This document shows positions 1 to 33,459 of a stretch of DNA of 33,459 nucleotides, piece by piece (within the stretch, counting starts at the first letter, position 1; each line of letters starts with the position of its first letter). A program made the translations under genes and the position numbers. The DNA lies in IMG/VR virus record IMGVR_UViG_3300028030_000435, positions 1 through 33,459 of that record; one strand, written 5' to 3'. Under the pieces are notes generated by a model. That model searched no databases and was not told where the DNA came from. It saw nothing but the letters and a program-made list of their open reading frames with translations. The stretch is from a virus.

Positions 1-360
1 AATGATTACAATTATATTAATTGCTAAAAGTAAATAAACAACGGACATATATTTATTTACTTTTTCTAAATAAAACCAAAGCGAAATAATAAACAATAAA
101 AAAGACAGGACTAATGAAAGTTTGATTGATTTACCAATTTGTTTATACTTATTCATCTGATGTTTTGCTATTGACAGCTCTCTTTCTTCAAAAATAGATA
201 AATTTCTTTTTTGTTTTTGGTCAAGCAAATACACAATTTTGTCTTTTTTGTCCAGAATAAATGCATATAAAACGGTAAAAACAGTAGCCCCTATACCAAA
301 AAATCCAATTGATATTGAGTTAAATAAACTAAGGATATTTTCATTGTTGGTCGGAATCAT
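1..360 (-). CDS. Partial membrane protein, lysogeny-operon cargo
   Basis: A leftward reading frame starts with ATG at 360 and stays open to the window edge, so only the first 120 residues are seen. They contain a hydrophobic segment at about residues 12-36, a charged, probably helical stretch rich in Lys, Gln and Glu (about 37-80), and two more hydrophobic segments (about 82-102 and 108-120). It is therefore an inner-membrane protein with a cytoplasmic helical part. Its start overlaps the end of the 316-residue gene by 20 bases, which suggests translational coupling. I do not recognise the family. Co-transcription with the repressor makes a role in lysogeny, such as superinfection exclusion or phage defence, plausible, but this is inference from position only. 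Confidence 0.6.
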   Translation of the reverse strand, partial: MIPTNNENILSLFNSISIGFFGIGATVFTVLYAFILDKKDKIVYLLDQKQKRNLSIFEERELSIAKHQMNKYKQIGKSIKLSLVLSFLLFIISLWFYLEKVNKYMSVVYLLLAINIIVII

Positions 361-1291
361 AGGATGATAAATAGTTTTTCAGAATAGGTTCAAGCGTATT
401 CCTAATACATTCAATTTCGTAATAATCAGGGCATTCGTTTGTGTCTATTTCTGTTGCAAAGTTAAAAATTTCTTCGATAGTTTCTGAAATTTTTTGCTCA
501 TCTTCATTTAAAATCTCTTCTAATTTAATAGTTCTTTTGCCTATTTGTATATCTATTTTACGTTTATTGAAGTCATCCAGCATACTTTTGTCATTATAAA
601 ATTTTTGCAAAGCACTTATGGGAACATTCTGCAAAATGTATTTTTTCACTTTCTTTGAAACACTTTTTATTAGTGAATCTTGGCTGAAATATAAGGGTGC
701 TTCGCCTTCTTCTTCGTTTTCCAGCAATATAGTTAATTTTGGAATTCCGCTATTACTTTTATTTAGTCCTTCTGTTAAACTTTTAGGTTTAATATTTTTA
801 GGAACAATATTAAACACCTTTCTAAGAATTAACTTAGTAACAGTAATTACACTATTTGTTTCTTTATTAGGATCAACAAAAATAAGAACGACCCATTTTA
901 CTTTATCGTTTTTATCGCCATAGATATGTGGATATATTAAGAAAAAATATTTATCACTTCCTACTTTATCTTTTGGACTCAAATGCTTTATTTGTTCAGT
1001 TGTTTCAAGATACCTGTCATCAGTGCCAAATGTATAAGCAGTTGCCTGAACAAGTATTCCCGGATCATTATCCGGAAAAACTACATCGTGAAGGGTTATG
1101 TTGCTTATCCCAATTCTAATGTTTTTTAAGCGTTTCTTTTTAGAAATTGGTTTAAATTCTCGTCCTTTTTTCCGTAAGAAATTTATTAGGTCATTTTTGG
1201 TATAGGTAGGACCTTCAAATGGGAAAGTGTTTTTTTCGTTGATTTCGTCGGATACAAATACGGGAATTGAAATAGGAACATTTGATTTCAT
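341..1291 (-). CDS. Unrecognised 316-residue protein, lysogeny-operon cargo
   Basis: A soluble, lysine-rich protein of 316 residues with no signal peptide or membrane segment. I recognise no catalytic motif. It has a beta-rich centre (about residues 60-160, including a stretch beginning KWVVLIFVDP) and an acidic helical C-terminus (about 240-316). It starts 26 bases after the repressor stop with no promoter visible in the gap, so it is probably transcribed with the repressor in the lysogen. The downstream membrane-protein gene overlaps its last codons. A soluble plus membrane pair expressed from a prophage repressor operon is a common arrangement for immunity or defence cargo. The gene is more AT-rich than the transposition genes, as expected for a late-acquired moron. 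Confidence 0.65.
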   Translation of the reverse strand: MKSNVPISIPVFVSDEINEKNTFPFEGPTYTKNDLINFLRKKGREFKPISKKKRLKNIRIGISNITLHDVVFPDNDPGILVQATAYTFGTDDRYLETTEQIKHLSPKDKVGSDKYFFLIYPHIYGDKNDKVKWVVLIFVDPNKETNSVITVTKLILRKVFNIVPKNIKPKSLTEGLNKSNSGIPKLTILLENEEEGEAPLYFSQDSLIKSVSKKVKKYILQNVPISALQKFYNDKSMLDDFNKRKIDIQIGKRTIKLEEILNEDEQKISETIEEIFNFATEIDTNECPDYYEIECIRNTLEPILKNYLSSYDSDQQ

Positions 1292-1317
1292 AATATAGGT
1301 ATTTTGGGTTTATAAGC

Positions 1318-2013
1318 TTATTCCAACCGTATCACCCCCACAATCAAAGCAAGGCCGTCCACTTCATCTTTGGGGACTTCAAAAGGCGGGTAATCTTTAT
1401 TATCTGATTTAAGTATCAATGTATGTTCGTCCGGTCCCTTCAAAATACGTTTTACCAAAATACCCTGCGATTTGGTGGCTATAATATGCGGTTTGTTCCA
1501 TTGTATAAAGCCACTCTCGGTAATGATCGTAGCGGCAACAATGTCACCGCTGTTATATTTCGGATACATTGAGTTGCCATAAACTTCTATCATAAAATCA
1601 ACCTTCCGGTGTCTAAACTTCGGAATGGTGTAATATTCCTTCACATCTTGCTCTTTAATGGCAAAGTCTGCATTACCAAATCCGGCAACCGCCGTTTCAT
1701 CTACCAATGGTATGGCTTTTATATTTTGGTCACCCTTAACCGGAACCGCCACCGGTAAGTCCGGCTGCGCATCCGACTTTAACATAGATCCTTTACCGGT
1801 TAATAGCCATTCGGGGTTATATTGTTGAAAATTCTCAACTATTTTAGAAATCCATTTACTTTGAATATCACTACCCTTATTTAAAGCTCTACTTAAAACA
1901 CCTTTACTTGCACCAATCCTATTTTCAAGAGCGGTAATTTTAATTCCTTCATTATCACATATTTGCTTTATTCTATCAAGAGTAGTTTCCATTTTGTTGA
2001 AATTTATCATCAA
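1318..2013 (-). CDS. CI/LexA-like phage repressor with S24 self-cleavage domain
   Basis: Master repressor that should bind the adjacent operators, hold the early promoter off in the lysogen and be inactivated by RecA-stimulated self-cleavage. An N-terminal XRE-like helix-turn-helix covers about residues 10-60. The C-terminal S24 domain has the nucleophile in GNSMYP (Ser148) and the general base in ILVKRI (Lys188), with a probable Ala110-Gly111 cleavage site in the linker. The longest frame begins at 2013, but the Met at 1992 (residue 8, METTLDRI) looks more like a natural start and would leave the second operator in the leader. It is divergent from the transposition operon, as repressor c is in Mu, although Mu c lacks an S24 domain. 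Confidence 0.9.
   Translation of the reverse strand: MMINFNKMETTLDRIKQICDNEGIKITALENRIGASKGVLSRALNKGSDIQSKWISKIVENFQQYNPEWLLTGKGSMLKSDAQPDLPVAVPVKGDQNIKAIPLVDETAVAGFGNADFAIKEQDVKEYYTIPKFRHRKVDFMIEVYGNSMYPKYNSGDIVAATIITESGFIQWNKPHIIATKSQGILVKRILKGPDEHTLILKSDNKDYPPFEVPKDEVDGLALIVGVIRLE
1824..1839. promoter_or_regulatory. Operator copy inside the repressor gene
   Basis: GTTGAAAATTCTCAAC, a perfect 5-bp inverted repeat (GTTGA, 6-base spacer, TCAAC). It matches the promoter operator at 15 of 16 positions and shares the following TAT. It lies within codons of the repressor itself, about 200 bp from the promoter. It may be an auxiliary site for repressor looping or a roadblock; chance similarity is unlikely but not excluded. 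Confidence 0.55.
1996..2011. promoter_or_regulatory. Imperfect operator overlapping the repressor start
   Basis: GTTGAAATTTATCATC resembles the main operator (left half exact, right half TCATC instead of TCAAC). Its centre is 29 bp from the centre of the promoter operator. It overlaps the first codons of the longest repressor frame, or the leader if translation begins at 1992, so it is well placed for autoregulation. Confidence 0.5.
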
Positions 2014-2017
2014 AAGC

Positions 2018-2048
2018 TTGCATAGTTGAAAATTATCAACTATATTTG
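2018..2048 (+). promoter_or_regulatory. Early promoter of the transposition operon
   Basis: TTG (2018-2020), a 20-base spacer and TATATTTG (2041-2048) match the Bacteroidota promoter form TTG-N19-21-TAnnTTTG. Transcription would begin near 2055, leaving a leader of about 20 bases before the small regulator gene at 2075. The main operator lies across it. Confidence 0.75.
2022..2043. promoter_or_regulatory. Main repressor operator over the early promoter
   Basis: A perfect 8-bp inverted repeat, ATAGTTGA (2022-2029) and TCAACTAT (2036-2043), separated by 6 bases. It fills the space between the -33 and -7 elements of the early promoter and overlaps the -7 box, so a bound repressor would block RNA polymerase directly. 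The core 16 bp recurs at two other sites nearby. Confidence 0.75.
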
Positions 2049-2074
2049 CGGTATTATTCTAACAATACAAAAGT

Positions 2075-2272
2075 ATGAAAAAAAAGCTTTTTACAGACCG
2101 CCAGTATAAAATAATTAAAATGAACTATACAAACTTGGCTCAAAAGCATTTTGTACATCCAAGTTATGTAAAGCTTATTGCGACAGGTCAACGCCCTACC
2201 AATAGCGAACGGGCAAAAGCCATAATGAAAGATTTAAAGGCACTTGTAAAACTTTTGGAAGCTGAAAATTAA
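2075..2272 (+). CDS. Small Cro/Ner-like DNA-binding protein
   Basis: A basic protein of 65 residues, the first gene of the early operon. Residues about 18-50 look like a helix-turn-helix (NLAQKHFVHPSYV followed by a recognition-like segment with a GQRPT turn). By position it corresponds to ner in Mu or cro in lambdoid phages: made early, it would turn down the repressor or early promoter. It ends 4 bases before the transposase start. The sequence is too short and divergent for a firm family assignment. Confidence 0.65.
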   Translation: MKKKLFTDRQYKIIKMNYTNLAQKHFVHPSYVKLIATGQRPTNSERAKAIMKDLKALVKLLEAEN

Positions 2273-2276
2273 GCCT

Positions 2277-4346
2277 ATGAAACCGGCATATAATAATATC
2301 ATCAAAATAGGTAAAAGCTACTGGATTTCGCAGGATACGCTGAAAAAATCACTTGGTATTTCAGATAAATATCTTGAAATATGCAGGGTAAGGTTCAAAA
2401 AAAGCGTTCCCCCGTCCTTGCAAAATACCGCCGTATTCCCGGACACCGGCAAAAGCTGGCGTTGGACACGGCAAAACGGCCGCTTTTACTATTGCTATGA
2501 TGTCATACCCGACCGTTCGCCTGCTTTTTATCGCACCGCACTGGGCGATGTGGCAGATGCTTACAACAAACTGCAAGAAGAACGTAAAAACAATGCTGCC
2601 GAAAACCTAAACAACAGGTTTATGAGGTTTGTTACCGATACCTATAATATATATATGTCTGCCTACGGCTATCCGCATACGCAAAACAAGTCGCAACAGG
2701 AAAAGCTGTCAATGGCGGCAGCAACACTCGAATTTGCCGTTCGTTACCGCAACGAACACCCCGATATGAGCGACAGCGCCGTGTGTAAAGCAGTAGCGGG
2801 TTTGATTGACCGGCACAATTTGTCCTACATTCCTTCGCACTACAAGAAGCTTAAACAAAAGCTCAAAAGATACGATGCCGGCGAAAGCATTACAGAGATT
2901 ATCCGCCTGCCCCGTGCCGGGAACAACAACTCACTACTATACAACGACCCGGAAGTGATCAGCTGGGCAATACAACTGCGACAAATGCCCCAAAACTATA
3001 CCAACGAATTTATCATCCGCAAGGTGTCCGATATGTGTCGCCGTGCCGATAAACCGGTGCCGTCGCGCCGTTGGTTCGGACAAAACATTTTTGAAAAACA
3101 AGAAATCAAATACCTGACTGCCGTCAACCGCTTTGGTTCCAACACACGTGGCAGTAAAGTATATGAAGGATATGTGCCCATACAAAACGCCTTGTTTGCC
3201 GGCGATGCTTGGCAGGTCGATGCTACGCGCGTCAATTTAATTGCTCATAAAACTGCCGAAGGCAAACAGGCGTTTCTTTTTATGATAGTTGTGCGTGACG
3301 TGCATTCGGGTGACATACTCGGTTACCATTTTGATTATAAAGAAGACCGTTGGAGTGTGCTGAATGCCGTTAAAATGGCGGTACAAGAAGCCGGTTATTT
3401 ACCCTATCAGTTGGTATTTGACCGCTTTCCGGGACACAATACACCGGAGGCAAAAGAGTTTTTGGCACATCTTGACAAGCTCAAAGTAAACGTCACTTTT
3501 ACGCATAAAGCCACCGGTAAGGCACAACTCGAACGTTGGTTTGGCACCCTGCAAACCGTTTTTATGCAAGAAAGCGAATACTACTACGGACAGGGCGTAC
3601 AATCTACACGGGAATATGCCCACCGCAGTCCCGAATATTTGAAACAAATCCGCAGAGATGCCCACAAAATCGGCTTTGATTTTATCAGGGCAACCCAAGA
3701 AGCGACCAAAATCATTGAGGCGTTTCGCAATACCCCGTATAGCTATTACTCTAAAAAACACCGCGATATAAACCAATCGCCAAAGCTGATGCACGCCGAA
3801 AGCGAAAAACCCAATGTAATCTGGGCAAAAGAACAAACCATCAGCCTGCTGTTCGGACACAAAAAAGAAGTGTCTATCAGTCACGAGGGCTATATCGTAA
3901 CGGATATTTACAAAACCGAACACGTATTTAGAGTAGATGATTTCAATATCATCAAAAACCACAAACGCATTTGGGTCAGCTATGATTTAGAAGACTTATC
4001 CAAAGTAGATTTGTTTGTCAAGCACGACAATCTGTATGCCTATATCGGCACAGCCCCTGCCTTTAAACGGGTTCAGGTTTACGGGCCGCAAGCAGAATTT
4101 AACCGCTTGGCAAAGGCCAAACAGCGAAACAAACAGATTGAAGAACAGCGTCAAGCGGCATTGGCCGAAAAAACGGCGTTGGCAGACGAAACCGATTTGC
4201 TAATGGGACGCTTTACCGACAAAAATACCAAAGAAGAAACCGAAACGGCACTATTGCAAGCCGCAGGCGACGAAATGCCCGCCCAAGTGCCGGAAATACC
4301 CGAAGAAGATATTGACTTTGTGTCAATGACCATAAATAAGTATTAA
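2277..4346 (+). CDS. MuA-like DDE transposase
   Basis: Transposase that would cut the phage ends and join them to target DNA for integration and replicative transposition. It has 689 residues against 663 for MuA. The N-terminal part (about 1-280) holds DNA-binding helices. The catalytic core has Asp315 (WQVDATRV), Asp382 (VFDRFPG) and Glu419 (KAQLERWFG), the DDE triad of the RNase H-like fold. A beta-barrel-like region follows (about 500-610), then a charged coiled stretch (about 610-650) and an acidic tail that may contact the MuB-like partner encoded 18 bases downstream. There is no frameshift and all key residues are present, so it should be active. Confidence 0.95.
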   Translation: MKPAYNNIIKIGKSYWISQDTLKKSLGISDKYLEICRVRFKKSVPPSLQNTAVFPDTGKSWRWTRQNGRFYYCYDVIPDRSPAFYRTALGDVADAYNKLQEERKNNAAENLNNRFMRFVTDTYNIYMSAYGYPHTQNKSQQEKLSMAAATLEFAVRYRNEHPDMSDSAVCKAVAGLIDRHNLSYIPSHYKKLKQKLKRYDAGESITEIIRLPRAGNNNSLLYNDPEVISWAIQLRQMPQNYTNEFIIRKVSDMCRRADKPVPSRRWFGQNIFEKQEIKYLTAVNRFGSNTRGSKVYEGYVPIQNALFAGDAWQVDATRVNLIAHKTAEGKQAFLFMIVVRDVHSGDILGYHFDYKEDRWSVLNAVKMAVQEAGYLPYQLVFDRFPGHNTPEAKEFLAHLDKLKVNVTFTHKATGKAQLERWFGTLQTVFMQESEYYYGQGVQSTREYAHRSPEYLKQIRRDAHKIGFDFIRATQEATKIIEAFRNTPYSYYSKKHRDINQSPKLMHAESEKPNVIWAKEQTISLLFGHKKEVSISHEGYIVTDIYKTEHVFRVDDFNIIKNHKRIWVSYDLEDLSKVDLFVKHDNLYAYIGTAPAFKRVQVYGPQAEFNRLAKAKQRNKQIEEQRQAALAEKTALADETDLLMGRFTDKNTKEETETALLQAAGDEMPAQVPEIPEEDIDFVSMTINKY

Positions 4347-4364
4347 CCCCTAAATGAAGTTGTT

Positions 4365-5300
4365 ATGAATGACTTACAAAAACAAAAGATTGTAGAAGCC
4401 ATCGCCAAAGAGGAACGCCGCTTGGGCTCTGCCCGTGCGGTTGCCAATAAGTGCGATGTATCTGCCGCTACAATCAGTCAAATGAAAAATGCCAAATGGG
4501 AGCTGATCCGTCAGTCGCTTTGGCAAAAAGTAGCCGCCCGGCTCGGTGTGGCATATTCGCAGTGGCAAATCGCCCCGGATATTACCAATACACGCACGCT
4601 GACACAAGTGTTTAGCGATGCCAAAAACGACCGGCTTTTTATAGCCGTATCGCACAAAGCCGGAAGCGGAAAAACAGAAGCTGCCAAACAATACGCGGCA
4701 CAACACACCGACCAAGCCGTGTATTTCACACAAGCGCGTGAATGGGCAAAGCGTGAGTTTTTGCTCAACGCCTTTCAAACCTTCGGGATTGAAACCCCAC
4801 GTGGCATTGTTAGTATTGACAAGCTCGGGCAACGTTTGATTGACTTTTTCAACGAACGTGTGCATCTGTCACCGGTGTGGATCATCGATGAAGCCGACAA
4901 GCTCAAACCGTCAGCATTACGCTTTATCATTACCTTTTACAACCAACTGGAAGATAAGGCCGGTATGGTTATTCTCGGCACAGACGCTCTGAAAAAAGAA
5001 ATTAACCGCGGCGTCAGGCTCAACAAAAAGGGCTATGATGAGATTGCCAGCCGTTTTGGTCGTAACTTCATCAGCTTGGTAGGTGCTACCAAAAGCGATG
5101 TATATGCTATTTGCCGTGCCAACGGTATTGAAGACAAGCAAAAAGCCACCGATATTTTTAACGAAGCCCAACCGGTTCAGGTCAAAGTGGAACACACCGG
5201 CGGTATCTCGTTTATCAAAGTCGTGGAAGACTTTCGACGCATCAAACGCATTATCAAACGTGAACTCATAAAACAACGTCGCTATGAAAAAACAGCCTAA
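4365..5300 (+). CDS. MuB-like AAA+ target-DNA activator ATPase
   Basis: ATP-dependent DNA-binding protein that in Mu selects target DNA and stimulates the transposase. It has 311 residues (MuB 312). An N-terminal helix-turn-helix (about 10-45) precedes the AAA+ core: Walker A KAGSGKT (Lys103) and Walker B VWIIDEAD (Asp175-Glu176), with a sensor-like VILGTD near 202. The basic C-terminus (about 270-311) is lysine- and arginine-rich. It follows the transposase gene directly and its last 17 bases overlap the next ORF. Confidence 0.92.
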   Translation: MNDLQKQKIVEAIAKEERRLGSARAVANKCDVSAATISQMKNAKWELIRQSLWQKVAARLGVAYSQWQIAPDITNTRTLTQVFSDAKNDRLFIAVSHKAGSGKTEAAKQYAAQHTDQAVYFTQAREWAKREFLLNAFQTFGIETPRGIVSIDKLGQRLIDFFNERVHLSPVWIIDEADKLKPSALRFIITFYNQLEDKAGMVILGTDALKKEINRGVRLNKKGYDEIASRFGRNFISLVGATKSDVYAICRANGIEDKQKATDIFNEAQPVQVKVEHTGGISFIKVVEDFRRIKRIIKRELIKQRRYEKTA

Positions 5301-5589
5301 TTTTTACTTTAATAAAAGCAAGTTATTATTGGTTTTACTCAATGACAATTTGAAACCCATAGGAGGCTATGGCGGTAATTTGGCCTTGAAAAAGTATCAT
5401 GAACTTACGGCAAAAAAGCCTGTCAAACCATCCAGAATAGATCTACTAAACGAGATTGAGCTCTGCAAGTCCGTTTTGTTAAATAATATTGAGCTTCCTC
5501 AAGATTTGCGAATAGATTACCAAAAACGCTACCGAACGGCTAAAAAAAAGCTGGAATTAATTGAAAATAAACTTGTTAAAACCCTTTAA
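5284..5589 (+). CDS. Unrecognised 101-residue early protein
   Basis: A basic protein of 101 residues starting inside the last codons of the MuB-like gene (17-base overlap), which indicates tight coupling. It has a hydrophobic patch near residues 14-20, a Gly-rich turn (GGYGG, about 27-31) and a helical lysine-rich C-terminal half. There is no membrane helix long enough to span. I do not recognise it. Position suggests an accessory transposition or early regulatory protein. Confidence 0.6.
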   Translation: MKKQPNFYFNKSKLLLVLLNDNLKPIGGYGGNLALKKYHELTAKKPVKPSRIDLLNEIELCKSVLLNNIELPQDLRIDYQKRYRTAKKKLELIENKLVKTL

Positions 5590-5590
5590 A

Positions 5591-6241
5591 ATGACCAAAA
5601 CTTACACCCAAATTAAAAGAAAAGACTTTTGGTATGACGAAACCGGCATTGCCATTCCGGTTAATCGAATCACCAAAGCAGAGAAACTGGCCGAACGAAA
5701 AAGCGGCCAAATTGTCAAAAAAGCGATCGATTTAAACAAGCGTTTAAAGTCGTTTAAACGCTATTTAAAACAGGCCGTTATGGACGTTTACGAGGCTTTT
5801 TTAAATGAAAATGGTGGAAAGGTTAAAGAAAATTATAAGGGGAATTTCACCCTTTACAACTTTGATCGGTCTATCAAAATTGAAGTGAATATCAGTGAGC
5901 CAATCGACTTTGACGACATCACTATTCAATTGGCACAAGAGAAATTACAAGAATTTTTATCAAAAAATATAAATTCTAAAAATGAATTTATCAAAGAGCT
6001 GGTACTCGATGCCTTCAAAACCCGCCGCGGCAAACTCGACAGCAAACGGGTGTTGAACCTGACCCGTTGGGTACAAAAGGTAAATGACCCGCTATTTACC
6101 GAGGCTGTCGAGCTGATAAACAAATCTATCCGCCGCAAACCCAGCAAAACCTATTATAAGGTCTTTGTCAAGGACGACGAAGGGCAATATCAAAATATTG
6201 AGTTGAACTTCAGTAACGTAAAAGCCGAAAGTAATGACTAA
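5591..6241 (+). CDS. DUF3164-family protein
   Basis: A 216-residue member of the DUF3164 family, which recurs in the early region of Mu-like phages; its biochemical role is unknown to me. The family pattern is visible: an N-terminal YDETG.A.PV strand motif, a coiled lysine-rich helix (about 35-65), a Gly-Lys turn with FTLYNFDRSIKIEV (about 85-100), a DAFKTRRGKLDSKRVLNL motif (about 138-155), and a C-terminal SKTYYKVF strand. A longer frame begins with TTG at 5561, but the ATG at 5591, two bases after the previous stop, is the better start. The next gene overlaps its end by 8 bases. Confidence 0.85.
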   Translation: MTKTYTQIKRKDFWYDETGIAIPVNRITKAEKLAERKSGQIVKKAIDLNKRLKSFKRYLKQAVMDVYEAFLNENGGKVKENYKGNFTLYNFDRSIKIEVNISEPIDFDDITIQLAQEKLQEFLSKNINSKNEFIKELVLDAFKTRRGKLDSKRVLNLTRWVQKVNDPLFTEAVELINKSIRRKPSKTYYKVFVKDDEGQYQNIELNFSNVKAESND

Positions 6242-6458
6242 TATGATAGGCAAAGTCAAAGGAAAAACGGCACCGGTAAGGGCATCTTATATTAGCATCA
6301 CTATTATTAACAACAGTGTGATAAAGGTTAACGGCAAATACCTGATTCGCACCTTGGGCAACGACTGGATGCGCCAGGAGGCCGTATGGGCGGACGATGA
6401 AATTGATGCGGCTAAAAAAATTATCCGAGATTTAAATAAAAACCGCAAAAAAGCCTGA
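6234..6458 (+). CDS. Small unrecognised early protein
   Basis: A protein of 74 residues, overlapping the DUF3164 gene by 8 bases (an alternative ATG lies at 6243). It is basic, with a beta-like N-terminal half and a helical C-terminus (DEIDAAKKIIRDLNKNRKK). No known motif is seen. It is the last early gene before the tRNA-like segment at 6470. Confidence 0.55.
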   Translation: MTNMIGKVKGKTAPVRASYISITIINNSVIKVNGKYLIRTLGNDWMRQEAVWADDEIDAAKKIIRDLNKNRKKA

Positions 6459-6469
6459 ACCTTATAAAA

Positions 6470-6514
6470 TCCCGTGTGTGCGTCAGTCATCCGGTCTCGC
6501 AACCCGGCACGGGA
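6470..6514 (+). other. tRNA-like remnant (acceptor stem plus one arm)
   Basis: TCCCGTG (6470-6476) pairs perfectly with CACGGGA (6508-6514), a 7-bp acceptor-like stem. Between them is CCGGT-CTCGCAA-CCCGG (6491-6507), which folds as a stem with a 7-base loop. The loop has the pattern of an anticodon loop (C, T33, then CGC, A, A), but it also aligns loosely with the true T-arm at 7175-7191. Only 14 bases separate the acceptor strand from this arm, so a complete tRNA is not present. The last 12 bases belong to a 16-bp direct repeat shared with 7187-7202. Confidence 0.4.
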
Positions 6515-6531
6515 ACTACAAAGTAAAAGAT

Positions 6532-6954
6532 ATGAAAGAAACCATAATAATTGAAATTGAATTACCGGATTTCAAAGAAAAAGTAATCCCGGTAAGTAGT
6601 CACAGGGAAACCCGCAGGGTATATGTAAACGGGGAGCTGTTATATTCAGAAAAGATAAAATATTCAGAGTATTACCAGCCCGATGGGCACCCTGTATTAG
6701 AAGGTTTGTTTGATTGGTTGTCAAGGTTTAAAAAAACTAATAACCGAAAACAGGTTAGAGAGGGCGGAAAGCATTCTGTCGGCTTTGTCAGGATAAGTTT
6801 TTTGAAGCGCTTCTACTTCTTTTTGAAGTTTTTGAAGTTCAAGCTCAAAGCTTTGTTCCAATGCAGTAAAACCACCAATACGGACAAGGTCAAAGGCTTC
6901 CACGTGAAGCGTAAGACTACAATAACTGGCCCCCAAACCAAAAGTAAGAGATGA
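6532..6954 (+). CDS. Small protein, probably 3'-truncated by an antisense insertion
   Basis: ATG at 6532 opens a 140-codon frame. The first 65-70 residues look like a genuine small protein: alternating strands (TIIIEIELP), a basic turn and a YVNGELLY strand. The rest is the reverse complement of the leftward winged-helix gene that ends at 6721, and is rich in Phe and Lys in an implausible way. The native gene probably ended near 6735 and lost its stop when the antisense gene arrived; a 7-A run at 6730-6736 could mark the break. It is a hypothetical protein with an unreliable C-terminus. Confidence 0.4.
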   Translation: MKETIIIEIELPDFKEKVIPVSSHRETRRVYVNGELLYSEKIKYSEYYQPDGHPVLEGLFDWLSRFKKTNNRKQVREGGKHSVGFVRISFLKRFYFFLKFLKFKLKALFQCSKTTNTDKVKGFHVKRKTTITGPQTKSKR

Positions 6955-7113
6955 TATGAGACCTTTGCGTTCAAAATATTCCAATAGGGCAATGAGTTGG
7001 TCTAAATCCATTTCCAATTCAAAAGCAAGTTCACGTGGATTAAATGAGAGTTTTGTGAGGTGGTGTTCCGTAAGAGCTTTCAGTGCTTGCTCTTTTAGTT
7101 CTGGCGTAAACAT
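6721..7113 (-). CDS. Antisense winged-helix-like small protein
   Basis: A 130-residue protein encoded against the direction of the whole early operon. Residues about 5-60 look like a winged helix (FNPRELAFELEMDLDQLIALLEYFERKGLI). A strand region follows, then a coiled coil (about 80-110, repeated Leu/Glu/Lys heptads). Similar small proteins are frequent in Bacteroidota genomes as I recall them, but no function is known to me. It has its own leftward promoter-like box and a perfect inverted repeat just upstream, so it looks like an independently and self-regulated cargo gene. It lies between two tRNA-like fragments that share a direct repeat. Confidence 0.65.
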   Translation of the reverse strand: MFTPELKEQALKALTEHHLTKLSFNPRELAFELEMDLDQLIALLEYFERKGLISSLTFGLGASYCSLTLHVEAFDLVRIGGFTALEQSFELELQKLQKEVEALQKTYPDKADRMLSALSNLFSVISFFKP

Positions 7114-7154
7114 ATCACTACAATTTTAAATGGTTAGTAAACAAATGTAGTGAT
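7114..7154 (-). promoter_or_regulatory. Promoter and 9-bp inverted repeat of the antisense gene
   Basis: ATCACTACA (7114-7122) and TGTAGTGAT (7146-7154) form a perfect 9-bp inverted repeat. On the minus strand TACATTTG (7149-7142) matches the TAnnTTTG -7 box and overlaps one arm; the other arm abuts the start codon at 7113. No good TTG is seen at -33. The layout fits autorepression, or a hairpin in the mRNA leader. Confidence 0.5.
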
Positions 7155-7174
7155 TTTTCCCGACAGGCAGACAC

Positions 7175-7199
7175 CCGGGTTCGAGTCCCGGCACGGGAA
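7175..7199 (+). other. 3' end of a tRNA (T-arm and acceptor strand)
   Basis: CCGGG-TTCGAGT-CCCGG (7175-7191) is a canonical tRNA T-arm. CACGGGA (7192-7198) and a discriminator-like A follow, with no encoded CCA. The matching 5' acceptor strand TCCCGTG is absent here and occurs instead at 6470-6476, 700 bp upstream. The segment is therefore a tRNA 3' fragment, not a complete gene. Confidence 0.55.
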
Positions 7200-7221
7200 C
7201 TAAACTTTAAAACAAGGCAAT

Positions 7222-7668
7222 ATGAACAAATCATTGCACCGTAAACTAATGACCTTATTGTCAAAGGCAGGCTTTGACGACGATATGCGACACGAGTTTG
7301 TCCACCTGATGACGGACGGGCGCACCACGTCAACCAAAGACCTGACCGAGTTGGAAATGTTCCGGATGATTAACCGGATAGAAAGCGATGCCAATTTCGG
7401 CAAAACAAGCACGTCTGAAATGGAAGCACTTTTGCGACAAAAACGCAGTACGGTATTAGCCATTGCCACGCGAACCGGTATATTCCCGGACGGCAATTGG
7501 GAAAAGTTTAACGCCTTTATGCGCAAAAGCAGTGTCTTACACAAACCGCTTAAAGACTATACCCTGACAGAGCTTGACCGGTTGATAAAGCAATTCAGAG
7601 GCATAGAATATCATAACAAAAAAGCACGTAAAAACAAACAGACAACCTATCCATACAGCTTAAATTAA
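7222..7668 (+). CDS. GemA/gp16-like early regulatory protein (tentative)
   Basis: A 148-residue basic protein. An N-terminal helical region with KLMTLLSKAGFDDDMRHEFV and a TDGRTTSTKDLTELEM segment (about 30-48), followed by a basic C-terminal half, resembles the GemA (Mu gp16, DUF1018-like) proteins of transposable phages, where GemA alters supercoiling-sensitive host and phage promoters. The resemblance is by overall pattern and position after the transposition genes, not by a decisive motif. The next gene overlaps by one base (TAATG). The start follows the tRNA-like 3' fragment by about 22 bases. Confidence 0.45.
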   Translation: MNKSLHRKLMTLLSKAGFDDDMRHEFVHLMTDGRTTSTKDLTELEMFRMINRIESDANFGKTSTSEMEALLRQKRSTVLAIATRTGIFPDGNWEKFNAFMRKSSVLHKPLKDYTLTELDRLIKQFRGIEYHNKKARKNKQTTYPYSLN

Positions 7669-7901
7669 TGGCGTATAACAAGAAAAACAGGCTCAAACGT
7701 ATCATCGAAATTCAAAACATTGTTTTGGAATACCAAAAACAAGGGCTACCCAATAAGAAAATATACGAATTACATATTCGTAACCGGTTTCGTATCTCAA
7801 AACGAACCTTTGACGAATATTTGGGTATCCCTGCCAAACGAGACCTTAAAGAACTGATTAAAAATGAAAAAGCCACACAAAACAAAAACAATACCCGCTG
7901 A
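7668..7901 (+). CDS. Small basic HTH-like protein
   Basis: A 77-residue, strongly basic protein with a likely helix-turn-helix (about 24-55: LPNKKIYELHIRNRF, then ISKRTFDEYLGI). It starts by TAATG overlap with the preceding gene and overlaps the following small ORF by 38 bases. It is one of several small early DNA-binding candidates that could serve as the late activator acting at 19039-19074, but nothing in the sequence links it to that site. Confidence 0.55.
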   Translation: MAYNKKNRLKRIIEIQNIVLEYQKQGLPNKKIYELHIRNRFRISKRTFDEYLGIPAKRDLKELIKNEKATQNKNNTR

Positions 7902-8025
7902 TTGGTGGAACCATAAGATAAATCCCATATTGGGTTATCGCGTGCCACCGGTATTAAAGCAAGGGCAAGGCGTATCATATCATGTGCCGGAAGCAACCTT
8001 GCAAAAAATCACCAAGTTAGATTAA
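7864..8025 (+). CDS. Small 53-residue protein
   Basis: ATG at 7864 opens a 53-codon frame ending at 8025. It fills the gap between the neighbouring genes, overlaps the previous gene by 38 bases and ends 16 bases before the next. The product (ADWWNHKINPILGYRVPPV core) has a Trp pair and a Pro-rich strand; no family is recognised. Its placement in an otherwise tightly packed operon is the main reason to call it real. Confidence 0.5.
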   Translation: MKKPHKTKTIPADWWNHKINPILGYRVPPVLKQGQGVSYHVPEATLQKITKLD

Positions 8026-8041
8026 CATAAAAATAAATAAA

Positions 8042-8497
8042 ATGCCAAAAATAACCAAACAATTTACTTTAGAAATAACACCGGAGCGTTATATTGATGC
8101 CTGTTCCGGCGATGAAATATACGAGCTTTGGCTGTTATTGTCAAACCCTAAATATAAGGGCGTCATAGCGCGTCAAGATACAGTGGAAAAGCTGAAAAAA
8201 GCTTATAAGCCCAAAAAGAAGAAAAAGAAAGTAGAGCTTCCTTTTTCCGGAACGGCTTTTGAAGCCGCCTGGCAAGAATGGAAGGAATATAAAGCAAAAG
8301 AGCACGGATTTAAGTTCAAGTCCGCTATTAGCGAGCGTAAGGCGTTAAAGCGTTTGCAAACAGACAGCGGAAATAATGAGCAACGGGCTATTGCCATTAT
8401 CAACCGCAGTATCGAGCACGGATGGAGCGGCTTGTTTCCGCTACCAGCCGGTTATCTACCGAGGGTTAACAAAACGCAACGAAAAGATTTTAAATAA
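8042..8497 (+). CDS. Replication adaptor-like protein paired with the helicase loader
   Basis: A 151-residue protein. The N-terminal part (about 1-55) is unremarkable; a poly-Lys linker follows (about 57-64). The C-terminal part (about 68-140) has the pattern W-x2-W-x2-Y, FKSAISERKALKRL, then AIAIINRSIEHGWSGLFPL. This helical W/GLF pattern is common at the C-terminus of phage replication-initiation and primosomal proteins. It overlaps the DnaC-like gene by one base (TAATG), so the two probably work together to bring the host replicative helicase to transposition forks. The function is inferred from the pattern and the neighbour. Confidence 0.55.
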   Translation: MPKITKQFTLEITPERYIDACSGDEIYELWLLLSNPKYKGVIARQDTVEKLKKAYKPKKKKKKVELPFSGTAFEAAWQEWKEYKAKEHGFKFKSAISERKALKRLQTDSGNNEQRAIAIINRSIEHGWSGLFPLPAGYLPRVNKTQRKDFK

Positions 8498-9375
8498 TGA
8501 AAGTAGCCGAGCATATAGACAGCGTTTTAAAGGAGCTGAAACCGGACAATACCAAGCCGGACACGGCTGTATTAGAACGGCTTAATGATGTGCCAATGCC
8601 GTCGTTTAGCCAATACCGGCTGCTCAAAAGCTTGCCGGCACGGACACCGGATGAAGACTTGATGTTGCTCAAATACGAATACCGGCATTTGGATAAAGCG
8701 GTCAGCATCCGCAGGGCTAATGACCAAGCCCTTGCAGACGCCCAAGAAGCTAATAAGCCCCAAGTGCTTTCGCCGAAAGCTTTAAAACATCGTTTTATAA
8801 GAATAGCCAAAGCACAGGTAAAAGGTAAATATATAGTTGATGATGAAAACAGAGCCATTATCTCGTATGTGTTTAACTACTTTGCAGGCTTACCGGTTGA
8901 TGACAAGCTTTGCCGTAATGCCCCGACAGATGCACGCAAAGGTTTGTTGCTTGCCGGTAATTTTGGCAGCGGCAAAACCGCACTTTTGGATATTCACAGG
9001 CAAATGAACTGGCACGGCAAACGCTTTCGTACCGTATCGGCACACGATATTGTTGCCAAGTTTGATGCCGAAGGTGAAAAAGGCATTACAACTTATCTAA
9101 ACACCGGAAACTTGTTTATAGACGATTTGGGCGCCGAAGCCGTTGGGATGCACTATGGCAAGCGTGAGGAAGTCTTAAAGCGGGTATTAGAAATGCGCTA
9201 CATCCTGTTTACCAAAGAAGGCAAGCGCACCTATGCTACGACCAATTTAAGCATACCGGAACTCGCCGAACGCTACGGCGGACGGGTGGAAAGCCGGTTG
9301 TATGAAATGTTTAATATCGTGTATTTGGGCGATAAAGCCGATAGCCGGGATTTTCGTAAACGAGTTAAAAGTTGA
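8497..9375 (+). CDS. DnaC-like AAA+ helicase loader
   Basis: A 292-residue DnaC/IstB-type ATPase. The N-terminal 110 residues probably contact the helicase or the adaptor encoded just upstream. The AAA+ core has Walker A GNFGSGKT (Lys160), Walker B NLFIDDLG (Asp209-Asp210), sensor I ATTN (247-250) and arginine-finger candidates Arg263 and Arg267 in GGRVESRLYE. In Mu the restart machinery is taken from the host, so a phage-encoded loader is a departure. After the gene comes an 87-base spacer containing a REP-like repeat. Confidence 0.85.
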   Translation: MKVAEHIDSVLKELKPDNTKPDTAVLERLNDVPMPSFSQYRLLKSLPARTPDEDLMLLKYEYRHLDKAVSIRRANDQALADAQEANKPQVLSPKALKHRFIRIAKAQVKGKYIVDDENRAIISYVFNYFAGLPVDDKLCRNAPTDARKGLLLAGNFGSGKTALLDIHRQMNWHGKRFRTVSAHDIVAKFDAEGEKGITTYLNTGNLFIDDLGAEAVGMHYGKREEVLKRVLEMRYILFTKEGKRTYATTNLSIPELAERYGGRVESRLYEMFNIVYLGDKADSRDFRKRVKS

Positions 9376-9388
9376 AAGTGTGTCCGCT

Positions 9389-9427
9389 GTCATTTCTACA
9401 GAGCGAGGCACGAGCGACAAGAAATCT
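9389..9427 (+). repeat. REP-like palindromic repeat, copy 1
   Basis: Begins GTCATTTC and ends AGAAATCT, with ATTTCT (9392-9397) and AGAAAT (9420-9425) able to pair and a GC-rich centre. The same ends occur in reverse at 10920-10945. Sequences with these ends are frequent intergenic repeats in Bacteroidota, as I recall. It follows the helicase-loader stop and is flanked on the left by GTTGAAAGTG, a flank also seen at the third repeat site. Confidence 0.6.
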
Positions 9428-9462
9428 AACTTTTAATTAAAAAACCTTAAAACAGAATTGAC

Positions 9463-9771
9463 ATGAAAAATTTGCAACTGAGCCTAAATTCACAAATATC
9501 CTATCTGGAAAGCTATATTGATTTTTTAGAGGAATCAAAAAAAGCGGCCAGAAAGAGAAGTAAAAAACGTGCCTATTCGCAGGCGATTGAAAAATATTCG
9601 GAAATATTAAAATCTTTGAGGTTTTTTCAAAAATGGAAAGATGAAAACGAACTTTCTATAAAGGAAATACTAACCGATTTTGTCGGCTTTTTGACTTTAA
9701 ATGATGAGATAGATATAGAACCGGATAAGATTAACCGGTATATCGAAGTGTTTTTAAAAGATAATCAATAA
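9463..9771 (+). CDS. Unrecognised helical early protein
   Basis: A 102-residue, mostly helical, charged protein (repeated Glu/Lys/Ile/Leu patterns, about 1-60). No domain is recognised and there is no membrane segment. It lies between the REP-like repeat and another small gene, in the accessory end of the early operon. Confidence 0.5.
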   Translation: MKNLQLSLNSQISYLESYIDFLEESKKAARKRSKKRAYSQAIEKYSEILKSLRFFQKWKDENELSIKEILTDFVGFLTLNDEIDIEPDKINRYIEVFLKDNQ

Positions 9772-9784
9772 AACCCCCATAAAT

Positions 9785-10087
9785 ATGAAACAAACCATTT
9801 ACACCGGACACGTAAGAAGTCATTACGTGCCGAAAAACAAATTACAAGAAGCCGTATCAAACTATCTTGATACGTTGGACGGCAAAGCCTTCGCTATTGA
9901 CCAATATTTGCATAAACGCTTTGAAATAGCCGATAAAATAGCCGAATTAAACAATCAACACCCAAGAGCCACACCTGTAAAAATAAGCTGGCATAAAGTA
10001 GTAGAGCCAACCGGTAAAGCGATATTCTTTTTACACGGTATTCAAGCGATTGATTTTTGTTTTATAACAGGAGAATTAGACCTATGA
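9785..10087 (+). CDS. Unrecognised early protein
   Basis: A 100-residue protein with a mixed alpha/beta pattern and a hydrophobic strand near residues 80-95 (AIFFLHGIQAIDFCFI). No motif is recognised. It overlaps the next gene by 4 bases (ATGA), so the two are coupled. Confidence 0.5.
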   Translation: MKQTIYTGHVRSHYVPKNKLQEAVSNYLDTLDGKAFAIDQYLHKRFEIADKIAELNNQHPRATPVKISWHKVVEPTGKAIFFLHGIQAIDFCFITGELDL

Positions 10088-10299
10088 CAAACCTACAAGA
10101 ACTTAAAGAAAGTGTTGATTTTTGGCGCAAAAAGAAAAAACGACTGCTTGAAGAATCCGGTAAGGTGCAAAAGATTATTGAAGACTTACAAGCGCTCTGC
10201 CCCCACCAATACGAAGACGGCCGCAGCGCCATTGAAGAAGATGCCCCGCTTCACCCGGCATCACAGCCGCAATGCCAAATATGCGGAAGATATTTTTAA
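10084..10299 (+). CDS. Small protein with coiled coil and zinc-ribbon-like cysteines
   Basis: A protein of 71 residues, starting in an ATGA overlap at 10084. An N-terminal coiled coil (about 3-40) is followed by CPH (39-41) and a C-terminal CQIC motif (65-68), which together could hold one zinc ion. It is the last early gene; the bidirectional terminator follows 22 bases later. Confidence 0.55.
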   Translation: MTNLQELKESVDFWRKKKKRLLEESGKVQKIIEDLQALCPHQYEDGRSAIEEDAPLHPASQPQCQICGRYF

Positions 10300-10321
10300 G
10301 ATTCAATTGATTTTAAGTATC

Positions 10322-10346
10322 ATCCCCCTGACTTTCGTCGGGGGAT
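10322..10346. terminator. Intrinsic terminator between convergent operons
   Basis: ATCCCCC-T-GAC, loop TTTC, GTC-GGGGGAT forms a hairpin with one bulged T, followed on the plus strand by TTGCTTTTTAAA. It lies between the end of the rightward early operon (10299) and the end of the leftward late operon (10354) and may act in both directions. Confidence 0.75.
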
Positions 10347-10353
10347 TTGCTTT

Positions 10354-10887
10354 TTAAAGCCCGTTTAAAGCTTTATCAAAGGTTTTTAAATTACCGGTAA
10401 TGCTCAGTTCTTGCAGTTCGGTTTCGTCGTATTCTTTCATATTGCTACGTCCGGTGTAAGATGCCGAATAGGTTTGCAGTAATACTTTGACTATTCCGGG
10501 TTCACCGATACTGCTTTCGCCGTTCCACACCAGCTTGCCGGTGTGTTCACTCTCGGTGTCTTTGACCAGCTCGTATATTTTTTCGGCAAAGTCCAAATAT
10601 TTAAGGGCGCGGTCAATATGCGGGGCGTGATTGTCACCGTGTTCCGGTTGTTCATATAATATATGTAAGGTCAAAGACAGCTGTCCGGGTTCTGTAAGCT
10701 GTGGCTTGTCAATGCTGAACTCTACCAGTACGGCGGGCAACACCAATCCTTCAAATTTTTCGGGGTTGTAATATTGTCCTTCGTATATATCTACGTATTT
10801 GACCGGTGGCAGTCCGGCAGCCGATAATAGTTGGTTTGTCGTATCGGCAGTCAATTTTTCGAGTAAGGTTTTGTATAGAGTTTTCAT
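10354..10887 (-). CDS. Tail-terminator-like protein (Mu gp37-like, tentative)
   Basis: A 177-residue alpha/beta protein, last gene of the leftward late operon. A helical N-terminus and strands with the pattern PAVLVEF, LTLHILYEQ, then KVLLQTYSASY resemble tail-terminator/gp37-type proteins that close the head-proximal end of the tail. Its position after the virion morphogenesis gene supports this. A 91-base spacer with a REP-like repeat separates it from the gene upstream. Confidence 0.5.
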   Translation of the reverse strand: MKTLYKTLLEKLTADTTNQLLSAAGLPPVKYVDIYEGQYYNPEKFEGLVLPAVLVEFSIDKPQLTEPGQLSLTLHILYEQPEHGDNHAPHIDRALKYLDFAEKIYELVKDTESEHTGKLVWNGESSIGEPGIVKVLLQTYSASYTGRSNMKEYDETELQELSITGNLKTFDKALNGL

Positions 10888-10919
10888 AAGTTAGTTGAAT
10901 ATTGATAATATTAAAAATC

Positions 10920-10980
10920 AGATTTCTCACTGCGTTCGAAATGACAGCGAACGCACTTTACCGCTTTCCACTTGGCACTT
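10920..10980 (-). repeat. REP-like repeat, copy 2, with GTGGAAAGCGG flank
   Basis: On the minus strand it reads GTCATTTCGAACGCAGTGAG followed by AAATCT (10945-10920), with ATTTC/GAAAT ends able to pair. Its upstream flank AAGTGGAAAGCGGTAAAGTG (10973-10954) is an exact 20-base match to 25835-25854 on the plus strand. The shared flank plus palindrome suggests that unit and flank move or recombine together. Confidence 0.6.
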
Positions 10981-11512
10981 AAAGCTTTAATGCTTCTTTA
11001 AGTTGTCGTTCCATCAGGCGTTCTATCCGTCGCATCAGTATGGCGGATTCGCCTAAAAATTTCCTTTGCGGTATGGTCGTATTCATTTGGCGTTGGTGCG
11101 CTTTGACATCAACGGTTTTGCCTTTGGCACGTCCGCGGGTAATGACGCGTTTGTGTGGTTTGACCTTTACGGTTTTGTTTATGGTACCGCCGTCATTATT
11201 GATTTGTGCATAAGGCACATCGGTGCCTATCACAATAAAGCGTCTTGTCCAACTGATTTTCCGGATAGAGCGTTTTAATCTGCCGGTGCGGAGCATCATT
11301 GAACCTTTTGCGCCTTTACGCTTACGTAAAGCTTTTAAAGTTGCTCTGCTGTTTTTTGGCCAAGGTTCACGACTGCGGTTTACCCAATTTTTCATTACAA
11401 AGCGTTCCTTACTGAAATTTACAGCCGTAACCGCCGCTTGTATCGGGAATTTGTCCATAGCGTTGGCAATCCGATCCACCTGTGCAAAAAATTGTTTTTT
11501 TCCTTTGATCAT
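10979..11512 (-). CDS. Phage virion morphogenesis protein (Mu gpG-like)
   Basis: A 177-residue basic protein of the phage virion morphogenesis / tail-completion family. Typical signs are the W-x-RSREPWPK motif (about 43-53), the LRTGRLKRSI segment (about 74-83), the IGTDVPYAQINNDGG turn (about 97-111), and a C-terminal PQRKFLGES segment followed by a helix. It assembles at the head-tail joint in Mu-like phages. The gene lies between the tape measure (11-base gap) and the tail-terminator-like gene. Confidence 0.85.
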   Translation of the reverse strand: MIKGKKQFFAQVDRIANAMDKFPIQAAVTAVNFSKERFVMKNWVNRSREPWPKNSRATLKALRKRKGAKGSMMLRTGRLKRSIRKISWTRRFIVIGTDVPYAQINNDGGTINKTVKVKPHKRVITRGRAKGKTVDVKAHQRQMNTTIPQRKFLGESAILMRRIERLMERQLKEALKL

Positions 11513-11523
11513 CGCTTTGTGTT

Positions 11524-13572
11524 TTACCCGGCTGACAGTTCTGCCCCCCTTACCACACGCATCAACATTTCGGTAAAGAAATTTTCCAGTTCTTTCGGGG
11601 TCATTTGGTTGATATGCTCGTTATTCACGTTGATGTCGCCTTTATTAAGTGCATCAATATTAATGGTAATACTGCGTGGGGCAGATGCTTTGCCGGTAAC
11701 TTTGGTCAGCTGCGTATCAGTATTGCCGCCGGTTGTATTATCATTGTTGCCCACGTCGGTTGTATTGCCGGAAATATCGGTTTGTAACAGCGGATTATCA
11801 CTGTCGGCATCTTGTCCGGTGGCTTTCTTTTTTTTCCAGTGCAACAGCCATTGGGCTTTATGGCGGTTTTGTTTCAGATCAATCAGGCGTTGCTTGCGTA
11901 CCTGTTGGTCGATATACCGCTGTGTCATTTGTTTACCTAAATCGTCTATAGCTTTTTGGTTTTCGGCCTTACTGCTGATACCTAAAACATTTTTGAGTTT
12001 GTAAAATCCTATTTTCAGTTTGTCTATCTTGTCGAGCATTCCATCAATCACATTATGCCAGGCAATACTTATCGTTGTGCCGATGATAGCCATAGTATCT
12101 TTAAAAAAAGCTTTTAGATTTTCCCATTGCTTACGCCAGCCATCGGTTTTTCGTACTAGATAGACAATAGCGGAAACCGCCAGCAATATCCAGCCTACAA
12201 TTGGAATATTAAGAATGGCCACTCTTATAGCAACCAATCCCGCGGTTACCATTCCAAGAGCCCCCGATAGTCCCATTGCTGCAACACTACTGACCAGCAT
12301 CACGCCACCTACTATCCCAATGGCAATGCCCACACTTTTAACCACTTCGGCTATTTGGTCAAAATGTTTCCAAATCCACGTTAAGACAATATCTATCCCC
12401 CGCAGTATCTTGTTAATGGTGGGTAAGGCGGTTTCGCCTATCCTTGCCAATATTACGTTTATTTTGTTGCGGATAACCCCACCTAATACGGTGGCATCGT
12501 TTTTGGCGTTGCGGAAAGCTTTATCAAGGTTATACTTGCTGCTGTCAAAGGCGTTCATTGTTTTTTCAAAGTCGGCGGCATTTGTTTTGAGTTTGATAAA
12601 CATATTACGCAATCCTTCCGGACCGCCAATCTTATTGATGATTTCATCAATCTGTTGCGAGTTCATTGTTTTAAACTTGTCTTTAACATCAGTCAGGATA
12701 CTACCCAAGTCTCGCATTTTGCCATTGGCATCATAGAGCTGTATGCCTATTTTTTTCAGTCCTTTAATGGTGCTTTCCTGTGTCAATCCCAAAAAGGCGG
12801 TTTTGGTCATTGTGGCACCGATACGGGCATCTTTGGTAATAGACGTAAAGACCGCAAAGAGTTTGTTGGCTGTGTCCACACTTTGTCCGGCACCGGCGGC
12901 CGCACCGGCATATTCGGTTTGTACGCGTGCCAGTTCTTTAAAGTTGACAATACCGGTCTGCACGGTTTTGGCATTGCTTTCAAGGTATTTGTCAATATCT
13001 TTTTCGGTCAAACCAAAGGCTTTTATTGCTTTGGTGGTCATATTGATACTGTCGGTCAGTTCGGCACCGGTGGCGGTGCTGTATTTGGCAATTTTGCGAA
13101 ATACCGTGTCGGCTTGTTTGCCATATAGCCCGGTAGCGGATTGCAGGTCGTAAAAGGCAATGGTGGTTTGTTGCAGGTTCTGCCCGGTTTCAAAAGCCGC
13201 CGCCCGGATATTCTTTTTGTAGGTGTCGAGGCTTTTTTGGGTTTTGTCAAGGTTTAGGTTTTGTATCTGCAAAAACTCGTGATTAAACAACTTTGCCTGG
13301 TTGATAGCCTTGCCATATAATACCGTTACCGACAGTAGTCCGGCGGTTAGCATCACATACGGGTTGCCCAAGAGCTTAAAGGCACGCCCAAGTAGCGGCA
13401 CTTCGGCACGCATATCATTAAAATTTTTCATAAAGCCCATTTTAAACTTGTTGAGCTTACCACCCATTTTGTCGGTAACCTTGTCGAGCTTGCGTTTGGC
13501 TTTCATCAGTTTGTTGTTAAACAGCTTGTTCTGCAATTCGAGAATTAAAGTCAGTTTGCTTTTTTTTACCAT
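11524..13572 (-). CDS. Tail tape measure protein
   Basis: A 682-residue protein that should set tail length and be ejected during infection. It has an N-terminal coiled coil (about 10-45), a TP901-type core (about 110-330), long hydrophobic segments at about 410-475 (GIVGGVMLV and IVGWILLAVSAIVYLV), and a charged C-terminus. No other tape measure is seen. Its place in the leftward head operon is odd: in Mu-like phages the gene normally follows the tail chaperone, where here (23786) it is missing. The leader contains the first of two antisense small-RNA promoters. Confidence 0.88.
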   Translation of the reverse strand: MVKKSKLTLILELQNKLFNNKLMKAKRKLDKVTDKMGGKLNKFKMGFMKNFNDMRAEVPLLGRAFKLLGNPYVMLTAGLLSVTVLYGKAINQAKLFNHEFLQIQNLNLDKTQKSLDTYKKNIRAAAFETGQNLQQTTIAFYDLQSATGLYGKQADTVFRKIAKYSTATGAELTDSINMTTKAIKAFGLTEKDIDKYLESNAKTVQTGIVNFKELARVQTEYAGAAAGAGQSVDTANKLFAVFTSITKDARIGATMTKTAFLGLTQESTIKGLKKIGIQLYDANGKMRDLGSILTDVKDKFKTMNSQQIDEIINKIGGPEGLRNMFIKLKTNAADFEKTMNAFDSSKYNLDKAFRNAKNDATVLGGVIRNKINVILARIGETALPTINKILRGIDIVLTWIWKHFDQIAEVVKSVGIAIGIVGGVMLVSSVAAMGLSGALGMVTAGLVAIRVAILNIPIVGWILLAVSAIVYLVRKTDGWRKQWENLKAFFKDTMAIIGTTISIAWHNVIDGMLDKIDKLKIGFYKLKNVLGISSKAENQKAIDDLGKQMTQRYIDQQVRKQRLIDLKQNRHKAQWLLHWKKKKATGQDADSDNPLLQTDISGNTTDVGNNDNTTGGNTDTQLTKVTGKASAPRSITINIDALNKGDINVNNEHINQMTPKELENFFTEMLMRVVRGAELSAG

Positions 13573-13577
13573 TTTGT

Positions 13578-13608
13578 TTGGTTTTTAACATTTTTTGTTT
13601 TATCTTTG
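13578..13608 (+). promoter_or_regulatory. Promoter of small RNA 1
   Basis: TTG (13578-13580), a 20-base spacer and TATCTTTG (13601-13608). Same form and spacing as the early and late promoters. It points rightward, against the tape measure gene whose start codon is at 13572. Confidence 0.75.
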
Positions 13609-13614
13609 TAGTCC

Positions 13615-13745
13615 AATGACTTAGTATTCCCTTCAATAGGAGGATCACTGCGCCGGACATATCAGCCGAATATTATATAGGGGACAATGCTAAGTATCCG
13701 GCATCAGAAAGGTTTGTTGTTTAGCAACAGACCTTTTCTTATATC
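13615..13745 (+). ncRNA. Structured small RNA 1 (tandem pair)
   Basis: Predicted RNA of about 130 nt between the promoter at 13578 and an intrinsic terminator. Stem P1 pairs ACTTAGTATTCCCTT (619-633 of 13 kb) with AGGGGACAATGCTAAGT (679-695), with an AC bulge. Inside its loop GCCGGA (652-657) is complementary to TCCGGC (697-702) just after P1, giving an H-type pseudoknot. The large loop exposes AATAGGAGGATCACT. The terminator is a hairpin (13708-13736) followed by TTTTCTT. Two U-G pairs exist only on the plus strand, which fixes the transcribed strand. No convincing ORF. It is about 90 percent identical by eye to small RNA 2, 201 bp away. Confidence 0.75.
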
Positions 13746-13778
13746 CGTTTCTTTTATTTTTTATTTTTATCATTTCAC

Positions 13779-13809
13779 TTGCTTTTTATCATTTTTCGTT
13801 TTATCTTTG
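13779..13809 (+). promoter_or_regulatory. Promoter of small RNA 2
   Basis: TTG (13779-13781), a 20-base spacer and TATCTTTG (13802-13809), an exact structural repeat of the small RNA 1 promoter even though the spacer sequences differ. Confidence 0.75.
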
Positions 13810-13815
13810 TATCGA

Positions 13816-13940
13816 ACTTGGTATTTCCTTTAATAGGAGGATCACTGTGCCGGACATATCAGCCGAATATTTGTAGGGAACAATGCCAAGTCTCCGGCAT
13901 CAGAAAGGTTTGTTGTTTAACAACAGACCTTTTCTTATAT
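13816..13940 (+). ncRNA. Structured small RNA 2 (tandem pair)
   Basis: Second copy. P1 pairs ACTTGGTATTTCCTT (816-830 of 13 kb) with AGGGAACAATGCCAAGT (875-891). Compared with copy 1, A-T has become G-C (820/887) and C-G has become T-A (826/879): two compensatory pair changes. The pseudoknot is TGCCGGA (848-854) with TCCGGCA (893-899). The AGGAGG-containing loop is unchanged. The terminator hairpin (13904-13932) lies inside the last codons of the leftward portal-MuF-toxin gene, so the 3' end of the RNA is antisense to that mRNA. A 9-codon GTG frame exists here but is not kept in copy 1. Confidence 0.75.
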
Positions 13941-16467
13941 CCGTTTCTTTTATTTTACCTTTATACCAAGTTTTGAGTTCCAGTCCGGTATTCATATTAA
14001 TGTGTGTATCTACGATAATCATTTCATCTTTAAAGAACTTTACATACCGGATTTGCCATTTGTTTTTTACACCTATATTGTGCATCCATACTTCATCCGG
14101 TTTTTTTAAGATACCCGGCAATAATGCAAATATTTGGTGTCTTAATTCATCTTCCTTTACATAATGTTTTTCAGGGCTTGTGTGATAGTCAAACACATCT
14201 TTAAACAGCTTTATATGCCTGTTTAAATAGTCTTTAAATCCCATAAAAGCTTTACCGTTTACTTTGTCTGTTTTTTTAAACAACTCTTTGACGTTGTCTT
14301 TGGTAATGGTTTTGTCGAGTTTAAGCGGTTGTTTGGTTTTGGCTATGTCTTTAAAGTCTTTTAGCCCGTAAGCTTTATAATCCAATTGGTTCAACTCGGA
14401 TAGCAATTTGCCGTCTTTGGTATAGAATTGTTTCCGGGTAAAGACTTGTTTGAGATCGCCGCGGTTAAAGTCAAAGCCTTTAAAAAAGCTTTCGGGCATT
14501 TTGCCAACCCAGTCTTTGCCTTTGCTGACTTTACCTTTGACATCGCCCACATATTGCAACATTTCGCAACGGCAACCGTAACCGTTTGGTGGCCACAACC
14601 GCATGGCTTCTTTGTCGTTGAGGTTAAAAATCTTGCCGTCGAGTAGCTGGTGCTGTTCACGTACGCGGCTATCCCCTGCGGTTTGGTATTGCACGTAGGG
14701 GATTTGTTCCCTTTCGTTCATAAACCTTGCATAAGCGGCGGCATTTTGTCCGGTAGCCACGGCGAGGTTGTATTCGGTGCGAAGCCAAGTTTCGTTAAAG
14801 TTTTTGGTTACTTTCAGTGCTTCGGCTTTAAAGTCGTCAAAGCTGCGGATTTGATGTTTGTCTTTGTCTATCAGCAGTTGCGTCATACTTGCTAACCGGG
14901 CTTCTGTTTTGCTCGCCGCAAACTCAAACAGGTTGTACTCCATCATCTGCAACATCAGATGATCGGGGGCATTCCATTGGGCATCTATCAATTTTTTGTC
15001 CCAAAGCTCGTGCAATCCTTTGCGTAAAAACAAAGTTTCTTCAGTTGTCAGCCGTGCGGCATCGGCACCGGTTTTGCGTTTGTGCCAAATACTGCTTGCC
15101 AATTGTTCTACCAGCTTTTTAAGCCGTTTGGCAATATAAAATTCATTGTCGGCGGCATCAAAGCGGTTGTGATAAGCACAGCAGGTTTCTGCCGGATAAT
15201 CCGGCAAGTTTAGCCCTTCAATTTGCAGGCTCTGCGGGCTTGTTACCGGTGTTTTGGTCAAATTTTTTTTTTTACCGGTTATTGGCACAAAGAAGGTGTC
15301 GGACAGCCATTGCTCATCTACATCGTATTCTTTGATGATGTCACGGATGATGTTCCAATATTTATCCAGTTTCAAATTGTGTGCCTTAGCAAATCCAAAA
15401 GTGTCGTTTTCGCCTATAAAGGTATAGCCGTGTCTTCGCAATAAGGGAAGTAGCTTGTCATTGATAAGAAATGTAATATTGCGTTTGTCGGCAATGGCAA
15501 TTTTCTCATCCAAATTACGCTCGTGAACTTCACTTTGGCTGCGGCTGCTACCGTCGTTGGTTATCATCGTACCGCCGACTATCGCCACACTAATCTCTTC
15601 TTTGTTGTACTTGATAAAATGTTCATATGACTGATAGGCATCGGTGCGGTCTGCTTCCCTAAATTCCAAAGTGGTGCCTTGCGGAAATACACCGGTACTG
15701 GCTTCGCCCATCTGTTGCAACATATAATTGATTTTATCAATGGTGTCGTCATCGTAGGCGGTGGTGGTTGCCGTTACCATAGGAATACCAAACTTTTCAG
15801 TAAAGTCGGCCCAACTTTGTCCGACGTTTCGTTTCCAAATCAAGTTAGGGACAATATCGTTAAGAATACCCAGCTCTTCGGGTTCGCCTATTTCAATCAA
15901 CCAATCGGCAAAATACGGGTCGTCGTAATGGATGGCTTCATCTTTGGTCAAATCCGGCAAAACGATTTTTTGTTCCGGAACGACATTTTGTCGCGGTATG
16001 GTATTGTGAATTACGCTGTCCGGAAAAAAACTTTCAAATTCTTGCAAGGTGTATCCGTAAAAGATACTGTCCAACGCCACTTCCAGAAATTTATAAAACC
16101 AAGATTTGTTTAAAAATTTAGTCGCTTCTTCGTTGACATTGCCTTTATCATTGGTAATTTGAAACCCGGTATTGAGTGTGGTATATTTACGCAGTCGCAT
16201 CACGGACTTTAAATGCCCGTCCGTGCCAAGGTCGTAATAAATGTCTTGTAACAGATTACGACGCGGCTTGTCCGGCATACCTGCCATAAGCAACGCCTTA
16301 CGCCATTTTTGAATATCTTTACGACTGCGATCTTTAAATCGGTTGACAATTTTGTCAATAATCAGCTTTTCGGTTTTGGACAAACGGCGTCCTGTTCCGG
16401 TGGCTTTTTGCCGGTTGTTAAAATTAGCCGTTTTCAGCCGTTTTATTTCAAGGTTAAATATTTTCAT
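13900..16467 (-). CDS. Portal-MuF fusion with C-terminal nuclease-toxin-like domain
   Basis: An 855-residue fusion. Residues about 1-400 are a DUF935 portal (Mu gp29-like; SSRSQSEVHERN at 307-318), the DNA channel of the capsid. Residues about 440-645 are a MuF head-morphogenesis domain (Mu gp30-like; AGDSRVREQHQLLDGKIF and PPNGYGCRC at 597-634). After a linker, residues about 735-855 resemble the small RNase-like domains (PBECR type) found at the ends of MuF proteins, with PDEVW (790-794), a KTWYKG strand (832-837) and RKGLLL (845-850) near the end. Separate genes encode portal and F in Mu. The 3' end overlaps the terminator of small RNA 2. Confidence 0.85.
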   Translation of the reverse strand: MKIFNLEIKRLKTANFNNRQKATGTGRRLSKTEKLIIDKIVNRFKDRSRKDIQKWRKALLMAGMPDKPRRNLLQDIYYDLGTDGHLKSVMRLRKYTTLNTGFQITNDKGNVNEEATKFLNKSWFYKFLEVALDSIFYGYTLQEFESFFPDSVIHNTIPRQNVVPEQKIVLPDLTKDEAIHYDDPYFADWLIEIGEPEELGILNDIVPNLIWKRNVGQSWADFTEKFGIPMVTATTTAYDDDTIDKINYMLQQMGEASTGVFPQGTTLEFREADRTDAYQSYEHFIKYNKEEISVAIVGGTMITNDGSSRSQSEVHERNLDEKIAIADKRNITFLINDKLLPLLRRHGYTFIGENDTFGFAKAHNLKLDKYWNIIRDIIKEYDVDEQWLSDTFFVPITGKKKNLTKTPVTSPQSLQIEGLNLPDYPAETCCAYHNRFDAADNEFYIAKRLKKLVEQLASSIWHKRKTGADAARLTTEETLFLRKGLHELWDKKLIDAQWNAPDHLMLQMMEYNLFEFAASKTEARLASMTQLLIDKDKHQIRSFDDFKAEALKVTKNFNETWLRTEYNLAVATGQNAAAYARFMNEREQIPYVQYQTAGDSRVREQHQLLDGKIFNLNDKEAMRLWPPNGYGCRCEMLQYVGDVKGKVSKGKDWVGKMPESFFKGFDFNRGDLKQVFTRKQFYTKDGKLLSELNQLDYKAYGLKDFKDIAKTKQPLKLDKTITKDNVKELFKKTDKVNGKAFMGFKDYLNRHIKLFKDVFDYHTSPEKHYVKEDELRHQIFALLPGILKKPDEVWMHNIGVKNKWQIRYVKFFKDEMIIVDTHINMNTGLELKTWYKGKIKETDIRKGLLLNNKPF

Positions 16468-16489
16468 TGTCTCAAAGTTTATCTTTTAA

Positions 16490-16520
16490 TTTGAACGAGT
16501 TTAAACACTGTTTGAACGAG
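16490..16520. repeat. Short direct repeat in the portal leader
   Basis: TTTGAACGAG occurs at 16490-16499 and 16511-16520, each followed by TTTA or GTTTA, with a period of 21 bp (two helical turns). It lies in the 66-base gap between the DUF1320 stop and the portal start. It could be a paired protein site or a simple duplication. Confidence 0.4.
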
Positions 16521-16533
16521 GTTTAGCTACAAT

Positions 16534-16971
16534 TTACCAGCGATTATCTTCCGGTGGATGCTTTGAGCTGATTTTTATCCCCAATTTAGGTTGACCGTCC
16601 GTATCAATTCGCCGGGGCAAATCGGCAAGAATATTTCCTTTTGCCACATCTTTCAGCCACTCAATCGCATCTTGATACCGGTTGCTGCGATGTTCGGGTA
16701 TTTTGTCCGGGCTGATAGAGCTGTAAAGATGATATAGTGCCATATCGATAAGCGTCATAATAATATGCTGGTTGCGGTCTGCCCCGGTGGCGTAGAAAAT
16801 CTGCTCGACATCATATTTGCCAAACAGGTAATTTTTGATTTGTGCCACTGCCATACTTTCGGCTTGCAGTATTTTAGCATTATTGACCGTGCCGTCGTTT
16901 TCGGACAACAGCGATTTGATTTCCGCTCTTATCAATACATCGTAATCGGTATCTTGTAAAAATCTTGCCAT
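16534..16971 (-). CDS. DUF1320 head-tail connector-like protein (Mu gp36-like)
   Basis: A 145-residue helical protein of the DUF1320 type. Signs are the N-terminal FLQDTDYDVLIRAEI, a central helix with AESMAVAQIKNYLFGKYD (about 36-54), a hydrophobic helix IIMTLIDMALYHLYSSISP (about 69-87), and RYQDAIEWLKDVAKG (about 97-111). These proteins line the head-tail joint. It sits two bases after the large terminase stop, in the expected order before the portal. Confidence 0.85.
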   Translation of the reverse strand: MARFLQDTDYDVLIRAEIKSLLSENDGTVNNAKILQAESMAVAQIKNYLFGKYDVEQIFYATGADRNQHIIMTLIDMALYHLYSSISPDKIPEHRSNRYQDAIEWLKDVAKGNILADLPRRIDTDGQPKLGIKISSKHPPEDNRW

Positions 16972-16973
16972 AG

Positions 16974-18551
16974 TTAAAATCGGTTTTTGCTTCGGTTAAT
17001 TACATCTCTACGGCGGCTCAGTCGCACATCAAACTTGCCCACATAAGTCGCTTGGTTAAGTTTGGCGATACCGCTTTGCAGTGCATCGGGCCCGTCATCG
17101 TTGGCACCCGATCCTTTTTCAAATGCCAACAACTGATCTATCAAGGTTTGGGTGTCTTCGCCGTCTTTGATATTCAAATCAAAATAAACGTTGCCCCTTT
17201 CAAAATACCCGACCATACTTTCAATCCGGTCAAACTTATTACCTTTGGGGTCTTTGTCGGCAACTACCGGAATGTAATACCCGCGATTGTCCCCTTCCAA
17301 ATCAAAGTCGTTGACAAATTCGTCTTGGGCAAACAGCCCTTCAATCCAATACCGAACCGGATATTTTTTCAGGTTCAAGTCTTCATATACATTATATAAC
17401 CAATAGGCAACATCCGCCCGGCTTGATTGGCGGACAAAGGCTTTAAGGATATGAAATTCTCTTCCGGCTTTACCTATCAACAGCATTGCCTTGTAGTCGC
17501 CTTTGTCTTTGTAGCTCAAATCGCCGTAAAATACCAGTGCGTCGTATTGGCGGAGTTGCAAACGCTTTTTATAGCGGATATGTTCCGGTTTAAAAATGGC
17601 ACCGTCTTGAATATGTGTGTGCATATATTCCCGCATAAACGAGCGGTATGGAAAGTCTTCAAATTTTTCTTTCCAATATTTTGCACTCGTTTTTTCGGGC
17701 CAGTTCGGTTCAAAGCTTGTCAAGTCTTTCACGGCTTTAACCGTCAAGACGTAATATTTAGAGTTTTTACCTCGTTCACGGGCTTTTTTCGCATTATGCC
17801 TAAAGGTAACTTTCAGTTGGTTGATAATGGTATTTTTATGAAAGTTGTTATTGGCAACCACAAATCTTGCACGCGTAGCACCTTCGTCAAAGGTTCCCTT
17901 CAAGTCTTCCCATACCCAATCGTGAGCTTCCCGGGAGAGCCGGTCGTTTTTAACGCGTTTTTTGCTATCGACATCATCCACGACGATATAATCCGGGCGT
18001 TCGGCACCTTCACGGGCGCCCCGTGGGTTTTGCCCAATACCAATAGCTAAAAATTTGGCATCGTCGGAAGTGGTAAAATCCCCATCCGACCAGTCGCCGT
18101 ATTTAAAGCGTTTGCCGTAATCGTTAATCAGGCGTTGGTTTGTTGTGAGTTGTGCTTGTATATCGGAAATCAGTCGTTTGGCTTTTGGCTCGGTTTCACC
18201 AACGAGTAGCATAAAATGTAATTCACCGGTAAAATATAAGTATAAAGGTATGCCCATATCCAAATGAACGGATTTGGCACCGGAACGGTAAATTTCGGCT
18301 AACAGGTTGACCACCGGATTTTTTATCAGAATGTTTGCCATTCGCTTATGAAACCATGCCGATTTGCTTTTGGCATACATGGGGAAGTAATACTCAAACC
18401 AAGTGATATAATCACGTTCGAGTTGTTTTTTACGCTTTAATTTTTCCTGTGGGCTTTCACTAATATCAATGTAGGTCGATTGCTCAATGCGCCGACAATG
18501 CTTTTCGTAATCACGTATGATTTTTTCATATTTGCGATTGATTTCACTCAT
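16974..18551 (-). CDS. Terminase large subunit (Mu gp28-like)
   Basis: The DNA-packaging motor, 525 residues. The ATPase part has a deviant Walker A (YRSGAKS, Lys93), an adenine-side segment with YFTGELHFMLLVGETE (about 106-121), and Walker B DYIVVDDVDS (Asp192-Asp193). The RNase H-like nuclease part (from about 335) begins with FYGDLSYKDKGDY and ends near DDGPDALQSGIAKL. It overlaps the small-subunit gene by 4 bases. Mu-like enzymes cut by headful, so host DNA is normally carried at the ends. Confidence 0.9.
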   Translation of the reverse strand: MSEINRKYEKIIRDYEKHCRRIEQSTYIDISESPQEKLKRKKQLERDYITWFEYYFPMYAKSKSAWFHKRMANILIKNPVVNLLAEIYRSGAKSVHLDMGIPLYLYFTGELHFMLLVGETEPKAKRLISDIQAQLTTNQRLINDYGKRFKYGDWSDGDFTTSDDAKFLAIGIGQNPRGAREGAERPDYIVVDDVDSKKRVKNDRLSREAHDWVWEDLKGTFDEGATRARFVVANNNFHKNTIINQLKVTFRHNAKKARERGKNSKYYVLTVKAVKDLTSFEPNWPEKTSAKYWKEKFEDFPYRSFMREYMHTHIQDGAIFKPEHIRYKKRLQLRQYDALVFYGDLSYKDKGDYKAMLLIGKAGREFHILKAFVRQSSRADVAYWLYNVYEDLNLKKYPVRYWIEGLFAQDEFVNDFDLEGDNRGYYIPVVADKDPKGNKFDRIESMVGYFERGNVYFDLNIKDGEDTQTLIDQLLAFEKGSGANDDGPDALQSGIAKLNQATYVGKFDVRLSRRRDVINRSKNRF

Positions 18552-18985
18552 TCGACCGAAGCTTTATACAGGATAAATTGTTTGTGCCATTCGAGGAACT
18601 TAACCGCCATTTCGGGGTCTTGCGATGCCATCCAGTTGTCAAATTCTTTAAAAACCGACAGAACCACTTGCACGGATATTTTTCCGGACACGGTTTCCAA
18701 TACCTTACTGATTTTTGCCAGTGCGTCGGCATCAATTGTTGCTTTTTCTCCTTTGGCAATTTTCTCGAGCTGCTCTACCAACAGTTCTTTAATTTTATGC
18801 GGTGCCGACAGCACTTCCGCCCGCCGCAGATCCCAAGACTTTTCGCCATTACGTCCCTTACGCCAGCGGGAAACGGTAACTTCCGACACGTCCAGCTTGT
18901 AGGCAATGGCTTTGGCGGTCATACCTTCTTCGATAAACATGCGTTCGGCAAGTGCCCGTTTTTTTTGATTGGTCAGTCCTTTCAT
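18548..18985 (-). CDS. Terminase small subunit-like protein (DUF1804-like)
   Basis: A 145-residue protein, first gene of the leftward late operon. An N-terminal helix-turn-helix (about 8-45: RALAERMFIEEGMTAKAIAY followed by LDVSEVTVSRWRKG) is followed by a helical oligomerisation region (about 60-140). This fits a DUF1804-type small terminase that recognises phage DNA and recruits the large subunit, with which its end overlaps. The start is about 10 bases downstream of the predicted transcription start. Confidence 0.82.
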   Translation of the reverse strand: MKGLTNQKKRALAERMFIEEGMTAKAIAYKLDVSEVTVSRWRKGRNGEKSWDLRRAEVLSAPHKIKELLVEQLEKIAKGEKATIDADALAKISKVLETVSGKISVQVVLSVFKEFDNWMASQDPEMAVKFLEWHKQFILYKASVE

Positions 18986-19001
18986 AAATATAAATAATGT
19001 T

Positions 19002-19009
19002 CAAAGGTA
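19002..19009 (-). promoter_or_regulatory. Leftward late promoter -7 box
   Basis: On the minus strand TACCTTTG, identical to the rightward late -7 box. At the position for a -33 TTG the strand reads AAG, so this promoter should need an activator. Transcription would start near 18995, about 10 bases before the small terminase gene. Confidence 0.65.
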
Positions 19010-19038
19010 AATTGATAAGCGGTTTTTTCCTTAAATGT

Positions 19039-19074
19039 TTGCAAGCCTTGCAATGATTGTTGCAAGCCTTGCAA
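19039..19074. promoter_or_regulatory. Twin 15-bp palindromes, probable late-activator sites
   Basis: TTGCAAGCCTTGCAA occurs at 19039-19053 and again at 19060-19074, identical copies 21 bp apart (two helical turns). Each is a palindrome of TTGCAAG and CTTGCAA around one base. Each site is exactly 29 bp from the -7 box on its side, so the region is symmetric around 19056.5. Relative to the predicted starts the centres are near -51 and -72 in both directions, typical activator positions. Confidence 0.75.
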
Positions 19075-19080
19075 CATTCT

Positions 19081-19111
19081 TTGTTTTAAAAACAAGCCCG
19101 ATTTACCTTTG
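19081..19111 (+). promoter_or_regulatory. Rightward late promoter
   Basis: TTG (19081-19083), a 20-base spacer and TACCTTTG (19104-19111). Transcription would start near 19118, leaving about 12 bases before the protease start at 19130. The twin palindromes lie just upstream of the -33 element. Confidence 0.75.
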
Positions 19112-19129
19112 GGCATAAAACCGGAAGGA

Positions 19130-20248
19130 ATGATTTTAAAAACCCGTGATAATAACTTATATATGTATGGCACCATTTGGAGTGGTGATGAACGATCTTT
19201 TGATGAACTTTTTTCCGCATTGGAAAAGAAGTATGATAATATCATCATTCACTTACATACTAATGGTGGCGATGTGTTTGCGGGTAACTTTATGATACAG
19301 CGTATTGAGAATTCAAAGGCAACTATACAAATAGATGTCGTTGGTACGGCATTCAGTATGGGGGCTATTATGCTCACCGGTGCCGATAAACGCCGTATGG
19401 TAGCCAACGGTTTTGCCATGATACACCCACCCAAAGGAGGCATATATGGTACTGCTAAAGATATGTTATCCGGAGCCAAACTGCTTCAAAATATGGAGGC
19501 AAATTTTATTGAGGCATTGGGACGTATTACCAATTTATCCGACAAAAAACTCAAAGAGCTGATGACCGGTGATCATTATTACGATGCAAAAGAGGCTCTT
19601 AAGATCGGCTTAATTGACGAAATCATTCCGGCAAAAACCAAAACCAAGTTGAAAGCATTAGGCGATTTACGTCCTGATGATGTCTTTCATAGTTTTGCGG
19701 CTATTCTTACCGAACCGAAAAAAGCAAAAGATAAAAATCAGAAATTTATGAAACAAGCATTAATTGAAGCTTTGGGGTTAAACAGTGTTAATCCCGAATC
19801 GTCTGACACGGCAGTTATTCAAGCCGTGAAAGCACATTATGACAACAAGCTGGCAAGCATTGAGGCGAAGCTCAAGGAAGAGCAGGAGGCCAAGAAAAAG
19901 CTTGAAGAAACTATCAAGGCACAGCAAAAGGCCAAGATAGATGCCCTTTTAGCCCCGCTTAAAGGTAAAATCACCAAAGAGCAGGAACAAACTTACCGCG
20001 ATATTGCCGAGAAATCGGGCATCGCTGCACTAGAGACCGTCTTGGAAAATATGTCGGGGCGTAAATCTATCAAAGACTTTATTACCAAAGACGTTATCGG
20101 CGGTAAAGCAGCCGGGCGAGAAAATTGGGATTGGGACAAATGGCAGGCAGAAGACCCACGCGGATTGGAAAAACTGGCACAAACCGACCCGGACAGTTTT
20201 CTTGCACTGGGAAAAACAAAATTTGGAGAAAACTTTAAAATCAACTAA
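19130..20248 (+). CDS. ClpP-like prohead protease fused to scaffold
   Basis: A 372-residue protein, functionally like Mu gpI plus gpZ. Residues about 1-175 are a ClpP-type serine protease: oxyanion-loop NGG (45-47), nucleophile in GTAFSMGA (Ser76), His99 in MIHPP, and an acidic candidate in GDHYYDA. It would cleave scaffold and perhaps capsid precursor inside the prohead. From about 205 the chain is a long charged coiled coil ending in a short globular tail, typical of scaffold. ATG at 19130 preceded by GGAAGGA is preferred over the TTG at 19109, which lies within the -7 promoter box. Confidence 0.85.
   Translation: MILKTRDNNLYMYGTIWSGDERSFDELFSALEKKYDNIIIHLHTNGGDVFAGNFMIQRIENSKATIQIDVVGTAFSMGAIMLTGADKRRMVANGFAMIHPPKGGIYGTAKDMLSGAKLLQNMEANFIEALGRITNLSDKKLKELMTGDHYYDAKEALKIGLIDEIIPAKTKTKLKALGDLRPDDVFHSFAAILTEPKKAKDKNQKFMKQALIEALGLNSVNPESSDTAVIQAVKAHYDNKLASIEAKLKEEQEAKKKLEETIKAQQKAKIDALLAPLKGKITKEQEQTYRDIAEKSGIAALETVLENMSGRKSIKDFITKDVIGGKAAGRENWDWDKWQAEDPRGLEKLAQTDPDSFLALGKTKFGENFKIN
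19748..20248 (+). CDS. Possible separate scaffold from an internal start
   Basis: An in-frame ATG at 19748 (MKQALIEALGLNS) lies exactly at the join between protease and scaffold regions and would give a 166-residue scaffold alone, as Mu makes gpZ from a start within gene I. No strong ribosome site is visible, which is normal in this host group, so this is inference by analogy. Confidence 0.35.
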   Translation: MKQALIEALGLNSVNPESSDTAVIQAVKAHYDNKLASIEAKLKEEQEAKKKLEETIKAQQKAKIDALLAPLKGKITKEQEQTYRDIAEKSGIAALETVLENMSGRKSIKDFITKDVIGGKAAGRENWDWDKWQAEDPRGLEKLAQTDPDSFLALGKTKFGENFKIN

Positions 20249-20263
20249 AAAAGAAAAAACATT

Positions 20264-21325
20264 ATGAAGAGATTTGTAGCATTATTTATGGCTTTGTTTG
20301 CCGTAGTATTTGTATCGAGTGCCGTTGCACAGGTAACCGGCTTTGACTTTAAAACCACGACTGCCGTTATCGCCGGCTTATCAATGTTGGCACAGGCGCC
20401 GGCCGGCGTTGCCTTTGCGGGCTTAAACCAAGAGATTTGGACGGATATTCTGGTTAAGAATTTAAAAGCGGGTGAGGATGCATCGTTTTTAAATGAAATA
20501 CCGGACAGGTCGGATTTGGTTATTGCATCACGCGGTGATAACGATATTATCCACTTGGTTGATGTAGGCGTTGACCCGGACGTATTGATCAATAATACCA
20601 CCTACCCGATACCAATTCAACAACAAGTGGATACTGATATACCCATTCAGTTGGATAAATTTCAAACCAAAGCTACTGCGGTAACGGATGATGAAATTCA
20701 ATATATCGCTTACGATAAGATTAGCTTGGTGCAAGAAAAGCATGTTAAAGCTATTAAAAAGGCAAAATTCGGAAAATCGGCTCATGCTTTGGCACCCCAA
20801 GCAGACAGCACTTTGACCCCGGTTATTTCCACTACCGGTGCTAATGACGGTACCGGCCGTAAGAAAATGACCTTTAAAGATTTGACGGCATTGAAACGCA
20901 AGTTTGACGATGCCGGTATCGATGAAGAAGGTCGTATTTTGGTTTTATCCACCGATCACTACAACGACTTGTTGGAGGATGCCGATACTAAAAACTTGTT
21001 TAAAGGACAGTTTTTAGACGAGAAAAAAGGTAAGCTGAATTTGTTCCTTGCCGGGTTCAAAATCTATTGGTATTTGCGTAACCCGTATTTTAATGCGGCG
21101 AGCAAAACCAAATTGAGTTACGGTGCCATTCCGGGTGCCGGAGACTACCGCGCTACTTTTGCCTTTGTGGCAGATGACATGTTTAGAGCTACCGGTCGTA
21201 CCAAAAACTACACCAAAGAGCCGGAGCCGGAGTTCCAACGTTGGTTGTACAACGTACGTCACAACTTTATCACTTTGCCCAAAAAGCAAAGATCAATCGG
21301 TGCTATCATCAGTGCCACTGTCTAA
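20264..21325 (+). CDS. Major capsid protein (Mu gpT-like) with signal-peptide-like N-terminus
   Basis: A 353-residue protein in the place and size range of the Mu-like major capsid protein. From about residue 52 it has features of the family: QEIWTDILVKNLKAGEDASFLNEI, a long helical spine region (about 145-170), KMTFKDLTALKRKFDDAGI, and a C-terminal YNVRHNFI strand. The first 24 residues look exactly like a Sec signal peptide (KR, a hydrophobic core, SSAVAQ), followed by a second hydrophobic stretch (about 33-52). This part may be a scaffold-like extension removed by the protease encoded just upstream. Confidence 0.8.
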   Translation: MKRFVALFMALFAVVFVSSAVAQVTGFDFKTTTAVIAGLSMLAQAPAGVAFAGLNQEIWTDILVKNLKAGEDASFLNEIPDRSDLVIASRGDNDIIHLVDVGVDPDVLINNTTYPIPIQQQVDTDIPIQLDKFQTKATAVTDDEIQYIAYDKISLVQEKHVKAIKKAKFGKSAHALAPQADSTLTPVISTTGANDGTGRKKMTFKDLTALKRKFDDAGIDEEGRILVLSTDHYNDLLEDADTKNLFKGQFLDEKKGKLNLFLAGFKIYWYLRNPYFNAASKTKLSYGAIPGAGDYRATFAFVADDMFRATGRTKNYTKEPEPEFQRWLYNVRHNFITLPKKQRSIGAIISATV

Positions 21326-21343
21326 CCTTAAAACTTAAAGAAC

Positions 21344-21595
21344 GTGAATATCACTAAAAAAGTCAAAGAAAAAGCTAAAAAGCTGTTTGGTCAAAATGAC
21401 TACAAAGAGCTTTATGTGAATAAGAAGGGCGAATTTTTCACCAATGAAAATTTAGCCAAGTTGTCTGTTAAAGACCCGAAAAAAGAGCTTGCCGTATTAA
21501 AACGGGAAGATTATGTGGAACCCGCCAAGCCAACCGGTGAAGGTGGCGACGGAACCGGAACGGGTGAAGGAAAAGAAACCGGAACGCAAAAATAA
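21344..21595 (+). CDS. Small protein between capsid and sheath
   Basis: An 83-residue protein starting with GTG at 21344. A basic helical N-terminus, a short alpha/beta centre (KELYVNKKGEFFTNENLAKL), then a flexible Gly/Thr/Glu-rich tail from about 60. It occupies the spot where head-decoration or head-tail connector genes are found. The family is not recognised. Confidence 0.6.
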   Translation: MNITKKVKEKAKKLFGQNDYKELYVNKKGEFFTNENLAKLSVKDPKKELAVLKREDYVEPAKPTGEGGDGTGTGEGKETGTQK

Positions 21596-21601
21596 GACCG
21601 G

Positions 21602-22846
21602 ATGGCACTACAAGGCGTAGAAATAACCAGAGGCAGCATCGGCGCTAACACGTTAAGTGTTGGCGACGGTGTTTCCGCTATCGTCATAGGGGCGCCTGCC
21701 GCTACGGGATTGGCGCAAGGTGTGGTCAAACATTTATTTGGTATCAAAGATGCCGAAAGTGTTGGCATTACCGCCGATTTTGACCAAACCAACAACGTCA
21801 ACGCTTACCGGCATATCAGCGAATTTTACCGCAAAGCCGGTGAAGGCTCGCACCTGTATGTGATGTTGGTTGACCCAACCAAAACGATGGTGGAAATTTT
21901 GGAAGATACCGGTAGTAATTATGCTAAAAAACTATTATCGGAAGCCGGAGGCGATGTGCGACAGTTGGCTGTTGCCGTGAACCCTACCGGTGCCACGACC
22001 CACTTAAACGGCTTGCCGGCTGATGTGTATAATGCCATAGCCAAGGCACAGGGCTTATACGACTGGGCAGACAGCCACTATATGCCGTTACAGATTTTAT
22101 TGGAAGGTTACGATTATGCCGGCGATGCATCAACCGTTGCCGATTTGCGTGACTTACCCAATTTGCAGGCACACAAAGTCAGTGTGATTATCGGACAGGA
22201 CTGGGCGTATGCAGAAAGTAAAACCGGTAATGCTCAAAAATATGCCGATGTCGGTACCGCACTTGGCGTGTTGTCAAATGCGGCTATCAATCAAAATATC
22301 GGTGATGTGGAAAGCTTTAATATCACGGATGCCACCAAAAACATTTGGATGGTACCGGGATTGAGTTCGCATCAAAAAAACAGCGATGTGATGGAACAGC
22401 TGCAAACATTGGATACCAAGGGCTACATATTCGGAGTTGAATATATCGGTATATCTGGTGTTCGTTTTAACGACGACCATACCTGCACACCGATTATTAT
22501 GGATGCGGAACATAATGTCAACGAATATTGTATTGCCTTTGGCCGTACCCACGACAAAGCTCGCAGACAACTGCGCACGGCTTTGTTGCCCAAAGTCAAA
22601 ACGGTGCAGCCGACCGATAAGAAAACCGGCAAGATACCGGCAGGGGTTATCAAGTATTTTGAAAACTTGGCCGGTGGTGTTTTTGAGGATATGGAAAAAG
22701 CCCGTGAAATTTCCTTCGGAAAAGCCACGGTTAACCCCGACAGCGATTTGGTCGTTGCCCGGGAATTGGAATTGTCGTTTGAAATTATCCCTTACGGCAA
22801 TGTAGGTATCATTAGAGGAACGTCTAATCTTAAAACGCAAGTATAA
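21602..22846 (+). CDS. Contractile tail sheath protein (DUF2586-type)
   Basis: A 414-residue sheath subunit, counterpart of Mu gpL. The N-terminal region (MALQGVEITRGSIGANTLS), a Gly-rich VSVIIGQDWAYAES strand (about 198-211), and a C-terminal FEIIPYGNVGIIRGT handshake-arm-like end match the DUF2586 sheath family. It polymerises around the tube and contracts on infection. It overlaps the tube gene by one base (TAATG). Its presence makes the virion a myovirus. Confidence 0.87.
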   Translation: MALQGVEITRGSIGANTLSVGDGVSAIVIGAPAATGLAQGVVKHLFGIKDAESVGITADFDQTNNVNAYRHISEFYRKAGEGSHLYVMLVDPTKTMVEILEDTGSNYAKKLLSEAGGDVRQLAVAVNPTGATTHLNGLPADVYNAIAKAQGLYDWADSHYMPLQILLEGYDYAGDASTVADLRDLPNLQAHKVSVIIGQDWAYAESKTGNAQKYADVGTALGVLSNAAINQNIGDVESFNITDATKNIWMVPGLSSHQKNSDVMEQLQTLDTKGYIFGVEYIGISGVRFNDDHTCTPIIMDAEHNVNEYCIAFGRTHDKARRQLRTALLPKVKTVQPTDKKTGKIPAGVIKYFENLAGGVFEDMEKAREISFGKATVNPDSDLVVARELELSFEIIPYGNVGIIRGTSNLKTQV

Positions 22847-23262
22847 TGGCAAGAGCAATCAGAAACGGTAAGGCGTATGACAGCGCCGACGTACAAACAT
22901 TAATCAACGGTATTCCGTGGGAAGTAGAAGAAATCAGTTACGGCATGACACAAGAGCATCAGTTGAATTATCAATTAGGGAGTGAAAAGCCGTCATCATG
23001 GAGTCAAGGTAAGGAAGAGTATAGTTGCAGTGTAACCGTTCCTATGCATGCCATTGCAGCGTTGGAGCGTGTCGCCCCGGGGGGCAGGTTGACCAAAATA
23101 CGTCCGTTTTATATTAATGTCAGTTTTGTCAATGACTATAACGACATTGTAAACGATACGATTTTGGCAAAGTTCAAAGACCAAGGACGTGAAGTAACCG
23201 GTGATATGGGTTTGAAAAAACAGTATGAGCTGTTTGTATTGGATATGAATTTTAATAACTAA
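22846..23262 (+). CDS. Tail tube protein
   Basis: A 138-residue beta-rich protein directly after the sheath, the normal position of the tube gene (Mu gpM). It has a strand-rich pattern (SCSVTVPMHAIAALE, then RPFYINVSFVNDYNDIVNDTI, then KKQYELFVLDMNF) like tube proteins with the Hcp-type barrel. It starts by a one-base overlap with the sheath stop. The chaperone gene follows after 6 bases. Confidence 0.8.
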   Translation: MARAIRNGKAYDSADVQTLINGIPWEVEEISYGMTQEHQLNYQLGSEKPSSWSQGKEEYSCSVTVPMHAIAALERVAPGGRLTKIRPFYINVSFVNDYNDIVNDTILAKFKDQGREVTGDMGLKKQYELFVLDMNFNN

Positions 23263-23268
23263 TCATGT

Positions 23269-23595
23269 ATGAAACTTAAAAAGTTAGATCAAAAAACCAA
23301 AGACGTACTCAAAAAAGAGTACGGAGAAGACAAGTTGGTCATTCTCGAAGTGCCTACAAACGAAACGGAAACCGAATATATCGAAGTGGCGGCACGTGTG
23401 CCTTCACGTCAGGTTTTCAGCCAGTATTTGAAGTGGGCAAATGACAACCCGAAAAAAGCACAGGAGATTTTGTTGCGAGGTTGTGTCTTAACTGACCGTG
23501 AAGTTATTGAAGCCGATGACTTTATGTTTAACACGACGATTAGTTTGTTGGCGGAACTTATTCCTATCGGTCAGGGTCGTATAAAAAAGTTTTAG
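23269..23595 (+). CDS. Tail assembly chaperone, short form
   Basis: A 108-residue acidic helical protein encoded between tube and hub genes, the position of the G-like tail assembly chaperone that coats the tape measure during assembly. It has a beta-like N-terminal part (KLVILEVPTNETETEYIEVAARVP) and a helical C-terminal part with NPKKAQEILLRGCVL. It ends just after a slippery A AAA AAG; ribosomes that do not slip make this form. Confidence 0.75.
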   Translation: MKLKKLDQKTKDVLKKEYGEDKLVILEVPTNETETEYIEVAARVPSRQVFSQYLKWANDNPKKAQEILLRGCVLTDREVIEADDFMFNTTISLLAELIPIGQGRIKKF

Positions 23596-23786
23596 AGGTC
23601 GGCTTGCACTACGCCGATGATAAAGATTGGGTGTTTAAACGAGATGCTTTAATTAGCCACGTTTTACATATTCCGTTTCCGGAACAGCTTCCTGACGATG
23701 TATGGGCACTCAAATGGGCGCAAGTAGTGTGGCTGGCCGAGAAAGGCATACTCGGTGTAGAGCTTAAAAATCAAATAAATGTCTGA
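23269..23786 (+). CDS. Tail assembly chaperone, -1 frameshifted long form
   Basis: Slippage at 23583-23589 joins the first 107 residues to a further 65 read in the -1 frame (from 23589 to the TGA at 23784-23786), giving about 172 residues. The added part (VLEVGLHYADDKDWVFKRDA and onward) has no usable ATG of its own, has normal phage codon use, and reaches 8 bases into the next gene. This is the lambda G/GT arrangement, in which the extension links the tape measure to the tube subunit. Confidence 0.8.
23583..23617 (+). promoter_or_regulatory. Programmed -1 ribosomal frameshift site
   Basis: A AAA AAG (23583-23589) is in the correct zero-frame phase and is the most efficient type of bacterial -1 slippery heptamer. 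The zero-frame stop TAG follows after one codon. Nine bases after the heptamer, TCGGC (23599-23603) can pair with GCCGA (23613-23617), with a G-U extension, as a stimulatory hairpin. Confidence 0.82.
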
Positions 23787-24381
23787 CGGTATAATACTTA
23801 ATTTAGGGAAAAGATATGCAGCGGCGTTCGGTTTGTTGGCAATAGGTGGCAAACCGGACAAAGCCCATATCGATAAGGATTACAAGCTGACATTTTTTGA
23901 CGAAAGCGATGAAACAACGGCAGATATAAGTCTGACGTTTGACGGTAAAGAAGTTGCCTTCGGACAAATACCATTTGTTAGTTCCGGTGATGCCGGACCA
24001 AAAAAACTTTTTGCACCGCCCCCGCTGATCACCTTTAACCGGCAAAAGCACCATATTGAAACACCTATCAACGGCAGTGATGCCGTAGTAGTGGAACGTT
24101 GGGGAATCAAGTCTTGGGATATTAGAGTGAACGGGCTGTTGATTGATGTAGAAAACCGGCAATACCCGGCAGAATATATCCGCAACTTAAACCGGCTGTT
24201 CAGTTATAAAGGTGTGGTTGATGTCAGCGGAGCGCAGTTTGAGGATAAGGACATTGACAGTATCTATTTTAAAGGTATCAGCATACAGCCCATTCCGGGA
24301 TATGCCGATACGGTTAAGTTTAGTTTGAAAGCCCGTAGTATCAATGCGGTTGGTTTTACCCTATTAAATCCCAACGGATGA
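23779..24381 (+). CDS. Baseplate/hub-associated tail protein (DUF6046-like)
   Basis: A 200-residue beta-rich protein. Signs are an acidic N-terminal half, a central VVERWGIKSWDIRVNGLLID stretch (about 104-123), then YPAEYIRNLNRLFSYKG (about 128-144) and a C-terminal VKFSLKARSIN strand. This resembles the DUF6046-type proteins of Bacteroidota Mu-like phages, in the slot of Mu gpN. Many such proteins carry a LysM or hub-binding fold. It overlaps the hub gene by 4 bases (ATGA). The tape measure expected just upstream is not here. Confidence 0.6.
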   Translation: MSDGIILNLGKRYAAAFGLLAIGGKPDKAHIDKDYKLTFFDESDETTADISLTFDGKEVAFGQIPFVSSGDAGPKKLFAPPPLITFNRQKHHIETPINGSDAVVVERWGIKSWDIRVNGLLIDVENRQYPAEYIRNLNRLFSYKGVVDVSGAQFEDKDIDSIYFKGISIQPIPGYADTVKFSLKARSINAVGFTLLNPNG

Positions 24382-25364
24382 ATTTTCTATACTATAATAT
24401 GCGTTGTGAGATTCAGCTCGGTAAGGTTAAAACCAATGTAGTCAATTCTATACAAATAGATCAGTCTATCAAAAAGCTTACCGATACGGCGGTGATACAA
24501 TTACCCCGCAATTTGGTTGTAAAGCGTGACGGACAGCAAGACAGTTTGGAAGGTAAAAAAGTTCGTGATTTTATAAAAGTAGGTGACCGGGTTCAGATTA
24601 AACTGGGATATGATGATGAACTTAAATCCGAGTTTACCGGTTACATTACCAAAATAGGTGCCGATGCGCCACTGGTAATTCATTGCGAGGATGAAATGTG
24701 GCAGTTGAAACAAAACAAAATTACCAAAAGCTATAAGCAGGTAAAACTGCTGACACTGTTGCAGGACATTGCCCCGGGATACGAATACGAGGTCATTGAC
24801 AATATTAGTTTAGGAAAGTTTAGAATTGACAAGGCATCTGCTTATGAGGTGTTGAGTCAATTGCAAAAAAAATACGGTTTGTTTAGCCGGTTTACGGGCA
24901 AAGTATTGCATGTTGGATTTCCGGTTAGCATAAAGCCGTCTGTAAAGCATCCGATTAATCTGAACCGCAATGTTAGGGCACAACGCAGCGATTTGAAATT
25001 TGTCAGTAAAGACGATTTGAAGGTGATGATAAAAGCTATCAGCTTAAACAATGACGGCAGTCGCTTATCGGCAGATTTCGGTGATAAAAACGGTGCTGTA
25101 AGAACATTGCATTTTACAGGTAAAACTTTACAGGAGCTAAAAGAACTTGCCGAAAAGAACTATAAAAGTTTGTCGTTTGACGGTTTTCAGGGTAAACTGC
25201 CCACTTGGGGTTTGCCCCGTATTAAGGCGGGTGATGCCGTCAGTATAACCGACCCTGCCTATAATGGAGAGCATGACGGCACTTATTTGAATGAAGCCGT
25301 TCAAATCAAGTTTAACGGCTCAGAAGGTTTTAAAAGAGAAAATACTTTAAGTATGAAATTATGA
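24378..25364 (+). CDS. Baseplate hub protein (Mu gpP/gp44-like)
   Basis: A 328-residue protein of the D/P-type hub family that caps the tail tube and carries the spike. Features include an N-terminal barrel (FIKVGDRVQIKLGYDDEL followed by FTGYIT, about 68-92), a helical middle (SAYEVLSQLQKKYGLFSRF, about 154-172), and a C-terminal LPRIKAGDAVSITDP strand (about 278-292). It overlaps neighbours at both ends by ATGA, so expression is coupled with the endolysin encoded next. Confidence 0.78.
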   Translation: MNFLYYNMRCEIQLGKVKTNVVNSIQIDQSIKKLTDTAVIQLPRNLVVKRDGQQDSLEGKKVRDFIKVGDRVQIKLGYDDELKSEFTGYITKIGADAPLVIHCEDEMWQLKQNKITKSYKQVKLLTLLQDIAPGYEYEVIDNISLGKFRIDKASAYEVLSQLQKKYGLFSRFTGKVLHVGFPVSIKPSVKHPINLNRNVRAQRSDLKFVSKDDLKVMIKAISLNNDGSRLSADFGDKNGAVRTLHFTGKTLQELKELAEKNYKSLSFDGFQGKLPTWGLPRIKAGDAVSITDPAYNGEHDGTYLNEAVQIKFNGSEGFKRENTLSMKL

Positions 25365-25828
25365 CAGCAAAAAAAATACAATATTTAGTTATTCATTGCA
25401 CCGCCACACCACAGGGGCGTAAGGTTACCCGTGAGGATATTTATCAGTGGCATATCAAAGGGCGTGGTTGGAGCCGTCTCGGTTATTCGGATATGATCCA
25501 TTTGGACGGACACTTGGAAAACCTGACCCCTTATGATGATGATGATCTTATCGAAGCCCATGAAATGACTTGGGGCGTCAAAGGTATCAATGCCATAAGT
25601 CGTCACGTGGTTTATGTCGGCGGATTGGATAAACATTTAAAGCCCAAAGATACTCGCACCGAAGCGCAAAAAGAAACACTTGCCGATTATGTGCGGTTTA
25701 TGGTAAAGCTGTATCCGTGGATAAAAGTGGCAGGGCATAACAAGTTTGCCAATAAAGCCTGCCCCTGCTTTGAATGGAAAACTTGGCTTAAAGAAATTGG
25801 AATACCCGATAAAAATATTGCCTTATGA
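25361..25828 (+). CDS. Endolysin: T7-lysozyme-like N-acetylmuramoyl-L-alanine amidase
   Basis: A 155-residue Amidase_2/PGRP-type enzyme that cuts between muramic acid and the stem peptide. Zinc ligands are visible: His12 (LVIHCTAT), His126 (VAGHNKF) and Cys134 (KACPCFEW), as in T7 lysozyme. A supporting Tyr lies near 42 (RLGYSDMIHLDG). There is no signal peptide, so release needs a holin or other pore. It overlaps the hub gene and the spanin-like gene by 4 bases on each side. Confidence 0.92.
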   Translation: MTAKKIQYLVIHCTATPQGRKVTREDIYQWHIKGRGWSRLGYSDMIHLDGHLENLTPYDDDDLIEAHEMTWGVKGINAISRHVVYVGGLDKHLKPKDTRTEAQKETLADYVRFMVKLYPWIKVAGHNKFANKACPCFEWKTWLKEIGIPDKNIAL

Positions 25829-26358
25829 AGTTGAAAGTGGAAAGCGGTAAAGTGGAAAGCGGAAAGTGCGCCTCGATACAATCCCGATTATCATCGGGAT
25901 CACTCGGCGACCTATTTCGTAAAGTGGCATTAAAGCTTATAGTGGCATTCATTTTTATAAGCTTTATGGTTAGCTGTAAGATATTCGGCACCCGACAGGT
26001 GTATAAAAAGCAGAACAAAAAGCATATCGTGGAGCGTGGCACAATTCATTATAAAGTCCCCCGTGAACAGATTATTTACGTGCCGAATATCAAAGTAAAA
26101 GATACGGATATTGTTATCCGTAAACCACGAACCATATTAAGGGCAAAGAAGCGTAACGGTAACTTTGAAAAAATTGGTTGCGAAGCTCCGCCCGCGGATA
26201 TGAAAAAAGACTATGTAAAAGAAACCGATGAAAGTAAAAAGGAAACGGACTCTAAATCCGAAGGACTTATTTCAAAATTAACCTTGAAAAATGCCTTATT
26301 CCTTTTTTTAGGATTATCGGCTTTGATAGCAGTTAATAATTTAACCAAAAGAAAGTGA
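25825..26358 (+). CDS. Lipoprotein with C-terminal membrane helix, u-spanin candidate
   Basis: A 177-residue protein next to the endolysin. A hydrophobic stretch (about 36-50) ends in a lipobox-like MVSC (Cys51), and a second membrane helix lies at the C-terminus (about 156-171, before NNLTKRK). An outer-membrane lipoprotein with a C-terminal inner-membrane anchor is the plan of unimolecular spanins such as T1 gp11, which fuse the membranes in the last lysis step. The first 33 residues are encoded by repeat sequence (25835-25900); a GTG at 25924 would give a normal 17-residue lipoprotein signal. Confidence 0.6.
   Translation: MKLKVESGKVESGKCASIQSRLSSGSLGDLFRKVALKLIVAFIFISFMVSCKIFGTRQVYKKQNKKHIVERGTIHYKVPREQIIYVPNIKVKDTDIVIRKPRTILRAKKRNGNFEKIGCEAPPADMKKDYVKETDESKKETDSKSEGLISKLTLKNALFLFLGLSALIAVNNLTKRK
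25835..25900 (+). repeat. Repeat unit with GTGGAAAGCGG flank and ATCCCGAT palindrome
   Basis: AAGTGGAAAGCGGTAAAGTG (25835-25854) is an exact match to the flank of the REP-like repeat at 10954-10973. It is followed by a second partial GTGGAAAGCGG and a perfect palindrome ATCCCGAT-TATC-ATCGGGAT (25881-25900). The unit lies inside the 5' coding region of the spanin-like gene. Confidence 0.6.
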
Positions 26359-26840
26359 AGGAAGCATTTGCACGGGCAGTTCAGTTAGTAACCAAACCAG
26401 ATATGACGATTGTCAGCGGTAAAGCTGTCCGTATATCCGATGCCGTTTTTGATTTGCAGATAGAGGAAGGTGCCGATATTAAAGATGTACGTATCGGTGC
26501 CATTGCTTCCGGTACACAAACTTATATTAAAATCATTCCGGCTGATAACAGCACGGTATTAGTCGGAATGATTGAAAACAGCGATACCGAAGCGGTTTTA
26601 TTATCCACTTCGGAAATTGACAAAATTGAGATTAAAATCGGCACCTTGGAAGTTGTCTTAACCGGTGATAAAATCAGTTTTAAAAACGGGCAAACCGATT
26701 TTAAAGATTTTTTATCCGGTTTGATTGATGACCTTAAAAGCGCAGTTATTCAGACACCGGCAGGTCCGGGTAATTTCAGCCCGGCTGATGTGCAAAAATT
26801 GACGCAGCGAAAACAGGAATTTTTAAACCTATTTGAATAA
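26355..26840 (+). CDS. Baseplate spike-like protein (gpV/gp45-like)
   Basis: A 161-residue protein starting with GTG at 26355 in an overlap with the previous gene. It has an OB-like strand region (VSGKAVRISDAVFDLQI, then TYIKIIPADNSTVLVGMI, about 17-75), then repeated short strands (IEIKIGTLEVVLTGDKISF, about 94-112) typical of the base of a spike, and a helical end. This matches baseplate assembly protein V, the membrane-piercing spike, in position and pattern. Confidence 0.65.
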   Translation: MKEAFARAVQLVTKPDMTIVSGKAVRISDAVFDLQIEEGADIKDVRIGAIASGTQTYIKIIPADNSTVLVGMIENSDTEAVLLSTSEIDKIEIKIGTLEVVLTGDKISFKNGQTDFKDFLSGLIDDLKSAVIQTPAGPGNFSPADVQKLTQRKQEFLNLFE

Positions 26841-27058
26841 TGGCATTGGTAAAGCAGACGCTTAAAACGGAGATTAAAAACATTTTAAACAGCCTTAAAA
26901 CCAAGACTGATCAGGCGCAAGCCATTGATGAATTTGCAGACAGATTGGCAACGGCTATTGATAATTACATTAAAACGGCAACGGTTAATACAACGGTTAC
27001 CGGAACAAGTGCCAGTGGCGGTCCGGTTACTGGGACAGGCACAGGAACATTGAGCTAA
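26840..27058 (+). CDS. Small tail protein with Gly/Thr-rich end
   Basis: A 72-residue protein coupled to both neighbours by TAATG overlaps. A helical N-terminal part (about 5-48) is followed by a low-complexity Thr/Gly/Ser tail (TGTSASGGPVTGTGTGTLS). It could be a spike-tip or assembly helper; no family is recognised. Confidence 0.55.
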   Translation: MALVKQTLKTEIKNILNSLKTKTDQAQAIDEFADRLATAIDNYIKTATVNTTVTGTSASGGPVTGTGTGTLS

Positions 27059-27345
27059 TGACACACGGAACAGACATATTATTAACGGAAGAATTTGACC
27101 TGCAAATCGAAAACGGAGACTTCGTTACCGGGAGAGCGGATGCACAAAATGTTCAAATTATTTTTTTGGCTCACCCGGGGGAAGTTAAAGAATTTCCAAT
27201 GCTCGGATTTGGGGCATCAAAATATCTAAAAGGTCAAGTCAGTAAGGAAAAATTTTACCGGGATTTGAAGTTGCAGTTGAAATATGATGGCTATGTTGAT
27301 CCGGTGATTCGTAATAATATAGAAAATATTAAAATAGAGATATAA
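27058..27345 (+). CDS. Baseplate wedge protein (GPW/gp25-like, Mu gp46-like)
   Basis: A 95-residue protein of the gp25/GPW type. It has the typical opening (DILLTEEFDLQIENGDFVTG), a central AHPGEVKEFPMLGFGASKYL segment (about 38-57) where family members have the conserved glutamate and glycine, and a short helix then strand (NNIENIKIEI). It joins the baseplate to the first sheath ring. It lies between spike and J-like genes in the standard order. Confidence 0.8.
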   Translation: MTHGTDILLTEEFDLQIENGDFVTGRADAQNVQIIFLAHPGEVKEFPMLGFGASKYLKGQVSKEKFYRDLKLQLKYDGYVDPVIRNNIENIKIEI

Positions 27346-27743
27346 TGATGGAATTTATACAAGCCCACTATTTAGAAATACTCAACGGATTGATGTTGCT
27401 GATAACAGGGAGTTTTTGGATAGATATGCAAAAGAAAAAAGCCCAGTTAAAAAAGATGAATGCAGACGCCAAAGGCAGTGATGCCGATGCCACCGGTAAG
27501 CTGATGGACTTATATCAAGAAGCTTTGGACGACCTAAAAAAACGCTATGAAGAGCGGATAAAGGATATACAAGCCCAACACGATGATAAACTGGCCGAAC
27601 TGGAAAAAAAGTTTAACGCCCGATTTACCGAACTGGAAGAAGAAATAAAGCGGTTACGCTCTAATTTAGAACTTTGGAAAAACAAATACCGCAAGCTTAA
27701 AGAAGCTTTTGATAAATACAGAGAAAAACACGGCGACAAATGA
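27345..27743 (+). CDS. N-terminally anchored coiled-coil protein
   Basis: A 132-residue protein with one membrane helix (about 8-27, LEILNGLMLLITGSFWI) followed by a long, highly charged coiled coil (about 28-130). The layout of a single signal anchor and periplasmic or cytoplasmic coil fits an Rz-like inner-membrane spanin or a holin-associated protein. Because a u-spanin candidate also exists, its lysis role is uncertain; it could be a tail protein. It overlaps the LysM gene by 4 bases. Confidence 0.55.
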   Translation: MMEFIQAHYLEILNGLMLLITGSFWIDMQKKKAQLKKMNADAKGSDADATGKLMDLYQEALDDLKKRYEERIKDIQAQHDDKLAELEKKFNARFTELEEEIKRLRSNLELWKNKYRKLKEAFDKYREKHGDK

Positions 27744-28531
27744 AAACAGTAACCGTATTAAATAACCAATCCCTTTGGGATATATCCGTACAGGAATATG
27801 GCACCGTTGAGGCGGTATTTGAATTGGCAATGGCTAACGATATGGGTGTAACGGATTTGCTCACCGCCGGGCAGGAGTTGCTGTTGCCGGAAGTGGATAA
27901 GAAAATAATTAAGCCGGAAGTGGTGGCGTATTACCGTAGGAATGGGCTGCATCCGGTTAGTGGTGTTACCGACCCTGATTTGAATTTTGACCTAAAAAAT
28001 TATGAAGATATGCGTATAGATTTTGAGTGGGGCAATTCAGACCCCGACCACCCCGATATGACTCAAATAGTCAGTTATGGCGGTGAAACTATCAAAAAGT
28101 ATTCGTTGAAAATAAAACTATCCGATCCGGACTTTATTCAATCTGTGCAGGACCCTATTCTGCTCATTGACCGTCACCGCCGTAAAGGTGGCCGTCAGGG
28201 ACTGACACGATTGTCCGGCTGGAAACATCCAAGGGCTGCCGACTGGATGGGTCGTGTGTTTGAGCTGCCACTCACTGCCACAGAGCAGGTGCTGGACTTT
28301 AAGCAGGAGTATTTTTTTCGCAGCGGTAATTTTCCGCATCCCTTAGGGGTTAATTACAATACAAATCGAAATGCCGGGCTAACCTCTTACGGCTGGATAG
28401 ATTTGGCCTTTCGTATCAGCTACAGACAAGGTGGTAGGCAACACATAACGCCGCACATCGGATTTATCCGCATGTACGGCTATGTTCAAACGGACATAAA
28501 CGCAAAAGTGATTAGCTATGCGCTTAAATAA
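27740..28531 (+). CDS. LysM-containing baseplate protein
   Basis: A 263-residue protein. Residues about 5-50 are a LysM-like module (NQSLWDISVQEYGTVEAVFE, then LLTAGQELLLPE), common in tail hub proteins of contractile systems. The remainder is beta-rich with several Trp/Tyr-containing strands (ENKKYSLKIKL-type, HRRKGGRQG loop near 145-153). It sits within the baseplate cluster. The next gene is separated by a 200-base structured spacer, the longest in the rightward late operon. Confidence 0.65.
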   Translation: MKTVTVLNNQSLWDISVQEYGTVEAVFELAMANDMGVTDLLTAGQELLLPEVDKKIIKPEVVAYYRRNGLHPVSGVTDPDLNFDLKNYEDMRIDFEWGNSDPDHPDMTQIVSYGGETIKKYSLKIKLSDPDFIQSVQDPILLIDRHRRKGGRQGLTRLSGWKHPRAADWMGRVFELPLTATEQVLDFKQEYFFRSGNFPHPLGVNYNTNRNAGLTSYGWIDLAFRISYRQGGRQHITPHIGFIRMYGYVQTDINAKVISYALK

Positions 28532-28545
28532 ATTAAAAACTTTTG

Positions 28546-28704
28546 AGTGCCGGTTAAGACACCTTTTGGTGTCGGTTAATGGCGTCTCTTTTTGGCGCCG
28601 GGTATGGCATTCGACCTGCTTTGATGTATGTTGACGAACATACATAGCAGGTAGCGGGTGAGCCGTGAACGCCGGCGACGACCGGTGGGAGCTCATTCGC
28701 TTTT
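28546..28704 (+). ncRNA. Highly structured RNA element in the tail operon
   Basis: In a spacer with no ORF, four consecutive hairpins are visible: GACACC-TTTT-GGTGTC (28558-28573); GGCG/CGCC (28581-28599); ACCTGCT/AGCAGGT with a TTG bulge and ATGTATGT/ACATACAT around loop TGACGA (28614-28652); and GCGGGTGAGC/GCTCATTCGC (10 bp, two G-U) enclosing GCCGG/CCGGT around loop CGACGA (28654-28700), followed by TTTT. The two large hairpins share a YGACGA hexaloop. The last may terminate transcription. The stretch is much more GC-rich than its flanks. Confidence 0.6.
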
Positions 28705-28731
28705 ATAAAAACATTAAAAAAATTAGGTATT

Positions 28732-29091
28732 ATGAAATATTACATACGACAATTAGTCAAAGCCCTTGCCAAACGCCGTTGCCCTAAACTGACTGAAGTG
28801 GTTTATGACAGTCAGGATAATCTGGTAAAGATAAATAATGGTGATTGGGTGCAAAGTTGGGATTTAGACCACAATGCCCCCGCTAATCCGCTGGTTTCCG
28901 TTAGGCATAATTGGGACCGCAAAAGTTTGGTTATTATCACACCATTGGTGCCGCGTACAACCGGTATTAAAGTCAACGGACATGCCCTGCCATGTCTTCG
29001 TTGGGGCAATAGGATTGAAGTAATCTATGACGATATGCACTGGTATATGGATAACTCGGATATTTTTTACATCGACTTAAAACACTACTAA
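28732..29091 (+). CDS. Unrecognised tail-region protein
   Basis: A 119-residue protein between the structured element and the J-like baseplate gene. It has a basic N-terminus (RQLVKALAKRRCPKLTEVVY), then a Trp- and Tyr-rich beta pattern (GDWVQSWDLDH, RKSLVIITPLV, MHWYMDN). Probably a small baseplate or tail-fibre-attachment component by position. No family is recognised. Confidence 0.55.
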   Translation: MKYYIRQLVKALAKRRCPKLTEVVYDSQDNLVKINNGDWVQSWDLDHNAPANPLVSVRHNWDRKSLVIITPLVPRTTGIKVNGHALPCLRWGNRIEVIYDDMHWYMDNSDIFYIDLKHY

Positions 29092-29092
29092 A

Positions 29093-29971
29093 ATGAGCCG
29101 CAGCATCAACCAAATACAGGAAGAAATATTATCGCTGAAATCGGCGGTAACTGCTTTACAGCCTTTGGATATCTTAACCGCCCAAGAGCAACCGCAAGCC
29201 CAAAGCGGCTCGAAGGTGGCGCAATGGCGGCTGATGGTTTGGGTGGTAGCCGTGGCCATTTGGTCTCTTGAAAAACTCTTTGATGTATTCCGGGCCGAAA
29301 TAGATAGGCGGATTGCAGAAACGCGTCCACATACCAAAGGATGGTATAGAGAAAAGGCCTTAGAATTTCAAAAGGGGTATACACTGCATCGAAAAGATTA
29401 TTATGATGTAATTGACGAGTCGGCTAAAATCATCAAATACGCTTCGGTGCGTAAGCTGATCTTGTCGGGGCGTGGCACACTGTTGATAAAAGTGGTTAAG
29501 GCGGACGGCGACAATTTAACGCCTTTAACGGCATCCGAACGTTTGTCTTTTGCCGCTTATATGGACGAAGTTGCTGACCTTGGAACCTTTATCAAGGTGG
29601 TGAGCCTGCCGGCAGACAAGCTCGTACTTGAAGCCGATGTCTATTACGACCCGCAATTGGTTGATGCTAATGGCAATTATATCAAAACCGGCACGCCCGC
29701 CTTAGTGCCGGCGGTTGAGGCTTATCTTAAATCAATGGACTTTGACAGCCGATTGATTTTGACCAAGCTGACCGATGCCATGCAATCGGCTAAAGGGATT
29801 TATTATCCGGTGCTGAAAAAGGTTAAAACAACGCCTTTTGATGGTGTTGAGAATGTGGTGTTAGACCTTTCTGCCGGTATTCATCAAGAATTTACAGAAC
29901 CGGCGTCCGGATGGTACCAATTAGATCAAACAGCTTTACAGATTAATTATTTGCCACTAAATGAGTCCTAA
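29093..29971 (+). CDS. Baseplate J-like wedge protein (Mu gp47-like)
   Basis: A 292-residue protein in the slot of Mu gp47. It has an N-terminal helix pair, a WRLMVWVVAVAIWSLEKLFDVF segment (about 45-66), and a C-terminal half with the family's alternating pattern (GTFIKVVSLPADKLVLEADVYYDP, about 163-186; then ALVPAVEAYLKSMDFDSRL). The hydrophobic N-terminal segment is probably a packed helix. It overlaps the next gene by 11 bases. Confidence 0.7.
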   Translation: MSRSINQIQEEILSLKSAVTALQPLDILTAQEQPQAQSGSKVAQWRLMVWVVAVAIWSLEKLFDVFRAEIDRRIAETRPHTKGWYREKALEFQKGYTLHRKDYYDVIDESAKIIKYASVRKLILSGRGTLLIKVVKADGDNLTPLTASERLSFAAYMDEVADLGTFIKVVSLPADKLVLEADVYYDPQLVDANGNYIKTGTPALVPAVEAYLKSMDFDSRLILTKLTDAMQSAKGIYYPVLKKVKTTPFDGVENVVLDLSAGIHQEFTEPASGWYQLDQTALQINYLPLNES

Positions 29972-30473
29972 TATTTACCATATCAATTTCGGCAAGTTGA
30001 TTGCCGCTCACTTGCCGGGTATTTTGCGTAAAAGCAGGCGGATGGCTTTTTTTGTTATCCTGATAAAGCCGGTTAAAAGTCTTTATAAGGCTTTTATCAG
30101 CTGGCGGGATGAAAGATTGTATTTGATGAGCCATAACAGTCAGGCTATTTATATCCGTAAGATCTTAAATGATCGCTTTGACACTGTGCAACGCGGCATT
30201 AGGGTGGCCAGCAGCCCAGTCTTAGAACCGGTCTGGCATTTTGATACATCGGATAACCGCCCCGTTTACTATTTTGATACGGCCGATAATAAGCCGGTTT
30301 ATTTTAGAGCCCCTGCTGACTTTTTAGAACTCAATGCCGATTTTGAGGTGATTGTACCGCTACGGCTTAAACCCGCGGATGCTACCGCCTTAAATAACTT
30401 TGAAATCCGCCTTCGGATGTTGGTGGATTATTACAAACTTTACTCGAAAAAATATAATATAAAATTTCAATAA
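29961..30473 (+). CDS. Tail protein I-like baseplate protein (Mu gp48-like)
   Basis: A 170-residue protein after J and before the fibre gene, the position of Mu gp48/P2 gpI, which links fibres to the baseplate. It has a helical N-terminal region (about 10-70) and a duplicated short motif, HFDTSDNRPVYYFDTADNKPVYF (within about 93-117), forming two similar strand-turn units. The C-terminal part is a helix with a Tyr-rich end. The assignment is mainly positional. Confidence 0.55.
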   Translation: MSPNIYHINFGKLIAAHLPGILRKSRRMAFFVILIKPVKSLYKAFISWRDERLYLMSHNSQAIYIRKILNDRFDTVQRGIRVASSPVLEPVWHFDTSDNRPVYYFDTADNKPVYFRAPADFLELNADFEVIVPLRLKPADATALNNFEIRLRMLVDYYKLYSKKYNIKFQ

Positions 30474-30474
30474 A

Positions 30475-31389
30475 ATGAACAAACTCAATATTGCTGCCTC
30501 TGGATATCCGGGCACGACCGAAAGCTGGAAATTTTTACACGAAATGAGTGCCGACTTGGCTGCCATCATCGGGCGGATGATACACCGGGACGATCCGGTG
30601 ATTATTACCGGGTGTAATGTAGCGGGGGGTAACATCTCCGACGGCTATATCAGCTATGCCGGGGAGGTTTACCGGTTTTCCGGCGGTCCATTGACCAACA
30701 CGGTTGTGCTGGTAGAAGAAGTGACTAATGCTGAATATTACACCGATTTAGCCAACTCGGGGACTATGCCGAGTTACCCGACTTACATCCGCCGTTATGC
30801 CAAATGCGGTAATGCCGGAGAGGGCTTTGCCAATGTGCCTTTGGCTGACTTTGTCCGCTTATCGGAATTGGCCAATATTGATAATAGAACCAAACAGGCA
30901 ACCGAAAACACGGCGGGAATCGCCGAAATAGCTACGCAAGCTGAGGCCAATGCCGATACAGATGATACGCGTATGATTACGCCTAAAAAGTTGGCGGCAC
31001 GGACGGCCACGGAAACCCGTAAAGGGCTGGCGGAGATAGCTACGCAATTCGAAGTTAACGCCGGTGCGGATGATACCAAAATTGTGACACCGGCTAAGTT
31101 ACAAGAGAAGTTGAATAATAGCACCTTTGGGGTGGTGGCTGAATTTGTGATTGATAATGTGGATATGAATGGGCAAACCGGCGTTGAACATTATTCAATT
31201 AGTGGCGTAAACAACTATGTTGTATTAGCATCATTGTTATTTGATGAAAACCAATATGATACTGAATGGTTCAGGTGGTTTATATCTAACAAATCGGCGA
31301 CAGGATTTGATTTTGTTTATGAAGTTGGTTCGCAAAATAATCCACAAAATTATGCAAAAATCCAAATAGTCATTTTAAAAGTCAGTTAG
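30475..31389 (+). CDS. Tail fibre / receptor-binding protein
   Basis: A 304-residue fibre. The N-terminal part (about 1-125) would attach to the baseplate. The centre holds two copies of a known fibre repeat: GIAEIATQAEANADTDDTRM plus ITPKKL (about 146-171) and GLAEIATQFEVNAGADDTKI plus VTPAKL (about 183-208). The C-terminal domain (about 220-304) is beta-rich and probably binds the host. Its base composition differs somewhat from the N-terminal part, as is common for exchanged receptor-binding tips. No separate fibre chaperone is seen. Confidence 0.8.
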   Translation: MNKLNIAASGYPGTTESWKFLHEMSADLAAIIGRMIHRDDPVIITGCNVAGGNISDGYISYAGEVYRFSGGPLTNTVVLVEEVTNAEYYTDLANSGTMPSYPTYIRRYAKCGNAGEGFANVPLADFVRLSELANIDNRTKQATENTAGIAEIATQAEANADTDDTRMITPKKLAARTATETRKGLAEIATQFEVNAGADDTKIVTPAKLQEKLNNSTFGVVAEFVIDNVDMNGQTGVEHYSISGVNNYVVLASLLFDENQYDTEWFRWFISNKSATGFDFVYEVGSQNNPQNYAKIQIVILKVS

Positions 31390-31400
31390 ATAATTTTTAA

Positions 31401-31528
31401 GGGGGCTGTATAAAAAAGCCCCCGGAACATTCCGTTAAGCTCTCAAACAAAACAGAACAGGTTATCCACCCATGTTCCGAGGACATAAGTCTCCAGTTCG
31501 GGTGGATAACCTGTTTTTGTAAGAGAGC
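31401..31528 (+). promoter_or_regulatory. Folded leader with possible pseudoknot before the modification module
   Basis: GGGGGCT/AGCCCCC (31401-31423) is followed directly by GGAACAT (31424-31430), which is complementary to ATGTTCC (31472-31478) in the loop of a second, very strong hairpin. That hairpin has a perfect 16-bp stem (31456-31471 with 31500-31515), extended by ACAAA/TTTGT and GCTCTC/GAGAGC (31439-31444 with 31523-31528). The region could terminate tail transcription, or control the downstream genes. TTATCCACC in the stem resembles a DnaA box, probably by chance. Confidence 0.6.
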
Positions 31529-31555
31529 AATGCAAAAATAAAAACAAATAATATT

Positions 31556-31687
31556 ATGGCAAAGAAAAATTACAAATACAAACCGCAATACGGCGTTATT
31601 GTGATTTGTGAGACAGAAAAACAGCAAAAATAATTGTTTGAAAAGTTGAAAAAGGAAGGACTAAAACTAAAAATCGTAAATGTATGA
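31556..31687 (+). pseudogene. Small ORF interrupted by an in-frame TAA
   Basis: ATG at 31556 encodes 25 residues (KPQYGVIVICETEKQQK at the end) before TAA at 31631-31633. The same frame then continues for 17 more sensible codons (LFEKLKKEGLKLKIVNV) and ends in an ATGA overlap with the ATPase start at 31684. I recall small proteins with a KPQYGVIV-type start and a KVKVV-type end beside phage ABC-GNAT genes, about 45 residues long, so CAA-to-TAA mutation or readthrough is likely. Function unknown. Confidence 0.55.
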
Positions 31688-32359
31688 AAGTAGAGGTAAA
31701 ACATAGCACGGCAGAGTTTGACAGTTACCGTGCTAACAGGGTTAAGAGTTTGTTTAATTTTAAAATCCGGCTCGCACTGGGAGCATACGGCAGAACTGCC
31801 CATTGAGGCGTTGGATTGGCAAATAGGGTTGATTGTCGGTCCGAGTGGATCCGGTAAGACGAGTATCGGCCGCCGGTTCTTTGGGGTTGATAAGATTATG
31901 AACTTGTATGCCGGCCGGCCGGATGACAAGCCTATTGTTGATGTGATTGCACCGGGAGGGGATTTTAATCAGGTTACCGGTGCGTTGGCTTCGGTTGGTT
32001 TGGGTGATGTTCCGGCTTGGTTACGACCGTTTAAGGCGTTGAGTAACGGACAGCAGTTCCGGGCGGGCTTGGCTCGGTTGATGGTAGAACCGCCGGAAGA
32101 AGTGGTAGTTGATGAATTTACATCTGTGGTTGATAGGCAAATCGCCAAAATCGGTGCTTTGGCGTTTAGTAAAAGCTGGCGTAGGCATAAAGGTAAACGT
32201 GTAGTGTTGCTGTCGCCACACTATGATATTATAGAGTGGCTTCAACCGGATTGGGTATATGATACAGGGACAAAGTCCTTCAAAAAAAAAAATCAGCCAA
32301 CGCCCCACTATCAAGCTCGACATTTGGAAGGTCAAGGGAACTTACTGGCGATTTTTTAA
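31684..32359 (+). CDS. ABC-type ATPase of the COG2401 kind, with an internal frameshift
   Basis: ATG at 31684 encodes MKVEVKHSTAEFDSYRANRV and onward to FNFK; at AAAA (31762-31765) a +1 shift is needed to continue into SGSHWEHTAEL and the ATPase core. The core has Walker A VGPSGSGKTS, an ABC signature ALSNGQQFRAG, Walker B EVVVDEFTS and an H-loop VVLLSPHYD. There are no membrane segments, so it is not a transporter. Such ATPases are often fused to a GNAT domain in phages. A TTG at 31718 could start the shifted frame without the first 12 residues. It reads into the GNAT gene by 101 bases in another frame. Confidence 0.75.
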
Positions 32360-32807
32360 AGCGCATTATTATTTAGACCTGCCACATCCGCCCGCGGCTG
32401 AATACTTTGTTGGTTCTGTCAATGGCGAGTTGGTGGCACACGTTGCTGTGATGCCGTTGTTTACGGCTAATGCATACCGGGCGAGCCGGTTGGTTGTTAT
32501 GCCGGAATGGCAAGGCGCCGGGGTTGGAACAAAGTTTCTCAATGCAGTGATGCAGTATCATTTAGACGGCTTTGGCCGAAAAGGTAAAAAGTATCACACT
32601 TTTTTTCATACATCGCATCCGCAGTTAGCACACTATTTACGCAATAGCCCGCTTTGGGTTCAAACTAATGCACAGCTTTACGGAGCTAATAAAAAACGGA
32701 GTATGGAAAGTATCAAAAGAACCGGTAAAGGCACAATGAAAGGCTGTGGATATGGCGGTCATTTTAGAGCGATACAGGCATTTAAATATTTAGGTAAAAA
32801 TGGATAA
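32259..32807 (+). CDS. GNAT-fold, Mom-like DNA-modification protein (predicted)
   Basis: A 182-residue protein from ATG at 32259, although the natural form may be a fusion to the ATPase through the A tract. The GNAT signature is RLVVMPEWQGAGVGTKFL (about 77-94; Q85-G86-A87-G88-V89-G90), which binds acyl-CoA in this fold, with upstream strands AEYFVGSVNGELVAHVAV. Mu Mom, a GNAT-fold protein encoded at the right end of Mu, makes N6-carbamoylmethyl-adenine and shields phage DNA from restriction; location and neighbours suggest a similar task here. The substrate is not known. It overlaps the formyltransferase gene by 8 bases. Confidence 0.65.
   Translation: MIQGQSPSKKKISQRPTIKLDIWKVKGTYWRFFKAHYYLDLPHPPAAEYFVGSVNGELVAHVAVMPLFTANAYRASRLVVMPEWQGAGVGTKFLNAVMQYHLDGFGRKGKKYHTFFHTSHPQLAHYLRNSPLWVQTNAQLYGANKKRSMESIKRTGKGTMKGCGYGGHFRAIQAFKYLGKNG
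32282..32292 (+). other. 11-A tract joining ATPase and GNAT frames
   Basis: Eleven consecutive A residues. Upstream the ATPase frame reads TTC AAA AAA AAA AAT; the GNAT frame reads TCA AAA AAA AAA ATC. Loss of one A, or gain of two, in DNA or by transcript slippage, would fuse ATPase and GNAT into one protein (TKSFKKKISQRPTIKL at the joint). Confidence 0.7.
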
Positions 32808-33459
32808 AAAATTGAAGGTTTTAATTGCCGGACAAAAGAAGTTCGGCGAGGATGTGTTGGCTTTGTGCTTGGCACATCCGAATATAGAAGTAGTGGGTGT
32901 GAGTTGCCCGCTTGATGATAAATATATCGGTAGGTTGGCAAGTATTAATGAATTGCCGGTAATTCCTTCCGGAACACTCAACGGTGATAACTTTCCGGAA
33001 GATGTGGATTTGGGTATTGCGGTTCATTCGTTTGATTATGTCGGACGTAAGACACGCTATAAGGCGAAGTTGGGTTGGATTGGGTATCATCCGAGCTTGT
33101 TGCCATTGCATCGTGGGCGGTCGTCTATTGAGTGGGCATTACGGATGCGTGAACCGGTTACCGGGGGAACGGTGTATTGGTTGAATGCCGGTATTGACCG
33201 TGGCGATATAGCATATCAGGAACATGTATTTATCAAACCAAAATATTGGCTTGATGTAAAAGAAGGCGCGCGTGAGCTATGGCGGTTGGAACTGCTACCG
33301 CTTGGGTTGAAACTTATTAAACAGGCACTTGATGATATATCAAAGGGTATCATCATCAAAAAACCGCAAGACAATGAACTATCAACCTTTGAGCCGTCCA
33401 CGAACGTAAAAGATATATTTAAACCGGATTTGTTAATGATTGAGGAAAAGACCAGATAA
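32800..33459 (+). CDS. Formyltransferase-fold protein of the modification module
   Basis: A 219-residue protein of the Fmt/PurN hydrolase-like fold, which moves formyl groups from 10-formyl-tetrahydrofolate to amines. The core motif is IGYHPSLLPLHRG (94-106) followed by TGGTVYWLNAGIDRGDIA (121-138). His97 and Asp133 match the catalytic His and Asp, but the usual Asn two residues before the His is Gly95. It is shorter than Fmt (about 315) and lacks the tRNA-binding C-terminal domain. Coupling to the GNAT gene suggests a role in base modification. The stop codon is the last base of the window. Confidence 0.78.
   Translation: MDKKLKVLIAGQKKFGEDVLALCLAHPNIEVVGVSCPLDDKYIGRLASINELPVIPSGTLNGDNFPEDVDLGIAVHSFDYVGRKTRYKAKLGWIGYHPSLLPLHRGRSSIEWALRMREPVTGGTVYWLNAGIDRGDIAYQEHVFIKPKYWLDVKEGARELWRLELLPLGLKLIKQALDDISKGIIIKKPQDNELSTFEPSTNVKDIFKPDLLMIEEKTR

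Follow-up and report, generated by a model that had tools for sequence, protein, structure and literature searches.

The divergent late gene junction

The window (the whole stretch of DNA analysed here, 33,459 nt) is an IMG/VR record, and its 33 kb belong to a Mu-like Bacteroidota phage with a contractile tail. It is placed among the Mu-like transposable phages by transposition proteins resembling MuA and MuB, by GemA and by Mu-like morphogenesis genes; it also encodes a DUF1804 small terminase (TerS), TerL, portal, tape measure, ClpP-type protease, capsid, sheath and baseplate hub proteins. Its late genes lie in two divergent operons. The leftward operon (minus strand) begins at 16974-18985 with TerS (18548-18985) and TerL (16974-18551), and continues at 10354-16971 with head-tail adaptor, portal/minor head, tape measure and tail completion genes and the gene of a 177-aa protein; the rightward operon (plus strand) begins with protease, major capsid, sheath and baseplate hub genes at 19133-25364 and goes on rightward. 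The plus strand at 13560-13930, opposed to the leftward operon, carries two tandem repeats of ~197-201 bp (blocks 84-93% identical) that each have a TTTG-N20-TATCTTTG promoter and end in a strong hairpin; these are probably duplicated small-RNA genes. The first repeat folds with z=-3.45, reaches the gathering score of no Rfam family, and has a core with no exact copy in the other loci considered below.

Two palindromes and two promoter boxes are set with mirror symmetry between the divergent TerS and protease genes. The -7 box of the leftward (terminase) late promoter, TACCTTTG, occupies 19002-19009 on the minus strand (reading CAAAGGTA on the plus strand) and keeps the same offset to its operator in relatives; the identical box of the rightward (protease/capsid) late promoter lies at 19104-19111 on the plus strand. 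The left operator (19037-19055, with a 15-bp core, TTGCAAGCCTTGCAA, at 19039-19053) is proximal to the leftward promoter, its centre 37 bp upstream of the box, and the right operator (19058-19076, the same core at 19060-19074) is proximal to the rightward promoter. The initial annotation had described outward-facing identical boxes centred on 19056.5 and twin TTGCAAGCCTTGCAA palindromes sharing that centre, each 29 bp from its own box, and this description is correct to the base; the 21 bp that it placed between the palindromes is the centre-to-centre distance, the gap between them being 6 bp. Its further observation, that only the rightward promoter has a -33 TTG, also holds: the TTG is at 19081-19083 (plus strand), 20 bp upstream of TACC, whereas the mirrored leftward position reads AAG. 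There is no third copy of TTGCAAGCCTTGCAA in the window at up to two mismatches. A late RNA hairpin is rejected as the function of the palindromes because they lie upstream of both inferred start sites.

The two -7 boxes fit TAnnTTTG, the Bacteroidota sigma-A consensus, which mapping in Flavobacterium psychrophilum puts at -12 to -5 (PMC9723704), and nAnnTTTG is present in nearly all fitted relatives. This position of the consensus places the centre of the promoter-proximal operator near -49, abutting the -33 region.

A quantised geometry shared by related phages

Searches with TerL yielded 10, then 80 and 61 loci, most of them with TerS and a divergent protease-like gene upstream; these provide 137 usable TerS/protease junctions, 102 of which are distinct after deduplication. 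The distance between outward-facing TTTG boxes, measured without any use of the palindromes, is quantised: it is 82, 103 or 124 bp in 45, 21 and 14 of the 102 loci, respectively, against a background with a mean of 2.9 and a standard deviation of 2.1. The three distances correspond to junctions with one, two and three palindromic operators spaced exactly 21 bp apart, the window being of the two-operator form. A secondary peak outside this series, a CAAA-to-TTTG distance of 75 bp, is found at 14 of the 102 junctions.

The place of the palindromes relative to the boxes is equally constrained. Palindromes called without bias lie at an offset of 41 from TTTG/CAAA in 24 of 102 loci on the right, 27 on the left and 13 on both sides (other offsets give 0-9 and 0-1), with an echo at 62, that is, at 41+21. 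When a template is fitted and a pass is defined as a score above the 99th percentile of shuffles, an offset of 37 passes in 58 of 102 loci and neighbouring offsets in no more than 10. An operator period of 21 is seen in 21 multi-operator loci, and every other period from 17 to 25 in at most two. Conversely, if operator positions are derived solely from the boxes, the predicted centre is the one place where dyad symmetry reaches a peak (5.03 of 9 pairs, as against 1.6-3.1). The proximal operator thus sits 37 bp upstream of nAnnTTTG, and quantised spacing together with this fixed offset, beyond what chance would produce, marks the junction as a conserved, predicted bidirectional late promoter.

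Individual relatives make the same point. L003 and L014 have exactly the mirror spacing of the window; so, judged by eye, do the diverged L006 and L007, whose palindromes have other sequences (CCGCAAGGGTTGCGG in L006, AGTCCAG...TTGGACT in L007); in all four, two palindromes are again 21 bp apart, with the boxes by eye 47.5 bp from the centre. L008-L010 and L012 have a single palindrome at the exact centre, and boxes 21 bp closer. The commonest relatives have one palindrome common to both promoters, so twin palindromes are not essential. The consensus promoter arm consists of an operator, a T-tract at -33, ~20 bp, nAnnTTTGC and then an A-rich segment. The -33 TTG is kept in 19 of 55 protease-ward arms as against 4 of 55 terminase-ward arms (Fisher P=0.0008). 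The geometry does not hold in roughly 20-25% of loci. Searching the phages for operator copies elsewhere finds 8, and 3 for a reversed control, which is to say essentially none.

Several subgroups depart from the common pattern in ways of their own. Six junctions (L081, L083, L086, L126, L134 and L137) have TAAAGnnnCTTTA-like operators in 21-bp steps, with a promoter box that is apparently 1-2 bp further off (L081 and L086, counted by eye). The junctions of L004, L015, L020, L022 and L050 have long palindromes, such as TTTTGCAACTTTGTTGCAAAA in L015, that overlap the terminase-ward TTTG box and are perhaps a second layer of control. In L079 (8825-9507), and also in L098, L099, L120, L122, L076 and L078, 360-690 bp of extra DNA separate the switch from TerS; a signal-peptide-like gene can be made out by eye within such DNA in L014, and it looks as if cargo genes had been inserted under the leftward late promoter.

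The strong gyrase site of Mu lies at the centre of its genome. The element described here is likewise near the middle of the genome, as would suit a site for gyrase, packaging or replication whose role is purely structural and whose closeness to promoters is accidental; but the element keeps an exact register of 37 and 21 bp with the two promoter boxes and covaries with a DNA-binding protein (below), which leaves that account with almost no probability.

A candidate activator encoded next to gemA

The initial annotation had proposed three small early proteins (genes 2075, 7668 and 7222) as possible ligands of the palindromes, and comparison of the loci singles out 7668. The gene (7668-7901, plus strand) encodes a 77-aa protein that, of all small early proteins of the window, has been kept in the most relatives, with matches in 49 loci; the GemA-like 7222 follows with 44. 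After iterated search the family has 76 entries (loci and window), and it is also found in 21 of 32 further records. Seven of the 11 records lacking a match are viral fragments of 10-25 kb (G003, G008, G011, G014, G015, G017, G026); the other four (G009, G027, G028, G031) are whole-genome records, for which length does not explain the absence. Gene 2075 has no match among the loci, which mostly stop short of that region. Genes 9463, 9785, 8042 and 10057 are rejected as activators, each being present in one relative's locus only.

AlphaFold2 predicts four helices for the 7668 protein, with a helix-turn-helix (HTH) recognition helix at residues 45-52 (pLDDT 86) in which R46 and D49 are the putative specificity residues. 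No Pfam, PHROG or NCBIfam model matches it significantly, so that a protein family without an entry in these collections can now be named. Foldseek identifies no significant solved relative, and a weak match to the MuA I-beta HTH; the sequence profile of 7668-7901 finds the C-terminal DNA-binding domain of RpoN (2o8k) among PDB sequences at a non-significant E=0.037. The gene directly follows the GemA-like gene (7222-7668, plus strand; 3 of 12 members of that family match PF06252 at E<=0.01), which is the gemA-mor order of Mu, and it starts within 150 bp after the GemA-like gene in 34 of 45 scored loci. L014, which was found by its twin-palindrome DNA pattern alone, proves to come from the contig of L079, whose family member has the identical helix, SKRTFDEYLGIP. 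L081, L126 and L137, with their TAAAGnnnCTTTA-like operators, have a divergent, SYVTFNNMLNEP-like family member. Conservation, predicted fold and the covariation described next combine to make the 7668-7901 protein the likely late activator.

Covariation of the predicted recognition helix with the operator

Among 53 non-redundant activator-operator pairs, the top two residue-base pairs are residue 49 with half-site position +7 and residue 46 with +5, and both residues are in the predicted recognition helix. At residue 49, Y goes with C at +7 in 15 of 15 cases, M with C in 6 of 6, D with A or G in 10 of 10 and H with A in 4 of 4; at residue 46, R goes with C at +5 in 29 of 31 cases and S mostly with G (5 of 8). 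The mutual information of 49/+7, 1.37 bits, exceeds that of every other pair when activator, TerS and TerL are scanned, and that of 46/+5, 0.95 bits, is among the largest. Stratified permutation gives P=0.0002 for both pairs at 35% and 45% clustering; at 55%, the finest, P=0.001 for 49/+7 and 0.06 for 46/+5. Phylogenetically independent contrasts on the TerL tree are concordant 7:0 and 6:0, and both pairs recur when operators are placed by the boxes only (R with C 28/29, Y with C 11/11). In the 21 loci with detected GemA, neither 49/+7 nor 46/+5 is among the top pairs. There is a real phylogenetic background: in the stratified permutation TerL columns reach z=6.8, residue 49 scoring 7.6 and residue 46 scoring 5.3. 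The case for recognition accordingly draws on three things at once, namely how large the mutual information is, that both residues fall in the predicted helix, and the contrasts. As comparative evidence these are strong, if short of proof of binding: they indicate that the 7668 family recognises the operator, presumably by direct contact, and they yield a simple, testable rule relating residue to base.

The same comparison bears on TerS, which carries an HTH and is encoded next to the palindromes, and for which they might be operators in autoregulation or a packaging site. Distances between TerS proteins do correlate with distances between operators (r=0.38), but the partial correlation between activator and operator, given TerS, is still 0.34; the TerS covariation maxima are lower, with mutual information of at most 0.71 among the top pairs, and its recognition-helix region (SEQT.S.WRK) is by eye near-constant while the operators differ widely. 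In L079, moreover, 682 bp between the TerS and protease starts part TerS from the junction, yet twin operators and box spacing persist. Recognition by TerS is accordingly highly improbable as the reason for the palindromes, and recognition by the 7668 family is preferred.

A probable activator-dependent bidirectional late promoter

The element is, very probably, an activator-dependent bidirectional late promoter driven by the HTH protein of 7668-7901. The protein would be made from the early/middle operon; a dimer of it would bind each 19-bp dyad (general form TTGT.CAA...TTG.ACAA) and, centred ~37 bp upstream of nAnnTTTG (about -49), would recruit or activate host sigma-A RNA polymerase, so that both late operons are switched on by one signal. 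The two-fold symmetry of such a dimer would let one operator serve promoters on either side, which accounts for the one-operator junctions. Additional operators come in 21-bp, that is, two-turn, steps: each would shift one promoter by exactly two turns, and each promoter thereby keeps its own operator on the same face of the helix.

Covariation does not distinguish an activator from a repressor. An arrangement of tandem dyads beside divergent promoters is typical of repressor operators, and the junction fits that pattern; a CI-like protein (1318-2013) or a host regulator might bind the palindromes and silence the late genes in the lysogen. The sites are, however, upstream of both promoters, clear of the -33 and -7 elements and at one fixed offset; the repressor/early region has no copy of the palindrome; bases of the operator covary with an early protein of the phage; and the terminase-ward promoter is without a -33 TTG at standard spacing in 51 of 55 loci, as suits a promoter that depends on activation. 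Silencing by a repressor is thus very unlikely, and it is on operator position and the degenerate -33 element that activation is preferred.

The initial annotation had envisaged one phage activator, bound cooperatively to symmetric sites on one face of the helix and turning on both promoters to give balanced head and tail synthesis. The core of this proposal gains support from the two-turn steps, the fixed 37-bp offset and the way operators covary with a phage protein, and cooperative binding is plausible. Balanced head and tail synthesis finds no such support: head and tail genes are found in both operons, and the conserved asymmetry of the -33 TTG suggests promoters of unequal rather than balanced strength. 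What emerges together, from sequence comparison, is a cis-element with its rules of construction (one to three operators, 21-bp steps, one operator for two directions) and its probable activator; the geometry of this symmetric switch is reproduced, base pair for base pair, in dozens of relatives, in which a small viral protein probably turns on both late blocks. A large and poorly annotated group of phages thereby acquires a candidate late activator and its operators.

Relation to Mu, fF4 and hankyphage

The resemblance to the Mor and C activators of Mu (PF08765) is one of place and role. The 7668 protein, like them, is a small phage HTH protein, encoded directly after gemA. Mor binds a 16-bp dyad centred at -43.5 (PMC4390567), and at both the Mor-dependent Pm and the C-dependent late promoters, as here, the dyad is just upstream of the -35/-33 region of a promoter without a good -35. 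The 7668 family has no significant similarity to PF08765 (hhalign probability 4%), and we call it Mor-like in place and role only. The arrangement of the targets differs: C acts at several separate promoters, lys, I, P and mom (PMC4461284), while a single symmetric site here serves two divergent operons.

Among the closest known systems are also the Flavobacterium phage fF4 (MN850656, Winoviridae), an isolated phage with the gene order of the window, and the fF4-like prophages. fF4 has a member of the 7668 family at 7740-7979 (QHJ72910, annotated 'hypothetical protein'), and its junction has one operator and the two boxes. An HHpred match to mor has been reported for ORF14 of fF4 (PMC7761591); by gene order ORF14 should correspond to QHJ72910, given that ORF15 is a T5-endolysin-like protein, which QHJ72911 resembles. 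Searching the same paper by term brought up no analysis of promoters or regulators at the TerS/protease junction. The Bacteroides hankyphage p00 is also Mu-like and has the same divergent TerS/protease layout; no quantised operator geometry was recognised there, and no 7668-family match in the stretch searched. A literature search, together with term searches of the fF4 and hankyphage papers, brought up no account of how Mu-like Bacteroidota phages control their late genes.

A tail resembling a clamp-binding motif in the proposed activator family

In phage T4, late factors carry a sliding clamp-binding motif and the clamp of the replisome activates late transcription (PMC7892883, PMC2988020). 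Most members of the 7668 family have a comparable tail: a loose Q..[LMFI][FN] lies in the last 22 residues of 62 of 87 distinct proteins (about 70%), and the stricter QxxLF is found in 44 of 87, falling within the last 10 residues in 39 of 87 as against 8 of 6602 control ORFs. The bacterial clamp-binding consensus is QLxLF (PMC4549789). At two host loci retrieved with a DinB-domain query the longest frames end in QLKFDF and QLKFSF, like the family tail QLTFNF (this extraction was crude, and the other four such loci have no readable DinB end). The window's own protein ends in NKNNTR, without a tail of the QxxLF type, so the clamp lead concerns the family and not the phage of the window.

It is a speculative thought that the tail of most relatives ties activation to host sliding clamps left behind by replication. 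Mu late genes are expressed after phage DNA replication has started (PMC4461284). The general form of the idea, that Mu-type late transcription is licensed by replication through the host clamp, held by an operator-bound activator with a tail such as QLTLF, QLSLF or QLTFNF, is a tentative one to which we give somewhat less than even credence; such an activator would work best on freshly replicated, clamp-loaded DNA. The parallel with gp33, gp55 and the T4 clamp gp45 has its limit, in that gp55 is a sigma-like promoter factor, whereas the present system has a sequence-specific operator and sigma-A boxes. A link between replication and late transcription, if it exists, would bear on Mu itself, and the same tail in Mor and C would, if true, make it a rule across Mu-like phages of two phyla; a literature search that covered mainly open-access papers found no report connecting Mor or C with the clamp. 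Mu Mor, Mu C and related PF08765 activators (L179:1282-1671, L179:2464-2886 and L180-L185) end in QxxLF or QxxLL, which resembles the clamp motif.
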